Positions 1-64,000 of a DNA stretch of 64,000 nt are shown here, in pieces. This DNA comes from Gemmatimonadaceae bacterium. Its GTDB lineage: Bacteria > Gemmatimonadota > Gemmatimonadetes > Gemmatimonadales > Gemmatimonadaceae. The stretch is taken from contig DATLUQ010000006.1 in the NCBI GenBank assembly GCA_035533015.1, forward strand, positions 1 to 64,000, given 5' to 3'. The notes under the pieces are model-generated. The model worked only from the letters and a program-made list of their open reading frames with translations. It was not told where the DNA came from and searched no databases. Both the position numbers and the translations under genes were made by a program. Position 1 is the stretch's first letter, and each line of letters begins with the position of its first letter.

Positions 1-47
1 CGGCCATGAGCAACGCGGAGGCGCGGCGCAGCTCCGCCGGAGAGGCG

Positions 48-155
48 GCCTGACTCGGCGCTGCTGCTGGCGGCGTGGGGGGAAGTGGCTGGCGGCCTGC
101 GGCCGCCTGCCGCTATTATGAAAGAACGCCGCCGCAGAGCGCCGCGACGTTAGCC
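48..155 (+). repeat. attC-like recombination site (candidate, site A)
   Basis: An imperfect palindrome of about 108 bp. The left arm starts GCCTGAC (48-54) and runs into GCGCTGCTGC then GGCGGCG. The right arm is its near reverse complement and ends GACGTTAGCC (146-155). The centre holds a smaller GC hairpin (about 91-108) and an AT-rich loop. Integron attC sites have this layout: outer boxes near RYYYAAC and GTTRRRY, long paired arms with extra unpaired bases, and a variable centre. The outer boxes are degenerate here. The right arm closely matches that of the site at 11354-11418. A gene starts 14 bp downstream, as in a cassette. Confidence 0.4.
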
Positions 156-168
156 GAACCATCGGAGC

Positions 169-612
169 TTGATTGAACATCAACTGCCGGTGTCATCGAT
201 GACTTCAGTCGAGCGTTCCTCCGGTCTCTCCCGCGCGATCCGGTGGCGGATCACGCTTGGCCTGATCGTTGCCGGTGCGCTGGCCGGTGCCATGGTCGGC
301 GTGGGCATCACCGTGCTGGGGAAGATCGTGGCGGGGGCGCCGCCCGCCGACGCCGCAAACTACCGGTGGAACGCCACGGTCTTCGGAGTGCTCGGTGCGT
401 GTGTTGGACCGCTGGTGACGTGGTCGGCGCTCCGGCGAGTCCCGCTCTGGCGCACGATCACGGAGCCGCTTGTCGGTGCGTTGGTGGGGGCGGGGATCGG
501 AACGCTGCTGGGTTCGGGCGTGTTATTCCTGCTCCTGACGCCGCTGGGCGCGGGTGCAGCAGTGCTGCGACTCGAGCGCCGGCACCGTGGCCGGGCGCTT
601 CCACCGGGGTAG
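169..612 (+). CDS. small membrane protein, possible integron-cassette gene
   Basis: This encodes a 147-residue hydrophobic protein that I do not recognise. Segments near residues 27-51, 70-90 and 101-128 look like membrane helices rich in Gly and Ala, and the tail is basic. The TTG at 169 is the longest start; an in-frame ATG at 199 (MTSVERSS) is a good alternative, since neither has a strong ribosome site. It begins 14 bp after one attC-like site and ends 17 bp before another, which is the arrangement of a gene cassette. Function unknown; the membrane location is inferred from composition. Confidence 0.55.
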   Translation: MIEHQLPVSSMTSVERSSGLSRAIRWRITLGLIVAGALAGAMVGVGITVLGKIVAGAPPADAANYRWNATVFGVLGACVGPLVTWSALRRVPLWRTITEPLVGALVGAGIGTLLGSGVLFLLLTPLGAGAAVLRLERRHRGRALPPG

Positions 613-628
613 TGCGTAGGCGCGGGCC

Positions 629-715
629 GGCTAACGAGGCACGGCTGCTGGCGGCGGGGGCTTCGGAGGCGGCTTGCTCGCTATGCTCGCATGCCGCAAT
701 CAATACGGGAACTAC
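629..715 (+). repeat. truncated attC-like site (left arm only)
   Basis: It starts GGCTAAC and continues into GCTGCTGGCGGCG, a stretch shared with the left arm of the site at 48-155, and the following 25 bp also align loosely. I cannot find a matching right arm within the usual distance. A weak partner ending GTTAGAG lies at 881-887, which would make the site about 260 bp, longer than normal. I read it as the attC of the preceding membrane-protein cassette with its far half lost or displaced. Confidence 0.3.
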
Positions 716-774
716 AGAAGGGAAACCTTGCTCTGGACACCCCGGCAAACACCAAATGAGACCGACTACCCAAG

Positions 775-885
775 GTGTGCCCTGACGGCGACCTGGTCAG
801 CGAGCCAGATGAGGACTGCGGCTGCAAATCGTGCATGGCCAGAAAGCGAGAGGCCAAAGGGGCGGTCTGCAAGCCATGCCGTTAG
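775..885 (+). CDS. possible 36-residue cysteine-rich micro-ORF
   Basis: A GTG-initiated reading frame encodes about 36 residues with six cysteines: an N-terminal Cys, CGCKSC near residues 15-20, and a CKPC-type pair at the end. An acidic stretch is followed by a basic one, as in small zinc-binding proteins. The TAG stop lies inside the GTTAGAG box at 881-887, so the gene may end inside a recombination site. No ribosome site is obvious and no family is recognised. The rest of the interval from 613 to 1146 shows no convincing gene. Confidence 0.2.
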   Translation: MCPDGDLVSEPDEDCGCKSCMARKREAKGAVCKPCR

Positions 886-1146
886 AGGACACGCAGCTCT
901 GCCGGAGCACGGAGCGAACCAGCCATTCGTCAGCAGCCAAGGCCCTCTCTCGATCAATAGGATCGGACCTCCTCCGTCTGCGAGCGTCGTCCATGCCCAG
1001 GCCGCGATCAGTCCTGAGTTGTGGCCATCCACCTTGCTCTCTGTTCGGTAGAGGATTGCACACTAGCGTTCCGGGCCATGAAGCTGGCCTCCCCTGGGTA
1101 CAGGCGGCATGTGGGCGCCACGCTCGGTGCCCTGTTCAGCGACTCA

Positions 1147-1812
1147 TCAGCCGGCCCGCGAATGGCGGGCGCGATCTGCAAGGCGAAGGACGGGGATCAG
1201 CGCACCCACCTGCCCTTGGTATTCAGCGTAGGGAGAACCGAGAGATTGAACGAGCATCTGGTCCTCAACCTTGATGCGATACGCATAGGCCGCAGAAGTC
1301 GCTACGAGAGACGCTGCAAGAGTCACGATGTTTCCCGAGGCCAATGCAAGTCCATTCAGGCAGAGAAGAGACCCCAGGTAACCGGGATGGCGTACCCCAC
1401 GATACGGTCCCCCGCGCTCGATCGAGTGCTGGTCTTGAACGAGCAGGGTTCTGGTGTAGCGCTCACGTCGTGTGAGGACTGACCACAGCCGAATGCAGAG
1501 ACCGACAGCGCCCAGCGCTATACCAATCCAGGCGACGAGAGGAAGTCCAGGTAGCGCAGCCGGCGGAAACCAGTTGGAGACCCTATGGGAAGTGCCGGGG
1601 GAGATGGCCTTCATGGAGAGGGCAAATCCGAGGACTGGGACGGCGGCCACTGAGACGGCCAGGGTGCTCCTTCGGTCCGAGGCGCCGGTCCGATGGGCGC
1701 GGGCGCGCGCACCAAAGCGGATTTCGGACTGCACGGCGTACAGGAGGAGCACGAAGAGCCCGCCAATCCCGTAAGGCGGTCGTGCGGTGAAGCGTGAGAT
1801 CCATTCAGCCAT
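1147..1812 (-). CDS. isoprenylcysteine carboxyl methyltransferase-like membrane protein
   Basis: The 221-residue protein has about five hydrophobic segments. Its C-terminal half has the signature of the ICMT/PEMT/NnrU group of membrane methyltransferases: GGPYRGVRHPGYLG followed by a membrane span, then an E-x-x-L...YxxY stretch near the end. In characterised members this part binds S-adenosylmethionine and methylates a lipid or prenylated substrate; the substrate here is unknown. I chose the ATG at 1812 because GGAGAG sits just upstream; a longer frame to 1905 lacks a site and would run through the attC-like repeat. It lies 26 bp from that repeat in cassette orientation on the minus strand. 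Confidence 0.75.
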   Translation of the reverse strand: MAEWISRFTARPPYGIGGLFVLLLYAVQSEIRFGARARAHRTGASDRRSTLAVSVAAVPVLGFALSMKAISPGTSHRVSNWFPPAALPGLPLVAWIGIALGAVGLCIRLWSVLTRRERYTRTLLVQDQHSIERGGPYRGVRHPGYLGSLLCLNGLALASGNIVTLAASLVATSAAYAYRIKVEDQMLVQSLGSPYAEYQGQVGALIPVLRLADRARHSRAG

Positions 1813-1838
1813 TCGCTCTCCACGATCGCAACTCAGAC

Positions 1839-1896
1839 GGCTAACGCCGCGGCAGCAGCGTCTTGATGTTTCCACGCAGCTCCGGACGACGTAGCC
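1839..1896 (-). repeat. attC-like recombination site, minus orientation
   Basis: On the minus strand it begins GGCTACGTC and ends CGGCGTTAGCC, 58 bp in all, with arms AGCTGCGT and ACGCTGCTGC that pair imperfectly around an AT-rich centre. The right outer box GTTAGCC is identical to that at 149-155. The methyltransferase-like gene starts 26 bp after the box, in the orientation expected of a cassette. The remaining interval up to 2154 shows no gene. Confidence 0.32.
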
Positions 1897-2154
1897 TCTG
1901 ATCATCCAAGTGATGGAGTTGGAGTCTCGACAACCTCAAGGCAATGCCGGGCAGCGGCGCATTCATGCCCGTGAATGCCGACGCCGGCCAGAGCGCGACG
2001 GTGGCCGTGATGCGCGGTTTCGCTTCGGTCGCCTTGCCCGGCCGGCGAAAGCCGGGGCGCCTCGGCGCGGGGTGGGCGCTGCTCCAGGTTTCGGTCGCGG
2101 TGGGTTGCGGGCAGCTTCCGCCGGCCCTATCGTCCCTCCGCGGCAGGAGGCCGT

Positions 2155-2732
2155 ATGGACCCAGGCTTCGATTCCCTCATGCGGCGCGCCGAGCACGCGG
2201 ATCCGGGCGCGGCAGACGAGCTGTTCGCGCTCCTCTACCGCGAGCTGCATGATCTTGCCGAGCGCAACCTGCGGCGCGCCGGCGCTCCGCCCACGCTGGG
2301 CCCCACCACGCTGCTGCACGAGGCCTACCTCAACATCGCAGAGCGCGGCGGCGTGGCCTTCCCCGATCGCGGCCGGTTCCTGGCCTACGCATCGCGCGCC
2401 ATGCGTGGGTTGGTGATCGACTATGCCCGGCGGCGCCGGGCGCGAAAACGGGGACGCGAACTCGAAATAACGTTGACCGACGAGATCGGGTCGGCGGCCG
2501 GCACGCTGGCGGACGCAGACGAATTGCAGCGACTCGGCGACGCGCTGGACGAGCTGGCCATCCTCGAGCCGGCGTTGGCGGAACTCGTGGACATGCATTT
2601 CTTCAGCGGGTTCGCATTCGCCGAGATCGCCGGCGTTCGCGGCGTTTCCGAGCGCACGGTGCAGCGCGACTGGCGCAAGGCCCGGCTGCTGCTGCATCGC
2701 ACGCTGCTCGACGGGGACGACGTGGCCGTCGT

Positions 2733-2736
<4 letters not shown>
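2155..2736 (+). CDS. ECF-type RNA polymerase sigma factor
   Basis: The 193-residue protein belongs to the sigma-70/ECF class commonly encoded beside Ser/Thr kinases (TIGR02999-like). Region 2 is seen around residues 75-105 (FLAYASRAMRGLVIDYARRR). Region 4, with its helix-turn-helix, lies around residues 155-185 (FAEIAGVRGVSERTVQRDWR). No membrane segment or anti-sigma partner is apparent. It converges with the kinase gene, and the two stop codons share the four bases CTAG. I infer that the kinase controls or is controlled by this sigma factor, as proposed for such pairs, but nothing here proves it. Confidence 0.88.
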
Positions 2737-5351
<2,615 letters not shown>

Positions 5352-5544
5352 GAGCAGCGGGATGGAATCGCCCAAGCATAGGGCGTCTGCGGAGTTCCGC
5401 AACCGGCGGGGCCGGATTCGGGTGGCGTGTCGGGTTCGGCGGGCGAATTGCGATCTAAGAGGTGAAGGGCTCGCGGCAGCGGCGACGGGGCGGGGCGGCC
5501 CGCCGCCGCATGGCGCGCGAAGAGGAACCGCACCGGAGGTGGCG

Positions 5545-6924
5545 ATGGACCGCAGAAGCACGAGAACGATTGCCGCGGCGCTGGTCGCCGCACTGGCGGC
5601 GTGCGATGCGCCGCGCCCGGTTGCACCCGCGGCGCCGCCGATTGCCGCGTCACGCGATCGCGATGGCGGGGATGCCGACACGCTGGCGCGCACCGTGCGC
5701 TTGCTGGCTGCGGCGCGCGGCATCGTGCCGCTCCCGCAGCCGCCGCGAATTCCGCCGGCGCTGGTGCGTCTGGGTCGCGCACTCGCGTTCGATCGCATCC
5801 TGAGCGGGAATCGTGACATCGCCTGCATGACCTGCCACGCCGCGTCGTACGCGACCGGCGACGGGAAGAGCCTGTCCATCGGACAGGGTGGCGTCGGGCT
5901 GGGCCCGACGCGCTATCACCCGAAGGGAATCTTCATTCCGCGCAACGCGCCCCCGCTGTTCAACCTGTTCGGGATGAAGCATCTGTTCTGGGATGGGCGC
6001 GTGGAGGTGGACAGCCAGGGGCACCTCCACACGCCGGCCGGGGCGCAACTCACGCCGCAAATGGCGCGCGTACTCCGGTACGGTCCGGTGTCGGCGATCG
6101 GGATGTTTCCGGTGACGGTGCGCGCCGAGATGCGCGGCGACGGCGGCAACGAGTTGGCGGCGCTGGGCGACGACGACTACACCGGTATCTGGAACGGGCT
6201 CATGAAGCGACTCGGCCGGATTCCCGAATACCGCGCGATGTTCGAGGCCGCGTATCCGGGCGAGCGGTTCGACCGGATGAACTTCGCGTACGCGTCGAAC
6301 GCCATCGGCGCCTTCATCGTGGATCAGTTGACGCTCGAGGATACGCCGTGGGATGGATTTCTCGCCGGGCACGACGACGCGCTCAGCCCGCGGCAGCTCC
6401 AGGGGGCAGAGACGTTCCTCACACTCAAGTGCTCGCTGTGCCACAACGGTGCGACGCTCAGCGATCAGCAGTTCCATGACGTGGCCGTGGCGCAGATCGG
6501 ACCGGGCGAGGGGGACGGCGTCGGCGGGCACGACGACTTCGGCCGGTTTCGCGTGACGCACAACCAGGACGACCTGTACCGCTTCCGGACCACGCCGCTG
6601 CGGAACGTGGAACTCACCGGCCCGTACGGGCACGACGGCGCCATCGTGGATCTGCGCAGCTTCATCGCGCACTACAGTGAGTCGGACGTGAAGCTCACCT
6701 CGTACGATCCCAGCCAGCTCGAGCCGCTGCTCCGGAATACCCTGGTGCAGAATGAGAGCCAGGTGATTGCGGCACGGGACACACTGATCCTGGGGGTCGT
6801 GCTCACGGACGACTTGGTGAGCAAGCTCGTGGACTACATGAGCGCGCTCACCGATCCGCGGGCCGCCCATCTCGACCGGCTGGCGCCGGTACGGGTGCCG
6901 AGTGGGCTGCCGGTGGATCGGTAG
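5545..6924 (+). CDS. di-haem cytochrome c peroxidase/MauG-family lipoprotein
   Basis: This 459-residue protein has a lipoprotein signal ending at Cys20. It has two haem c sites, CMTCH (residues 94-98) and CSLCH (296-300), placed as in bacterial di-haem peroxidases, and the family motif LFNLFG...FWDGR near 138-152. Known relatives reduce hydrogen peroxide with electrons from small cytochromes, or like MauG oxidise a protein substrate; sequence alone does not decide. The start follows a clear GGAGG. The gene is divergent from the kinase, with about 190 bp between that must hold both promoters. It is most likely exported and anchored in a membrane. Confidence 0.88.
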   Translation: MDRRSTRTIAAALVAALAACDAPRPVAPAAPPIAASRDRDGGDADTLARTVRLLAAARGIVPLPQPPRIPPALVRLGRALAFDRILSGNRDIACMTCHAASYATGDGKSLSIGQGGVGLGPTRYHPKGIFIPRNAPPLFNLFGMKHLFWDGRVEVDSQGHLHTPAGAQLTPQMARVLRYGPVSAIGMFPVTVRAEMRGDGGNELAALGDDDYTGIWNGLMKRLGRIPEYRAMFEAAYPGERFDRMNFAYASNAIGAFIVDQLTLEDTPWDGFLAGHDDALSPRQLQGAETFLTLKCSLCHNGATLSDQQFHDVAVAQIGPGEGDGVGGHDDFGRFRVTHNQDDLYRFRTTPLRNVELTGPYGHDGAIVDLRSFIAHYSESDVKLTSYDPSQLEPLLRNTLVQNESQVIAARDTLILGVVLTDDLVSKLVDYMSALTDPRAAHLDRLAPVRVPSGLPVDR

Positions 6925-7075
6925 CGAGACGCGGCGGGAGACGGGCAGGACGGGCGCAGCCGGCGAGCCAGGCCCGCCGGCCACGGGGTTGCTCCCGCGG
7001 CCGGCGCCTTGGCCCGCAGTTCGGAGCGGTTAGCGGCTGCCTCGGAGGTTCCTCCCGGATTTCTCGGAGCGGGCG

Positions 7076-7285
7076 CTACGGCCAATCCAGCCAGTCGGTC
7101 ACGTCGAACGCCTGAGAAAGCTGGACCGCCAGTGCATGGCCCCCGGGGCGAACGAAGGAGCAATTCGCCGGGTTCACTTGCCACTGGTCCCAGCGATACG
7201 ACGCCTTCACGATCGTCGACGCCGAGACGCGGTACCCGAACCCGGCTTCGGTGTCGCGACAGTCGGCGAGCCTAGCGACGTCGTA
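7076..7285 (-). pseudogene. 3' fragment of an outer-membrane beta-barrel (porin-like) gene
   Basis: On the minus strand, from just after a TGA at 7286-7288 to a TAG at 7076-7078, runs a 69-residue open frame with clear protein character. It has alternating polar and aromatic residues (ASYRWDQWQV, FVRPGGHALAVQL) and ends in AFDVTDWLDWP, as in the last strands of a barrel. No start codon or ribosome site precedes it. The same frame upstream of the stop still reads plausibly (RVLVRLPQIRRA), which suggests a nonsense mutation in a decayed gene. Apart from this, 6925-7560 shows no convincing gene. Confidence 0.45.
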
Positions 7286-7560
7286 TCACGCGCGCCGAAT
7301 CTGTGGAAGGCGCACGAGGACGCGCCGCCCCGAGGGCCGATGGCAAACGAGGGCCGTGTCGTCCCGGATCGGGAACGTGTGGGGCAACGGCCACGCGCCA
7401 CCCGCCCCACCACAACGCTCAACGGCATCACTCGTCAGCGTCGGATCCGGTCCCCGGTGAAACACGCCGGGCGCTGGCGGCCGTGGAACCGAAATCAGAA
7501 GGCGCGAGTACGTCGTCAGGGCCCCGTGATGCTGGTTCTCCCAACCCGGAGCATGGACCA

Positions 7561-7959
7561 ATGCGAACAGGTACCGCCATGCTTGCCACCCTTGGTGTCG
7601 TCCTCGGCATCGGCTGCTCGAGCGGCGCGCCGACCGGCCCGCACAACCTCAAGGCCGACCTCCCCGGCGTCTGGGCACAATCGTTCCCCTTGCCGGCCGG
7701 GTCCTCTCGCGTGTTGTCGCTGTCCGTCCAGGATACGACCGTGACGGGCACGGGCACGTACACTGCCGAGGCCATGCAGGGCGGCACGCTCACCGTGGCG
7801 GGATTCATCACTGGCCCCTACGTCAACTTCGACATCACGGAGAGCCCAGGGGGCGTGTACCACTTCACCGGCCAATTGGCCGGAACTGACACGCTCGCCG
7901 GCAGCCTGTGGACGACCTCCGACCCGGTGCCGGTGACGTTCGCCCGCGTGTCGCGGTAA
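7561..7959 (+). CDS. putative small lipoprotein
   Basis: The 132-residue protein has a short signal with lipobox LGIGCSS, so Cys19 is the likely lipidated residue. The mature part looks like an all-beta domain of repeated strands and turns with polar Thr/Gly content (SVQDTTVTGTGTYTA, GGTLTVAGFITGPYVNFD), resembling small lipocalin-like lipoproteins seen elsewhere in this window. The ATG follows CGGAGC at a suitable distance; the frame is open further upstream but without a site. Neighbours suggest no specific role, and I do not recognise the family. Confidence 0.7.
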   Translation: MRTGTAMLATLGVVLGIGCSSGAPTGPHNLKADLPGVWAQSFPLPAGSSRVLSLSVQDTTVTGTGTYTAEAMQGGTLTVAGFITGPYVNFDITESPGGVYHFTGQLAGTDTLAGSLWTTSDPVPVTFARVSR

Positions 7960-8140
7960 CCTGATGCGCCCGCGACCTGGAGCCCGACAAATCCCTTACA
8001 TGCCCGCCACGGACTTCCGGGAACGCGAATCGCCGACCGCGCATTCACATGACGTTGCCCCGGACTCGCCGGAGTACGCACAGTCGTCTGCCTCCGCGAC
8101 AGCGCAACGCTGTATGCCCCTACCGCTCGGTGAGTGACGC

Positions 8141-8710
8141 ATGTTGATGGCCGTTTCAGCTCTGGCATTGATGTTGGCCGCCTCGCCGCCGGATACGACT
8201 CCCGCCGCGGGGCACAACGTACCAGACTCGATTCCCCGATCGATCGTGGACACCGTGCACCGGCGTCCGCGCGCTGTCGAGGTGAGTGATGCCTACTATA
8301 CCCGTCTGCAGATCCATCAGTGGTCAGCGTATTCCATCATTCCGCTGTTTGCCTTCCAGTATGTCGCTGGGAACCGCCTCTTCAACGATCCGGCGGCCGC
8401 TCCCACGTGGGCCAAGACCGGACACCGTGTGGGCGCGACCTTGCTGGCCACGGCATTCACCGTAAGCACGGTCACCGGACTCTGGAACCTCTGGGATTCG
8501 CGCAGCGTTCCGGAGAACAGAGCACTGCGTTACGTGCACGCGCTGTCGATGCTCGCCGCCGACGGGGCCTTCACCTACGCGGGCTCGACCCTGGCCACGC
8601 AGGCTCAGAACAGCCTCGCCAAGCGGCGAGAACATCGCACCGTGACTCTGGCGGCGATGGGCGTGACGTTGGCCAGTGCCCTCATGATGAAGATCTGGAA
8701 TGCCCATTGA
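8141..8710 (+). CDS. four-helix membrane protein with one His per helix, possible b-type cytochrome
   Basis: The 189-residue protein has a hydrophobic N-terminus (signal peptide or first helix), then four hydrophobic segments at about 58-77, 94-113, 130-152 and 166-187. Each carries one histidine near an end: His59, His95, His133 and His165. This even spacing resembles four-helix membrane cytochromes that ligate one or two haems by His pairs, although I recognise no named family. Its last 11 bases overlap a Rieske gene, and a second Rieske gene follows, so a haem-bearing membrane anchor that exchanges electrons with them is a reasonable inference. Haem binding is not shown by sequence alone. 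Confidence 0.7.
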   Translation: MLMAVSALALMLAASPPDTTPAAGHNVPDSIPRSIVDTVHRRPRAVEVSDAYYTRLQIHQWSAYSIIPLFAFQYVAGNRLFNDPAAAPTWAKTGHRVGATLLATAFTVSTVTGLWNLWDSRSVPENRALRYVHALSMLAADGAFTYAGSTLATQAQNSLAKRREHRTVTLAAMGVTLASALMMKIWNAH

Positions 8711-9245
8711 CCGCCGCGCAACGCCCGACGCTGCGGAGGATTCCCGGCACGCCCAGTGCGCCGCCTGCGTGCTGGGCGGACGCCGGCGCTTCATACGCGA
8801 TCTCGCCGTGGTAGCGGCCGGAACGCTGCTCGCGCTCGGCGCCGCGCCGGCTGAGGCCGCCGCCGGCGAGTGGCGATTCGTGCGCGCCGGCCGGACCCGA
8901 GGTGAGACCAAGGAGTATCCCATCCCGCCCAGCGACGGGGTGAACATCGACAACGACGAGTCGGTGATCGTCGCCCGCTACCAGGGCGCGGTCTACGCGT
9001 TCTCCCTCGCTTGCCCGCACCAGAACACGGCCCTCCGCTGGGAGGCCGACGAACACGAGTTCCGCTGCCCCAAGCATCACTCGGAATACACGCCGACGGG
9101 TGAGTTCATCGATGGGCGCGCAACGCGCGGGATGGATCGGTTCGCCGTCACCCGCGATGGAAACAACGTCGCGGTCAATCTGGACGCGTTGTTCCGCCAG
9201 GACGACGACCCGGACGCGTGGAAGAAGGCATTCGTCTCGGTTTGA
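8700..9245 (+). CDS. Tat-exported Rieske [2Fe-2S] protein, ferredoxin-like type
   Basis: The 181-residue protein begins with a twin-arginine signal (RRRFIRDLAVVAAGTLLAL, about residues 28-46). The Rieske domain follows, with cluster ligands in ACPHQN and RCPKHHSEY, the CxH...CxxH pattern. It lacks the two extra disulfide cysteines of cytochrome bc-type Rieske proteins, so a lower-potential centre is likely. The start overlaps the end of the membrane-protein gene by 11 bases, indicating coupled expression. It probably lies in the periplasm, perhaps held by the uncleaved Tat helix. Confidence 0.85.
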   Translation: MPIDRRATPDAAEDSRHAQCAACVLGGRRRFIRDLAVVAAGTLLALGAAPAEAAAGEWRFVRAGRTRGETKEYPIPPSDGVNIDNDESVIVARYQGAVYAFSLACPHQNTALRWEADEHEFRCPKHHSEYTPTGEFIDGRATRGMDRFAVTRDGNNVAVNLDALFRQDDDPDAWKKAFVSV

Positions 9246-9283
9246 CGACGCGGTGCGCCGCGCGCCGCACTTCCGGAGGAACG

Positions 9284-9733
9284 ATGGCTTTGAGCGACTG
9301 CATCAATCGTCGTGAGTTTCTAATCACCTCGGCCGCGGCGACGGCGGGAGCGCTGGTGATCACCGGCTGCGGCAACGGCCAGTTCGGGCCGACCGGCGTG
9401 AACGACGCCGGTCCCGGCGGCATTCCGACCGACGGCCCGAAGCTGATCACGGTCGGTGATTTTCCCGACCTCGCGACCACCGGGCGCCTCGTGCAGGTCG
9501 CCGACCTCCGGGCCGCTAAGCGGCTCACGGCCACGACCTTCGCCGCGTACTCGCTGATCTGCACGCACCAGCAGTGCGCCGCCGGCGTGCAGAGCGGGAC
9601 GCAGATCGTCTGTCCCTGCCACGGCTCCCGGTTCGACGCCAGCGGCAACGTCGTGAACGGACCCGCCACGCGGCCCCTGGCCACCCTCAACACGAGTTAC
9701 GACCCGGCCACCGGCATCCTGACGGTGCAGTAG
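9284..9733 (+). CDS. Tat-exported Rieske [2Fe-2S] protein, cytochrome bc-like type
   Basis: The 149-residue protein has a Tat motif (NRREFLITSAAA) and a possible lipobox (VITGC). Its Rieske motifs are CTHQQC and CPCHGSRFD, which carry the additional cysteines that form a disulfide in bc1/b6f proteins and raise the potential. The ATG follows GGAGGA by three bases. The gene lies 38 bp after the previous Rieske gene on the same strand. Two Rieske proteins of different kinds next to a His-rich membrane protein suggest a small electron-transfer chain; its donor and acceptor are unknown. Confidence 0.87.
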   Translation: MALSDCINRREFLITSAAATAGALVITGCGNGQFGPTGVNDAGPGGIPTDGPKLITVGDFPDLATTGRLVQVADLRAAKRLTATTFAAYSLICTHQQCAAGVQSGTQIVCPCHGSRFDASGNVVNGPATRPLATLNTSYDPATGILTVQ

Positions 9734-9789
9734 CACGCGGACCGACGGCCGGCGCGCCCCACATGGGGCGGCGCCGGTCGTTGCGTGCT
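9732..9789. terminator. long hairpin between convergent genes
   Basis: Outer arms AGCACGC and GCGTGCT flank inner arms CCGGCGCGCCCC and GGGGCGGCGCCGG around the loop ACAT. The inner pairing has one bulged base. There is no T tract. Placed between the stop codons of the second Rieske gene and the convergent DUF4142 gene, it probably ends transcription from both sides. Confidence 0.5.
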
Positions 9790-9792
9790 CCG

Positions 9793-10344
9793 CTACTCGC
9801 CTTGCCGGTCGAGCAGACGCTGAGCCGCCTTCAGGTGCGCGTCGAACGCCGGCACGACTTCCTTCACGAGGCTCTTCAACTCCTCGTTCTGGATCGCCGG
9901 GAGGAACGTCCCGTTGAGCGCGTCGATTACCGCGCGGTGATACGCCACCTCGTGCTCCAGGAACGCGCGATCGAATGCTTTGCCCTGCGCCGCTTCCAGG
10001 GTCTTCATCGCCGCCGCATGATCCGCGGCCATCGCGAAATCCTTGGGCGGGGTGGGCGTGACGGCGAGCTTCTTCGCCAGATCGCGTCCCATCTGCCGGA
10101 CCTTGGTGTGGTCGCGCTCGAGCATCGCGCCGAAATCACGAATCTCCTTCGTCGTCCCCTTCTTCGCCGCGAGCGCGCCGGTCTGCATGTCCCAGGTATT
10201 TGCCGCGTCGAAAATTGCCACGATCGTGGGGTCGTCCAGCCCGGCCCCTGGCGTCTGCGCCCGTACCGGGCGCGCCGTCGCGCTCATGGTCAGCATCCCC
10301 GCCGTCGCCAGCATGACCGCGTGCCGCATCGCTCCCTGCTGCAT
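9793..10344 (-). CDS. DUF4142 family exported protein
   Basis: The 183-residue protein has a Sec signal (residues about 1-27, ending ATARPVRAQ). A four-helix, ferritin-like domain of the DUF4142 type follows, with paired His residues: FGAMLERDHTKV near 70-81, HAAAMKTLEAAQGKAFD and HEVAYHRAVID. Members are common exported proteins in soil bacteria; some are linked to stress, but no reaction is established. The ATG at 10344 follows GGGAGG. It is divergent from the Cys-rich regulator gene, and the shared 195 bp interval contains an AT-rich inverted repeat. Confidence 0.85.
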   Translation of the reverse strand: MQQGAMRHAVMLATAGMLTMSATARPVRAQTPGAGLDDPTIVAIFDAANTWDMQTGALAAKKGTTKEIRDFGAMLERDHTKVRQMGRDLAKKLAVTPTPPKDFAMAADHAAAMKTLEAAQGKAFDRAFLEHEVAYHRAVIDALNGTFLPAIQNEELKSLVKEVVPAFDAHLKAAQRLLDRQGE

Positions 10345-10435
10345 ACCGACCTCCCGTATCAGATTGTCCGATGTCCCCGGGGCCGAGGCGCCCCGCGGGA
10401 TCCCGCCACACGTCGCGGAACGTAGGCCCCGCTCC

Positions 10436-10467
10436 ATAATTTGTCCAGTTTTATCTGTACTTATTTG
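10436..10467. promoter_or_regulatory. AT-rich imperfect inverted repeat, candidate operator
   Basis: ATAATTTGTCCAG and CTGTACTTATTTG are imperfect inverted arms separated by six bases (TTTTAT). This is the only AT-rich stretch in a GC-rich intergenic region between the DUF4142 gene and the divergent Fe-S regulator gene. Its position suits an operator or promoter serving one or both genes; autoregulation by the adjacent regulator is inference. Confidence 0.4.
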
Positions 10468-10539
10468 CCTTTTGCGCGCGTCCGTCCTATTCTTGCACCC
10501 TGGGACATCCGCCCGCGTCGGGCCACCCGGAGCCAAGTC

Positions 10540-11193
10540 ATGCCCGCATCACTACCGGGAAGCCGGCGGTTCTTCGAGAGCACGCGCGGTCGAGTCGTCG
10601 AGCGGCTCCGCCGCGGCGCGTGTACGGTCGAAGCGCTCGCCGATGAACTGGAGTTGACCGACAACGCCGTGCGTGGGCATCTCGCCACGCTCGAACGCGA
10701 CGGCATGGTACGCGCCGCCGGCGTCCGGCGCGACGGCGGTGTGGGGAAGCCCGCCACGATTTACGAGTTGGCGCCCGAAGCCGAAGCCGCGATGTCGCGC
10801 GCCTACGTTCCCATGGTCCGGGCGCTGCTCGGCGCCCTGGCCCACCGATCGTCCCCGCGTCAACTCCGGGCCGTGTTCCGTGACGCCGGGCGGCGCCTGG
10901 CGCACGGCGGACCTCCCGCGGCCGGCGGGCTTCGCGCCAGAGTGGAGGTCGCGGCCGCCGCGCTCACCGAGCTCGGCGGGCTGCTCTCGGTAGAACCGAG
11001 CGACGCCGGCTACCGAATCGTCGCCTGCGGGTGCCCGCTCTCGGAGGCCGTGGTCCAGCAGCCGGAGGTCTGCACGGCCGTGGAGACGATGCTCGCCGAG
11101 CTCACCGGGGCCGCGGTGCACCAGCAGTGCGAACACGGTGCGCGGCCCCAGTGTCGATTCGAGGTGTCGGCGTCGCGACCCGCCGGTCGCTGA
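10540..11193 (+). CDS. winged-helix transcriptional regulator with four-cysteine (Fe-S-like) domain
   Basis: The 217-residue protein carries an N-terminal helix-turn-helix (TVEALADELELTDNAVRGHLATL, about 28-50) and the wing RRDGGVGKPATIYEL. The C-terminal part has cysteines spaced as C-x12-C-x18-C-x7-C, beginning in ACGCPL. This resembles the COG2345/SufR group, whose members bind an iron-sulfur cluster and repress Fe-S assembly or stress genes. The cluster is inferred from the cysteines. The ATG at 10540 was chosen as the first after the AT-rich operator-like region. Likely targets are itself and the divergent gene. Confidence 0.83.
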   Translation: MPASLPGSRRFFESTRGRVVERLRRGACTVEALADELELTDNAVRGHLATLERDGMVRAAGVRRDGGVGKPATIYELAPEAEAAMSRAYVPMVRALLGALAHRSSPRQLRAVFRDAGRRLAHGGPPAAGGLRARVEVAAAALTELGGLLSVEPSDAGYRIVACGCPLSEAVVQQPEVCTAVETMLAELTGAAVHQQCEHGARPQCRFEVSASRPAGR

Positions 11194-11353
11194 TCCACCG
11201 TGTCCCCGGGGCGCGGCCTCCCGTTCACGGTACGTTTCCGCTGTTCGCTTTGCTCCGGGAGATGCGGAGTTCCGTTCAAGTGGCATGATCCGGGCGCCGG
11301 CGATTGCCAACGTGCCCGAAGAGATCGCGGATCAGGCATCGTCCCGGCGTGGC

Positions 11354-11418
11354 GTCCAACGACGCGCTGCTGCCGCCATTGTGAAGAAACGCCGCAGCAG
11401 AGCGCTGGGACGTTGAGC
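11354..11418 (+). repeat. attC-like recombination site (best candidate, site B)
   Basis: This 65 bp site starts GTCCAAC and ends GTTGAGC, both fitting the attC outer-box consensus RYYYAAC and GTTRRRY. Left inner arm GCGCTGCTGC pairs with right arm GCAGCAGAGCGC, leaving two unpaired bases, a hallmark of attC hairpins. The loop is ATTGTGAAGAAAC. Its right arm matches that of the site at 48-155 over about 35 bp despite different surrounding genes. A DUF1801 gene starts 100 bp downstream. I see no integrase gene in the window. Confidence 0.52.
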
Positions 11419-11517
11419 CGGCAGTCGAGAACTAGCGGCGGGGTTGCTGCGAGAGCGCGGCATCGTGTGAGTGCCTCGTGCGCCGCCTGATAATATGCGA
11501 AGCCAGGGAGGGGTGAA

Positions 11518-11904
11518 GTGAACGCTCGCAGTTTACCACCGAAAAGCATCGACGCGTACATTGCCGCCGCACCCATCGAAGTCCGGCCAATACTGAAGAG
11601 AATACGACGCACCGTGGCGGCCGCCGCGCCGGAAGCGAAGGAGATCGTCAGCTACCGCATGCCGGCGTTCCGGCTGCACGGCATCCTCCTGTACATCGGC
11701 GCCTTCAAACACCACATCGGACTCTTCCCCCCGGTCACGGGCGACGCGAAGCTCGCGAAGGCCCTGGCACCATACGCCGGCCCCAAAGGCAATCTCAGGT
11801 TCCCGCTGGATCAGCCCATTCCCTATGCGCTCATCAGGCGCATCGTCCTGTTACGGGTCAAGCAGGACCGCGCTCGAGCCGCCGCGAGGCGGAAGAGGGC
11901 ATAG
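11518..11904 (+). CDS. DUF1801 family protein (YdhG-like)
   Basis: The 128-residue protein shows the DUF1801/YdhG pattern: IDAYIAAAPIEVRPILKRIRRTV, EIVSYRMPAFRLHGILLYIGAFKHHIGLFP and the KGNLRFPLDQPIP stretch. It is a small alpha/beta fold, cytoplasmic, with no known activity. The GTG at 11518 follows AGGGAGGGG. The tail is basic. It lies 100 bp downstream of the best attC-like site, so it may have arrived as a cassette. Two other DUF1801 genes occur within 8 kb. Confidence 0.82.
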   Translation: MNARSLPPKSIDAYIAAAPIEVRPILKRIRRTVAAAAPEAKEIVSYRMPAFRLHGILLYIGAFKHHIGLFPPVTGDAKLAKALAPYAGPKGNLRFPLDQPIPYALIRRIVLLRVKQDRARAAARRKRA

Positions 11905-11990
11905 TGAGAGCCGAGCGCCGACGGACTTGTGAGCGGGGCTTCCCATCTGCCGTGCTGATCGGGACGCGCCGCCGCTGATGACGTGGCGGC

Positions 11991-13595
11991 TCAGTACCGC
12001 CAGCTCCTGGTGTCGGCACCGGCCGGCGCGGTCCGTTCCATGTGCGCCGCCATCTTCTGCAACAGTGCCGGCAGCGGCGGCCCCCAGCAGTGCGGCGCCC
12101 CGGGCTGGAAGACGATCTCGCTGGTCCACCTCGGCGACCTGGTCCGGCGCAGGAAGTCGTCGAGCAGGTGCACGGCGTCGTTCAGATAATACGTATCGGC
12201 GTCGCCCACGTACACGTTGATCTTGTCGGCGAGCTTGGGCCCCAGTGTCGCCCAGTTGGTCTCCAGCCGGTAGCGCAGGTCGAAGTGCTGCTTCCAGTAA
12301 TCGGCCACCTGATGATCGATGACGCCGGTCCGTTTGTCCCAGATGCGCTGCGGGTAGCCGTCCGCGCCCACGGGCCCGTACGCCGCTTCCCAGATGTCCC
12401 ACTGTCCGCCCGACCGCGAGTGGTCGCCCACAGCGCGTTCATACCAGTTCTCGTCCTTCATCATCGTCTCGACGTTGCCGTCGGGGCGGCGCACGTCGGG
12501 ACGTTCCACCGTCATCCAGCCATGGTTCACCCAGTAGGCGTTGGAGTCGGCGTAGATGTTGACGATCTGGTGATAGCGGAAGTCCACGGCATCGGGACAG
12601 AGCGACCAGGTGCCGCCGTAGAAGTCGGGGTGGAACACCTGCTGCGCGAGCGAGATCCATCCGCCCGTGGAGCCGCCGGTGAGCAGGCGGGCCCACGGCT
12701 GGCCGATCACGCGGAACCGCCGCTCCACCGCCGGAATCAGCTCCTGCATGATCGCGTCGTCGTATGGACCCTCGTTTGCCGAGTTGACGTCGTACGAGTC
12801 GTCGTAGAAGGGCGAGGGATGCTGCAGCGTGACGAGGATGACGCGCGGCGTCGAGTCGGCGAGCCACGCGGTCGTCGCCCCGCCCCCCGGCGGCCGCAGC
12901 GAGAAGTGCCCTTCGTCGTAGACGATCGGATATTTCACGTTCGGGTGCGTGTCGTACCCCTTGGGCAGCAGCACGGTTGCGCCCAGATACATCGGGTGCC
13001 CCCACCACCTGGTGAGGATCTCGCTCCGGATCTTGAGGTGCTTCACGTACTGGTCGTCGGTCGGCTCGACGATGGGGGGAATCACCTGGTCGGCAACGAG
13101 CGCGATCGGCGTGTTGGACTTGGGATCAAACGCGATCTTCACCGGCTCGCCAAAGAGGTTGCCGGGCGAGCGCTTCCAGTTCTGCCCTTCCCACTGGTCC
13201 ATGTGCATCCACACCGTGTGCCCGTCCGCCCGGTGGAACTCGGTGTACACGTTCACGAACGCCTGGGCCCAGTAGGTGCCGGCGGGGATGTCGGCCAGCG
13301 ACCGGACCGGGTACCCGAATGTCGACGCGTCGATCGCGACCGGCTGGCCCGGCTTGAGATTCGACACGTCCACCCCGAACAACGGCACGCCGTCCTCGCC
13401 CGTCTGGTCGATGGGCGTGTGGCGAGCGTCGTTGGTACGCGAGAGTGCCACGTACACGCGCCCGGTGATCGGCGCGGCGTGGGCCGACCCGCCGAAGGAG
13501 ACGTTGAAGCGGGGCGTTCCCGCCGGCATCGTCCCCTGGGCTGCGCCCAGCGCGGGAACGCATGCGAGAGCGATGATGAAAGAGCGAATGCGCAT
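11991..13595 (-). CDS. secreted alpha/beta-hydrolase, esterase D/feruloyl esterase-like
   Basis: The 534-residue protein has a Sec signal (MRIRSFIIALACVPALGAA). The C-terminal half is an esterase of the PF00756 type, with nucleophile elbow GGSTGGW, an acid candidate in DADTYYL and His in PGAPHCW. About 190 N-terminal residues precede the hydrolase fold and look all-beta. Related proteins cleave ester bonds of acyl or sugar-linked compounds outside the cytoplasm; the substrate is unknown. It is transcribed alone on the minus strand. Confidence 0.83.
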   Translation of the reverse strand: MRIRSFIIALACVPALGAAQGTMPAGTPRFNVSFGGSAHAAPITGRVYVALSRTNDARHTPIDQTGEDGVPLFGVDVSNLKPGQPVAIDASTFGYPVRSLADIPAGTYWAQAFVNVYTEFHRADGHTVWMHMDQWEGQNWKRSPGNLFGEPVKIAFDPKSNTPIALVADQVIPPIVEPTDDQYVKHLKIRSEILTRWWGHPMYLGATVLLPKGYDTHPNVKYPIVYDEGHFSLRPPGGGATTAWLADSTPRVILVTLQHPSPFYDDSYDVNSANEGPYDDAIMQELIPAVERRFRVIGQPWARLLTGGSTGGWISLAQQVFHPDFYGGTWSLCPDAVDFRYHQIVNIYADSNAYWVNHGWMTVERPDVRRPDGNVETMMKDENWYERAVGDHSRSGGQWDIWEAAYGPVGADGYPQRIWDKRTGVIDHQVADYWKQHFDLRYRLETNWATLGPKLADKINVYVGDADTYYLNDAVHLLDDFLRRTRSPRWTSEIVFQPGAPHCWGPPLPALLQKMAAHMERTAPAGADTRSWRY

Positions 13596-13860
13596 CCTGT
13601 GTCCGCCTCGGTCGGTCGACGTATCAGAGAGTCACGCGACTGGCGAGCGGAGTATAGAGGCTCTGCCGGGCAGAGTCCAATGGAGCGCGAGGACTTAGGC
13701 CATCGCGTCTGGCGCGCCCGTCGCGGCCCAGCCGCCGCGACGGCTGGTGATTCGCTGGCAGCATCAGAAATATCCCGGGCTCAGTGCCGAAGGTGTGTCG
13801 CTGTGCACGATGGAACTGGAGCCCAACGGAACGGCAGACCGAAATCACTCACATCGACTC

Positions 13861-14862
13861 TCACCTCGAGTCGCCGCCCCCGATCGATGGATAAGTGAGT
13901 GCCCACTCCTTGATCCCGGCGAACAGCAGGTCATCCGCCCGGTCAACCGCAGCAATTGATGCCTCCTGCGCCTTTGCGCCGACCTGCTCGGTCAACTCGC
14001 TCTCGATCATGACGGGATCGCGCGTGGGATACTGCACGAGCAGGTAGCACGTGACAGTCGCCTGCGACGAGGAGCCGACAAGAAGCCGCGACAGGCACCT
14101 CGCCTCGCCCCGTTCCCGGTACGTGTACGCATGGGAAGAGACGAACTCGCCAGGCTTCATGCGAAACGTCTTGGAGTCGTACATCGCATAGATGTCACGG
14201 GCAGCCTCGGCCGCTGCTCGATCGCGATAGACGACGAACGAGATCGTTGCCGGACTGGTCGACCCCCGTACCTCAGCCTGTACGATGCCGATCACTCCGT
14301 CGCTCCGTTCCTGCCCGTCCGGATCGACCGTCTCGGTACGACTCACTGTCAAAGGCGCCGTGAGGATTCGGTCATCGAAAGTGTGATGGGACAGATAGTC
14401 GTAGATGGTGGCCGCAGAGTATATGCCCGCCCCTCCGTCGGCCGTCCTCGGGGTGCTGTCCGGACTCCTGCCCGCCGAATGCGAAGCTTGTGAATCGTTC
14501 GGCGTCTGGACTGGCGCCGGCTGGACGCGAGTCCACGATGCGGTGCCGAGCCTGCCGCTGGCACTCAGTGTGTTGCCCTGAATCAACTGGTACGTGCCGT
14601 TATCGTCCCAGGCCATTGTTGTCGATCGCAGCGTATACTTTCCGTTCCTGGCCTCGAAGATGCCGCTGTGCGAAGGAACTCCGCCCGGACCTTCCGCGTG
14701 AAAGTCGTAGGTGCCTCCGGCATGGATCACCCAGACCCATCGCGCGACTCCGTCAGCGTTGGGCACGTTCAATTCCCAGGTGCCGACCAGACCGGGGTCG
14801 ACCTTCGAGCGAGCGCACGAAAGCGCCATGAGCAGCGACAGGAATGCGATCGCGTAACGCAT
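13861..14862 (-). CDS. hypothetical lipoprotein
   Basis: The 333-residue protein has a lipobox (LLMALSC, Cys16). An N-terminal beta domain begins LVGTWELNVPN and is reminiscent of lipocalin-like domains. After a low-complexity linker near 115-140 comes an alpha/beta C-terminal part of about 190 residues that I do not recognise. The ATG at 14862 follows GGAGAA; the longer open frame to 15111 has no good start. Gene-free sequence lies on both sides (13596-13860 and 14863-15294). Confidence 0.72.
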   Translation of the reverse strand: MRYAIAFLSLLMALSCARSKVDPGLVGTWELNVPNADGVARWVWVIHAGGTYDFHAEGPGGVPSHSGIFEARNGKYTLRSTTMAWDDNGTYQLIQGNTLSASGRLGTASWTRVQPAPVQTPNDSQASHSAGRSPDSTPRTADGGAGIYSAATIYDYLSHHTFDDRILTAPLTVSRTETVDPDGQERSDGVIGIVQAEVRGSTSPATISFVVYRDRAAAEAARDIYAMYDSKTFRMKPGEFVSSHAYTYRERGEARCLSRLLVGSSSQATVTCYLLVQYPTRDPVMIESELTEQVGAKAQEASIAAVDRADDLLFAGIKEWALTYPSIGGGDSR

Positions 14863-15294
14863 GAGTCGTTCTCCGTTGCGGGAGGGCGTCTTGTCCGTCA
14901 CCGCCAGCAGGGAAGTCGTGTACCCGTATCGGCTATCATAGTGCCCATGATGAGTGCATTCGACAAGGCCACCTCCACGTTCGGAAATGCTTGCAGGTCC
15001 GGATGTGAAAGCGATCCGGATTCGCGATGAAGTGCGGGATAGTTGCGCGACCGCCCCGACTTTGTCGCGCTGACCACGCCCCGGGATGGAACGAGGGCGC
15101 GTGGCCGACATCTCGAGGCGGAAGGGATCAGCATGGGGAATGCAATTGCCCCGCCTTGAACGCGCAGCGCTGGGACGGCGGTGTGGGGGCGGACGGTTGG
15201 GGCGGCGGAGCGTAGCGCGGGCTGGCGCTCAGGCCAGGCGCTTCCTTAAAATTGCGGCAATCCGTTCTCGCGCGGCGCCAGCAGGAGGAGAGGG
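14863..15294. other. intergenic region with attC-arm-like fragment
   Basis: No convincing gene is visible between the divergent lipoprotein and DUF1697 genes. The stretch GAACGCGCAGCGCTGGGACG (15158-15177) resembles the right arm of the attC-like site at 11354-11418, sharing AGCGCTGGGACG, but the GTT box is missing. It could be a decayed site in front of the DUF1697 gene. Confidence 0.3.
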
Positions 15295-15825
15295 GTGGCA
15301 CTCGTCGTTCTTCTGAGAGGGGTCAACGTCGGCGGTCACAGAAGCTTCCGACCCACCACGCTCGCTGAGCAACTGAAGCACCTCGACGCCGTCAGCATCG
15401 GCGCGGCGGGCACCTTCGTGATCCGGCAGCCAGTGACCCAGGCGCAACTGCGCGCCGAAGTGGCACGCAGGCTTCCCTTTGATGCCGAGATCATGATCTG
15501 CCAGGGTCGCGAGATCATCAGACTGATGTCTCAGAATCATTTCGCGGACCAGCCCCTGCGGCCCGACGTCGTCCGCTTCGTGAGCGTGCTGTCAAAGCGC
15601 CCCCGCCCGGCGCCGAGGACACCCTTGAGCCTTCCTTCCAGCGGCAGGTGGCTGCTGAAGGTCCTCGCGAGGGACAACCGGTTCGTCTTCGGCGTGTACA
15701 GGCGCCACATGAAAGCGATCGGCTACCTTGGCACGCTCGACCGGCTTTTCGGCGTCCCCGTTACCACGCGCAACTGGAATACGATCACCGCGATCGCCAG
15801 GGTGCTGGGCACTGCAGGGAGCTGA
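15295..15825 (+). CDS. DUF1697 family protein
   Basis: The 176-residue protein starts with the family hallmark VVLLRGVNVGGHR, continues with the AAGTFVI strand, and has the RHMKAIGYLGTLDRLFGVPVTTRNWNTI C-terminal motif. DUF1697 proteins are cytoplasmic and of unknown function. The GTG at 15295 follows AGGAGGAGAGG, a strong ribosome site. An IS30 element sits 59 bp after the stop. Confidence 0.85.
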   Translation: MALVVLLRGVNVGGHRSFRPTTLAEQLKHLDAVSIGAAGTFVIRQPVTQAQLRAEVARRLPFDAEIMICQGREIIRLMSQNHFADQPLRPDVVRFVSVLSKRPRPAPRTPLSLPSSGRWLLKVLARDNRFVFGVYRRHMKAIGYLGTLDRLFGVPVTTRNWNTITAIARVLGTAGS

Positions 15826-15883
15826 CCGACCGGCGGGCCATCATCGGCCAGCCAGACGACTTCTCTCTCCAGAGTACCCCTCA

Positions 15884-17339
15884 GGTTCAACTGGTCGTCG
15901 CAACAGGTGGGGTGCCGGCGGATTGTAGCAGTTCGGCGAGGGCTTCGGCAGGGGTCCGCCAGCCAAGGGTCTTCCGTGGGCGCGTATTGAGCGTCAGCGC
16001 CACGGCAGCCAGCGTCGATGCGCTGTGGGCACTGAGATCGGTGCCTTTCGGAAAGTACTGCCGGAGCAGCCCATTCGTGTTCTCGTTTGTGGCCCGTTGC
16101 CACGGACTGCGCGGATCGCAGAAGTAGATGGCGAGGTCGGTGGCGAGCCGGAGTTGGATGTGCTCGGCCATCTCGGCGCCTTGGTCCCAGGTCAAGGAGC
16201 GTCGCAGTGCCACCGGCAAGGTGCGGATCGTCCGCGTGATCGCGTCGCGGACGGCGGTTGCGCCGTGTCCGGCCAGCGCCGGCCCGTTCTTTTCCCGTAA
16301 CCCGCGCCCGTGGCCCGCCATCGGCGGCAAATGGAGCAAGAGGGTGAAGCGTGTCGTCCGCTCCACGAGTGTGCCAATGGCCGAACTCTGAAGGCCGAGG
16401 ATCAAATCGCCTTCCCAGTGCCCGGGCACGGCCCGATCGGCGACTTCCGGTGGCCGCTCGCCGATCATGACGTCGGTGCTAATGAAGCCTTTGCCTCGAC
16501 GGCGGCCCCGGGCTCGCGGTACGCGCAGCGCCCGCCCGGTGCGCAGGCAGGCGGTGAGCTCCCGGCGGAGCGCGCCCCGTCCTTGCACGTACAGCGCCTG
16601 GTAAATGGCCTCGTGGCTGATACGCATGGTCGGATCGTCCGGGAACTCGAGCGGAAGCCGATGCGCAATTTGCTCCGGGCTCCAGGCCCGGCCCCAGCGG
16701 CGATGCTGGCGACGGCCACGTCCTCGGCCCGTCCACGACACGGTGGGGCCACGCACCGGCGCGCCGTCGGGCGTGGCGATCATCCCGGCTAAGCGCTCCT
16801 GCACATACTGCCGTAATTGCGGGTGCACCGCCAGCTTCGCGACTTTCGGTCGCTGCGCGGCCCGGTCGGCGTGCCACTGCGCGGTGGTGGCCCGGTAGTC
16901 GAGCGTCCCGCTACGCGTCGCCGCATTCCGGCGGAGCTCGCGCGAGATCGTCGAGGGCGCGCGGCCTAATTGCCGGGCGCACGTGCGCACGCCATGACCC
17001 TGGGCCCGCAGCACGGCCAAGGACTCGCGCTCAGCAAACGAGAGATAGCGATCGGAAAGCGGGGGCGCCGAGGGCGCCAAGTGGGAAGGCGGCATCCCGC
17101 CAGCTTGCCGAAACCAGCGCGTGCCCACCACCCAGGACACGCGGGCGTCGGCGACCGCGGTCCCGGGATAGTGCCCGCGGGCAATGGCGGCCCAGAACCG
17201 CCGCCGGTCCTCCCGGCGTCCAACGGGTGGTCGTCCCGGCGAGCGCAACTTCCGTCGTCCCGAACGATCTGAACGCCGTCGCGTCGGTTTCGTCATCACA
17301 ACCTCCTCTACGAGGGTGTTGCAACGACCGATTGAATCC
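15884..17339 (-). mobile_element. IS30-family insertion sequence, apparently complete
   Basis: About 1.46 kb carrying a single transposase gene. Imperfect terminal inverted repeats are visible: TTCAACTGGTCGTCGCAACA at 15886-15905 and its counterpart TGTTGCAACGACCGATTGAA at 17317-17336, which pair at 18 of 20 positions. Exact ends and the short target duplication cannot be fixed by eye. The transposase stop codon lies inside the left repeat. The element separates the DUF1697 gene from an attC-like arm at 17399. Confidence 0.88.
15887..17296 (-). CDS. IS30-family transposase
   Basis: The 469-residue protein has an N-terminal basic extension, a helix-turn-helix (LSFAERESLAVLRAQG... APSTISRELRRN, about 85-125) and a DDE integrase core. 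Catalytic candidates are Asp in GHWEGDLI, Asp in LTWDQGAEM and Glu in TNENTNGLLRQYFPKG, all intact. The ATG at 17296 follows GAGGAGG by five bases; a longer frame to 17341 would extend through the right inverted repeat. The reading frame is undamaged, so the element may still be active. Confidence 0.9.
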   Translation of the reverse strand: MTKPTRRRSDRSGRRKLRSPGRPPVGRREDRRRFWAAIARGHYPGTAVADARVSWVVGTRWFRQAGGMPPSHLAPSAPPLSDRYLSFAERESLAVLRAQGHGVRTCARQLGRAPSTISRELRRNAATRSGTLDYRATTAQWHADRAAQRPKVAKLAVHPQLRQYVQERLAGMIATPDGAPVRGPTVSWTGRGRGRRQHRRWGRAWSPEQIAHRLPLEFPDDPTMRISHEAIYQALYVQGRGALRRELTACLRTGRALRVPRARGRRRGKGFISTDVMIGERPPEVADRAVPGHWEGDLILGLQSSAIGTLVERTTRFTLLLHLPPMAGHGRGLREKNGPALAGHGATAVRDAITRTIRTLPVALRRSLTWDQGAEMAEHIQLRLATDLAIYFCDPRSPWQRATNENTNGLLRQYFPKGTDLSAHSASTLAAVALTLNTRPRKTLGWRTPAEALAELLQSAGTPPVATTS

Positions 17340-17398
17340 ACCCCCCATGGGTCGTTTCAAGTGATGCTCCGAGACCGTTGGTGTTTCGCGCGAGTGCT

Positions 17399-17434
17399 GC
17401 CCAACATGCGCTGCCACTGACGGGCGCGTTAGAG
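17399..17434 (+). repeat. attC-arm-like sequence
   Basis: It begins GCCCAAC, a perfect attC outer-box match, continues ATGCGCTGCCACTGACGGG, and has GTTAGAG at 17428-17434. The two ends do not pair well, so this may be one arm of a site rather than a full one. The core ATGCGCTGCCACTGA recurs at 26846-26860 after an unrelated small gene. It lies 60 bp beyond the IS30 right end. The interval 17340-17556 holds no gene. Confidence 0.25.
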
Positions 17435-17556
17435 ATTGCGCGAGCTGCGCTCGCGGTCTCGTTTGATTTGCCCGCACCTGAGCTGGGGCGTCAGCCCGAC
17501 TACCGGATCCCGTTCACGCGTTGCGACCTCACCGAAAATCGACTACCGTGGCGCCG

Positions 17557-17874
17557 ATGCCAACTCGTAACGGCCGTTCCGCTCGCTCCGTCGAGCCCGC
17601 CGCGAACGCGAAGTCGTCCAAGTTGCCGAGCGCCGGGGAACGTGTGCCCCGGAAGGCCCGCAAACCCGCAATGCTGCCCAAGTCCGATGGGGACGCCGGC
17701 GTGCGGCCCTACATCGCGAGCATGGAGGCGAGGCAGGCCGCCATCGCCAACCGCGTCGACGCGCTCGTCGTGAAGCACGTGCCGGGCGTCCACAAGGCCA
17801 TGAGGTGGCACTGCCCATTCTACGGCGTCGAGGGGCAGGGCTGGTTCCTCGCCTTCCCTGGTTGGGCGGCATGA
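17557..17874 (+). CDS. truncated DUF1801 family protein
   Basis: The 105-residue product has a Lys/Arg/Ala-rich N-terminus of about 45 residues and then a DUF1801 domain start: GVRPYIASMEARQAAIANRVD, GVHKAMRWHCPFYGVEGQGWFLAFP. It stops where relatives normally continue with a further ~50 residues, so the domain is cut at its 3' end. Its TGA overlaps the ATG of the AraC-type gene (ATGA). I infer that a deletion fused the remnant to the regulator's start. It may be non-functional. Confidence 0.6.
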   Translation: MPTRNGRSARSVEPAANAKSSKLPSAGERVPRKARKPAMLPKSDGDAGVRPYIASMEARQAAIANRVDALVVKHVPGVHKAMRWHCPFYGVEGQGWFLAFPGWAA

Positions 17875-18335
17875 GCGAAGGTCTGGCAAGCCAGGACCCC
17901 GAACTGTTGCGCCGCCTGCTGCGCGCGAAGGACCGGATGGACGCCGCCTCGCACGAGGACTGGCCCGTGGGGCGGCTGGCGCGCGTGAGCGGCGTGTCCG
18001 CGGCCCATTTCGCGCGATCGTTCAAACAGGCCTTCGGCACGCCGCCGCACCGGTACCTGCTCACGCGGCGCATCGAGCGGGCGACGGCGCTGCTCCGCGA
18101 CACCGACCTTTCCATCACCGAGATCGCCTTCGAGACAGGCTGGCAGAGCCTGGGCACGTTCGGCCGCACGTTCCGCGACGTCGCCGGCCAGAGCCCAAGC
18201 GCCGTCCGTGCGCGCGCCAAGGCTTCGGCGCGCGGGCTCGACCGCGTGCCGGCGTGCATCGTCAGCGCCGCGCACCGGCCCCACCTCACGATGGCAGTTT
18301 CGGAGAAGCGGCGCCGAGTGCGGAGCGCTAAATAA
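17871..18335 (+). CDS. AraC-family transcriptional regulator (DNA-binding domain only)
   Basis: The 154-residue protein consists mostly of an AraC/XylS double helix-turn-helix. The first HTH is WPVGRLARVSGVSAAHFARSF (about 35-55) and the second is ITEIAFETGWQSLGTFGRTF with the family signature. No ligand-binding domain is present; the C-terminal ~40 residues are basic. Such short AraC proteins often sit beside VOC or DUF1801 genes, as here. The start overlaps the preceding stop (ATGA), so translation is probably coupled. Confidence 0.85.
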   Translation: MSEGLASQDPELLRRLLRAKDRMDAASHEDWPVGRLARVSGVSAAHFARSFKQAFGTPPHRYLLTRRIERATALLRDTDLSITEIAFETGWQSLGTFGRTFRDVAGQSPSAVRARAKASARGLDRVPACIVSAAHRPHLTMAVSEKRRRVRSAK

Positions 18336-18361
18336 ACGGGTCCAGACGACAAGGAGATCCG

Positions 18362-18769
18362 ATGACGCAGGGCGTGGACGTGGCCGGTCTGTACGTGCGG
18401 GATCAGGACGAGGCGCTGGAGTTCTACGTGGGGAAGCTCGGGTTCCGCGTCCATACGGACGTGAAGAACGGTGATTATCGCTGGCTCACGGTGCAGCACC
18501 CGGACCAGCCGTCGTTCCAGCTCGGCCTGTTCGTGCCGGGCCCGCCGGTGCACGATGCGGCCACGGCGCAGACGCTGCGCGCGGTCGTGGCCAAAGGCGC
18601 GATGCCGCCGCTGGTGCTGGTGGTGGACGACTGCCGCGCTGCCTGCGACCGGATGCGCGAGCGGGGGGTGGAGTTCACGCAGGAGCCCGTGGCCCGCTAC
18701 GGCACCGTGGACGCCGGGTTCCGCGACCCGTCGGGGAACGGGTGGAAGCTGATCGAGGCGCGCCGCTGA
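18362..18769 (+). CDS. VOC superfamily protein (glyoxalase/bleomycin resistance-like)
   Basis: The 135-residue protein is one VOC domain pair: VAGLYVRDQDEALEFYVGKLGFRV at the N-terminus and FRDPSGNGWKLIEARR at the C-terminus, where Glu is the usual metal ligand. The first ligand position, normally His or similar, is Gly/Leu here, so metal binding is uncertain. Strong site AAGGAGATCCG precedes the ATG. It lies 26 bp after the AraC gene and 10 bp before a DUF1801 gene, forming a likely small operon. Confidence 0.85.
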   Translation: MTQGVDVAGLYVRDQDEALEFYVGKLGFRVHTDVKNGDYRWLTVQHPDQPSFQLGLFVPGPPVHDAATAQTLRAVVAKGAMPPLVLVVDDCRAACDRMRERGVEFTQEPVARYGTVDAGFRDPSGNGWKLIEARR

Positions 18770-18779
18770 GGCAGGGAAG

Positions 18780-19178
18780 ATGAAGAAGACTCCATCGAAG
18801 AACGCAGAATCTCCGTCCGCGCGCATCGACGCGCGAATCGCGGAGTTGGACGACTGGCGGGGCGAGATGCTCTCGCGGATCCGCGCCCTGATCAGGGAGG
18901 CGGATCCCGACGTGACCGAGGAGTGGAAGTGGAGAGGGGTGCCGGTGTGGTATCACGATGGGATGATCTGCACCGGCGAGACGTATAAGAGTGTCGTGAA
19001 GATGACCTTCGCCAGGGGCGCCTCCCTGAAGGACCCTTCGGGCCTGTTCAATTCCAGTCTCGACGGCAACGTCAGGCGAGCCATCGACGTCCACGAAGGC
19101 GACCAGCTGGACGAGAAGGCGCTCAAGGCGCTCGTTCGGGCCGCCGTGGCCTTGAACAAGTCCGGAGCCCACGGCTAG
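18780..19178 (+). CDS. DUF1801 family protein
   Basis: The 132-residue protein has ARIDARIAELDDWRGEMLSRIRALIREADPDVTEEWKWRGVPVW, then YKSVVKMTFARGASLKDPSGLFN and DEKALKALVRAAV, the complete pattern of a DUF1801 protein. It is cytoplasmic with no known activity. It follows the VOC gene by 10 bp, with GCAGGGAAG before the ATG. Intact length contrasts with the truncated relative at 17557-17874, which has lost exactly this C-terminal part. Confidence 0.85.
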   Translation: MKKTPSKNAESPSARIDARIAELDDWRGEMLSRIRALIREADPDVTEEWKWRGVPVWYHDGMICTGETYKSVVKMTFARGASLKDPSGLFNSSLDGNVRRAIDVHEGDQLDEKALKALVRAAVALNKSGAHG

Positions 19179-19215
19179 TGTGAGAAGGGGCCCGCCCCCC
19201 TTGCGTGACCGTCCT

Positions 19216-19245
19216 TTGCATGATAAAGTCCTCTGTGTGTAGATA
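19216..19245 (+). promoter_or_regulatory. candidate sigma-70-type promoter for the DUF4173 gene
   Basis: TTGCAT (19216-19221) and TAGATA (19240-19245) are spaced by 18 bp in a locally AT-rich stretch. The GTG start at 19257 would leave a leader of only a few bases; the ATG at 19281 would leave about 30. Confidence 0.4.
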
Positions 19246-19256
19246 ACAGAGGGTCC

Positions 19257-20849
19257 GTGAATCCCCCCGATTCAGCGCCGATGACCGCCGCCGCTACGTC
19301 CGACCGCATCGCCCGACGCGCCCTGCTCGCGGCCGCGCTCCTTGGCGTGCTCGCCGACCCGCTCCTCCGCAACGGACCATGGGGCCTCGGGCTCCTGGTC
19401 TGGATGTCGGCATTCGCCGCCGCCGTCGTCGCGCTCGCGCGCCGGAGCGCTCGGTCGCTCTCGCGCGAGAGCGCCATCTGGCTCACGGTTGCGGTCCTCT
19501 TCGCCGCGGGCCTGTCGTGGCGAGACGCCGACGTGCTCCAGCCATTCGACGTGCTGGCCATGCTCGCCGCGCTCGTCCTGCTCGCAATGAGCATGGGTGC
19601 CGTCCCCGTTCCCGGCCTCGCCCTCGCTCGCGTCCGCGATCTGATCGGCGCCGCGTTCGGAACGGGGCTCGAGGTGGCCACCGGCGTCGTGCCGCTTGTC
19701 GCGCGCGACGCGGGGTTCCACGCCGCGCCCCAGACGGCGACCGACGGGCGCGCCCGGCGCATCGCCAGGGCCGTGCTGATCACGGTTCCCATCATCGTCG
19801 TCTTCGCGCTGCTGCTCACGCACGCCGACCCGGTGTTCGCGTCGTTCCTCGCCATTCCCAATGTGGACCTCGCAGTCGTGTTCTCGCACGTCGTGGTCGC
19901 CGGCTTCTTCGCGTGGGTGGTGGCCGGCTGGCTGCGCCGGGCGCTCATCACGCGCCGCGCGCAGAACGGCGCGCCGGCCGCGCCACCGCCGCTCGCCCTC
20001 GGCCCCACTGACGTGACGCTCGCGCTCGGCGCCCTGAACGTGCTGTTCGCGGCGTTCGTGGTGGTGCAGATCGGTTGGTTGTTCGGCGGCCAGGCGCTCG
20101 TGCTGAAGACCACCGGCCTCAGCTACGCCGAGTACGCCCGGCGCGGCTTTGCCGAGTTGACGGGGGTGGCGGGCCTGTTGCTCCCGGTGCTGCTCGGCGC
20201 GCAGGCGCTCATTCCGGCTTCGGACGTCCGCACGCACCGGGTCTACCGGCGGCTCGCGGTTCCGCTGGTGGTGCTGCTCGGCGCCATCATGCTTTCCGCC
20301 GGCGCCCGCATGAAGTTGTACATCCACTACTACGGCATCTCCACCGACCGGCTGTACGCCTCGGCGTTCATGATCTGGCTGGCGATGGTGTTCGTGTGGC
20401 TCGCGTTCACCGTGCTGCGTTCCCGCCCACGCACCTTTGCCGCGGGGCTGGTGGCCACCGGATTCGCCGCGCTGTTCACGCTCAACGTCATCAACCCCGA
20501 TGCGCTGGTGGCCCGGGCGAACCTAGCGCGCGGTGACGCCGCGCAGACCGTCACGGGGGGTCCGGATCTGCGGTACGTCGCATCGCTGGGCGGAGACGCG
20601 GTGCCGATGGTGGTGTCCGCGTTGACGGCGGGACAGTTCGCCGCCGACTCGGCCGCCCAGAGCGACCGCTGCGCCGCGGCCAAGATCGTGCTCGACCGAT
20701 GGACGGGGGAGCGGCGTGCACGGATGTCCAGCAGCTGGACGCAGTGGAACGTGGCGCGGAGCCGAGCGACGCAGGCCGTCCGGGCGCATCAGGCGGAGCT
20801 GGAAGCGCTCGCCTGTCGCCCGAACGGCGCCGGTCCAACGCCTCGCTAA
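19257..20849 (+). CDS. DUF4173 family multi-pass membrane protein
   Basis: The 530-residue protein has about ten hydrophobic helices between residues 20 and 430, then a soluble C-terminal region of about 100 residues. The stretch around AGARMKLYIHYYGISTDRLYASAFMIWLAMVFVWLAFTVLR is typical of DUF4173/DUF4153 proteins; the following NVINPDALVARANLARG also fits. Function is unknown. The GTG at 19257 is the longest start, with an in-frame ATG at 19281. It converges with the aminopeptidase gene, and the stop codons share the bases CTAA. Confidence 0.83.
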   Translation: MNPPDSAPMTAAATSDRIARRALLAAALLGVLADPLLRNGPWGLGLLVWMSAFAAAVVALARRSARSLSRESAIWLTVAVLFAAGLSWRDADVLQPFDVLAMLAALVLLAMSMGAVPVPGLALARVRDLIGAAFGTGLEVATGVVPLVARDAGFHAAPQTATDGRARRIARAVLITVPIIVVFALLLTHADPVFASFLAIPNVDLAVVFSHVVVAGFFAWVVAGWLRRALITRRAQNGAPAAPPPLALGPTDVTLALGALNVLFAAFVVVQIGWLFGGQALVLKTTGLSYAEYARRGFAELTGVAGLLLPVLLGAQALIPASDVRTHRVYRRLAVPLVVLLGAIMLSAGARMKLYIHYYGISTDRLYASAFMIWLAMVFVWLAFTVLRSRPRTFAAGLVATGFAALFTLNVINPDALVARANLARGDAAQTVTGGPDLRYVASLGGDAVPMVVSALTAGQFAADSAAQSDRCAAAKIVLDRWTGERRARMSSSWTQWNVARSRATQAVRAHQAELEALACRPNGAGPTPR

Positions 20850-23269
20850 CGCTTCTCGAGCGCCTGCTCGATGGCCTCCTTCACGTGCACCCGCGTCTCG
20901 GTCTTGAGCGCCGTGCGGAGCACGGCCTGCGCTTCCGGAGTCCCGAGTCGGCCCAGGTCCCGAACCGCGGCCTGGGAGTACAGCGGGTCGTAGTCCTTGA
21001 GCCCGCGCGTCGCCACGGCGATCGCCCGGGCGGTGTCGCCGCTCGCGAACAGGCCGCCGAGCGCCGACATGCGCAACTCCCGCACCTCGACCGGATCGGT
21101 GAGCTGCTCCAATGCGTCCAACGCCGACGGCGCGTGCATCCGCGACAGCAGCGCGGCCGCCGTGATGCGCACCCTGAGCGTGTGCGCCGGGCCGCTCGCC
21201 GCGATGACCGTGGAAAGCGCATTCGCGCCGGCCAGTCTCCCGTAGATCCCGAGCGCCGTCGCGCGCGTGCTGGAGGAGATGTCCTGGTGGTACATCGCGA
21301 GCGCCGTGTCGGCCACGCCCGCCGAGTCGAGTGAAGCGAGCCGTACCAGCGCCGCGCTTCGCACCGACGCGTCGGGGTCGCGCAGCGCCGAGCGGACGAT
21401 CCGGATGGCCTGCGGCGTGGAGTCGTGCACCATCTGCTGCAGCGCCTCGACGCGGAGCTGCGGCATCCGCTCGTTCAGCACGATGAAGCGGCGCGCGTCC
21501 ACCGCCGCGGTGTCCTGCGACTGCGCCAGGGCGTACAGCGCCCAGTTGCGCGCCGAGGTGTCAAGGTCGTGCTCCGCCATGTGCGCCAGCTCGTCCGGTG
21601 TCTGGTCGGTGTGCACGGTGCCGAGCAGCCACCCGCCCTCGTCGAACCGGAAGGACAGCGGCGCGCTCGGCAGCTGCATGTCGAACGTCTGCGTCTTCTC
21701 GGCCTGCACCATCACGCTGTCGCGCACGACCGAATCGGCCGTGATCACGCGGATCGTGGTGGGGAACTTGAAGAGCGGCCGCGTGGAATCGGTGGGCTGG
21801 ACCTGCCGCACCGTCACGTGAAGGACGTTGGCCGCCGGATCCCACCGGCGCGTGACGTCGAGCTGTGGATAGCCAATTCCATATGCCCACTGGTCGAAGA
21901 ACCAGCCGAGGTCGCAGTGGCAGGTCTCCTCGAAGGCGTCGGCGTAATCCTTGGTGGTGGTGGCCTTGTGGGCGTTGTTCACGAGGAAGCGGTGCATCCC
22001 CGCCCAGAACATCTTGTCGCCCAGCAGGCGGCGCAGTTGGTGCGCCAACTGGGCGCCCTTGGGATAGACGTGGCCGCTGAAGAAGAGCGCGATCGGATCG
22101 TTGCCCTGATACTGCCCCCAGACCAGCGGGCGGGCCTGGCGGAGATCGGCCTGCATGGCCTGCTGCTGCTGACCCCACCATTCGAGCTGCGCGGCGTCCC
22201 AGCCGCGGGTCTTCTCGTTCTGCACCGACTCCATGTACGTGGTGAGCCCTTCGTTGAGCCAGGCGTTGGCCCAGTTGGCGGTGGTCTCGTAATCGCCGAA
22301 CCACTGGTGCGCCAGCTCGTGGGCGACGAGGCCTCGCGAGCCTTCCCGCGGATCGTTGCCGGGGCCCGGGAGCGAGAGATCGGTCTGCGTGGTGGCGGAG
22401 ACGTTCTCCATTCCGCCGTAGGTGAAATCCGGGATCCATGATTGATCGTACTTGTCCCACGGGAAGGGGACGTCGGTGAGGCGCGAGTACAGCTCGATCA
22501 TCGACGGCGTCTCGCCCGCCGCGCGCCAGCCGGCGTCGACGGTGTCGGGATAGACGTACTCGTCAACCGGCTTGCCGCGCCACTCGTCGTGCAGGATCGT
22601 GAACGGCCCCACGACGACCGAGTACAGGTACGTCGAGGCCTTCTCGTTCTGCTCCCAGTGCCAGACGTTCTGCTTGCCGCCATCCACCGGGGTCACCGAG
22701 GCCAGCGTGCCGTTGGAGAGCACCTTGAGGCCCGAGTCGGCGGTGACGAGGAACTCCCAGGTCGTCTTGTCGTTCGCGTAGTCGTAGGTGGGCACCCAGG
22801 CGCGGGTCTCGGTGGCTTCGCCCTGCGACCAGATCACGTGGCGGCGGGGCACGAAGTAGATGCCGCGTTCGGGATGCGTGTGATAGGCGAGCGTGAAGAC
22901 GACCGTGTCGCCGGCGGGCACGCGCCGCGCCAGGTGCACGGTGACGTGGGTGGTATCCGACGAGAACTTGATCTGCCGCCCCCGCGCGTCGCTGGCGCGG
23001 TCGATGGTGATGTTCTCGGCGTTGAGCCGGACCGTGTCGGTCGCGACGTCGGGGATCACGGTGGTCGTCACGACGCCGGTCACCAGTCGCTTGGCCTCGT
23101 CGAACTGCACGGCGATCTTCTGGTGCACGAGGTCGAAGTCGTGTACGCCCTGCGGCCAGGTGCGCGGCGGGATGTAGTGCCCGATGGTTCCCGAATTGCG
23201 TTGGGCCAGGAGCAGCGAGGGAGCGGCCAGCGCCACGAGGGCCGCGGCGGCGAGTAGCAGGCGTTTCAT
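20846..23269 (-). CDS. secreted M1-family aminopeptidase with HEAT-like C-terminus
   Basis: The 807-residue protein has a Sec signal (1-22). It carries the M1 exopeptidase motif GGMEN (285-289) and the zinc site HELAHQWFGD with His317, Glu318, His321 and the third ligand Glu340. Tyr of the downstream ALFFSGHVYPKGAQL region fits the catalytic core. After about residue 560 come short helical repeats resembling HEAT repeats. It probably removes N-terminal residues from peptides in the periplasm or outside. The stop overlaps that of the convergent DUF4173 gene by four bases. Confidence 0.92.
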   Translation of the reverse strand: MKRLLLAAAALVALAAPSLLLAQRNSGTIGHYIPPRTWPQGVHDFDLVHQKIAVQFDEAKRLVTGVVTTTVIPDVATDTVRLNAENITIDRASDARGRQIKFSSDTTHVTVHLARRVPAGDTVVFTLAYHTHPERGIYFVPRRHVIWSQGEATETRAWVPTYDYANDKTTWEFLVTADSGLKVLSNGTLASVTPVDGGKQNVWHWEQNEKASTYLYSVVVGPFTILHDEWRGKPVDEYVYPDTVDAGWRAAGETPSMIELYSRLTDVPFPWDKYDQSWIPDFTYGGMENVSATTQTDLSLPGPGNDPREGSRGLVAHELAHQWFGDYETTANWANAWLNEGLTTYMESVQNEKTRGWDAAQLEWWGQQQQAMQADLRQARPLVWGQYQGNDPIALFFSGHVYPKGAQLAHQLRRLLGDKMFWAGMHRFLVNNAHKATTTKDYADAFEETCHCDLGWFFDQWAYGIGYPQLDVTRRWDPAANVLHVTVRQVQPTDSTRPLFKFPTTIRVITADSVVRDSVMVQAEKTQTFDMQLPSAPLSFRFDEGGWLLGTVHTDQTPDELAHMAEHDLDTSARNWALYALAQSQDTAAVDARRFIVLNERMPQLRVEALQQMVHDSTPQAIRIVRSALRDPDASVRSAALVRLASLDSAGVADTALAMYHQDISSSTRATALGIYGRLAGANALSTVIAASGPAHTLRVRITAAALLSRMHAPSALDALEQLTDPVEVRELRMSALGGLFASGDTARAIAVATRGLKDYDPLYSQAAVRDLGRLGTPEAQAVLRTALKTETRVHVKEAIEQALEKR

Positions 23270-23306
23270 GGACGGAGACTCCGAAAGTTACGAGTCGAAC
23301 AGATAA

Positions 23307-25667
<2,361 letters not shown>

Positions 25668-25679
25668 CCGTCGGCGAAC

Positions 25680-26348
25680 ATGCAGCGATCATACGTTCAA
25701 CTCCTCCTCTCGGTGATACTGCTCGTCGGAGCGGTGGCGTGTCGCGCGCGCGAGTCGGGTCGCGTCGACGCCGCGGCGCTGGAGCACTCGGCTACCGGTC
25801 CAGAGCTTCGGGTCACGATCCTCGGCAATCCTGACGATCCGAGAATTCCGCCAGTCCGTGAGGCGATTGCTCACTGGAACAGCGAGCTCCTTCGCCTCGG
25901 GCGGCGGGTTCGACTGGACTCGGGCACCGTCCTCAACGATTCTGTTCCCGACGAGCTCCTTCGCGCGGCGAGCCGAGCGGCAATGCTCGGGGGCGGGCCG
26001 GCTACCGCCCGCCTGCACGCCACGCTGCGCGACGTGCCGGCAGACGTCGTCATCGCGCTATCGCACACCGACCTGATTTCATTCAGTGAACCGTGGCATG
26101 CTGGGAGCCAAGGAGTCGTCGCCGTCCGTAGGGCCGACATCCTTCCCCTGTCGCTGCCGAACACGGTCCGCAACGTGGTGGCACACGAACTCGGCCACGT
26201 GCTCGGGTTGATGCACAACGGCGACTCCACCACGCTCATGTGCGGCCGGCCGGCGCCGTGCCGCCCGGCAACGTTCGCATTGGACCGTATCCAGTTCTTC
26301 CCGTTGACGGCGCGGGACGAACAATGGATTCGGGCGCGCTGGCCCTGA
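25680..26348 (+). CDS. putative lipoprotein zinc metallopeptidase (matrixin-like)
   Basis: The 222-residue protein has a lipobox (LVGAVACRA, Cys21). Near residues 168-180 it has the extended zinc motif HELGHVLGLMH, that is HExxHxxGxxH, followed by a Met-containing turn (TTLMCG), as in metzincins such as archaeal/bacterial matrixins. This implies peptide-bond hydrolysis by a zinc-bound water at the cell surface. The ATG lies 12 bp after katG with no clear ribosome site, so read-through from katG is possible. The natural substrate is unknown. Confidence 0.8.
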   Translation: MQRSYVQLLLSVILLVGAVACRARESGRVDAAALEHSATGPELRVTILGNPDDPRIPPVREAIAHWNSELLRLGRRVRLDSGTVLNDSVPDELLRAASRAAMLGGGPATARLHATLRDVPADVVIALSHTDLISFSEPWHAGSQGVVAVRRADILPLSLPNTVRNVVAHELGHVLGLMHNGDSTTLMCGRPAPCRPATFALDRIQFFPLTARDEQWIRARWP

Positions 26349-26467
26349 GAGATGCTCCAGCGAGCCGCCTCGTCCGTGCGGCGTACAGCGACCGTCCGCT
26401 TCGATAGCGGCATCACCGAACGACGCGCTGCCGACCGCCAGGCGTCAGGGCGCGAGGGAGGCAAGAC

Positions 26468-26842
26468 TTGAATCTCGGTCCGGGCTTTCGACGCATCCTG
26501 TTGGCTAGCGCCACGCTGCTCCTGGTGGCGATGACCTGGATGGTGCTCTCGGGCGCCATCCACCAATGGCCTCGATCCCGCACGGGCGGCCAGCGAGTGG
26601 AAACCGCCGTGCAGCTCGCGTGCGGGCTTCTGAGCTTGCTGACCGTGCTCACGAGCTTCCGGTGGCGCCGATGGGGGCCCGGGGTCCGTTCCGCTTGGGC
26701 GGTCTCATTGACCGCAGTGGCGGGCCTCTCGTCGATCGTCTGGGGCCCCCCATCGTTGGCCGCCGGGTTCGTTCTCGCCGCAGTGGCGTTGCTCGTGGCG
26801 TTGGCGATCATCTGGCTGCTTCGGGCCGGGCTCGCGCGCTGA
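26468..26842 (+). CDS. small membrane protein
   Basis: The 124-residue protein has four hydrophobic segments (about 10-30, 47-62, 74-92 and 97-119) separated by short basic loops (RWRRWGPG). I recognise no family. It starts with TTG after a clear GGGAGG, and its TGA stop lies directly before a sequence that repeats the arm seen at 17405-17419. The arrangement, small gene followed at once by an attC-arm-like element, resembles that of the gene at 169-612. Confidence 0.6.
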   Translation: MNLGPGFRRILLASATLLLVAMTWMVLSGAIHQWPRSRTGGQRVETAVQLACGLLSLLTVLTSFRWRRWGPGVRSAWAVSLTAVAGLSSIVWGPPSLAAGFVLAAVALLVALAIIWLLRAGLAR

Positions 26843-26845
26843 TGA

Positions 26846-26870
26846 TGCGCTGCCACTGATGGCGCGGGGC
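26846..26870 (+). repeat. repeat of an attC-arm-like core
   Basis: ATGCGCTGCCACTGATGGCG matches ATGCGCTGCCACTGACGGGCG at 17406-17426 with few changes. No good outer box precedes it and I find no paired right arm. The interval to 27079 holds no gene that I can support. Confidence 0.25.
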
Positions 26871-27079
26871 ACGGGCGCGGCTGGCTGCGCGGGCCCGTCG
26901 TAACTTGCGACGGCGACCCCGCACAGAATGCCGGCGCGCTTTGGCAGGGTTTCGCGGTACTGCGGGGAGCGGGGTCCGTCAGGGCAGAGGCCGCTCTGGA
27001 CTTTCCGGCAGAGGGTTCCAGATCAGGTGGCGTTGGTCGGACAATCCGGGGCCGGTTCTCCACCGTACGGGGCTTCTTC

Positions 27080-27478
27080 ATGGCGGCTTCGTTCGATGGT
27101 GTTGGGCGCGCCGTTCGGCCGGCGTATGGCCTGGCGGCAGTAGCGGCGCTCGCGCTGGTCGGCCGGGGCAAGCCCGGTCGGGCGCGCGCTGGGATGCCGA
27201 CGGGCCCTTCCATGTTCGCACCGAGTTCGCTCGACCCACGCGAGGGACCGACCGTCTCCAAGGTGCCCTTCGGCAACAAGTACATGACGGACGACGAGCA
27301 CCGCGTAAACCGGGATGCCAATCAGAGCACGAGCCACCATGCCCCTGCGGATCTGCCTGGCGCGTTCCATGACGAGCAAGGGGGGCTCTGGTTCGCCAAG
27401 AACGGCTACTACGTCGTGGTGAGCGGCGCGAACGCGTTCAAGGAACCAGCGGCCCGGGTCCTCGCAGGCAAGCTCTAG
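27080..27478 (+). CDS. hypothetical protein, doubtful
   Basis: A 132-residue open frame. The first half is low-complexity and may be non-coding; the second half (MTDDEHRVNRDANQST, then GGLWFAKNGYYVVVSGANAFK) has the feel of a real protein. No ribosome site or known domain is visible. The true start could be the ATG at 27284. Opposite-strand frames across this region look poorer. Confidence 0.25.
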   Translation: MAASFDGVGRAVRPAYGLAAVAALALVGRGKPGRARAGMPTGPSMFAPSSLDPREGPTVSKVPFGNKYMTDDEHRVNRDANQSTSHHAPADLPGAFHDEQGGLWFAKNGYYVVVSGANAFKEPAARVLAGKL

Positions 27479-27526
27479 AAGGGCACGCCCCGCCGGCCAC
27501 CGGTCCAGGCGTCCTCAAGCGCGCAG

Positions 27527-27775
27527 AACGACCACCCAGTTCACCTGGTGAAGAGCCACGCGGCCGAGCCGATTGGCCGATTGAAAACACGAGGCGACGG
27601 CAACATGTTCGTGTTCGGGAGTGTCTACCTCTCGCAGACGCTGATGCACGAGAAGCTGCTCGATGAGCTTCGTCTCGGGATCGTCCCGCATCGGACGGAA
27701 CGAAGCACGTGAAGCTCTCGTGGTCACACAGTCACGACAACCGACGAACCTCCTCAGTCCGACCATCCGCGCGCG
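27527..27775 (+). pseudogene. fragment of a RibD C-terminal-like (dihydrofolate reductase family) gene
   Basis: From 27527 to 27712 a frame reads VHLVKSHAAEPIGRLK, GDGNMFVFGS, LSQTLMHEKLLDELRLGIVP, which matches the C-terminal part of YyaP/RibD_C-type reductases. It lacks the N-terminal half, then breaks after GIVP and resumes in another frame (GTKHVKLS) up to about 27770. A 5' truncation and a frameshift both argue for a pseudogene. It is adjacent to other small accessory genes. Confidence 0.6.
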
Positions 27776-27784
27776 AGTGCCACC

Positions 27785-28141
27785 ATGAAACTGTCCAGTC
27801 TCGTCATCTACTTCATCACCGGCGGCGTGTTCACCGCGCTCATCGTGGCGCTGGAGGAGAGCGGCAAACGGACCCTGTCGGGCCTCGCCACGCTCATCCC
27901 GGTGTTCACGCTCGTCGCGTACTTCTTCATCGGGCAGAGTGCGGGAGGCGCCGCGGTCGGCCAGCACGCGAAGTGGGTATTGGCGGGCACCCTGGTCTCG
28001 TGGGTGCCGTACATGCTCGCCGTTGCGTACCTGGCACCGAAGATCGGTTCCGACAAGGCCATTCTCGCGGGAATGGCCATCTTCTTCGTGCTGGCGCTCT
28101 CGTACGTCGTGATCGCGAGTCGTCTGCGCCTGTTTCAGTGA
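27785..28141 (+). CDS. DUF3147 family (GlpM-like) membrane protein
   Basis: The 118-residue protein has four membrane helices (about 5-23, 37-52, 65-83 and 92-112), beginning LSSLVIYFITGGVFTALIVALEE. The helix pattern and SGLATLIPVFTLVAYFFIG are typical of DUF3147. Members are small integral membrane proteins of unknown function. The ATG at 27785 has only a weak ribosome site. No operon partner is evident. Confidence 0.75.
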   Translation: MKLSSLVIYFITGGVFTALIVALEESGKRTLSGLATLIPVFTLVAYFFIGQSAGGAAVGQHAKWVLAGTLVSWVPYMLAVAYLAPKIGSDKAILAGMAIFFVLALSYVVIASRLRLFQ

Positions 28142-28282
28142 GCGCCGGGGCCGGGTCGGAGCGCGCTTGGGGACCATAGGAAAATGCTCACAATCCTCTG
28201 ACATCCGGCGCTTGCTTGCGGGGCCGGCGGTCCACATGCTGTAGGCGGCCCCCCGGACCGGCGTCGCCGGCGGAGGCGAGTT

Positions 28283-30628
28283 GTGGACTTCCCACCGACC
28301 GTCATGGCGACCAACGCGAAGACCGACCTCGACCACCGAGCCCCCTACCTCGCCGCCAGCATCGCCGGCGCGTTCGTGCTGCTGCTGTACCTGCTGACCC
28401 TCGCCCCGACGACGTCGATGTGGGACACCAGCGAGTACATGGCGGCCGCCTACACGCTCGGGCTTCCCCATCCGCCCGGCAACCCGCTGTTCGTGCTGCT
28501 CGGCCGGGTGATGTCGCTGCTGCCCATCGCGTCCTCGGTTGCCGCGCGAATCAACATCTTCGCCGCGTTGTGCAGCGCCGTCGCTGCGGCGATGTGGTTC
28601 CTGATCACCGAGCGCGTGCTCGCGGGGTGGTTCCAGGACCGGTGGCGCCGGATCGTCGGCGCGAGCATCTCGACGCTCCTCGGCGCCACGGCGTTCACGG
28701 TGTGGAACCAATCGGTGGTCAACGAGAAGGTCTACACCGTCTCGCTCGCCGGCATCGCGATCATCTCATGGCTGATGATCCGGTGGACCGACGCACCCGA
28801 CGGGCCCAAGGCCGACAGGATGCTGGTGCTCGTGGCCTACCTGCTGGGGCTCGGCTACGCGAACCATATGGCGGGGATGCTCGCGGCTCCCGCGGTCGGC
28901 CTGGCGATCATCGTCCGCCGGCCGCGGTACCTGTTGCGCTGGAGGCTGATCCTCGCCTCGCTGCTCGCGCTCGGCTTCGGGCTCACCCCGTTCGCGACGC
29001 AGCCGATCCGCGCGGCCTTCGATCCGCCGATGAACGAAGGACAGCCCACGGCGTGCACGAATGGACTCCACTGGTCGTGCACGTTCAGCAAGGGGACGTA
29101 CGACGCGTTCATGTACAATTTCAATCGCGGGCAGTATGGGAAGCCGGCGTTGAGCGATCGCCAGGCCCCATTCGTACAGGGCCAGGTGGGCATGTGGTGG
29201 TTGTACTTCAAGTGGCAGTGGATGCGCGATGCGCTCGGCCGGCACGAGGACCTGCAGAGCCTGCTCGGCGCGGCCATGCTGGTGCTCGGCCTGTTCGGCG
29301 GGTGGCTCCACTACACGCGCGACCGACGAACCTGGTGGTACTTCGCCGCGCTGCTGTTCACGACCACGCTCTGTCTGATCTACTACCTCAATTTCAAGTA
29401 CGGCGCGTCACAGGCGCCGGGCCTCGGCGCCAGCGTGGAGCGCGAGGTCCGCGATCGCGACTACTTCTTCATCTGGAGTTTCTCGCCGTGGGGCGTGTGG
29501 GCGGGCCTCGGCCTGATGTCCGTCTGGGAATCCGTGGCGTCGCTGTTCGGGACGCGACCGGAGCGCATCGGGAAGAAGACCGTCGAGACGCCAGGGCGCT
29601 TCGGATGGCTGGCCGGTTCCCCCGTGCTGCTCGTCGCGATCGTTCCGCTCTTCGCCAACTGGCAGTGGGCCTCGCGCGCCGGCCAGACGGACACGCGCGA
29701 CTTCGCGGTGGACCTGCTCAACTCGGTGGAGCCGTACGGGGTGCTCGTCGTGGCCGGCGACAACGATACCTTCCCGCTCTGGTACGCGCAGGACGTGGAA
29801 GGCATCCGCAAGGACGTGGTGGTCGCGAACACGTCGCTGCTCAATACCGACTGGTACGTGCGGCAACTCATCGAGCGGCCCATCTACGAGTACGATGCGG
29901 CCAAGGGGCCGGCGCTCTATCGCAACAAGGTGTGGCCCAGACCGACCACGGCGCCCCTCCGCATGACGATCGCCGAGGCCAATGCGGTGCCGGACTACGT
30001 GGCGATCCCGAAGAGGGCCACGTATGCACTTGGGCCGATCAACGCCACCATCGATCCCAAACGCCTGCCGCAGGACGCGGCCGGCACCGGCTACCTCGGG
30101 CGCGCTGACGTGTTCGTGCTGCGCATGATCAACGATTCATTTCAAGTCCGGCCCATCTACATCAGCCGGACGGCCGGGCCCATCGCGGACACGCTGGGCC
30201 TCGCGAACAACACCCTCACACAGGGGCTCGCGTCGAAGCTCTTCGTTCCGCCGGCGACCATGGGGCGCGACACCGTGCGCGTGCAGGGCGACGGCTATTT
30301 CGACGTCGACACGTCGAAACACCTTTGGAACGACGTATTTCTGGCGCCCAAGTCGTTGGCCAAGCGTCACGGGTGGGTGGACCAGCCGTCGATCGGCATA
30401 CCGATCCTCTACGTGGCCACGGCCCTCGAGCTGGGACAGCTCGAACAGTCGCTGGGGGATACGCCGGGAGCCGCGCGCGCGATGCACGACGCTCGAGGCA
30501 TCGTGACGGCGCTCGATCTGGAGGATTCCTTCCCGTCGCTGACGCTTCCACCGCCCCCGCTGCGGCCAGCGGGATCGGGCGATTCCGCGGCCGGGACGCT
30601 GACGCCGCTGCCGAAGCCGCCCAAGTGA
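28283..30628 (+). CDS. DUF2723 multi-pass membrane protein (protein O-mannosyltransferase-like)
   Basis: The 781-residue protein has about ten helices in its first ~440 residues. It starts with the DUF2723 motif LLYLLTLAPTTSMWDTSEYMAAAYTLGLPHPPGNPL, where the acidic residues in the first loop (DTSE) match the glycosyltransferase GT-C pattern. The C-terminal ~350 residues are soluble and contain a GDNDTFPLWYAQ motif. Eukaryotic TMEM260 relatives are O-mannosyltransferases; the bacterial activity is not known. The GTG at 28283 follows GGAGG; ATG at 28304 is an alternative. It lies in the envelope, probably modifying exported proteins or glycolipids. Confidence 0.88.
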   Translation: MDFPPTVMATNAKTDLDHRAPYLAASIAGAFVLLLYLLTLAPTTSMWDTSEYMAAAYTLGLPHPPGNPLFVLLGRVMSLLPIASSVAARINIFAALCSAVAAAMWFLITERVLAGWFQDRWRRIVGASISTLLGATAFTVWNQSVVNEKVYTVSLAGIAIISWLMIRWTDAPDGPKADRMLVLVAYLLGLGYANHMAGMLAAPAVGLAIIVRRPRYLLRWRLILASLLALGFGLTPFATQPIRAAFDPPMNEGQPTACTNGLHWSCTFSKGTYDAFMYNFNRGQYGKPALSDRQAPFVQGQVGMWWLYFKWQWMRDALGRHEDLQSLLGAAMLVLGLFGGWLHYTRDRRTWWYFAALLFTTTLCLIYYLNFKYGASQAPGLGASVEREVRDRDYFFIWSFSPWGVWAGLGLMSVWESVASLFGTRPERIGKKTVETPGRFGWLAGSPVLLVAIVPLFANWQWASRAGQTDTRDFAVDLLNSVEPYGVLVVAGDNDTFPLWYAQDVEGIRKDVVVANTSLLNTDWYVRQLIERPIYEYDAAKGPALYRNKVWPRPTTAPLRMTIAEANAVPDYVAIPKRATYALGPINATIDPKRLPQDAAGTGYLGRADVFVLRMINDSFQVRPIYISRTAGPIADTLGLANNTLTQGLASKLFVPPATMGRDTVRVQGDGYFDVDTSKHLWNDVFLAPKSLAKRHGWVDQPSIGIPILYVATALELGQLEQSLGDTPGAARAMHDARGIVTALDLEDSFPSLTLPPPPLRPAGSGDSAAGTLTPLPKPPK

Positions 30629-30767
30629 GGGACGCAGGCACCGGCGCGCGATAGGTGAATCAGCGGCGCCGCGCGGGCAGATTCCCTGCGGTGCCGACGA
30701 ACAGGCCACGACGTACGGGGACCCCCGACGTGCCGGTGGGCTTCTCCCGATACCCTCCGGGCCCCAT

Positions 30768-30781
30768 ATAGTTTCTACTAT
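30768..30781. promoter_or_regulatory. small AT-rich inverted repeat upstream of activase gene
   Basis: ATAGT and ACTAT arms flank the loop TTCT, in an AT-rich island in a GC-rich stretch, 28 bp before the activase ATG. It could be a -10 region or operator; no consensus -35 is clear. Confidence 0.3.
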
Positions 30782-30808
30782 GGTGCACGCCTATCCCCCG
30801 GGTGCGGC

Positions 30809-33805
30809 ATGCTCCCAACCTGCCTTGGCATCGACATCGGCTCGACCACCGTGAAGGTGGTCGCGCTCGATGCTGAACGGCACCTCCTCGCTTCGCGATA
30901 CGTCCGCTCCTGCGGCCGCCCGCGCGCGGTGGTGGGCGAGACGATCGCGGAGTTGGGGCGAACAATCGATCTGAGCCGTGCCTCGATCGTCGGCCTCTCC
31001 GGCTCCGGCGGCGGTCCGCTCGCCGATCTGATCGGCGGAACCCACGTCAATGAACTGGTCGCGCAGACGCGCGCCGTGGGCGAATTCCACCAGGAAGCCC
31101 GGACGATCATCGAGATCGGCGGCCAGGATTCCAAGCTGCTGTCGCTTCGCTGGGATGAGGGGAGCCGCCAGATGATGCTGGAGGACTTCGCCATGAACGC
31201 GCTCTGCGCGGCGGGCACGGGGGCGTTCCTCGACCAGCAGGCGGAGCGACTCGGCATCGCCATCGACGGCGAATTCGCGCGTCTGGCCATGCAGAGCGTG
31301 AGCCCACCGCGCATCGCGGGGCGGTGCACGGTGTTCGCCAAGTCGGACATGATCCACCTGCAACAGGTGGGGACGCCGATGTCCGACATCCTGATGGGCG
31401 TCTGCCTGGCGATGGCGCGCAACTTCACCACGGTCATCGGCAAGGGCAAGCGATTCATTCCGCCGATCCTGTTCCAGGGCGGGGTGGCCTACAACGCGGC
31501 CGTGAAGCGGGCATTCGAGACCGTGCTGGATCTGGAGCCGGGGTCGATCCTCGTCCCCGAGCACCACACGATCATGGCGGCGCTCGGCGCGGCCTACGTG
31601 GCCATGGACGGGCACGACCGCGGGGAGACGACGCGTCGCTTCGTGGGCTTCGACCGACTGGAGGACGCGGTGCGCCGTCAGGCCGCCGCCACCGCCGGCC
31701 TGCCGGTTCTGGTGCGGGCGGAGGCGCCGGGGGCGGAGCGATCGGACGGCGCCGCGCTGCCCGCGATGGGGACGGTGGACGCGTGGCTCGGCGTGGACGT
31801 CGGGTCGGTGAGCACCAACGTCGTGCTGATCGACGCGGCGAGCCGCGTCCTGGCCCGCCGCTATCTCATGACCGCCGGACGCCCGCTCGAAGCGGTGCGC
31901 GAAGGGCTGCGGTTGGTGGCGGCCCAGGTGGGCGACCGCGTGATCGTGCGTGGCGTGGGCGCGACGGGTTCCGGACGGTATCTGACGGGAGATTTCATAG
32001 GCGCCGACGCGGTGCGCAACGAGATCACCGCGCAAGCGCGCGCGGCGGCAGCCGCCGATCCCGGCGTCGACACGGTGTTCGAGATCGGCGGGCAGGACAG
32101 CAAGTTCATCCGGCTGCAGCACGGTGCGGTGACCGACTTCACGATGAACAACGCGTGCGCGGCCGGTACCGGGAGCTTCTTGCAGGAGCAGGCCGATCGC
32201 CTGCAGATCCGGATCGAGGAGCAGTTCAGCGATCTCTCGTTCGACTCGTCGTGTCCCGCGGCGCTCGGGGAGCGGTGCACCGTGTTCATGGAGTCGGATC
32301 TGGTGCACCATCAGCAACAGGGTGCGCGGGTCACAGACCTGACCGCGGGACTCGCGTATTCGATCGCCGAGAACTACCTGAACCGCGTCGTCAACGGCCG
32401 CCCGCTGGGATCGAGGATCCTCTTCCAGGGCGGTGTCGCCTCGAATGCGGCGGTGGTCGCCGCCTTCTCAGCCAAGCTAGGCCGTCCGATCACCGTGCCT
32501 CCGAACCACGACGTCACCGGGGCGATCGGCGCGGCGATTCTCGCCCGCGAGGAGATGGCGCGGCGCAACGGCAACGGAGCAGGTACGCGGTTTCGCGGGT
32601 TCGATCTCTCGCAGCGCCGCTACGAGAGTTCGGTGTTCGAATGCAAGGCCTGCCCGAATCTGTGCGAGGTGCACAAGGTGGTGCTCGACGGCGAGACGCC
32701 GTTCTTCTACGGCGCGCGGTGCGACAAGTTCGAAGAGGCGGGTCGGGGGATCAGCGTGGGGTGGCGCCAGATTCCCGATCTGTTTGCGGAACGAGAGGCG
32801 CTGCTACTCGGGGGATGGACGGAGCCGCCCGCTCGCGCGACGGGCGAGCGGGCGCGGCTTCGCGTGGGCCTGCTCCGGAATCTGACGTTCTTCGATTTCT
32901 TTCCGTTCTGGCGCGGCTTTCTGGACCGGCTGGGCTGCGACGTCGTCCTGTCCGCGCCCACCAACCCGTCGGTGGTGAAACTCACGCAGCAGAACGCGGC
33001 GATCGAGTCGTGCTTTCCGGTGAAGCTGGCGTTCGGGCATCTGGCGGACTTCGCGGAGCGCGACGTCGACGCGGTGTTGCTGCCGAGCCTGCTGAATCGC
33101 GAGGACGGGGCGCCGGGGCAGCCGCATAATCATTACTGCCCACTCATCTCGGCGACGCCGAGCCTGCTGATGGGGAACCGGGCGTCGGGAGCGCAGGGGC
33201 CGCGCATCGTGAGTCGTGTGCTGCATCTGGCCAACGAGCGCGCGGCGCGCATCGAGCTGCGCGCGTTGGCGCGCGAATTGACCGGTGCGTCGCGCGGGCT
33301 GGCGGATGAGGCGATCCAGGCCGGGTGGGCGGCGCAGCAGGCGTTCGCCAGCGGGGTGCGGGCGCGTGGGCGGGAGGCGCTCTGCGGGGCGGGCGACGAC
33401 GTGCCCAGGGTGGTGGTGGTGGGCCGGCCGTACACCGCCAACGACCCCGGCGCGAACCTCGATCTGCCGTACCGGCTTCGCCGTCTCGGGGTGCTGCCGG
33501 TGCCGATGGACTTTCTGCCGTTGGACGGCACGGGGTTGCCGGCGGTGCACGACGAGATGTATTGGCGGTCGGGGCAACAGATTCTGCAGGCGGCGGCGAT
33601 CGTGCGGGACGATCCGCGGTTGCAGGCCATCTACCTGACCAGCTTCAACTGCGGCCCTGACGCTTTCCTGATCACGTTCTTTCGCGAGGCGCTCGGCGAC
33701 AAGCCCTTCCTGGAACTCGAGCTGGACGATCACACGGCCGATGCCGGCATCATCACCCGATGCGAGGCGTTCTTCGACAGTCTCGATCTGCGGAGGATGG
33801 CATGA
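30809..33805 (+). CDS. double-domain acyl-CoA dehydratase activase (BadF/HgdC-like) with DUF2229 region
   Basis: The 998-residue protein contains two ASKHA ATPase domains of the HgdC/BcrA type. Domain 1 (about 1-270) has GIDIGSTT, GGQDSK and cysteines 133 (NALCAAGTG) and 173 (GRCTVF). Domain 2 (about 325-590) has GVDVGSVS, GGQDSK and cysteines 450 and 490. In HgdC the two cysteines of each subunit hold a [4Fe-4S] cluster at the dimer interface; here both halves are on one chain. The C-terminal part (about 610-998) has further conserved Cys motifs (CKACPNLC, ESCFPVK, HYCPLI, NCGPDAF). It likely uses ATP to inject electrons into the next gene's product. Confidence 0.87.
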   Translation: MLPTCLGIDIGSTTVKVVALDAERHLLASRYVRSCGRPRAVVGETIAELGRTIDLSRASIVGLSGSGGGPLADLIGGTHVNELVAQTRAVGEFHQEARTIIEIGGQDSKLLSLRWDEGSRQMMLEDFAMNALCAAGTGAFLDQQAERLGIAIDGEFARLAMQSVSPPRIAGRCTVFAKSDMIHLQQVGTPMSDILMGVCLAMARNFTTVIGKGKRFIPPILFQGGVAYNAAVKRAFETVLDLEPGSILVPEHHTIMAALGAAYVAMDGHDRGETTRRFVGFDRLEDAVRRQAAATAGLPVLVRAEAPGAERSDGAALPAMGTVDAWLGVDVGSVSTNVVLIDAASRVLARRYLMTAGRPLEAVREGLRLVAAQVGDRVIVRGVGATGSGRYLTGDFIGADAVRNEITAQARAAAAADPGVDTVFEIGGQDSKFIRLQHGAVTDFTMNNACAAGTGSFLQEQADRLQIRIEEQFSDLSFDSSCPAALGERCTVFMESDLVHHQQQGARVTDLTAGLAYSIAENYLNRVVNGRPLGSRILFQGGVASNAAVVAAFSAKLGRPITVPPNHDVTGAIGAAILAREEMARRNGNGAGTRFRGFDLSQRRYESSVFECKACPNLCEVHKVVLDGETPFFYGARCDKFEEAGRGISVGWRQIPDLFAEREALLLGGWTEPPARATGERARLRVGLLRNLTFFDFFPFWRGFLDRLGCDVVLSAPTNPSVVKLTQQNAAIESCFPVKLAFGHLADFAERDVDAVLLPSLLNREDGAPGQPHNHYCPLISATPSLLMGNRASGAQGPRIVSRVLHLANERAARIELRALARELTGASRGLADEAIQAGWAAQQAFASGVRARGREALCGAGDDVPRVVVVGRPYTANDPGANLDLPYRLRRLGVLPVPMDFLPLDGTGLPAVHDEMYWRSGQQILQAAAIVRDDPRLQAIYLTSFNCGPDAFLITFFREALGDKPFLELELDDHTADAGIITRCEAFFDSLDLRRMA

Positions 33806-35013
33806 CCGTGCCCGCCGAGTCGCGCACCGTGTACATCCCCTACATGTCGGATCATGCCGGGGCGGTGGTCGGGGCGCTGCGCCATCACGGAATTCCGAGC
33901 GCCGTGTTGCCGCCGCCGGACGACGAGACGCTGCAGATCGGGTTGGCGCTCTGTCGCGGGCGGGAATGTCTGCCGTGCTTCCTGGCCACGGGCGACGTCA
34001 TCCGGGCGTGCCGCCACGGCACGATCGATCGGGCGCATGCCGCGTTTCTCATGCCGGGCAGTCCCGGGCCGTGCCGGTTCGGGCAGTACCGGATTCTGCA
34101 CCGGGTGCTGCTCGACCGCGAGGGATTCGGCGACGTGGAGATCCTGGCGCCGAGTTCAGAAAATTCATATAGAGGCTTCGGGGCCCATCCGCAGGCGCTG
34201 CGCCTGCTGGCGTGGCAGGGCGTGGTGGCGGTGGACCTGCTGCTCAAGCTCCGGTACGAGTTCAGGCCGTACGAGCGCGAGGCCGGGGTGACGGAGGCCG
34301 CGTATCAGCGGGGGCTGCGCGGGATCGAAGCGGCGACCGCGGCGGGTGGTGGGGGGCGCCTGCTGTCGGCCATGGACGCCGTGGCCGCGGAGTTCGCGGC
34401 GTTGCCGGTGGACCGGTCGTCGCCGCGTCCCGTGGTGGCGATGTTGGGCGAGATCTACGTCATGCTGAACGCGCACAGCAACCAGGACATGATTCTCCAG
34501 CTCGAAGCGGCGGGGGCCGAGGTGGTGACGGGAACGCTCGCCGAGTGGTTCCACTTTGCGGACGAGACCAAGATCGACCGGGACGTGCTGTTCGGGTCGT
34601 GGGGGAGCATGCTCGGCACCAGGGCGCTGAGCACGTACCAGCAGCGGTTCGAGCGCCGGATGTTGGGCCGCGTCGCCCGCCTGCTGCGCCAGCCGGCCGA
34701 TCCGCACATGCGCGAGTTGTTCGCCATGGCGAGCCCGTACTTCGATCCGCTGCTCGGCACGGAGGCGCTGCTCTCGGTGGCCAAGGTGGTGCATTACGCG
34801 CGCGAGGGGGTGTCGGGGATCGTGAACGTGATGCCCTTCTCGTGTATGCCGGGGATCGTGGTGAGCGGGCTCTCGGCGTCGCTGCGGCGCGACTTCGGGC
34901 AGTTGCCCTGGCTCGACGTGATGTTCGACGGCCAGAGAATCACGAACATCCGCACGAGGCTCGAGGCCTTCGTACATCAGGTATCCCAGTTCGCGCGGGC
35001 GAAGCAGAGCTGA
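33802..35013 (+). CDS. 2-hydroxyacyl-CoA dehydratase subunit-like Fe-S protein
   Basis: The 403-residue protein resembles the HgdB/double-cubane family that works with HgdC-type activases. Cysteines suited to cluster binding are in CRGRECLPC (about 51-59), PGPCRFGQY (about 91-99) and FSCMPG (about 350-355). In related organisms this region is fused to the activase as one chain of about 1,400 residues; here it is separate and joined by an ATGA overlap with the upstream stop. The pair should form an ATP-driven low-potential reductase. No CoA transferase or dehydrogenase lies nearby, so the substrate may not be a 2-hydroxyacyl-CoA. Confidence 0.83.
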   Translation: MTVPAESRTVYIPYMSDHAGAVVGALRHHGIPSAVLPPPDDETLQIGLALCRGRECLPCFLATGDVIRACRHGTIDRAHAAFLMPGSPGPCRFGQYRILHRVLLDREGFGDVEILAPSSENSYRGFGAHPQALRLLAWQGVVAVDLLLKLRYEFRPYEREAGVTEAAYQRGLRGIEAATAAGGGGRLLSAMDAVAAEFAALPVDRSSPRPVVAMLGEIYVMLNAHSNQDMILQLEAAGAEVVTGTLAEWFHFADETKIDRDVLFGSWGSMLGTRALSTYQQRFERRMLGRVARLLRQPADPHMRELFAMASPYFDPLLGTEALLSVAKVVHYAREGVSGIVNVMPFSCMPGIVVSGLSASLRRDFGQLPWLDVMFDGQRITNIRTRLEAFVHQVSQFARAKQS

Positions 35014-35053
35014 CATGGGGTGGACATCGGTGGTCAAGCGGGGGCGTTCCGTG

Positions 35054-35494
35054 ATGCGCGTGATCGTTCGGGCGGCGGCTTCTGGCGTCTGGTTCGCGAG
35101 TGCGGCCTGCTTTGCCTACCGGCCCGTTGGTCTCGCCCCAACGCCCGGGTCCCAGGTCCGGATCGTGTTCACCAGCGCGATCACCGTTACCACGCTGGGG
35201 TCTGGATCGGACAGCACGCGGCGCGCGTACCCCGGCGTGCTGGAGGCGAACGGAACGATTCGGGCGGCCGCACGCGATACCGTCGCGTTACGCCTCGGCG
35301 AACTGCGAACGGCGCGCAGCACTCTCCCCGACGTGTCCGGGCAGGTGGCGCTCCTTCCCACGGCGCAGATCGCGCGGATCGAAGAGCGGCGCTTCCAAGC
35401 TGGGACCACGGTCTTGGTGAGCGTCGGCGTGGCCGTTCTTGCCCTCACGACCTTCATCGTCATTGTCACGGCGGCCCTGATCCGGGGATTCTAA
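35054..35494 (+). CDS. small exported protein with C-terminal membrane helix
   Basis: About 146 residues, beginning with a signal-like hydrophobic stretch (ASGVWFASAACFA) that may include a lipobox. A beta-rich region follows (VRIVFTSAITVTTL), and one C-terminal helix lies near residues 119-142 (VLVSVGVAVLALTTFIVIVTAAL). I chose ATG at 35054 after GGGGGCG; an in-frame ATG at 35015 is one base after the upstream stop and is also possible. The family is not recognised. Its location suggests co-transcription with the activase pair, though function may be unrelated. Confidence 0.62.
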   Translation: MRVIVRAAASGVWFASAACFAYRPVGLAPTPGSQVRIVFTSAITVTTLGSGSDSTRRAYPGVLEANGTIRAAARDTVALRLGELRTARSTLPDVSGQVALLPTAQIARIEERRFQAGTTVLVSVGVAVLALTTFIVIVTAALIRGF

Positions 35495-35601
35495 GCCCCG
35501 ACGTGGACGTCCGCGGCGTGACGTCGCTTGGCGCACTGGATCTTCGAGCGGGGAGCGGATGGCGCGCGCGCGGCGACGTTGCCGTGTCTGGCCGCATTTG
35601 C

Positions 35602-35630
35602 TTGACACCCGGCGAGGCGGGACGTTTAGT
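35602..35630 (+). promoter_or_regulatory. sigma-70-type promoter upstream of the GlsB-like gene
   Basis: TTGACA at 35602-35607 matches the -35 consensus exactly and TTTAGT at 35625-35630 is a moderate -10, with a 17 bp spacer. It lies 71 bp before the start of the small membrane protein at 35702. An alternative -10 reads TAGTGT two bases later. Confidence 0.6.
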
Positions 35631-35701
35631 GTAGTGCGAAGGGTCGGCCCCGGCAGGCACCGTCAGGCGTCTGCCGCGGACCTCAACTGGGGGATAGCCA
35701 C

Positions 35702-35956
35702 ATGAATTGGATCGTCTCGTTGATCATGGGCGGAATCGTCGGCTGGCTGGCGAGCATGGTCATGAAGACCGATGCACAGATGGGCTTGGTAGCCAACGTG
35801 CTGGTGGGCATCGTTGGTTCGGTCCTGGGCTACTGGATTGCCGGACTGCTCGGCATGGCGCCCACGGGAGGCGTGATGCGCTTCGCGGTCGCGATCGCGG
35901 GTGCGGCGTTGCTGATCTTCATCCTGCGCAAGATGGGCGTCTTCGCGAAGGCGTAA
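35702..35956 (+). CDS. GlsB/YeaQ/YmgE-family stress membrane protein
   Basis: The 84-residue protein has three membrane helices and the family pattern WIVSLIMGGIVGWLASMVMK near the start and GLVANVLVGIVGSVLGYWIAG in the middle. Members are small envelope proteins induced in stress and linked to the transglycosylase-associated family; no enzyme activity is shown. GGGGGAT precedes the ATG, and a strong promoter lies upstream. It is probably transcribed alone. Confidence 0.88.
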   Translation: MNWIVSLIMGGIVGWLASMVMKTDAQMGLVANVLVGIVGSVLGYWIAGLLGMAPTGGVMRFAVAIAGAALLIFILRKMGVFAKA

Positions 35957-36159
35957 CGCCGGTGGCGGTGCAGCGGCGGGTGACCGCTTGGGCTGTAGGC
36001 CAGCGGCGCCCGCGCCCATGGAGTCGGCGAACTGCGAACGGCCGCCGGCTCTCTTCCTGACGTGGCGGGTGTGGCTCCGCGTTCGCGACCAATCGCGTTC
36101 ATTTCACGGCCACCCTTGCGAAGGGAGGGTGAGTGTCCGCGGCATTAGGGGAATAGAAT

Positions 36160-36576
36160 ATGGCCATTCGCGTCGTTCGACTTGGCAGCCCTCGCCACGC
36201 AGACGAGGGAACCCGCATCGGGACCGTGCGCCGCCCGCCACGCGGAGTCCCGAAGGCCGAATTCGCAAAGCAGAACTGGTACGACGTATGGTTCCCGACC
36301 CTCGCGCCGAGCGCGGCGACGGTAAGGATCGGACAGGAGGCGGCCACGGTGGCGGCCTGGAACAAGTTCGCGAGGCGGTACCGGGCGGAGATGTCCTCTC
36401 GGGAGGCGGCTCACGCCCTGGACCTTCTCGCCGCGCTGTCGCAACAGAGCAACTTCTCCGTCGGCTGCTACTGCGAAAACGAAGAGCATTGCCATCGCTC
36501 GGTGCTGCGCGCTCTGCTTCTGGAGAAGGGCGCCAAAGTCGCCAGCGAAGGGGCGGTCGCGTCGCCGCGTTCGTAG
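36160..36576 (+). CDS. DUF488 family protein
   Basis: The 138-residue protein matches DUF488: RVVRLGSPRHADEGTRIGTVRRPPRGV at the start, then WYDVWFPTLAPS and the C-terminal GCYCENEEHCHRSVL with a Cys-x-Cys...Cys-His cluster typical of this family. DUF488 proteins are cytoplasmic and of unknown function, though the Cys/His residues suggest metal or thiol chemistry. It has no clear operon partner. The interval 36577-36881 contains only a weak frame that I do not accept. Confidence 0.82.
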   Translation: MAIRVVRLGSPRHADEGTRIGTVRRPPRGVPKAEFAKQNWYDVWFPTLAPSAATVRIGQEAATVAAWNKFARRYRAEMSSREAAHALDLLAALSQQSNFSVGCYCENEEHCHRSVLRALLLEKGAKVASEGAVASPRS

Positions 36577-36881
36577 CCGCGATCTCCGATGAAGCGCGTC
36601 GGCATGCTGGTGCCGGCCATCGACCTGGAGAAGGCAACCGGTCTGCTGGCCACGCGAGACGCGCCCGGGCGGTTCCGGGAATTCACGCCGGAGCGAATGC
36701 GATGCCCCTTGCTTCTCCTGACCTCAACGAAGTCTTTCCCTTATAGTCGCTCCAACGCGGAACGCGCATCATTCAACATGGCAGTGACCGGCCAGCATGG
36801 TGTGGGGCACGGGCAGGAAGGGGCGGGCCTGAACACATGACCGGTCGACCTGCGGAAACCGATGGCGTCGTGGGAGGGACT

Positions 36882-37331
36882 ATGTGGAATCGCGCGAAGC
36901 TGTTCGTGGCGGGTTCGATGGTGGTATCGGCGATGCTTGGGGGATGCGGCGGCTCGTCGACGGGTCCGAGCCCGGCGTCTCTCACGGGGACGTGGACGGC
37001 GACCAAGATGGAGTTCGTGAAAGCGGGCAGCCCCGCCACGACGGCGGATCTCGTCGCCAAGGGCGCGACGGTCACGCTCGATCTGAGGGCAAGCCACGAT
37101 TACACGCTGACGGTCAAGATGCCGGGGCAGGCCGATGAGTTGACGACGGGCACGTGGAGTTCGTCGGCGGACATGCTCTCGATGACCGTGACCGGTTTCA
37201 CGGGTGAGCGGCAGTTCGCCATGAATCTGAGCGGCAATACGATCACGCTCGGTGGTGCGGACGTGGATTTTGACTTCAATGACGACGGGATTGACGAGCC
37301 GGCAAAGTTGAGTATGGTGTTGACGAAGTAA
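36882..37331 (+). CDS. lipocalin-like lipoprotein
   Basis: The 149-residue protein has a lipobox (SAMLGGCGGSS, Cys20). A single beta domain begins LTGTWTATKMEFV and has repeated strands (HDYTLTVKMPG, TGTWSSSADMLSMTV, NTITLGGADVDFDF), as in bacterial lipocalin-like domains. It contains DFNDDGIDEPA, an acidic loop that may bind calcium. I chose ATG at 36882 after GGGAGGG; an upstream frame start is unlikely. Similar small lipoproteins occur at 7561 and in 13861-14862. Ligand unknown. Confidence 0.72.
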   Translation: MWNRAKLFVAGSMVVSAMLGGCGGSSTGPSPASLTGTWTATKMEFVKAGSPATTADLVAKGATVTLDLRASHDYTLTVKMPGQADELTTGTWSSSADMLSMTVTGFTGERQFAMNLSGNTITLGGADVDFDFNDDGIDEPAKLSMVLTK

Positions 37332-37401
37332 CGCGCGCGCCGCGTACGGCGGCGGGCCGGTCCGCGTTCGCCCGATCCAACCCCCACAGGAACAGGCGTC
37401 C

Positions 37402-37875
37402 ATGCACAAATCGCCGATTGTACTCGCCATGGCCGTCCTGGCCGCAGGACCGATCGCCGCATCCGCGCAGACGCCGGCGACTTCGAAGGCCGAGGTAATG
37501 GCGACCGTGCACCAGTTCGTGGACGCGTTCAACAAAGGCGACACGAAGGTGGTCCTGGCGGCCTGCGCCGATCAGACGTCCATCATCGATGAGTTTCCGC
37601 CCCACGAATGGCATGGGGCCGGGGCGTGCGCCCGGTGGTCGAGTGACTACGACACCGACGCCAGGAAGAATGGGATTACCGATGGGGTCGTCACGCTCCG
37701 CGACCCGTCGCACGTCGACATCGCCGCCGACCGCGCCTACGTCGTCGTGCCGGCGGACTACTCGTTCAAGAAGAACGGGAAGCCGGTCAAGGAAGTCGGC
37801 TCGGTGTTCACGCTCGTCCTGCACAAGGGCCAGGCAGGTTGGAAGTTGACGGGATGGGCGTGGGCCAAGCATTAG
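37402..37875 (+). CDS. exported SnoaL/NTF2-like protein
   Basis: The 157-residue protein has a Sec signal (1-23, ending AASAQ). A compact NTF2-like fold follows: SKAEVMATVHQFVDAFNKGDTKVVLAACADQTSIIDEF, then GAGACARWSSDYDTDARKNG, and a C-terminal sheet ending VGSVFTLVLHKGQAGWKLTGWAW. Members include scaffold and isomerase-like proteins; catalysis here is not evident. AGGAACAGG precedes the ATG. It is 70 bp after the lipoprotein gene and may be co-transcribed with it. Confidence 0.8.
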   Translation: MHKSPIVLAMAVLAAGPIAASAQTPATSKAEVMATVHQFVDAFNKGDTKVVLAACADQTSIIDEFPPHEWHGAGACARWSSDYDTDARKNGITDGVVTLRDPSHVDIAADRAYVVVPADYSFKKNGKPVKEVGSVFTLVLHKGQAGWKLTGWAWAKH

Positions 37876-37988
37876 GCGCCGCCGCTCGGAGCGCGGAGTA
37901 GGGGAGCGCCCGGCTGGCCGTGTTCGCGGGTCATGATTATGATAGGTGCGCCGCGGTTCGCATACGACGCCAGTCGGAGGATGAAGCC

Positions 37989-38750
37989 ATGAATGTCGCC
38001 CCACCGGCCAATTCCCAGAGTCCCGCCACGCTTCGCCCTTCGCTGGGATCGGTGGCGGCGCGGATCCTGCTGCACGCCGGGTTTCTGGTCGTGGCCGTGG
38101 GGTGCTTGGCGGCGTACGAGCACTTCAAGATCGAGGGACCGTCGAGTGCATCGCTCGTGAGCTTGGTGGCGGCCGCCGGCTTCGCGTTTGCTCCGCTGCG
38201 CGACCTGATCCGGGTCGCGTTCGGGGTCGAGGGCAAGGCGTTGCATCTGGTACACGGCGTGGGCGGACTGGCGCTCGTCGCGTTGCCGGTCACCGGCGTC
38301 GTTTCCGGCGCGCCGGTGCTGACCCACGCCGCGCTGGCGCCGTTCGCAATCATGGGCGCCGCACAGGCGGTCATGCACCAGAACCATCCGCGCAATGCGA
38401 AACAGGCCGCGGCGCTGCAAAGCTTCGCGGCGAGCCTGCCGGAGGTGGCGGTGTTCGCAAACTCGAAGAACCTCGCCTCGCCGGAGGCCGCTAAGCAGGC
38501 GGTGGTGGCTCTATCCGACATCGTGGCCAAGGCGCAGGCGCTGGGCGAAACCGAGCTGGAGTCAGATCCCGGTTTCCAGAGCGCGCTGAGCCAGGTGTCG
38601 ACGCGCTTCGGGGCGAACCTGGGGCTGGACGCAGTCGACCTCGCGCTGGCCAAGCTGGCGGCGAACCCCGCCACGGCCAGCGCGGTACCCAGGCTGCGGG
38701 CGCAACTCGCATCGGCGCGCCGGACGATATCGGCCGCCGGGAGCCGTTAG
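37989..38750 (+). CDS. hypothetical membrane protein
   Basis: The 253-residue protein has four membrane-like segments between about residues 24 and 130, with no Cys clusters. A soluble helical C-terminal region follows (about 140-253), rich in Ala and Leu, with repeated short helices (SPEAAKQAVVALSDIVAKAQALG). I recognise no family. CGGAGG lies about 10 bp before ATG at 37989. The gene stop falls in GTTAGCC, the same heptamer seen in the attC-like sites, but no paired arm is seen, so I regard this as chance. Confidence 0.65.
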   Translation: MNVAPPANSQSPATLRPSLGSVAARILLHAGFLVVAVGCLAAYEHFKIEGPSSASLVSLVAAAGFAFAPLRDLIRVAFGVEGKALHLVHGVGGLALVALPVTGVVSGAPVLTHAALAPFAIMGAAQAVMHQNHPRNAKQAAALQSFAASLPEVAVFANSKNLASPEAAKQAVVALSDIVAKAQALGETELESDPGFQSALSQVSTRFGANLGLDAVDLALAKLAANPATASAVPRLRAQLASARRTISAAGSR

Positions 38751-38897
38751 CCGAAGCGAGAAGGGTGGCTCGCGGCGTTCGGCCGCCGGCAGTATGATTC
38801 GGCGCCGCAGTAGGCCCCATGCGAACGACGTCGTGAGCGCGGACTGGCCCGACCTGTCTCAATGAGCCCAACGTCCGATTGCCGGACGGGAGATTTC

Positions 38898-39338
38898 ATG
38901 AACGCGAATTCGCCGGTACCCGACGGCGCCCCCAAGCGCGCCGAGCCCATGTCCTTCCGTGCCCGCGACCTCGCCGCTTCGCTGACCGTCAACGATCTGG
39001 CGAAGAGCCTGGCTTGGTACTGTGACGTCGTAGGCTTCACCGTCGACCAGAAGCATGAGCGCGAGGGGAAGGTACGGGCGGTGTCGTTGAAAGCCGGCGA
39101 CGTGCGGATCGTGCTCGGTCAGGACGACGGAGCCAAGGGATGGGACCGGGTCAAGGGCGAGGGATTGTCGCTGCGTTTCACGACGGTCCAGAACATCGAC
39201 GACGTGGCGGCGCGGATCAAACAGCGCGGCGGGACGCTCGAGTCGGAGCCTGCCGACATGCCCTGGGGGGCGCGCGTCTTGCGGCTGCGCGACCCGGACG
39301 GGTTCTTGTTGGCGATCTCGTCCGTGGCCGCGACCTGA
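38898..39338 (+). CDS. VOC superfamily protein
   Basis: The 146-residue protein has a short polar N-terminal extension and then a VOC domain: LAASLTVNDLAKSLAWYCDVVGFTV and a C-terminal RLRDPDGFLLAISSV. The final Glu ligand of metal-dependent members is replaced by Ala, so a binding rather than catalytic role is likely. ATG at 38898 follows GGGAG. The glycosyltransferase gene begins seven bases after its stop, so the two may be co-transcribed, although their functions look unrelated. Confidence 0.8.
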   Translation: MNANSPVPDGAPKRAEPMSFRARDLAASLTVNDLAKSLAWYCDVVGFTVDQKHEREGKVRAVSLKAGDVRIVLGQDDGAKGWDRVKGEGLSLRFTTVQNIDDVAARIKQRGGTLESEPADMPWGARVLRLRDPDGFLLAISSVAAT

Positions 39339-39345
39339 GCGGGAG

Positions 39346-40131
39346 TTGGCCCGTTCCACGACGCTTCCCCGCGTCTCCATCGTGATCCCCGCGCGCAACG
39401 CCGGCCGCTTTCTGCGCCCGGCGGTGCTCAGCGCGCTCGCCGACGGGTTGGACGGAATCGAGGCCGTAGTCGTGGACGACGGCTCGACCGACGGCAGCCT
39501 CGTCGAGATCGCGGACCTGCCGGTGACCGTGGTCTCCGGCCCGCCGCGCGGCGAGGCCGCGGCTCGGAACGCCGGCGTGCGCGCTGCGGCGGCGCGTTTC
39601 GTGACGTTTCTCGATGCCGACGACCTCATGGTGCCGGGTAGCCTGGCGCCGCGCACCGCGCTCCTGGAGCGCGAGCCGGAGGTGCTCGCCGTGGGCGGCC
39701 TGCCGTCCCGACTCATCGGCGAGGACGGCGCGCTCCTGGCCGATGTCTTCGAGCGCATGGCGGCATCTCTGAGCTTTCCGCTGAACCTCGACATGGGGTT
39801 CTACCGCTCGGGGCGCTTCTTCCCGGTCCAGAGCGCGCTCTACGTTTACCGCCGAGAGGTCTTTGACGCGGTCGGCCCCTTCGACGAGGCGCTGCCCGGG
39901 GCCGTGGACGCGGACTTCCAGTTCCGCCTGCTCGCGCGCTCCGCGACCCCGCTACTGCGCGTGCCGGTTTTCGACCGGCGTCTGCACGGGACGAACCTCT
40001 CGTTCGGCGACGCGCGCACGGGAGCGCTGGCTTTCCGCCCACAGATGCTGGACGCGATCCGGCTGATCAACCGCCGCCACGGCCTGGACGCGGTGGAGGT
40101 CGTGCCGTGGGAGTGCGAGTACCTGGGATGA
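39346..40131 (+). CDS. family 2 glycosyltransferase
   Basis: The 261-residue protein has the GT-A fold signature: VSIVIPARNAGRFLRPAVLSAL near the start, VVVDDGSTDGS (about 43-53), ARNAGVRAAA and the DXD-type motif FLDADDLMVPGS (about 87-98). The acceptor-binding part includes AVDADFQFRLL. It adds an activated sugar to an unknown acceptor, in the cytoplasm. It starts with TTG and has no separate ribosome site visible beyond GGGAG. No other polysaccharide genes are close, so the pathway is unclear. Confidence 0.83.
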   Translation: MARSTTLPRVSIVIPARNAGRFLRPAVLSALADGLDGIEAVVVDDGSTDGSLVEIADLPVTVVSGPPRGEAAARNAGVRAAAARFVTFLDADDLMVPGSLAPRTALLEREPEVLAVGGLPSRLIGEDGALLADVFERMAASLSFPLNLDMGFYRSGRFFPVQSALYVYRREVFDAVGPFDEALPGAVDADFQFRLLARSATPLLRVPVFDRRLHGTNLSFGDARTGALAFRPQMLDAIRLINRRHGLDAVEVVPWECEYLG

Positions 40132-40270
40132 ACGATCCGAGGTGTTGCGTCGACGGCTGACGGCTCACAGTTCGCCGCTCTCGATTGCGGTGGGGTGACG
40201 GGCCGCCGCCGTCTTGCCCCCTTCCGGTCCCCCCTCCATTTTCTCCCGGTTCAAGAGGGGGAGCCCACAC

Positions 40271-41785
40271 ATGCATGCCACACGAATGATCATCGGCGCG
40301 ACGGCCGCGCTGCTCGTTTCGATTCCGGCCGGCGCGCAACAGCGGGGCCGCGGGCGCGGCGGAGCGCCGGAGGAAGCGGCGCCGACCGAGATGAACCGGT
40401 TGCCGGCCGTCGATTCGGTCGTCGTCACGCACCACACCGCCACGATCGGTGGACAGAAGCTCGACTACACGGCGACCGCGGGTACCTACGTGGTTCGCGA
40501 CGACGCGGGCACGCCCAAGGCGACCTTCTTCTTCGTCGCGTACACCAAGGACGGCGTGGCCAACGTGGCCGACCGTCCGGTGGCGTTCGTCTACAACGGC
40601 GGGCCCGGCTCGGCGTCGCTGTTCACGCACATGGGCATGGGGCCGGAGAAAGTCGTGCTCACGCCCGACGGGCACGGCATGCCGGCGCCGTACCGCGTCA
40701 AGGACAACGAGGACTCGTTTCTCGACGCCACCGACCTCGTGTTCGTGGACGCGATCTCCACCGGCTTCAGTCGGCCGGCGCCGGGCCAGAACCCGTCGCA
40801 GTTCTACGGCGTGGTCCAGGACGCCAATGCGTTCTCGGACTTCATCTACCAGTACATCACGCGCAACGAGCGGTGGGACTCCCCCAAGTTCCTCATCGGC
40901 GAGAGCTACGGCACGACACGCTCGGCCGAGCTCTCGGGCGTGCTGCTGCATCGCCACAACATCAATCTGAATGGCATCGTGCTGCTCTCGACCGTCGCCT
41001 TCGCGCCGTGGGGCGCCGACGACCGGTCGGAGTTCTTCCTGCCGACGTACGTGACGTCGGCCTGGTTTCACCACCTGCTCGCGCCCGACCTGGAGAAGCT
41101 GTCGGTCGATTCCATCGCGCAACTGGCGCGGACCTTCGCTCACGGCGAGTACGCCCAGGCGCTGGAACAGGGCGACGAGTTGCCGCCGGCGCAGGAGCAG
41201 AAGGTCGTGGCCGACATGGCGCGCCTCACGGCGCTGTCGCCGGAATACATCAGAGAGTCGGATCTCCGGGTGAGCTCGTTCCGCTGGTTCGCGCAGCTCA
41301 TGCGCGACAAGCGGGAGATCGTCGGGCGGCTGGACTCGAGGTTCACCGGCTACAACCGGGACGCGGCCGCCGAGCGCCCGGAGTACGACCCGAGCGAGGC
41401 GTCGTACCTCGGCGCGTTCACGGCGACGTTCATGGATTACGTGCGGCGCGACCTTCACTGGGACAGCAACGCGTTCTACACGGTGACGGCGAACGTGCGG
41501 CCGTGGGATCAGACCGGCGGCACCGAAGTGGCGGAAACGCTGCGCTCGGCGATGACCGAGGAGAGTTCGCTCAAGGTCCTCGTGCTGTGCGGGTATTACG
41601 ATCTGGCCACGCCGTTCAACGGAATCGAGGAGACGGTGTCGCACATGCAGCTCGAGCCGGCGGTGCGGAAGAACATCAGCTTCGATTACTACGCGTCGGG
41701 GCACATGGTGTACATCGATCAGAAGGCACACGACAAGATGCATCACGACGTCGATGCATTCATCAATTCGAATTACGCGCATTGA
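40271..41785 (+). CDS. secreted S10-family serine carboxypeptidase
   Basis: The 504-residue protein has a Sec signal (1-22, ending GAQQ) and a Gly/Arg-rich linker. The catalytic site contains the oxyanion motif NGGPGS (109-114), nucleophile Ser212 in GESYGT, Asp in GYYDLATPF and His in ASGHMVY, the order of S10 carboxypeptidases. These remove C-terminal residues from peptides at low pH. GAGGGGGAG precedes the ATG at 40271. It is probably periplasmic or secreted and adds to the extracellular hydrolases in this genome. Confidence 0.9.
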   Translation: MHATRMIIGATAALLVSIPAGAQQRGRGRGGAPEEAAPTEMNRLPAVDSVVVTHHTATIGGQKLDYTATAGTYVVRDDAGTPKATFFFVAYTKDGVANVADRPVAFVYNGGPGSASLFTHMGMGPEKVVLTPDGHGMPAPYRVKDNEDSFLDATDLVFVDAISTGFSRPAPGQNPSQFYGVVQDANAFSDFIYQYITRNERWDSPKFLIGESYGTTRSAELSGVLLHRHNINLNGIVLLSTVAFAPWGADDRSEFFLPTYVTSAWFHHLLAPDLEKLSVDSIAQLARTFAHGEYAQALEQGDELPPAQEQKVVADMARLTALSPEYIRESDLRVSSFRWFAQLMRDKREIVGRLDSRFTGYNRDAAAERPEYDPSEASYLGAFTATFMDYVRRDLHWDSNAFYTVTANVRPWDQTGGTEVAETLRSAMTEESSLKVLVLCGYYDLATPFNGIEETVSHMQLEPAVRKNISFDYYASGHMVYIDQKAHDKMHHDVDAFINSNYAH

Positions 41786-41789
41786 ATCG

Positions 41790-42230
41790 AGGCGCCACCG
41801 ACACCTGAGGGCCGTGAGCGGCGGATGCGATCGGTGGGTGCATCCCCGTCAGCGCGTTCAAATATTGGGCAACGAAGACGCGGAGCAGCGACGCGTACGT
41901 TTCGTTCTCCTCGGAGTTGACGCAGATGTGGATCGTGGGAGGGGAACGGTCGCGCAGGTCGAGCGGATGCCAGTCCGAGGTTCTGCACGGCCATGACCTC
42001 AGGGTTCTGGCCGAGCCGGACCAGGAATTCGTGCCACCCGTTTCTGTTCAGGATGCTCAGACGCTTGCGCGTTGGCCGCGGTCCCGAACGCACAGCGTTT
42101 CGCGCCGCATGAACGCCGGCGGGTGGTAGACGTTGCAATCGGTCCTGCCGGAACCCGGCGACGCGATGGCGAGAATCGAGCCGTCGTCGGAGTACGTGAG
42201 CACGGGGCCTGTGCCAGCCAGGCATTCCAT
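41790..42230 (-). pseudogene. decayed minus-strand gene with frameshifts
   Basis: Protein-like segments occur in different minus-strand frames. One segment (about 42070-42225) reads VLTYSDDGSILAIASPGSG; the next (about 41970-42065) reads ILNRNGWHEFLVRLGQNPEVM; the last (to about 41790) reads TIHICVNSEENETYASLLRVF. Such a mosaic suggests a gene broken by at least two frameshifts. I do not recognise the family. Plus-strand frames across it look random. Confidence 0.28.
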
Positions 42231-42378
42231 CCTCGCCTGGGCCCGATCTCGGACGCGCCATCACCGTACTTGCCTCGGCGGCGGCGCCTGGTCAGATTGG
42301 CGGCGCACGGCGTTACTCTGAAATCGTGCCGTGCCGGGTCAGGATGCGGTTCGGCCGCGCGCGCGAGGTGCTCGCCAA

Positions 42379-43170
42379 GTGTTCCAGAAACTCTCCCGCC
42401 TGCTGTACCGCGCGATGCGTCACGTCTTGCGCCTTGGCGTGATGGCCGCGGTGATGATGGCCGTCGGCTGGTTGTTGCAGGACGAGCTGACGGCCCAGAC
42501 GTATTCCTATCTGACGCGCGTGCAAGGCGAGGCGCTCGCGGCGGTTAGAGGCATCAATCCGCTGCAGATCAAGGACCGCTTCGTGTGCGCGATGCGGCCC
42601 TCGATCGAGTCGATGAACCGGATGTCCGCCGGCCTGGCCTACCATCCGCCCCTGGCGTCGGACTGCATGTACACGCTGTCGAACATGCCGCGCACATCGG
42701 GACACGATTCGCATTCGGATTCGACCGCCAGTTCAGCGGCGGCGCTCCCGCCGCCGGTCGTGCGCCACTGGGCGGACAATTCTTCGCCCATGGTGAGCGC
42801 CGTGATCGCGTTCCTCGATACGGGTTGGCATCTGGTGGTTCAGCGGTCGGTGTTCGCAACGGTGTTCGCGCTGTTCGCGTTCGTGCTCGGCGCACTCATC
42901 GCCGGCATGCTGATGATGCTGCCGAGGTTCACGTGGCACCCGTACCTCGGTGGGGTGGTGTTCTGTGTCGGCGCGGTCGCCTTCGCTTGCCTCGTGGCGT
43001 GGGGCATGCAGATGCTCATGGAGGGCGGCCTCTACCTGTTCGGCAGAGTTACACAGATTGCCGGGCTCTGCTGCGGCGGCGCCGGCATGTCGTATCTCGG
43101 CTACAGCTTCTTCATGAAGACCATCGAGGTGAGGGTCCACGAGGGGATCGAGCAGGTCATGCCGCACTGA
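42379..43170 (+). CDS. hypothetical membrane protein
   Basis: About 263 residues with an N-terminal helix near 18-34 and three C-terminal helices between about 158 and 245. Between them lies a polar, His/Ser-rich region of about 100 residues, probably extracytoplasmic. I recognise no family. GAGGTG stands before the GTG at 42379; ATG at 42415 and GTG at 42331 are alternatives. It stands alone, between a decayed gene and a convergent hypothetical gene. Confidence 0.58.
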   Translation: MFQKLSRLLYRAMRHVLRLGVMAAVMMAVGWLLQDELTAQTYSYLTRVQGEALAAVRGINPLQIKDRFVCAMRPSIESMNRMSAGLAYHPPLASDCMYTLSNMPRTSGHDSHSDSTASSAAALPPPVVRHWADNSSPMVSAVIAFLDTGWHLVVQRSVFATVFALFAFVLGALIAGMLMMLPRFTWHPYLGGVVFCVGAVAFACLVAWGMQMLMEGGLYLFGRVTQIAGLCCGGAGMSYLGYSFFMKTIEVRVHEGIEQVMPH

Positions 43171-43262
43171 GCATTCGTCACGACCGACCGACGCCCGGCC
43201 ATGCGCGCGTTCGGTGTGGCGCGGGCGGTTTGAGGAGCGCGGCGGGAGCAAGAGGAGACCGG

Positions 43263-43664
43263 CTAGAAATTGCCCTCGCAAATGAATCCTTTGGCATCCG
43301 GGCCACACACCGGACGCCAGGTGGGATGGCGAATCGCGAGTACCTGCGAATGCACCAGTTGAAGTTCGCCATTCCAGGATTCCAGAAATACCTCCAGCCA
43401 ATGGGCTCGTCCCATCCGCTCCCAGTCGTGATAGATCGTACCACTCGGTCGCGGCGACCGACTCCGGTGGATGACGGGAATGGCGAAGCTCACGCGCTGC
43501 CACCAGTGGAGCACGTGCTCCTGGTCTCGAAAGATGCGGACGATGCGTCCGTGCACGCGGACTGCCTCGGCGCTTCTCTGCTGCGGCGCGGCGCCGAACC
43601 GCCGGATCTGAACGTGAATGGGCGCCTGTGCCCGCGCCTCTTCGTAGGCGTACGGTCCCATCAT
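43263..43664 (-). CDS. hypothetical protein
   Basis: The 133-residue protein has no membrane segment and is rich in Trp, His and Arg (HVLHWWQRVSFAIPV, YHDWERMGRAHWLEVFLESWNGEL). It has clear coding character, with a strong GGAGAG before the ATG. No known domain is seen. It is 40 bp upstream of the acyl-CoA synthetase gene's 3' end in the same orientation and may share its transcript. Confidence 0.6.
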   Translation of the reverse strand: MMGPYAYEEARAQAPIHVQIRRFGAAPQQRSAEAVRVHGRIVRIFRDQEHVLHWWQRVSFAIPVIHRSRSPRPSGTIYHDWERMGRAHWLEVFLESWNGELQLVHSQVLAIRHPTWRPVCGPDAKGFICEGNF

Positions 43665-43704
43665 TCGTCGATCTCTCCCTGGTTACGTGGTGCGCGCCGC
43701 ACCG

Positions 43705-45252
43705 TCATCGCGCGCTCACCGCCGCCCTGACGGCCGCCCGGCTCACCTTGCCCGCCGCATTTCGCTCCAGCCGCTCGACGAACCAGATCCGCTTCGGCGC
43801 CTTGACCGACCCCAGCTCGCCTTTGACCCAGGCAATCAGTTCGTCGCCGGCAACGGCCATTGCCGGGCGCACGACCACCGCGGCATTCACGGCCTCTCCC
43901 CATTTGGGATCTCCCATGCCGAACACCGCGCACTCGGCCACCGCCGGGTGGCGCGCCAATGCGGCTTCGACGTCGGCGGGGAACACCTTGAACCCGCCGC
44001 TGTTGATGACCTCGCGCAGCCGTCCGCGAATGAACAGGTACCCCCGGCCGTCGATCATCCCAAGGTCGCCCGTGTGCAGCCACCCGTCCACGATGGTTCG
44101 CTCGGTCTCGTCGGGTTGGTCGAGATACCCGTTCATGAGCAACGGACCGGACACCACGATCTCGCCCACGCCGCCCGGCGGCAGCATGGCGCCGTCGGCG
44201 CCCATGATGCCGACCGTCGCGACGGACGACGGCCGGCCGACCGACGTGAGATTCTCCTCGATCAGCAGTTCGCGGGCCCGCATCGCCGAGATGATCTGCG
44301 GCGCTTCGACCTGCCCATAGGCGGTCTCGATCACCGGCCCGAGCACGCGCTGGCAATCGCGAATGCGCTGCGGCGGCATGGGCGCCGCCGAGTAGATCAC
44401 GTGGCGGAGCGACCGTAGCGCTGCCCGCGGGACCTCCGCGTGCCCGATCAGCGCATACAGCAGCGTTGGCGGCGCATATATCGTGGTGACGGCGTGCGTC
44501 GATATCGCATCGAGCACCGCCTTCGGTTTGGCATCCGCGAGCAGTACGTGGCGGCCGCCGACCTCCAGAATCGGCAGCACGAAGCACGACGCGCCGTGCG
44601 TGAGCGGCGCCGCGATGAGATTCACGTCATCACGGCGGAACTCGAAGAAATCCCGGAGCCCGTCCGCCTGGGCGTTGACGCAGCGCAGCGATTGGACCAC
44701 CGGCTTCGGCGTGCCCGTGCTGCCGCCGCTGAACTTGATGATCTGCGCATCGCCGGCATCGCGACCGACGCGCGCCGGGGCCTGCCCGGCCCACTCCCCC
44801 ACCAGTTCTCCGATGGTGAGCGGCTTCGCTCGGTGGCCTTCCGATTCGCGACGACCCCCGAATGTTTCTGAATCGCTCCGGGCGATGATCAGCGGTGCCG
44901 CGGTCGGTGTGAACCGGTCGACGCACGACGCGTCGGCCACGATGATCGCGGGACGCGTCGCCGCGATCATCGCGTCGAGTTCGGCGCGCCCGTTCCGAGG
45001 ATTGAGCGGCACCCACACTTTTCCCGCGGCGTACGTGGCGAGCAGGGCCAGCAGGTGCTCGAAGGTATTGCCCGCGCAGATCCCGACGCGGCCGCCCGGC
45101 GCGCGATCGATACCCTGGAATGCCGCGGCGAGTGCGTGGACATGGGCCCCGAGTTCGGCGTACGTCACGTCGGCGCCGAGGCGGCCCGCGATGGCGACGG
45201 CGTCGGGATTCCTGGCAACGCTGTCGTAGAATCGGTCGATCGGTTGCAGCAC
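43705..45252 (-). CDS. AMP-forming acyl-CoA synthetase/ligase family enzyme
   Basis: The 515-residue protein is an ANL-superfamily adenylating enzyme. The P-loop motif FSGGSTGTPKP (about 173-183), YGQVEAP, the hinge GWLHTGDLG with nearby RLREVINSGGFKVFPADVE, and the C-terminal lysine in NAAGKVSR are all visible. It activates a carboxylic acid with ATP and transfers it to CoA. The substrate is not evident; its position beside a ring-cleavage operon (divergent) suggests aromatic or fatty acids. About 80 bp separate it from the dioxygenase gene and must hold both promoters. Confidence 0.88.
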   Translation of the reverse strand: MLQPIDRFYDSVARNPDAVAIAGRLGADVTYAELGAHVHALAAAFQGIDRAPGGRVGICAGNTFEHLLALLATYAAGKVWVPLNPRNGRAELDAMIAATRPAIIVADASCVDRFTPTAAPLIIARSDSETFGGRRESEGHRAKPLTIGELVGEWAGQAPARVGRDAGDAQIIKFSGGSTGTPKPVVQSLRCVNAQADGLRDFFEFRRDDVNLIAAPLTHGASCFVLPILEVGGRHVLLADAKPKAVLDAISTHAVTTIYAPPTLLYALIGHAEVPRAALRSLRHVIYSAAPMPPQRIRDCQRVLGPVIETAYGQVEAPQIISAMRARELLIEENLTSVGRPSSVATVGIMGADGAMLPPGGVGEIVVSGPLLMNGYLDQPDETERTIVDGWLHTGDLGMIDGRGYLFIRGRLREVINSGGFKVFPADVEAALARHPAVAECAVFGMGDPKWGEAVNAAVVVRPAMAVAGDELIAWVKGELGSVKAPKRIWFVERLERNAAGKVSRAAVRAAVSAR

Positions 45253-45334
45253 TTGCTCCGTTCCCCGGGATGGGATAGTCTCGTGGCATCACGGGTCCCG
45301 TGTCAACGCTGTCGCCCCAGGTCAAACGCCCCGC

Positions 45335-46276
45335 ATGAGCTTCCCGATCCTCGGCCTGCACCACGTGACGGCGACGGTCGACGACGCGCAGGCCGATCTC
45401 GACTTCGGCCTCGACGCCCTCGGCCTCCGTCTCGTGAAGAAGACGGTGAACTTCGATAATCGCGGTGTCTATCATTTCTACTACGGAGACGAGCGCGGAA
45501 CGCCCGGGACGCTCTGGACCACCTTCCCCTATAGAACGCGGGGAGTTCCGGCGGGCATCAAGGGCGCCGGCCAGGTGACCGTCACCTCGTTCTCCGTTCC
45601 GGCGGGGTCCCTCGACCGCTGGAAGACGCGGCTCCGCGCCCGCGGCTTCACCGTGACCGACGCCCCGCCGCGATTCGGCGAAGAATCGATCATCGTCGCC
45701 GATCCGTCAGGACTGTTCATCGAACTCGTCGGCACCGCCGGTGACACGCGCCGTCCGTGGGTCGCCAGCGACATCGACGAGGCGTCCGCCGTGCGCGGCA
45801 TTCACAGCGTGACGATGACCGTCGGTGATCCCGCGCCGACGCTGGCGTTCATGCGCGACTGGTTCGGCTTCGACGTCACCGAGGAGATGGAGGGACGCCG
45901 GCGGGTGTCGGTGAATGGAGTGGGGCCGGGCAGGTCCATCGACGTTCTCACGTCGTCGGACGGCGCGCGCGCCCGGAACGGCGTCGGGACGGTGCACCAC
46001 GTGGCCATGGCGATCGCCGAATCGGGCGAGCAGCTGCGGCTGCGCGAAGCGCTGATCAGCCGGGGAATCGCGGTCACGCCCGTGATGGACCGGTCGTACT
46101 TCCAGTCGATCTACTTCCGGGAGCCCGGGGGCGTGCTGTTGGAGGTGGCGACCACGGCCCCCGGATTCGCGGTCGACGAGCCGGTGGAGCAGTTGGGGCG
46201 CGGACTCAAGCTGCCGCCGTGGGAAGAATCCAAGCGCGCCGAGATCGAGGCCGCGCTTCCGCCCGTACGGTACTGA
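45335..46276 (+). CDS. ring-cleaving dioxygenase-like VOC protein (MhqO-like)
   Basis: The 313-residue protein has two VOC modules. The first begins ILGLHHVTATVDDAQ with the conserved HHV; the second is GIHSVTMTVGDPAPTLAFM. The C-terminal EPGGVLLEVATTAPGF carries the expected Glu ligand. Relatives (MhqO, LinE-like) cleave hydroquinones with Fe(II) and oxygen. It is the first gene of a three-gene run with the esterase (1 bp gap) and maleylacetate reductase (GTGA overlap), a natural set for hydroquinone breakdown or thiol-quinone stress. The exact substrate is inference. Confidence 0.85.
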   Translation: MSFPILGLHHVTATVDDAQADLDFGLDALGLRLVKKTVNFDNRGVYHFYYGDERGTPGTLWTTFPYRTRGVPAGIKGAGQVTVTSFSVPAGSLDRWKTRLRARGFTVTDAPPRFGEESIIVADPSGLFIELVGTAGDTRRPWVASDIDEASAVRGIHSVTMTVGDPAPTLAFMRDWFGFDVTEEMEGRRRVSVNGVGPGRSIDVLTSSDGARARNGVGTVHHVAMAIAESGEQLRLREALISRGIAVTPVMDRSYFQSIYFREPGGVLLEVATTAPGFAVDEPVEQLGRGLKLPPWEESKRAEIEAALPPVRY

Positions 46277-46277
46277 G

Positions 46278-46922
46278 ATGGAACCCCACGCCGCGCACCG
46301 CGTCGCCCACGCCGGCCCTGTCCTGGACCGCGCGGAAGCCGTCATGATCATGGTGCACGGCCGGAACGCGGGCCCGAGCGCCATTCTCGCGCTTCGCGCC
46401 GTCATCGACCGACCGCGCTTTGCCTGCGTGGCCCCCGCGGCGCCCGGCGGCACCTGGTATCCGTTTGGCTTCATGGCATCGCGGGAAACGAACGAACCCG
46501 GCCTGAGTTCCGGGCTCGCCGTCATCGAGTCGCTCGTGGTCGATCTCATGGCACGCGGCTTGCCGTCGCACAAGATCGTGCTGCTCGGCTTTTCGCAGGG
46601 AGCCTGCCTGGCGTCCGAGTTCTCGATTCGGCACCCGCGACGCTACGGGGGCGTGCTGGTGCTGAGCGGCGGTCTGATCGGCCCGCCGGGCACGACCTGG
46701 GACGACGTCACCACGTCGCTCGACGGCACGCCGGTGTTTCTCGGATGCAGCGACATCGACAGTCACATCCCGATGCAGCGCGTGATCGAGAGCGAGGCCG
46801 AGTTCACGCGGCTCGGCGCGCGCGTCACGCGAATACTGTATCCGGGGATGGGCCATCTCGTGAATGACGACGAGATCGTCCACGTGCAGGCGGTGCTGGA
46901 CGAGGTGCTGCCCACGCCGTGA
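46278..46922 (+). CDS. alpha/beta-hydrolase, phospholipase/carboxylesterase family (MhqD-like)
   Basis: The 214-residue protein has the nucleophile elbow GFSQGA (about 109-114), an Asp in GCSDIDSHI and His in GMGHLVNDDE, the catalytic triad of carboxylesterase family 2. It starts one base after the dioxygenase stop. In Bacillus the mhqD/mhqO pair handles methylhydroquinone; the pairing here is the same. It probably hydrolyses an ester or glutathione-like adduct of the quinone pathway, in the cytoplasm. Confidence 0.83.
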   Translation: MEPHAAHRVAHAGPVLDRAEAVMIMVHGRNAGPSAILALRAVIDRPRFACVAPAAPGGTWYPFGFMASRETNEPGLSSGLAVIESLVVDLMARGLPSHKIVLLGFSQGACLASEFSIRHPRRYGGVLVLSGGLIGPPGTTWDDVTTSLDGTPVFLGCSDIDSHIPMQRVIESEAEFTRLGARVTRILYPGMGHLVNDDEIVHVQAVLDEVLPTP

Positions 46923-48007
46923 CGACCCGCCATGCCAGCGGCCCACGGGATTCAGGCGAGGCCGCCCCGCTGAGTTTCCGTCGCGATCTCCCGGGAACGC
47001 GGGTGGTATTCGCGCCCGGCGCGCTGCGGGAGTTGCGGCCGCAGCTCGCGCACCTGGGCGTCCGCCGCGCGTTCGTCGTGACGACGGGCGGCCGAGCGGC
47101 CGGGCTCGCGTCGCCGCGGGACGTGCTGGGCGATGCACTCGTGGAGGTGTTCGGCGGCGCGCGCGAGCACGTGCCGGTGGACACCGTCTCGGAGGCGCTC
47201 GGCCGCTTTCGCGCGTCGCGCGCCGACGGGTGCATCGCGATCGGGGGCGGGTCGGCGATCGGACTCGGCAAGGCGATCGCCAGAGCGAGCGGCGCTCCGC
47301 TCGTCGCCGTGCCCACGACCTATTCCGGTTCCGAGATGACCTCCATCTGGGGTCAGACCGACGCCGCCGGCAAACGCACCGGCCGAGATCCGGCCGCGAA
47401 GCCGCGGCTCGTGATCTACGACGTCGCGCTCACCCTGGGGTTGCCCGCCGACCTGAGCGCGGCCAGCGGCATGAATGCGATGGCGCACGCGGTGGAGGCG
47501 ATGTACGCCGCCAATGCCACCGATGGCACGCGCGCCATGGCGGAAGAGGCGGTGCACTCCCTGACGGCCGGCCTGCCGGCCGTGGTCGCGATGGGAAGCG
47601 AACTCGGGGCGAGGACCCTGGTGCTGGTCGGCGCTCATCTGGCCGGGTGCGCGCTCGACGAGGCGTCGATGGGGCTCCATCATCGGATCTGTCACGTGCT
47701 TGGCGGAACGTTCAAGCTGCCGCACGCGCGCACGCACGCGGCCGTGCTGCCCCACGTGGTGGCGTTCAATGCGGAGTCGGCCGCGGAGGCGATGCGGCGG
47801 CTGGGCGACGCCATCGGGAACGCGGACGTGGCGGCGGGCCTCGCGGCGCTCAATCGCACGCTGCGCATCGGCGCCACGCTCGGCGAGCTCGGGCTGCGCC
47901 GCACGGATGTGGATCGCGCGGCCGACGAGATCGCGGCGGCGCCGTATCCGAACCCCAGGCCCGTCACGCGCGAAGACGTTCGCATGGTGCTGTCGGCCGC
48001 ACTCTGA
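46919..48007 (+). CDS. maleylacetate reductase-like iron-containing alcohol dehydrogenase
   Basis: The 362-residue protein has the NAD(P)-binding motif GGGSAIGLGKAIA (about 103-115) and the class III iron/zinc dehydrogenase core with metal-binding His/Asp candidates in LSAASGMNAMAHAVEAM, HHRICHVLGG and ARTHAAVLPH. It most resembles maleylacetate reductase, which converts maleylacetate to 3-oxoadipate. GTG at 46919 overlaps the preceding TGA (GTGA), so translation is coupled. Together with the dioxygenase it would close a hydroquinone-to-oxoadipate route. Its reaction is inferred from family and context. Confidence 0.85.
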   Translation: MTTRHASGPRDSGEAAPLSFRRDLPGTRVVFAPGALRELRPQLAHLGVRRAFVVTTGGRAAGLASPRDVLGDALVEVFGGAREHVPVDTVSEALGRFRASRADGCIAIGGGSAIGLGKAIARASGAPLVAVPTTYSGSEMTSIWGQTDAAGKRTGRDPAAKPRLVIYDVALTLGLPADLSAASGMNAMAHAVEAMYAANATDGTRAMAEEAVHSLTAGLPAVVAMGSELGARTLVLVGAHLAGCALDEASMGLHHRICHVLGGTFKLPHARTHAAVLPHVVAFNAESAAEAMRRLGDAIGNADVAAGLAALNRTLRIGATLGELGLRRTDVDRAADEIAAAPYPNPRPVTREDVRMVLSAAL

Positions 48008-48118
48008 GGCCGGCATACGGTCGGTTCGCCGTGCGGGGCGACCGCCAGTAAGATAGATGCCGCACCATCGCGCCCCCGCATTCCGCGTCCCGCGCGGTGA
48101 CCACCATATGGAGACCCC

Positions 48119-49549
48119 ATGTCCGAGCCGAACGCAGGAACGGGACTTCGCCGCGTACTGCGCCTGTGGGACCTGGTGTTCTTCTATGTGGTGGCGGTGG
48201 TGGGAATGCGATGGGTTGCCGTGGCCGCTGCGGCCGGCCCCAGCGCGCTGGTGATCTGGGTGGTGGCCGCCGTGGCGCTCTTCATCCCGCTCGCATTCAC
48301 GGTGCTCGAACTGTCCTCCCGGTATCCACAGGAGGGCGGGATCTACATCTGGACCAAGCAGGCGTTCGGTGAGTTCACTGGTTTCATGACCGGGTGGACG
48401 TATTGGGGCGCCAACCTGACGTATCTGCCCGGGCTCCTCTATTTCGCCGCCAGCAGCGCGCTCTACATTTTCGGCGGTCGCTTCGCGCATCTCCAGAGCA
48501 GCGGGGTCTACTTCATGGCCGTGGCGCTCGGCGGGCTGGCGCTGGCGACCTGGCTCAACATCGTGGGCCTGCAGTTCGGCAAATGGCTCGCCAACGTCGG
48601 CGCCTTCGCCACCTGGATCCCGATGGCGGTGCTGATCGCGATGGGCCTCTTCGCCGGCTGGAAGTTCGGCTCGGCCACGCCGATCACGGGTGAGAGCCTG
48701 ATGCCGAGCACCGGCTTGAAGGACATGATCTTCTGGGGCACCATCGCCTTCGGGTTCAGCGGCCTTGAAGCCGGCTCGTTCATGGGCGAGGAGATCGAGA
48801 ACCCCCGGCGCACGGTGCCCCGCGCCGTCCTCATCGCGGGTGTGATCATCCCCGCCATCTACATTCTCGGTACCCTTGCCATCCTGCTGGCGCTGCCCCG
48901 CGGACAGATCACGGGGCTCCAGGGCATCATGGACGCCATCGTGCGCACTGGCGACCGGGTGGGCGTCACGGGATTGGGGCCGATCGCGTCGGTCCTGATC
49001 GTGGTCAGTACGCTTGGCGGCGTGGGCGTCTGGCTTTCGGCTCCGGCCCGGCTTCCATTCGTAGCCGGCATCGACAACTATCTGCCTCGTGCGTTCGGCC
49101 GGCTGCATCCCCGCTTCGGCACGCCGTACGTGGCGCTGCTGCTCCAGGCCGGCGTCGCCGCCGTCTGCGCCATCCTGGGGCAGGCGGGAGAGACGCCCAA
49201 GAAGGCCTATGAGATCCTCGTCAGTCTCGGAATCATCTCCTACTTTCTGCCCTACCTGACCATGTTCGCGGCCATGATCCGGCTTCAGCGCGAACCCGCC
49301 GGTTCCGAAGTGATGCGCGTGCCGGGCGGCAAGTCCATGGCGATCCTGTTCGGGGCGCTGGGGTTCACGACCTCGGCGGTCTCGATCGTGCTGGCCGCGA
49401 TCCCGCCGGCCGGCGAACCCCATCCCGGCCGATACGTGTTCAAGGTGGTCGGGTTGAGCGCTCTGCTCGTGGTCGCCGGCGCGGTGACGTATGCCGCGGG
49501 GAGTCGCAAGCGAGCGCGCGCGATGCTCGAGCGAGAACGTACGCCGTGA
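48119..49549 (+). CDS. APC-superfamily amino acid permease
   Basis: The 476-residue protein has about 12 membrane helices. The first helix region has the APC-style break (DLVFFYVVAVVGMRWVAVAA), followed by YPQEGGIYIWTKQAFGEFTGFMTGWTYWGANL, characteristic of the APA family, and a helix 6 region AFGFSGLEAGSFMGEEIENPRRTVPRA. It carries amino acids or polyamines in symport or exchange. GGAG precedes the ATG. It may be co-transcribed with the next gene, a secreted serine hydrolase, and perhaps the upstream operon. Confidence 0.9.
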   Translation: MSEPNAGTGLRRVLRLWDLVFFYVVAVVGMRWVAVAAAAGPSALVIWVVAAVALFIPLAFTVLELSSRYPQEGGIYIWTKQAFGEFTGFMTGWTYWGANLTYLPGLLYFAASSALYIFGGRFAHLQSSGVYFMAVALGGLALATWLNIVGLQFGKWLANVGAFATWIPMAVLIAMGLFAGWKFGSATPITGESLMPSTGLKDMIFWGTIAFGFSGLEAGSFMGEEIENPRRTVPRAVLIAGVIIPAIYILGTLAILLALPRGQITGLQGIMDAIVRTGDRVGVTGLGPIASVLIVVSTLGGVGVWLSAPARLPFVAGIDNYLPRAFGRLHPRFGTPYVALLLQAGVAAVCAILGQAGETPKKAYEILVSLGIISYFLPYLTMFAAMIRLQREPAGSEVMRVPGGKSMAILFGALGFTTSAVSIVLAAIPPAGEPHPGRYVFKVVGLSALLVVAGAVTYAAGSRKRARAMLERERTP

Positions 49550-49572
49550 TGTTCACAACAGGAGACCGCTTC

Positions 49573-51003
49573 ATGCTTCGTTCGTTCAGACCACTCGCGC
49601 GTTCCGCGTGGATCGCCGCCGCGTTCGTCACACTCGTTTCGGCGCGCGGCGAGGCGCAGGGCATCGACAGGCTGCCCGCCGATCTCTCGGCCAGAGTCCG
49701 GGCCACCGTCGCCGATGTGATCGGCAGGACCCAGGTGCCGAGCGCCGAGGTGGGGATCGTGCAGAACGGGCGAATCGTGTACGTGGCCGCGTTCGGCCAC
49801 GCCCGGTTGTCGCCCCCGCTGCCCGCTTCACCCGACATGCACTACGCCATCGGATCGATCAGCAAGCAGTTCACGACGGCCGCCGTGCTGCTGCTTGCCC
49901 AGGAGGGCAGGCTGACGCTGGACGATCCCGTCGCGAAGTACTTTCCGGAGCTGACCCGCGCCAGCGACGTGACCATACGCAATCTGTTATCGCATACGTC
50001 GGGTTACGAGGATTACGCCCCGCAGGACTACACCATTCCGGCGTGGACGAAGCCGACGACGGCCGAAGCCATTGTGCACGAATGGGCCACCAAGCCGCTC
50101 GACTTCGCGCCCGGCACGCAGTACCAGTACAGCAATACGAATTTCAATATCATCGGGCTGATCGTCGAGAAGGCGAGCGGCCAGCCGTTCTGGAGCTTCC
50201 TCAAGTCACGGGTGCTCGATCCGCTGGGGTTGACCCATACGATCGATCTCGATACGCAGCGCGATCAGCTCGAGCCAACCGGGTACTTCCGCCACGCGCT
50301 CGGTCCACTCCGGCCGGCCCTGATGGAAGCGCCGGGCTGGTATTTCGCCGACGGGGAGATGGCGATGCCGGTGGGCGACCTCCTGCAGTGGGACATCTCG
50401 TTGATGAACCAATCGCTGCTGGCGCCTGCCTCGTATGCTGCCATGGAGACCCGCACCAGACTGAAGAATGGTCAGGAGATCGCGTATGGGCTCGGTCTGA
50501 GCGTCGGGGTCCTCGACGGGCACCGCATGGTGACGCACGGCGGTGAGGTGGGCGGCTTCGTGGCGTCGAACACCGTGTTTCCCGACGACAAGACCGCGGT
50601 GGCCGTGCTGACCAATCAGGAGGCGAGCCCCGCCGCCGGCGCGATCGGCCGCGCGATCTCGGCGCTGCTGCTCGGCCCGGCGCCGGCGTCCGACGAGACC
50701 GCGAAGGCCGAAGCCCTGGCCCGCCAGGTGCTTGCCGGGCTGCAGAAGGGTACGATCGACCGCGCGCTGTTCACGGCCAACGCCAACTTCTATTTCGACA
50801 GCACCGCGATCGACGACTACGCCTCGAGCCTGTCGCCATTGGGCGCGATCAAGACGCTGCGGCAGACGTCGATGTCGCTCCGTGGCGGGATGACGTATCG
50901 CGCGTTCGCGGTGGAGTTCGCCGGCGGCGCCAAGGTCATGATCTCGACCTACACGACGGGCGACGGGAAGTTCGAGCAGTTCCTGGTGGAACCGGCGGGG
51001 TGA
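49573..51003 (+). CDS. secreted beta-lactamase-family serine hydrolase
   Basis: The 476-residue protein has a Sec signal (1-29). The catalytic domain has SISK (Ser95-Lys98) and YSN (Tyr186-Asn188), with HGG later in place of KTG, which is the class C/EstB-like arrangement of PF00144. The last ~110 residues form a separate domain. Family members are esterases, peptidases or beta-lactamases; the HGG motif favours an esterase or D-peptidase. AACAGGAGACC before ATG at 49573 is the best site; GTG at 49546 and ATG at 49549 also lie in frame. Confidence 0.87.
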   Translation: MLRSFRPLARSAWIAAAFVTLVSARGEAQGIDRLPADLSARVRATVADVIGRTQVPSAEVGIVQNGRIVYVAAFGHARLSPPLPASPDMHYAIGSISKQFTTAAVLLLAQEGRLTLDDPVAKYFPELTRASDVTIRNLLSHTSGYEDYAPQDYTIPAWTKPTTAEAIVHEWATKPLDFAPGTQYQYSNTNFNIIGLIVEKASGQPFWSFLKSRVLDPLGLTHTIDLDTQRDQLEPTGYFRHALGPLRPALMEAPGWYFADGEMAMPVGDLLQWDISLMNQSLLAPASYAAMETRTRLKNGQEIAYGLGLSVGVLDGHRMVTHGGEVGGFVASNTVFPDDKTAVAVLTNQEASPAAGAIGRAISALLLGPAPASDETAKAEALARQVLAGLQKGTIDRALFTANANFYFDSTAIDDYASSLSPLGAIKTLRQTSMSLRGGMTYRAFAVEFAGGAKVMISTYTTGDGKFEQFLVEPAG

Positions 51004-51124
51004 ACGCGTGCTGTCGAGAGGGGGGGAACCGGGCCGCTTCCGGAAGGCAGGGGCGGGGTCTGGCGGTGGGGGGCGGCCAAGGGTACTGTAGTCGTTCCAA
51101 CCTCTTCCCCCAGGAGGCCGTCCC

Positions 51125-51397
51125 ATGCCGCAGTATGTGATCGAGCGCAACATCCCCGGTGCCGGCAAGCTCACGCCCGCCGAACTCAAGGCCATCTCGC
51201 AGAAGTCGTGCGGCGTGCTGGACCAGCTCGGTACCAAGATCCAGTGGGTGCACAGCTACGTCACCGCGGACCAGATCCTCTGCATCTACCGCGCGCCCAA
51301 CGAGCAGATGGTGCGGGAGCATGCCCGCCTCGGGGGGTTCCCCGCCGACAAGGTGTCGGAGATCAAGACGATCATCAATCCGACCACAGCGGAGTAG
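51125..51397 (+). CDS. DUF4242 family protein
   Basis: The 90-residue protein has the family's ferredoxin-like pattern: PQYVIERNIPGAGKLTPAELKAISQKSC, then IQWVHSYVTADQILCIYRAPNEQMVREHARLGGFP. It is cytoplasmic and without known activity; some members are annotated as nickel-binding. AGGAGG lies at a good distance before the ATG. The next small membrane protein follows by 68 bp and may share its transcript. Confidence 0.85.
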   Translation: MPQYVIERNIPGAGKLTPAELKAISQKSCGVLDQLGTKIQWVHSYVTADQILCIYRAPNEQMVREHARLGGFPADKVSEIKTIINPTTAE

Positions 51398-51465
51398 CAT
51401 GCCGGGTGGTGCCCAATGGCCATCCGTCCCCCCGCCACGGCCAGACAATGGCCGAGGAGACGACC

Positions 51466-51720
51466 ATGAGTGTCGCAGAGTCGTTCGGCCAATCAGGGTT
51501 CGCTCAGTTCATCAACAGCTCCGCAGGTCGCATCCTGCGCCTGGTCGTGGGTGTCGCCCTGATCTACTGGGGGTACATGCAGCGCGGCACCCAGGCCGGG
51601 ACGGTCTTCATGGTGATCGGACTCGTTCCGCTGTCGGCCGGGCTCTTCAACTGGTGCTATATCAGCGCTCTGCTGGGCGGCCCCCTCAGCGGCGCCCGCA
51701 TCCCGAAGCGCAAGCCGTAG
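51466..51720 (+). CDS. DUF2892/YgaP-like small membrane protein
   Basis: The 84-residue protein has two membrane helices (about 23-40 and 46-66): RILRLVVGVALIYWGYM and TVFMVIGLVPLSAGLFNWCYIS. This is the inner-membrane domain of the DUF2892 type, known from the end of rhodanese YgaP, here without the rhodanese domain. Cys at NWCY is conserved in the family. ATG at 51466 follows GAGGAG; ATG at 51448 is an alternative. A perfect hairpin follows the stop. Confidence 0.82.
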   Translation: MSVAESFGQSGFAQFINSSAGRILRLVVGVALIYWGYMQRGTQAGTVFMVIGLVPLSAGLFNWCYISALLGGPLSGARIPKRKP

Positions 51721-51730
51721 TCCCGGCGGT

Positions 51731-51767
51731 GCGAACACGGCCCCGAGATGCTCGGGGCCGTGTTCGC
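51731..51767. terminator. perfect 17 bp stem hairpin between convergent genes
   Basis: Arms GCGAACACGGCCCCGAG and CTCGGGGCCGTGTTCGC are exact reverse complements with the loop ATG. It lies between the ends of the DUF2892 gene and the convergent cytochrome c gene. No T tract follows, but the strong stem and position fit a two-way terminator. Confidence 0.65.
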
Positions 51768-51816
51768 GCATGCGACGTGGCGGTGACCAGGGAACGCGCA
51801 GGTCGCGCGACGATGC

Positions 51817-52512
51817 TCAGGGCTTTCGTTCGTTGGCCGTCGGGAACGGCGCCACCCGGTCGGCCCCGTACTTCGGATCGGCGTACTCACTCGCCCAGAA
51901 ATCCGGCGGACCTTCGCTGTCGGCCACCTTGTTGACCACCGGCTTGAGGCCGCGTTTGAGATACGCCACGATGTCCCACAGATCCTGTTCGGGTATATAG
52001 CGCCAAGTGGTCCAGGGCATGGGCGGGGCGAGATAATGCGGATGTTCCGGGAAGTTGCCCTTGCCCGGTATCGTCGATGTGATTTCGACGTCCGGCGTGT
52101 CTTCAGGCCGCAGGCCGAAACGCAAGGCGTTGAAGATCTGGCGCTCCGTGAAGCGACCCAGGCCCGTGGCGTCGTCCGGCGTGAGATTGCGCGGCCGCGT
52201 AGTGAAGCAGGGCTGGGCGCCAGGCGTCACGTAACAGGGGCCTATCTTGAACTCCATGTCTGGGCTCGTCACGCCGGCGAGCCAGCCGCGCGCGGCCGGA
52301 TTGCCGAAGCCGCCATGACAGCCGCCGCAGTCGTGCTGGATGGCCAGCGCCCGGCCGCGGAGCACGTTTCCTCTGGGCGGAGCCCAGGCGGTGTCGTGGG
52401 CGTGAGGTAAGCCGGCGGGTGAGCGGGTCCAAGCGGCGATCACAATGACGAGAATGAGTACCGACCCCAAGAGTCCCGCCAATCGTGATGTGGCGCGTCC
52501 AAAGTATCTCAT
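51817..52512 (-). CDS. monohaem cytochrome c, membrane-anchored
   Basis: The 231-residue protein has an N-terminal helix (SVLILVIVIAAW) as anchor or signal. One haem site is CGGCH (about 62-66), with Met candidates in MPWTTWRYIPEQDLWDIVAYLKRG, a typical cytochrome c C-terminal helix. It starts three bases after the multicopper oxidase stop, so the two form an operon. It probably carries electrons to or from the oxidase in the periplasm. Confidence 0.87.
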   Translation of the reverse strand: MRYFGRATSRLAGLLGSVLILVIVIAAWTRSPAGLPHAHDTAWAPPRGNVLRGRALAIQHDCGGCHGGFGNPAARGWLAGVTSPDMEFKIGPCYVTPGAQPCFTTRPRNLTPDDATGLGRFTERQIFNALRFGLRPEDTPDVEITSTIPGKGNFPEHPHYLAPPMPWTTWRYIPEQDLWDIVAYLKRGLKPVVNKVADSEGPPDFWASEYADPKYGADRVAPFPTANERKP

Positions 52513-52515
52513 GCG

Positions 52516-53925
52516 CTACCTCCCTGTGGGTGTGACCGCGAGAATCCCCATCATGCCATGGTCCTCATGGGTGAGGATGTGGCAGTGGTACATCCATTTG
52601 CCCGGGTAGTCATCGAAGCGCACGATGATCCGCACCCTTTCGTGTTTCGGCACGTTGACCATGTCCTTCCAGGCGCGGAACGGTTCGGGGACCCCATTCC
52701 GATCGAGCACCTGGAACTGGAAACCGTGCAGGTGGAAGGGGTGGTCCATCCCTACCACGTTCTCGATCTGCCAGATCTCGGTGGCCCCGAGCCGTGCGTG
52801 CTCGTCCACTCGGTGCATGTCCATCATTCTGCCGTTGATGAGTCCCTGACTGAGTACGATGACGCGTCTGACCGTGACTTTCGTCGTGTCGAGTGCCGGA
52901 ATGGCGCGCAGGCGGGTGGGCAGCACGACCGGCTCGACCGGCGCCTCACCGGTGTATTGCAGCGTGAGCAGATCGCGCGGAACGTTCCAGTCCGCGGGCC
53001 GCGTCTGCGGTACGTAGCGATCGTAGGGCATGGTGCGCAGCACGGCGCGGCTGCCTGGAGCTCCCGTGGCACGCACCAGGAGTTCGACACGCTCGCCCGG
53101 CGCCAACATCATTTCGCTGACCGGGACGGGGCGCTCGAACAGGCCGCCGTCGGTGCCCACCTGCAGAAACTCGTGACCGGTGAGCGCGAGGCGATATTCG
53201 CGCGCGGCCGACGCGTTGACGACTCGCCACCGCTGGACCTCGCCGCTCCGAATCGAGATCGTCGGCATGATCTGGCCGTTGACGAAGAGGACAGGCCCTT
53301 CGCGCCCGTTCTCCTCGTCGATCTCCCCCTGCGGCGAATCAGGCGGTGGAAGGTCGAGGTTGCCGCCGGGTAGGAACCGGTTGTCCGAGAGCACGAGGAG
53401 CTTCTCGGGGATCGCGGCGAGCGGATCGCCGGCGGCGCGAATGATGATCGCGCCGTACAGCCCCTTGGCCACCTGATATCCGGCGTCACGGTCCGGATGC
53501 GGGTGATACCAATACGTGCCCGCCGAGCCTGGGAGGACATCGAAGATGTAGTCGAACGTCCCACCCGGTTTGACGGGTTCGAGCGGACTTCCATCCATGG
53601 CGGCCGGAATGTGTAACCCGTGCCAGTGGATGGTGGTCGCTTCGGGAAGGTCGTTGTGAAAGTGGATCACCACGTGGTCGCCTTCGCGAAACTCCAGCGT
53701 GGGACCGGGCACCTGGCCGTTGTAGGCGAAGACGTCAGTGGACTCGCCGGGCACCAGCGACAGCCGTGAGGGTGCGGCCGTCAGCGTCAGCTCGACGACG
53801 CGCGCCGTGGGGCGGGCGTGACCGGACGCGACGACGAACGCCGCCGACGAGGCAACCAACGCGGACAACGATGTGAGTTTTGCCAGGCGCAACTTTGACG
53901 CCAGGGATTGGGGGTGGGAGAACAT
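52516..53925 (-). CDS. multicopper oxidase
   Basis: The 469-residue protein has three cupredoxin domains. Copper ligands are in HWHGLH (about 98-103), WYHPHPD (about 138-144), HPFHLHGF (about 387-394) and HCHILTHEDHGMM (about 443-455), so the type 1, 2 and 3 sites are all represented. The N-terminus has a signal-like helix (LVASSAAFVVASGHA). Such enzymes oxidise metals or phenols and reduce oxygen to water. The cytochrome c gene follows directly, which hints at a redox partner or alternative electron exit. Confidence 0.92.
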   Translation of the reverse strand: MFSHPQSLASKLRLAKLTSLSALVASSAAFVVASGHARPTARVVELTLTAAPSRLSLVPGESTDVFAYNGQVPGPTLEFREGDHVVIHFHNDLPEATTIHWHGLHIPAAMDGSPLEPVKPGGTFDYIFDVLPGSAGTYWYHPHPDRDAGYQVAKGLYGAIIIRAAGDPLAAIPEKLLVLSDNRFLPGGNLDLPPPDSPQGEIDEENGREGPVLFVNGQIMPTISIRSGEVQRWRVVNASAAREYRLALTGHEFLQVGTDGGLFERPVPVSEMMLAPGERVELLVRATGAPGSRAVLRTMPYDRYVPQTRPADWNVPRDLLTLQYTGEAPVEPVVLPTRLRAIPALDTTKVTVRRVIVLSQGLINGRMMDMHRVDEHARLGATEIWQIENVVGMDHPFHLHGFQFQVLDRNGVPEPFRAWKDMVNVPKHERVRIIVRFDDYPGKWMYHCHILTHEDHGMMGILAVTPTGR

Positions 53926-54097
53926 TCAACGGAACGGTCGCGGGCACAAGGGCGGACGCGGGCCCTGTCCCCGGGTGCCTGGGCCGCCGTGCATTCCATG
54001 GCGAGGGCGGCGGGCATGCTCAGGGCGGCCTGGTTCTGGCGCTGCTCGGCCGACGGGGCCACGTTTCGCGGCGGCGCCAGCCCTCCAGGGTGCATTC

Positions 54098-54745
54098 ATG
54101 ACCACCGGTGACCGTATTGCCGGAATCGAATACGCGATTCTCGAAGCCCGTGAACTCGGCGCGATGGCCGGCCTTCTCGCCGAGGCGTTCAGCGGTCATG
54201 AGCCGCCGGCGGTTGCTGTTGGCCTGTCGGCGCTCGAGATCGAGGGGGTCGTGAGGACGTTCGGTGACAAAGCGGTCGGCGAGCGGCTCAGTCTGGTCGC
54301 GCGAGTCGCGTCCACAGGCACGCTCGCGGGGGCACTCCTCGGTGAGGACTTCGGCACGCCTCCGCCCGCGGGCCTGGACGACGTGTCTCCGCGCTTCGCC
54401 CCGATCAGGGCGCTGCTCGATGGTCTCGATGAACGGTACCGAGCATCGCGAGACATTCTTCCTGGAGCGTACGCGCATCTCTTCATGGTTGGCGTGGCGC
54501 AGGACTACGCCGGGCAAGGGATCGCGCAGCAACTCGTCACCCGGTGCCTCGCGAACGCGAGGGCGCGCGGCTATCGCGTTGCAGTCACCGAAGCGACCGG
54601 AACGACGTCCCAGCACGTATTCCGCAAGCTGGGCTTTCGTGAGGTTCTCGCCACCCGCTACCAGGACTTTCGCTTCCGCGGACGACGAGTCTTCTCGTCG
54701 ATCGTCGGCCCGGATGCGACCGTCCTCATGGAACGAGCGCTGTGA
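54098..54745 (+). CDS. GNAT-family N-acetyltransferase
   Basis: The 215-residue protein has the GNAT core, with acetyl-CoA loop VAQDYAGQGIAQQLVTRCLANARARG (about 131-156) and the following TEATGTTSQHVFRKLGFREV strand. Long residues before motif A resemble arylalkylamine acetyltransferase-type members. It moves an acetyl group from acetyl-CoA to an unknown amine in the cytoplasm. The ATG at 54098 is preceded by CCAGGG. It is divergent from the multicopper oxidase gene. No gene is visible in 54746-54975. Confidence 0.82.
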   Translation: MTTGDRIAGIEYAILEARELGAMAGLLAEAFSGHEPPAVAVGLSALEIEGVVRTFGDKAVGERLSLVARVASTGTLAGALLGEDFGTPPPAGLDDVSPRFAPIRALLDGLDERYRASRDILPGAYAHLFMVGVAQDYAGQGIAQQLVTRCLANARARGYRVAVTEATGTTSQHVFRKLGFREVLATRYQDFRFRGRRVFSSIVGPDATVLMERAL

Positions 54746-54975
54746 CGCCACTCGCTCGTGTCGGTGCGGGCTTCCGTGGTGCTGCGGTCGCGGCCTGCGC
54801 AACGAGAGCGAGTGAAGCGAGGAACATGGCACGGCGCATAACGACCTCGGCGTGGCGTGACCGGGAAGACCATATCCCTTTCCGGGATTCGCGGCGACGG
54901 CGGGGGGGCCGTGCCGATCGGCCATCCTTCAGGCGACCCTGACCGGTGGCCGGGGACTTGTGCTAACTTGGACCC

Positions 54976-55383
54976 ATGCTCACCTATACCGTGGCTCGCG
55001 ACACGCTGATCGAATTCCTGCGAGCGGACGCCAAGGCGCACGCCGCGGGCCGCTACGACGAGATCGGGCGGCGCTTCGATCGCTTGGAGCACCAGTTCCC
55101 CACCGGCAACGCGCCGGAGTTGGGCCGGCTGCACATCGCGCTCGCCTTCTGGGACGGCTGGATCGACGCCCGCAACAACGGGTGGCCGCGCGGCCCGATC
55201 GCGCTCGATGCCTGGCCGGGGCTGGCCGAACAGGTGGCCGACGACCTCGCCCACGATCGCGAGATCTCGTCGCCCCTCGTGCTCGACCGCTTCGACCTCG
55301 TGGCCCATCCCAACCTGAACGAGCGCGTGCAGACGCTCGCCGCGCGGCTCCGGCAGCGAGAGACACCGCTCGCCGCCGGCTGA
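54976..55383 (+). CDS. hypothetical protein
   Basis: The 135-residue protein is soluble and mainly helical, with WDGWIDARNNGWPRGPI and LDRFDLVAHPNLNERVQTLAARL. No family is recognised, but its composition and fixed spacing suggest a true gene. It sits 11 bp upstream of the carbonic anhydrase gene and is probably co-transcribed with it. AT-rich GCTAACTT just upstream may be part of its promoter. Confidence 0.68.
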   Translation: MLTYTVARDTLIEFLRADAKAHAAGRYDEIGRRFDRLEHQFPTGNAPELGRLHIALAFWDGWIDARNNGWPRGPIALDAWPGLAEQVADDLAHDREISSPLVLDRFDLVAHPNLNERVQTLAARLRQRETPLAAG

Positions 55384-55394
55384 CCGGCGCTCGC

Positions 55395-56021
55395 ATGATA
55401 TCTGCCCGAGAAGCCCTCGCCCGACTGCAGGAGGGCAACCGCCGATTCGTGTCCCGCATCGGGACGCACCAGCCCGCGCTTCAGGACTCGCGGCCCTTCG
55501 AACTGGCCATGGAGCAGCAGCCGTTCGCCATCGTCCTCGGATGCTCGGACGCGCGCGTGCCCGCCGAGATCGTGTTCGATCAGGGATTGGGCGACCTGTT
55601 CGTGATCCGCGTGGCCGGCAACATCGTGGCGCCGTCGCAGATCGGGAGCGTGGAGTTCGCGGCTTCGCGGTTCGGCACACCGCTGGTGGTGGTGCTCGGC
55701 CATTCGCAGTGCGGCGCGGTGCTGGCGACGATCGAAGAGTTGCAGCGGCCCGCCGAGACCCAGTCGCGGCATCTGCGCTCGATCGTCGATCGGGTGCGTC
55801 CGTCGGTGGAGGGGTTGCTGCGCACCGAACTGCGCCACGACATGGAGGCGCTGGTGCGTCACGCGGTGCGCGCCAACGTGAGCCTGGCGGCCAGCCACCT
55901 GCGCTACGGGTCCGAGGTGCTCGAACAGTTGATTCAGGACGACCGCCTCCGCGTGGTGGGCGCCGAGTATTCGCTGGAAACCGGCGTGGTCGAGTTCTTC
56001 GATGGCGTGAACCTGGACTGA
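55395..56021 (+). CDS. beta-carbonic anhydrase
   Basis: The 208-residue protein has zinc ligands Cys50, His103 and Cys106 and the catalytic pair Asp52-Arg54 (CSDAR; HSQCGA). This is the standard type II beta-class layout. It interconverts CO2 and bicarbonate, supplying carboxylation reactions or pH balance in the cytoplasm. The ATG follows only a weak site. It is 11 bp after the hypothetical gene. Confidence 0.93.
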   Translation: MISAREALARLQEGNRRFVSRIGTHQPALQDSRPFELAMEQQPFAIVLGCSDARVPAEIVFDQGLGDLFVIRVAGNIVAPSQIGSVEFAASRFGTPLVVVLGHSQCGAVLATIEELQRPAETQSRHLRSIVDRVRPSVEGLLRTELRHDMEALVRHAVRANVSLAASHLRYGSEVLEQLIQDDRLRVVGAEYSLETGVVEFFDGVNLD

Positions 56022-56158
56022 CGGCGCGCTCGGCTCTGGCGGGACGGGGCGCAACGGGAACACCGTGCGCCAACTCGCGGCGCTGGCCGGGGTGGCCCGA
56101 GCCGCCGTACATTCAGCCCCGACCCGCACCGGCTGTTCCGCCCTCACCCGGAAGCGCC

Positions 56159-57958
56159 ATGAATACCCGCCGCCAGTTTCTGATCCAGGCTCCCATCGGT
56201 CTGCTCGGCGTGCTCGCCGCGTGTCGCGGCGACGAACCGAAGCCCGGCACGCAGACCACGACGCCGGGTGCGCCCCCGGCGTTCAACACGGCGCCCGCCG
56301 CGGGGCCCGAAGTGTCGCCTGCCACGTTCGCCGAGGCGGAGAAGCTCGTGCAGGTGCAGTTGACCGATGCGCAGCGCACGATGGCGGCGAAGAGCTGGCG
56401 CACCTCGATGGCCGGTGTGCTCGAACGCCGCACCGGTCCGCGGAAGATCGCCCTCGAACCGGAACTCGCACCGGCCACGGTCTGGAATCCCATTTTGCCG
56501 GGCCAGACGCCGGGCCCCGCGCGCGACCGATTCGCGCGCAGTGCCGGCGATCCGGGGCCGCTACCCTCGAACGACGAGGATATCGCGTTCGCACCGGTCA
56601 CCAGGCTCTCCCGGTGGATCGAGACGCGGAAACTCACCTCCGAGCGCCTCACGCGCATCTACCTGGACCGCATCAAGCGGCTCAATCCGAAGATCAACTG
56701 CATCATCACGCTCACCGACGAGCACGCGCTGGCGCAGGCGAAGCAGGCCGACCGGGAGATCGCCGCCGGCAAGTACCGCGGGCCGCTGCATGGCATCCCG
56801 TTCGGCGTGAAGGACCTGCTCGACACCGCGGGCATCGCCACGACGTACGGCGCCGAGCCGTTCCGCAATCGGGTGCCCACGGCCGACTCCGCCGTCGTGA
56901 AGCGGCTGGACGACGCGGGCGCCGTGCTGGTCGCCAAGCTCAGCATGGGCGCGCTGGCGCTCAACGACATCTGGTTCGGCGGCCAGACCATGAATCCGTG
57001 GCTGCTGCAGGAGGGCGCTTCGGGATCGAGCGCCGGGCCCGGCGCCGCGACCGCGGCCGGCCTGGTGGGCTTCGCGATCGGCAGCGAGACGCAGGGCAGC
57101 ATCATCAGTCCGAGCATGCGGTGCGGGGTGACGGGGCTCCGCCCCACGTACGGTCGGGTGCCGCGCACCGGCGCGATGACGCTCTGCTGGACGCTCGACA
57201 AGCTGGGCCCGATGGCCCGCTCGGTGGAGGACACGATGCTCGTGCTGCGGGCGATCTCGGGGCCGGATGCCGGCGACGTGGCCAGCCTGCCCAGCCGTCT
57301 GGATTACGACGCGAGCGCGCCGGTGAAGGGGCTGCGCGTGGGCTACTTCCCGGCGTGGATGAAGGAAGCACCGGCCACCGACGTGGACCGGGCCGCGCTG
57401 GACCTCGTGGGCGAACTCGGCATGGTGGCCACCCCGGTCGCGATCCCCGACTGGCCATACGACTCTCTGAATGTCATGCTGTTCGCCGAGGCCGCGGCGG
57501 CGTTCGAGGAGCTGACGCTGAGCGGACAGGCCGACCAGATGAAGATGCAGGTGCCCGACGCCTGGCCCAATGTGTTCCGCGAGGCGCGCTTTCTCTCGGC
57601 GGTGGACTTCGTGCAGGGCGATCGCCTGCGGCGCAAAGTGGCCGACGAGATGGCGCGCGTGATGGCCCAGGTGGACCTGTTGCTCGTGCCATCGCTGCGC
57701 GACGAGATGCTCGTGGTCTCGAACAACACCGGGCACCCGTCGCTCACGCTGCGCACCGGGTTCGTGCAGGTCTCGGAGGCGCGCAGCGACTGGGCGCCCG
57801 ATCCGGCGCACCCACTGCCGAAATTCTCGCCCCCGCGGCGCGTGCCGCACGGCGTGACGCTCGTGGGCCGGTTGTTCGACGAGGGCACGGTCGCGCGCGC
57901 GGGATTGGCCCTCGAGCGCAAGGCCAACGTGGCGGGCGAGCGGCCGCCGGGGTTCTGA
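56159..57958 (+). CDS. exported amidase-signature enzyme
   Basis: The 599-residue protein has a Tat motif and lipobox (TRRQFL...AAC, Cys22). The amidase-signature domain starts near residue 145. Its catalytic triad is Lys218 (GVKDLL), Ser290 in GASGSSAGPG and the nucleophile Ser314 in GSETQGSIISPS. The glycine-rich loop is slightly unusual, with GSSAGPGAA rather than GGSSGGS. Relatives such as AspA- or Glu-tRNA-amidase-like enzymes hydrolyse amides, here on the outside of the membrane. The substrate is unknown. Confidence 0.87.
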   Translation: MNTRRQFLIQAPIGLLGVLAACRGDEPKPGTQTTTPGAPPAFNTAPAAGPEVSPATFAEAEKLVQVQLTDAQRTMAAKSWRTSMAGVLERRTGPRKIALEPELAPATVWNPILPGQTPGPARDRFARSAGDPGPLPSNDEDIAFAPVTRLSRWIETRKLTSERLTRIYLDRIKRLNPKINCIITLTDEHALAQAKQADREIAAGKYRGPLHGIPFGVKDLLDTAGIATTYGAEPFRNRVPTADSAVVKRLDDAGAVLVAKLSMGALALNDIWFGGQTMNPWLLQEGASGSSAGPGAATAAGLVGFAIGSETQGSIISPSMRCGVTGLRPTYGRVPRTGAMTLCWTLDKLGPMARSVEDTMLVLRAISGPDAGDVASLPSRLDYDASAPVKGLRVGYFPAWMKEAPATDVDRAALDLVGELGMVATPVAIPDWPYDSLNVMLFAEAAAAFEELTLSGQADQMKMQVPDAWPNVFREARFLSAVDFVQGDRLRRKVADEMARVMAQVDLLLVPSLRDEMLVVSNNTGHPSLTLRTGFVQVSEARSDWAPDPAHPLPKFSPPRRVPHGVTLVGRLFDEGTVARAGLALERKANVAGERPPGF

Positions 57959-58006
57959 CCTTCGGTTCCCCGGCGGTCCGCCGCTGGCCGATTCAGGGAG
58001 CGGCCG

Positions 58007-61000
58007 TCATTGGATGCCCCCGGACTGCCGGATGGCCGCGCGCAGGCGCTCCTCGCCGGCTCTGGCCTGCTGGTCCAGGTCCTCGAATACCGAGAACTGG
58101 GCGGGGGTCGGTGCGGCGTAGGCCAGATCGATGTCGGCCGCGAGATAGGCCAGGTGGCTGCGCAGCTTGGTCTCGTGCAGCAGACTCCCCTCGCTGGAAT
58201 GCAGGTCGAGCTGCACGAGGCCCTTGATGGCGGTGTCCAGTACCGCGGCCGGCCGGCCGCCGGCCGCGAGCCGATCGCGCACCTCGATCGCGCGATTGAT
58301 GGTCCGATCGAGCGAATCCAGCGCGCCGTGGATCTTGAGCTGGAGGGCCAGCCGGCTCTCGAGTGCTTCCTGACCGGTGTGAATTCTGGGATCGAGCGCC
58401 ACGTCGAACGTCTGCGTCATCTCGTGCCCGCCGTAGCGCAACACCACCCGGTAGCTCCCGGGGGTGACCATCGGCCCGTCCACCTCGTCGGGCAGTCCGC
58501 CGGCAGCGATCGGCGGCTCGAATCCGGTGACCTCGGTGGCGTCGGGGTAGCGCAGATCCCACTGGAAGCGGTTCATGCCGGGCGCGATGCCCGTGAGCCG
58601 TTGCTCCGCCGCGAGCTTCCGCTGCGGGGGACTCTCCTGTTCCAACTGCGCGGCCGTGGGCGTGACCTTCGCTTTCGGGTGGAGATCGAACTGCCGGATC
58701 ATCCGGCCCTGAGCGTCGGTGAACGACAGGGTCACGGGCGTCTTGCCATCGTAGTTGGACGGAACCTGGAAGAACACCGTGGCACCGAACGGCGGATTCT
58801 CTCCGGCGTCGCCTCCACCGCGTCCGCCGCCGGATCCGTAGGCGTGCGTCAGCCACGCCTGCTGCGGCGTGAACAGCGCCGCGCTGTCGGCGGGCGGCGC
58901 CGAGCGTCTGGTCATCTGCTCGAGCAGCGCGAGGTTGTCCAGTATCCAGAACGCGCGCCCGTGCGTGGCGATCACCACGTCGCCCTGGCGGGTGTTGATG
59001 GCCACGTCGCGCACCTGCACGGGAGGAAGGTTGAGCGACAGCGGCTGCCACCGCGTCCCGCCGTCGAGCGTCACGTACACGGTGCGCTTGGTCGCGAGGA
59101 ACAGCAGATCGGCATCGTTCGGGTCCTGCCGGACCGCGAACACGTAATCGTCGTGCGACACGCCCTGGGTGATCGGCGTCCAGTGCTGGCCCAGGTCCGT
59201 GGTCTTGAACACGTAGGGGGTGAAGTCATCCCACATGTAGCGTTCAACCGTGAGATAGGCGGTTCCGCGGTCCACGTGCGACGGCTCGATGGAGCTGACG
59301 TCCGACCAGGTGGGCAACCCCGGCGGGGTCACGGCCTGCCAGTGCGCGCCGCCGTCGGTGGTCACGTGCACGAGCCCGTCGGACGAGCCGGCCCAGATCT
59401 CTTGGCCGTCCATCGGGGAGACCGCGATGGCCGACACGTAGGGATAGACCTCGGCGCTCGACTGATCGAGGTCGATCGGGCCGCCGCTCGGGACTTCGGT
59501 GGCCGGGTCGTTGCGCGTGAGGTCCGGGCTGATCGTCTGCCAGGTCTGTCCGTGGTCGTCGCTCTTCATCACGTACTGCGAACCGATCAGGAGTTCGTTC
59601 GGATCGGCCGGTGAGAAGAGGATCGGGTGCGTCCAGGCGAAGCGGTACTTGAGTTCGGCCGACGACGCGCCTTCCTGATAGTTCGGCCAGGGGCTGACGC
59701 TCTGGTACTCTTCCGTGGACTGATCGCGCCTGAGGAAGATGCTGAAGTAGCCGGCGCCGTACGTGAGATTGGGCTGGCCCGGTTGGGGCACCGACGGCGT
59801 GCTCTCGCCGTATGCCGTGGACGTCCAGGCGCTCAATGGCACGCTCTGCTGGCTCGTCGCGCTTGGTCCGCCCACCGAGCCCTCGTCCTGTTGCGCGCCG
59901 TACATGTGGAACGGGAACTGGTCGTCCAGATTCACGTGGTAGAACTGCCCCGTGGGCTGGTTGTGTTCGGTGCTCCAGGTCTTGCCGCCGTCGGTGGAGA
60001 CCGTGGCGCCCCCGTCATTGCCCTCGAGCAGGATCTTCGGATCGTGGGGATTGATCCAGACCACGTGATTGTCCCCGTGCGGCGGGTGGAGCGGCGTGAA
60101 CGTCTTGGCGCCGTCGTGGGACACGAACAGGCCGTCCACTTCGGGCATGTACACCGTGTTGGGATTCGTCGGATCGGCGAAGATCGCCATGTAGTAGAAC
60201 GCGCGTTGCCGGAGTTTCCATTCCGCGTTCACGCGCTTCCAGGTGGCGCCGCCGTCGCCGGAGCGGAACACGCCGCCGTTCTTGGCCTGGATGATGGTGT
60301 AGACCACGTCGGGATCGCTCGCCGCCACGGTGATGCCGATCTTGCCGAGCATCTCGTGCGGCAGGCCCGGATGGCGGGAGATGTTGGTCCAGTGCGCGCC
60401 GCCATCGGTGGTCTTGTAGATCCCGCTCCCCGCGCCTCCGCTCACCAGCGTCCAGGGCTTCCGGTAGGCCTGCCACATGGCAGCATACAGCACGTTCGGG
60501 TGCTGCGGGTCCATGACCAGGTTGATCGCGCCGGTGCTGTCGTTGACGAACAGCACGCGCGTCCAGGTGCGACCGCCGTTGGTGGTCTTGAACACGCCCC
60601 GGTACTGGTCCGGTGTGAACACGTGCCCCATGGACGAGGCGTACACGACGTCCGGGTTCTTGGGATCGATGACGAGATTACTGATCGTGTGCGTGTCCTC
60701 GAGGCCGGCGCGCGCCCACGTCTTGCCGCCATCCGCCGATCGGAAGACCCCGTCGCCCGAGATCATGTCGCCGCGAATGTCGCTCTCGCCGGTGCCGGCG
60801 TAGAGGACGCGCGGGTTGGACGGCGCCACGGCGATCGCGCCGATGCTGTTGCTCGTGCCCGGCAAGGTGCTGTCGGAGACGTTGGTCCATCGGATGCCGT
60901 AGTCCGTGCTCTTCCAGATGCCGCCGTCCACGGCGCCCATATAGAAAAGATTGGGATTTCCCGGGTCCCCGCTCACGGTCACGACGCGGCCGCCGACGTA

Positions 61001-61153
61001 CGGGCCCACGCTGCGCCAGCGCAGGGCGCTGAGCGGCGGGCCGGCGACGGCCGTCTGAGCGGCGGCCCTTCCCGGCGCCATGATGATGGCGGCGGTCAGG
61101 GCGGCGGTGAACAGCGAGCGGGTCTTGGTGAGCGCGATGGTGAGGCGTGTCAT
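58007..61153 (-). CDS. secreted sortilin/VPS10-repeat (BNR) protein
   Basis: The 1048-residue protein has a Sec signal (1-33). It has many beta-propeller Asp-box repeats (SADGGKTWARA, TTDGGAHWTN, STDGGKTWSTE and others), as in sortilin-like exo-glycosidase families, and a C-terminal helical region of about 200 residues. It resembles large proteins of soil bacteria, often annotated as glycosyl hydrolase, that lack a known substrate. ATG at 61153 has AGGAG seven bases upstream; ATG at 61159 sits too close to it. It probably acts outside the cell. Confidence 0.85.
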   Translation of the reverse strand: MTRLTIALTKTRSLFTAALTAAIIMAPGRAAAQTAVAGPPLSALRWRSVGPYVGGRVVTVSGDPGNPNLFYMGAVDGGIWKSTDYGIRWTNVSDSTLPGTSNSIGAIAVAPSNPRVLYAGTGESDIRGDMISGDGVFRSADGGKTWARAGLEDTHTISNLVIDPKNPDVVYASSMGHVFTPDQYRGVFKTTNGGRTWTRVLFVNDSTGAINLVMDPQHPNVLYAAMWQAYRKPWTLVSGGAGSGIYKTTDGGAHWTNISRHPGLPHEMLGKIGITVAASDPDVVYTIIQAKNGGVFRSGDGGATWKRVNAEWKLRQRAFYYMAIFADPTNPNTVYMPEVDGLFVSHDGAKTFTPLHPPHGDNHVVWINPHDPKILLEGNDGGATVSTDGGKTWSTEHNQPTGQFYHVNLDDQFPFHMYGAQQDEGSVGGPSATSQQSVPLSAWTSTAYGESTPSVPQPGQPNLTYGAGYFSIFLRRDQSTEEYQSVSPWPNYQEGASSAELKYRFAWTHPILFSPADPNELLIGSQYVMKSDDHGQTWQTISPDLTRNDPATEVPSGGPIDLDQSSAEVYPYVSAIAVSPMDGQEIWAGSSDGLVHVTTDGGAHWQAVTPPGLPTWSDVSSIEPSHVDRGTAYLTVERYMWDDFTPYVFKTTDLGQHWTPITQGVSHDDYVFAVRQDPNDADLLFLATKRTVYVTLDGGTRWQPLSLNLPPVQVRDVAINTRQGDVVIATHGRAFWILDNLALLEQMTRRSAPPADSAALFTPQQAWLTHAYGSGGGRGGGDAGENPPFGATVFFQVPSNYDGKTPVTLSFTDAQGRMIRQFDLHPKAKVTPTAAQLEQESPPQRKLAAEQRLTGIAPGMNRFQWDLRYPDATEVTGFEPPIAAGGLPDEVDGPMVTPGSYRVVLRYGGHEMTQTFDVALDPRIHTGQEALESRLALQLKIHGALDSLDRTINRAIEVRDRLAAGGRPAAVLDTAIKGLVQLDLHSSEGSLLHETKLRSHLAYLAADIDLAYAAPTPAQFSVFEDLDQQARAGEERLRAAIRQSGGIQ

Positions 61154-61222
61154 GCGCATGCTCCTCGGAAGCAACGGCCAGCGTTCTTCGGCGGACGTGG
61201 GTAGCGAGGGTTGGGGGACCCA

Positions 61223-61251
61223 CTGACATACTAGCACCACCACACCATTAT
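61223..61251 (+). promoter_or_regulatory. candidate promoter for a leaderless DUF2784 transcript
   Basis: CTGACA (61223-61228) and CATTAT (61246-61251) match -35 and -10 at five and four of six positions with a 17 bp spacer. Transcription would begin near the ATG at 61258, implying little or no 5' leader. No ribosome site precedes that ATG, which agrees with leaderless translation. Confidence 0.4.
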
Positions 61252-61257
61252 TGACCA

Positions 61258-61641
61258 ATGGGCTACCGGTGGGCGGCCGATGCGATCGTGGCGGTGCACT
61301 TCGGATTCGTGGCGTTCGTGGTGCTGGGTGGCCTGCTGTGCCTCCGCTGGCCGCGCGCCGCGTGGGTCCACGTGCCCGCCGTGGTGTGGGGCGCATTCGT
61401 CGAGTACAGCGGGGTGATCTGTCCGCTTACGCCGCTCGAAGTGTCGTTACGCGAGCGCGGCCGGGAAGTGGGCTACGCGGGCGGATTCGTGGAGCACTAT
61501 CTCATCCCCATCCTCTACCCTCACGGGCTCACCCATCACGTGCAGGTGATCCTGGGCACGTTCGTCCTCGTGCTCAATGTGGCGATCTACCTCGACGTGA
61601 TCAGGCGCTGGCGGCGCTCGACGCCAGCCGGCCGGCGCTGA
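61258..61641 (+). CDS. DUF2784 family membrane protein
   Basis: The 127-residue protein has three membrane helices: AADAIVAVHFGFVAFVVLGGLLC, HVPAVVWGAFVEYSGVICPLTPLE and HHVQVILGTFVLVLNVAIYLDVI. DUF2784 proteins are small integral membrane proteins of unknown function. The ATG at 61258 has no ribosome site, and a promoter-like sequence ends just before it. It is divergent from the sortilin-like gene. Confidence 0.83.
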   Translation: MGYRWAADAIVAVHFGFVAFVVLGGLLCLRWPRAAWVHVPAVVWGAFVEYSGVICPLTPLEVSLRERGREVGYAGGFVEHYLIPILYPHGLTHHVQVILGTFVLVLNVAIYLDVIRRWRRSTPAGRR

Positions 61642-61748
61642 GCGCCGGGCGCGCTCCTGGGTGAATCTCGGCAATTGCCTCCCCGGCGCATGGGGTGCAT
61701 GTTGTACCCCCACTCCCCCCGAACACCCCCGACGCCGGGATCCGCCCT

Positions 61749-64000
61749 TTGTCCAGTTCGCCCTCGCACGGTACACGGGATGCGCTCGCTCGACGCCAGG
61801 CCGCACTGCTGCGTCTGAGCACGGGCATCGCGGAGGCGGCGGACGAGGACGAGGTCTGCGCGCGCGTGGTGCACGGGCTGCGGGACGACTCGCTGGGCTA
61901 TCAGTTCGTGGGCATCTTCCTCGTGGACGAGGCGACGGGCGGCCGGCGCATGCGCGCCAGCGTCGGATGGTCCGACATCCCACCCGACATGATGATCCCC
62001 GCGGGCGAGGGGCTGAGCTATCGGGCGATCGCCACCGGCCGCCTGCACTACACCCCCGACGTCGCCCTGGAGCCCGCGTACATCCCCGGACTCAGCACGG
62101 GCTGCGAGGTGGACGTCCCGCTGCTCATCGACGGCAAGGCGATCGGCGTGCTCGTGGTGGAGTCCGAGACGCCCAACGCGTTCGACCACGACGATCTCGA
62201 GATCCTGGGCGCGGCCACCAACCAGGCCGGCATCGCGATCGCGCGGGCGCGGTTGGCGCACGAGCAGCGGCGGCTGTTGGCGATCGAGCGGCGGCGCGGC
62301 GAGGAGCAGCGCGCGCTCCTGGAGACGATGGCGGATCTGTCCGGCGAACTGGAGCTGTCGAAGCTGCTGCAATCGGTGCTCGAGCGCGCGGTGGGCCTGC
62401 TGGGCGCATCGGCCGGAGAACTCGCCGAGTTCGACCCCGTGAAGCGGGAGCTCGTGGTCGCCGCGAACTTCCACGTGGACCCGCCGACCATCGGCATGCG
62501 GCTCAAGCCCGGCGAGGGGGCGATGGGGCGCGCCGCGGAGACCGGCGAACCGCTGATCATTGCCGACTACACCCAGTGGGCCGGCCGTTCGACGAAGTAC
62601 TCCGGGATCGACGCCCACGCGGCGCTCGCCGCGCCGCTGATGATGGGCGGCCGTCTGGTGGGCGCATTCAACATCTGGACCACCGATCCCACCCGCGCGT
62701 TCGGCGCCGACGACTTGCGGCTGCTCAACATGTTCGGCCCGCACGCCGCGGTGGCCATCGAGAAGGCGCGGTTGTTTGCCGACGCGCAGCGCGAACGGCA
62801 GTACTTCCAGGAACTCGTGCGGAACAGCCCCGTGGCGATCGTCACGCTGGACCCCGAGCACCGGGTGGTCTCGTGCAACCCCGCGTTCGAATCCCTGTAC
62901 GGGTACGCCGAACCGGAACTGGTGGGCCGCAACCTCGACGAACTGATCACCACCGCGGAATCGCGTTCGGAGGCCGTGGGCTACACCAAGCAGGCGGTCG
63001 GCACGACGGTGCGCGGCGTCGGCCGGCGCCGCCGGAAGGACGGATCGGTGGTGGACGTCGAGGTGCTGGCGGTGCCCGTGGTGGTGAACGGCGAGCGCGT
63101 GGGGATGATGGGCCTGTATCACGACATCACGGAACTGCTCGCGGCGCGCCGGGAAGCGGAATCGGCCAACGCGGCCAAGAGCCAGTTCCTGGCCTCGATG
63201 AGCCACGAACTGCGCACGCCGCTCAACGCGATTCTCGGATACAGTGAGATGCTGCAGGAGGACGCGGCCGACGCAGGCCAGGCCGGACTCATCCCCGACC
63301 TCGAGAAGATCAACGCGGCCGGTCGGCATCTGCTGACGCTGATCAACGACGTGCTCGACCTGTCCAAGATCGAGGCCGGCAAGATGGAATTGACCACCGA
63401 GACCTTCGCGGTGCGGCCGCTGGTCGTGACGGTGGCGTCGACGGTGGCGCCGCTCATCGACCGCAACGGGAATCGGCTGGTGGTGGAGATCGGCGATGAC
63501 GTGGGCGAGATGGACGGCGACGGCCTGCGCGTGCGCCAGATCCTGCTCAACTTCCTGTCGAACGCGGCCAAGTTCACCGACCACGGCACGATCACCCTGT
63601 CGGCCCGGCGGGCCGGCGACGAGATGCTGTTCGCGGTGGGCGATACGGGAATCGGAATGACGGAGGAGCAGTTGGGGCGGCTGTTCCAGGCGTTTGCGCA
63701 GGCCGAGGCCTCGACGGCGGCGAAGTATGGGGGCACGGGGCTGGGACTGGCGATCAGCAAGAAATTCTGCGAGATGATGGGCGGCCGTGTGGCCGTCGAG
63801 AGCGTGCCAGGCGAAGGCACGACCTTCACCGTGCGACTGCCGGTGGGCGGGCCGGCGGCGGTGGTTGAGATGGTGACGGCGGTGGAGGGAACGGACGGGC
63901 CGACGGTACTCGTGATCGACGACGACCCGGCGGCGCGCGGACTCCTTCAGAAGATGCTGGCCAGGGACGGGTTCCGCGTCGTCACGGCGGCGGACGGCAA
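61749..64000 (+). CDS. hybrid sensor histidine kinase (GAF-GAF-PAS-HK-receiver), cut by window end
   Basis: About 750 residues are visible and the gene runs past the window. Domains in order: a GAF domain (about 20-155), a second GAF (about 200-345), a PAS domain (about 355-465), the HisKA dimerisation helix with phospho-acceptor His486 in [12 protein letters not shown], the HATPase domain (about 590-700), and the start of a receiver ([12 protein letters not shown], near 720). There is no membrane helix, so it senses in the cytoplasm. TTG at 61749 is my choice of start; GTG at 61695 is also in frame. Partners and output are outside the window. Confidence 0.9.

What the first reader, a model, noticed from the sequence alone, without database searches (positions are those of the whole stretch)
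48..11418. Homologous attC-like sites at unrelated loci, no integrase visible
Sites at 48-155 and 11354-11418 share a right arm of about 35 bp (loop GAA-rich, then CGCCGC, AGAGCGC and GACGTT) yet lie 11 kb apart beside different genes. The second also has outer boxes GTCCAAC and GTTGAGC that both fit the attC consensus, with paired inner arms GCGCTGCTGC and GCAGCAGAGCGC containing two unpaired bases. That is seen in the sequence. Integron attC sites are known for exactly this structure. The inference is a decayed cassette array without integrase (CALIN) in this genome.
Basis: partly seen in the sequence, partly recalled or inferred. Interest (0 to 1): 0.72.

Follow-up and report, generated by a model that had tools for sequence, protein, structure and literature searches.

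The report
Scattered attC sites of a chromosomal integron
The two repeats are genuine integron recombination sites (attC), but the genome is not integrase-free: a full-length integron integrase with its cassette array sits at the broken end of another contig, so this is an ordinary, partly decayed chromosomal integron of a Gemmatimonadaceae bacterium.

Summary
Sites 48-155 and 11354-11418 share an 84% identical 45-nt right arm, and a covariance model built only from other genomes scores both far above background (52.2 and 36.0 bits). The model adds a third site at 17399-17496; a truncated one lies at about 630-700. The attC reading is supported, with strong covariation and extrahelical bases on the expected arm. 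The CALIN reading is not. The window is the edge of contig C6 of a 66-contig draft genome, and the same genome carries a full-length intI on contig C28, followed by an attC, a cassette and a second attC cut by the contig end. Lone sites 11354 and 17399 lie at the edges of the interval where a congener holds an attI-like region and three attC sites, so they look like relics of an older array. intI points the same way as the cassettes in all 15 scorable loci of the order; on an IntI tree this trait needs one change. That matches the known 'inverted integrase' arrangement. Verdict: new member of a known kind. Whether C28 and C6 join is unproven.

The parts
48..155 (+). attC site (R'' GCCTGAC, R' GTTAGCC, one change from consensus in each box); cassette gene to its left is cut by the contig end
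   Evidence: Hold-out model R2 52.2 bits, E 3.9e-13; genome-wide E 1.9e-11; bottom strand folds with two single bulges on the 3' arm, z -4.6
169..612 (+). 147-aa ORF in cassette position between a complete and a truncated attC
   Evidence: ORF list; no Pfam or NCBIfam family
631..700 (+). Truncated attC: left arm and terminal stem kept, right arm (L', R') missing
   Evidence: 84% identity over 70 nt to the C28 attC, E 1e-17; not found by the models
11354..11418 (+). Lone attC site with short terminal loop; both outer boxes fit the consensus (GTCCAAC, GTTGAGC)
   Evidence: R2 36.0 bits, E 2.7e-8 in the window, 1.3e-6 genome-wide
11518..11904 (+). DUF1801 gene next to the lone attC; left anchor of the interval that holds the array in congener G003
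   Evidence: Pfam PF08818 E 3.5e-12; 84% DNA identity to G003 C47 over 430 nt
15887..17341 (-). IS30 family transposase ending 58 bp from the attC at 17399
   Evidence: NCBIfam NF033563 E 5.8e-72
17399..17496 (+). Third attC site, not in the finding; R'' GCCCAAC fits, R' GTCAGCC has lost GTT
   Evidence: R2 43.8 bits, E 1.2e-10; R1 41.9 bits; not in either training set
17521..25343 (.). Flank conserved in congener G003, where it lies on the far side of the attC array
   Evidence: About 90% identity to L085 1-8398 in blocks

Best explanation
The window starts at the broken edge of one contig of a Gemmatimonadaceae draft genome that owns a complete chromosomal integron. IntI is encoded on contig C28 and transcribed towards its array. 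As in other integrons, IntI would recognise the bottom strand of each attC folded as a hairpin with extrahelical bases and join it to attI or another attC, so that circular gene cassettes are inserted and excised (mechanism taken from the family, not tested here). Site 48-155, its neighbouring cassette and the truncated site at 631-700 are an array segment with a damaged end, perhaps the far part of the C28 array (inferred). The lone sites 11354 and 17399 are relics of an older array at the locus where congener G003 still carries an attI-like stretch and three attC sites (inferred from synteny).
For: Full-length intI on C28, 409.5 bits, aligned end to end with Vibrio IntI 2A3V, E 1.3e-80; attC, cassette ORF and cut second attC after it. 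Contig C28 belongs to this lineage: its fhs gene is 88% identical to that of G003. Hold-out attC model finds the three window sites. Covariation: 94.4% of cells paired, 14 of 24 pairs with changes on both sides, lost on sliding. Relatives carry arrays of the same site type beside intI. G003 array lies between the homologues of window 11498-11920 and 17521-25343.
Against: No read or contig joins C28 to C6. The lone sites have no second complete site within 4 kb. The fold of 48-155 is as stable on the top as on the bottom strand (-38.8 against -35.2 kcal/mol), so energy alone does not pick the strand. Recombination was not tested.
Confidence: 0.85

Rival explanations
1. Lone sites 11354 and 17399 are single cassettes that the C28 IntI inserted off-target at secondary GTT sites, not relics of an array.
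For: Off-target insertion by an IntI elsewhere in the genome is a proposed origin of integrase-free attC sites (PMC8618304), and IntI1 uses GTT secondary sites (PMC10127599). The site at 17399 resembles those of other family members more than the C28 type.
Against: Both sites lie at the edges of the interval that holds the array in G003, which chance insertion would not predict. No empty site was found in congeners.
Confidence: 0.2
2. A real CALIN: the window sites belong to clusters that have no integrase in this organism.
For: No intI in the window; decayed boxes and a truncated site. The IntI and its contig could in principle be a binning error (contamination 1.1%).
Against: intI and attC of the same sequence type on C28, fhs of C28 88% identical to the congener.
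Confidence: 0.07
3. A REP or MITE-like repeat family that mimics attC.
For: Imperfect palindromes repeated at several unrelated loci.
Against: In the order, sites sit beside intI in 15 of 15 loci scored, always in one orientation; covariation with fixed extrahelical positions; only seven sites in 3.03 Mb above background with the hold-out model; the model also finds sites beside IntI of Proteobacteria.
Confidence: 0.01

Closest known systems
Sedentary chromosomal integrons; integrons are on record for the phylum Gemmatimonadota (PMC8618304)
   Same: intI, attI-like region, attC sites of one sequence type, promoter-poor small ORFs as cassettes
   Different: Few sites (about eight in this draft genome) and scattered over several contigs; size of the array unknown because of contig breaks
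Integrons with same-direction intI, as in Treponema (PMC3607928) and the 'inverted integrase group' (PMC10500605)
   Same: intI is transcribed towards attI and in the direction of the cassettes
   Different: Different phylum; attC sequence type of its own; relation to the Treponema IntI was not tested here
CALIN (cluster of attC sites lacking integron-integrase)
   Same: attC sites without intI on the same contig
   Different: intI present in the genome; complete sites in the window are not clustered; a contig edge lies beside the first one

Membership tests
attC site | Outer boxes RYYYAAC and GTTRRRY | tested here: met
   Fully met by 11354-11418; one change in each box at 48-155; R' lost GTT at 17399-17496
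attC site | Conserved paired arms with structure kept by compensatory changes | tested here: met
   25 sites, 14 of 24 pairs with both sides changed, covariation score 0.369 against 0.123 shuffled
attC site | Extrahelical bases on the 3' arm of the folded bottom strand | tested here: met
   Two single bulges on that arm in 48-155, C28 and G003 sites; for 11354-11418 the minimum-energy fold shows internal loops instead, so that site alone is inconclusive
attC site | Bottom strand is recombined by IntI | not testable with these tools
   Needs a recombination assay
Complete integron (genome level) | IntI with its specific insert, next to attC sites | tested here: met
   C28 intI over cut-off, insert aligned to 2A3V, attC 500 bp downstream
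Complete integron (genome level) | attI site | tested here: inconclusive
   A stretch after intI is 60% identical over 184 nt to the one before the G003 array (E 3.5e-9); function not shown
CALIN | At least two clustered attC sites | tested here: not met
   Complete sites at 48, 11354 and 17399 are 6 to 11 kb apart; only the 48-155 site has a second, truncated one nearby
CALIN | No integron-integrase associated with the cluster | tested here: inconclusive
   No intI on C6, but the first site lies at a contig end and intI lies at the end of C28
REP / MITE | Dispersed repeat in both orientations without link to integrase or cassettes | tested here: not met
   Link to intI and one orientation in 15 of 15 loci

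The most novel reading that the evidence does not exclude
Same-direction intI is a stable trait of one IntI lineage shared by Gemmatimonadota, Acidobacteriota, Rokubacteria and Krumholzibacteriota, and in this genus the integron platform has changed chromosomal position at least once, leaving attC scars at the old locus (window 11354 and 17399).
Probability: 0.3. Interest if true: 0.42.

Novelty: new member of a known kind. Interest (0 to 1): 0.3.

Why it matters
It shows how a draft assembly can make an ordinary integron look like integrase-free attC sites, and it gives a working attC model for a little-described phylum. 36 of 60 sampled relatives carry intI, so this order is a sizeable cassette reservoir with the less common integrase orientation.

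Tried and rejected
Rfam scan of the window: no family at gathering score. Pfam PF22022 did not detect IntI although intI is present; TIGR02249 did. The C39 hit does not score with the models and was dropped as chance; C51:30511 (E 0.13) drops out with the hold-out model. C30:2958 is strong only with the model that included it (R1 1.6e-5, R2 0.11), so it is a probable, decayed site. I first read the three DUF1801 genes (the only ones in the genome) as cassette cargo; synteny shows that the one at 18861 is part of the conserved flank, so their closeness to attC may only mean that the old array lay beside DUF1801 genes. I first took congener G003 as a true CALIN; its fhs contig ends inside fhs, just before the place of intI, so this cannot be said. 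No empty site for 11354 was found. IntegronFinder and HattCI were not available; own models took their place.

Full report
What was checked. The ungapped match is 107-151 with 11370-11414, 84% over 45 nt. A strict box-and-stem scan of my own finds one site in the window (11354-11418) against a mean of 0.06 per random window of the same dinucleotide make-up; 11 of 200 random windows had one.

Where the window lies. It is bases 1-64000 of contig C6 (73,887 bp) in a genome of 3.03 Mb, 66 contigs, 95% complete. The window thus starts at a contig end. The closest named IntI relatives are Gemmatimonadaceae genomes, 67% and 64% identical, so the host is very likely of that family.

The integrase exists. 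TIGR02249 finds one full-length integron integrase, C28:108080-109018, 409.5 bits against a cut-off of 265. The 336-aa protein aligns over almost its whole length with the Vibrio integron integrase 2A3V (E 1.3e-80), including the insert typical of IntI and the C-terminal motifs. After intI come about 500 bp, an attC (C28:109513-109623), a 94-aa cassette ORF without known family, and the left arm of a second attC that runs into the contig end at 109,988. The array was therefore cut in assembly inside a repeated attC. The IntegronFinder 2 paper describes this source of false CALINs (PMC9024848). C28 is not a stray contig: its fhs gene next to intI is 88% identical to that of congener G003.

The sites are attC. 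Two covariance models were built on bottom strands: R1 with sites of this genome, R2 without any. R2 in the window: 48-155 52.2 bits, 17399-17496 43.8 bits, 11354-11418 36.0 bits, next best E 0.85. R2 over the genome: seven sites with E below 1e-5 (one on C28, two on C53, three on C6, one on C19), then E 0.11. On 25 sites, 94.4% of cells are standard pairs and 14 of 24 pairs have changes on both sides; sliding the partner by one to three columns destroys the signal. Single bulges fall on the 3' arm of the bottom strand in the 48-155, C28 and G003 sites, the polarity that directs strand choice in known attC sites (PMC2727003). R2 also finds sites beside intI in 28 of 80 named loci, most of them from other groups, which serves as an outside positive control.

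State of the window sites. 11354-11418 fits both box consensuses. 48-155 has one change in each box. 17399-17496 has lost GTT in R'. The site at 631-700 keeps its left arm and terminal stem (84% identity to C28 over 70 nt) and has lost the right arm. Between 155 and 631 is a 147-aa ORF in cassette position.

Locus history. Congener G003 holds an attI-like stretch (60% over 184 nt, E 3.5e-9) and three good attC sites on contig C47. Its flanks match window 17521-25343 (about 90%) on one side and the DUF1801 gene at window 11498-11920 (84%) on the other. The lone window sites 11354 and 17399 thus lie at the edges of the interval that holds the congener's array. In the window that interval holds an esterase-like gene, other genes and an IS30 transposase whose start is 58 bp from attC 17399. 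The simplest reading is a lost array with scars; off-target insertion of single cassettes remains possible. G003 lacks a detectable intI, but its fhs contig stops inside fhs, so it cannot be called a CALIN.

Orientation. In all 15 loci of this order (own genome included) where the R1 model finds attC beside intI, the array lies downstream of the 3' end of intI and in the same direction. Among the 80 named loci, seven show the same arrangement (Gemmatimonadaceae, Acidobacteria, Rokubacteria, Krumholzibacteriota) and 21 the divergent one, mainly Proteobacteria (L102 has one further site in the other direction). On an IntI tree of 42 proteins the trait needs one change, support 99/97. Same-direction intI is known from Treponema (PMC3607928), and an 'inverted integrase group' is named in a review (PMC10500605). 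The named loci were chosen by similarity to this IntI, so the sample is not even, and the root of the tree is unknown.

What is shown and what is inferred. Shown: attC identity by model and covariation, presence of intI with cassette and attC, the contig break, synteny with G003, orientation counts. Inferred: recombination activity, continuity of C28 and C6, relic status of the lone sites, IS30 as a possible agent of loss.

Verdict. A real feature of an ordinary kind: a Gemmatimonadaceae chromosomal integron with scattered, partly decayed attC sites. The integrase-free reading fails at the genome level.

Noticed in passing
window 17521-17874 (compare L085 7949-8398): DUF1801-like gene at the edge of the old array is shortened in this genome: about 155 bp present in congener G003 are missing near window 17860, so the frame ends early.
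   Followed up: partly
L098 9437-9637 (contig C53:17436-17636): Two attC sites 9 bp apart and facing opposite ways; the second loses its R' box at what looks like the end of an IS3-like element. Their sequence type resembles other family members more than this genus.
   Followed up: partly
L014 8855-10180 (contig C19): An antitoxin-like HTH gene and a small RelE/HigB-like ORF precede a lone attC, and a GNAT-like ORF follows it (read by eye; NCBIfam gave no family for the latter).
   Followed up: no
L014 9517-9588, L085 9421-9492, L098 9177-9232: A stretch of about 60-70 nt (CATGGGAGGAGC...CAGGCTGGAGGGCCAGCCCG) is shared by three places near attC sites in two genomes, 84-94% identical. Its nature is unknown.
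   Followed up: no
Relatives in the order, e.g. G033 and G008: Several genomes carry two to four intI matches, some partial and some with an internal stop.
   Followed up: no
window 2155-5879: Likely sigma-factor gene (2155-2736, +) next to a large Ser/Thr kinase-like gene (2733-5879, -) in tail-to-tail order, similar to G023 C38 at 67% DNA identity; assignment by eye.
   Followed up: no
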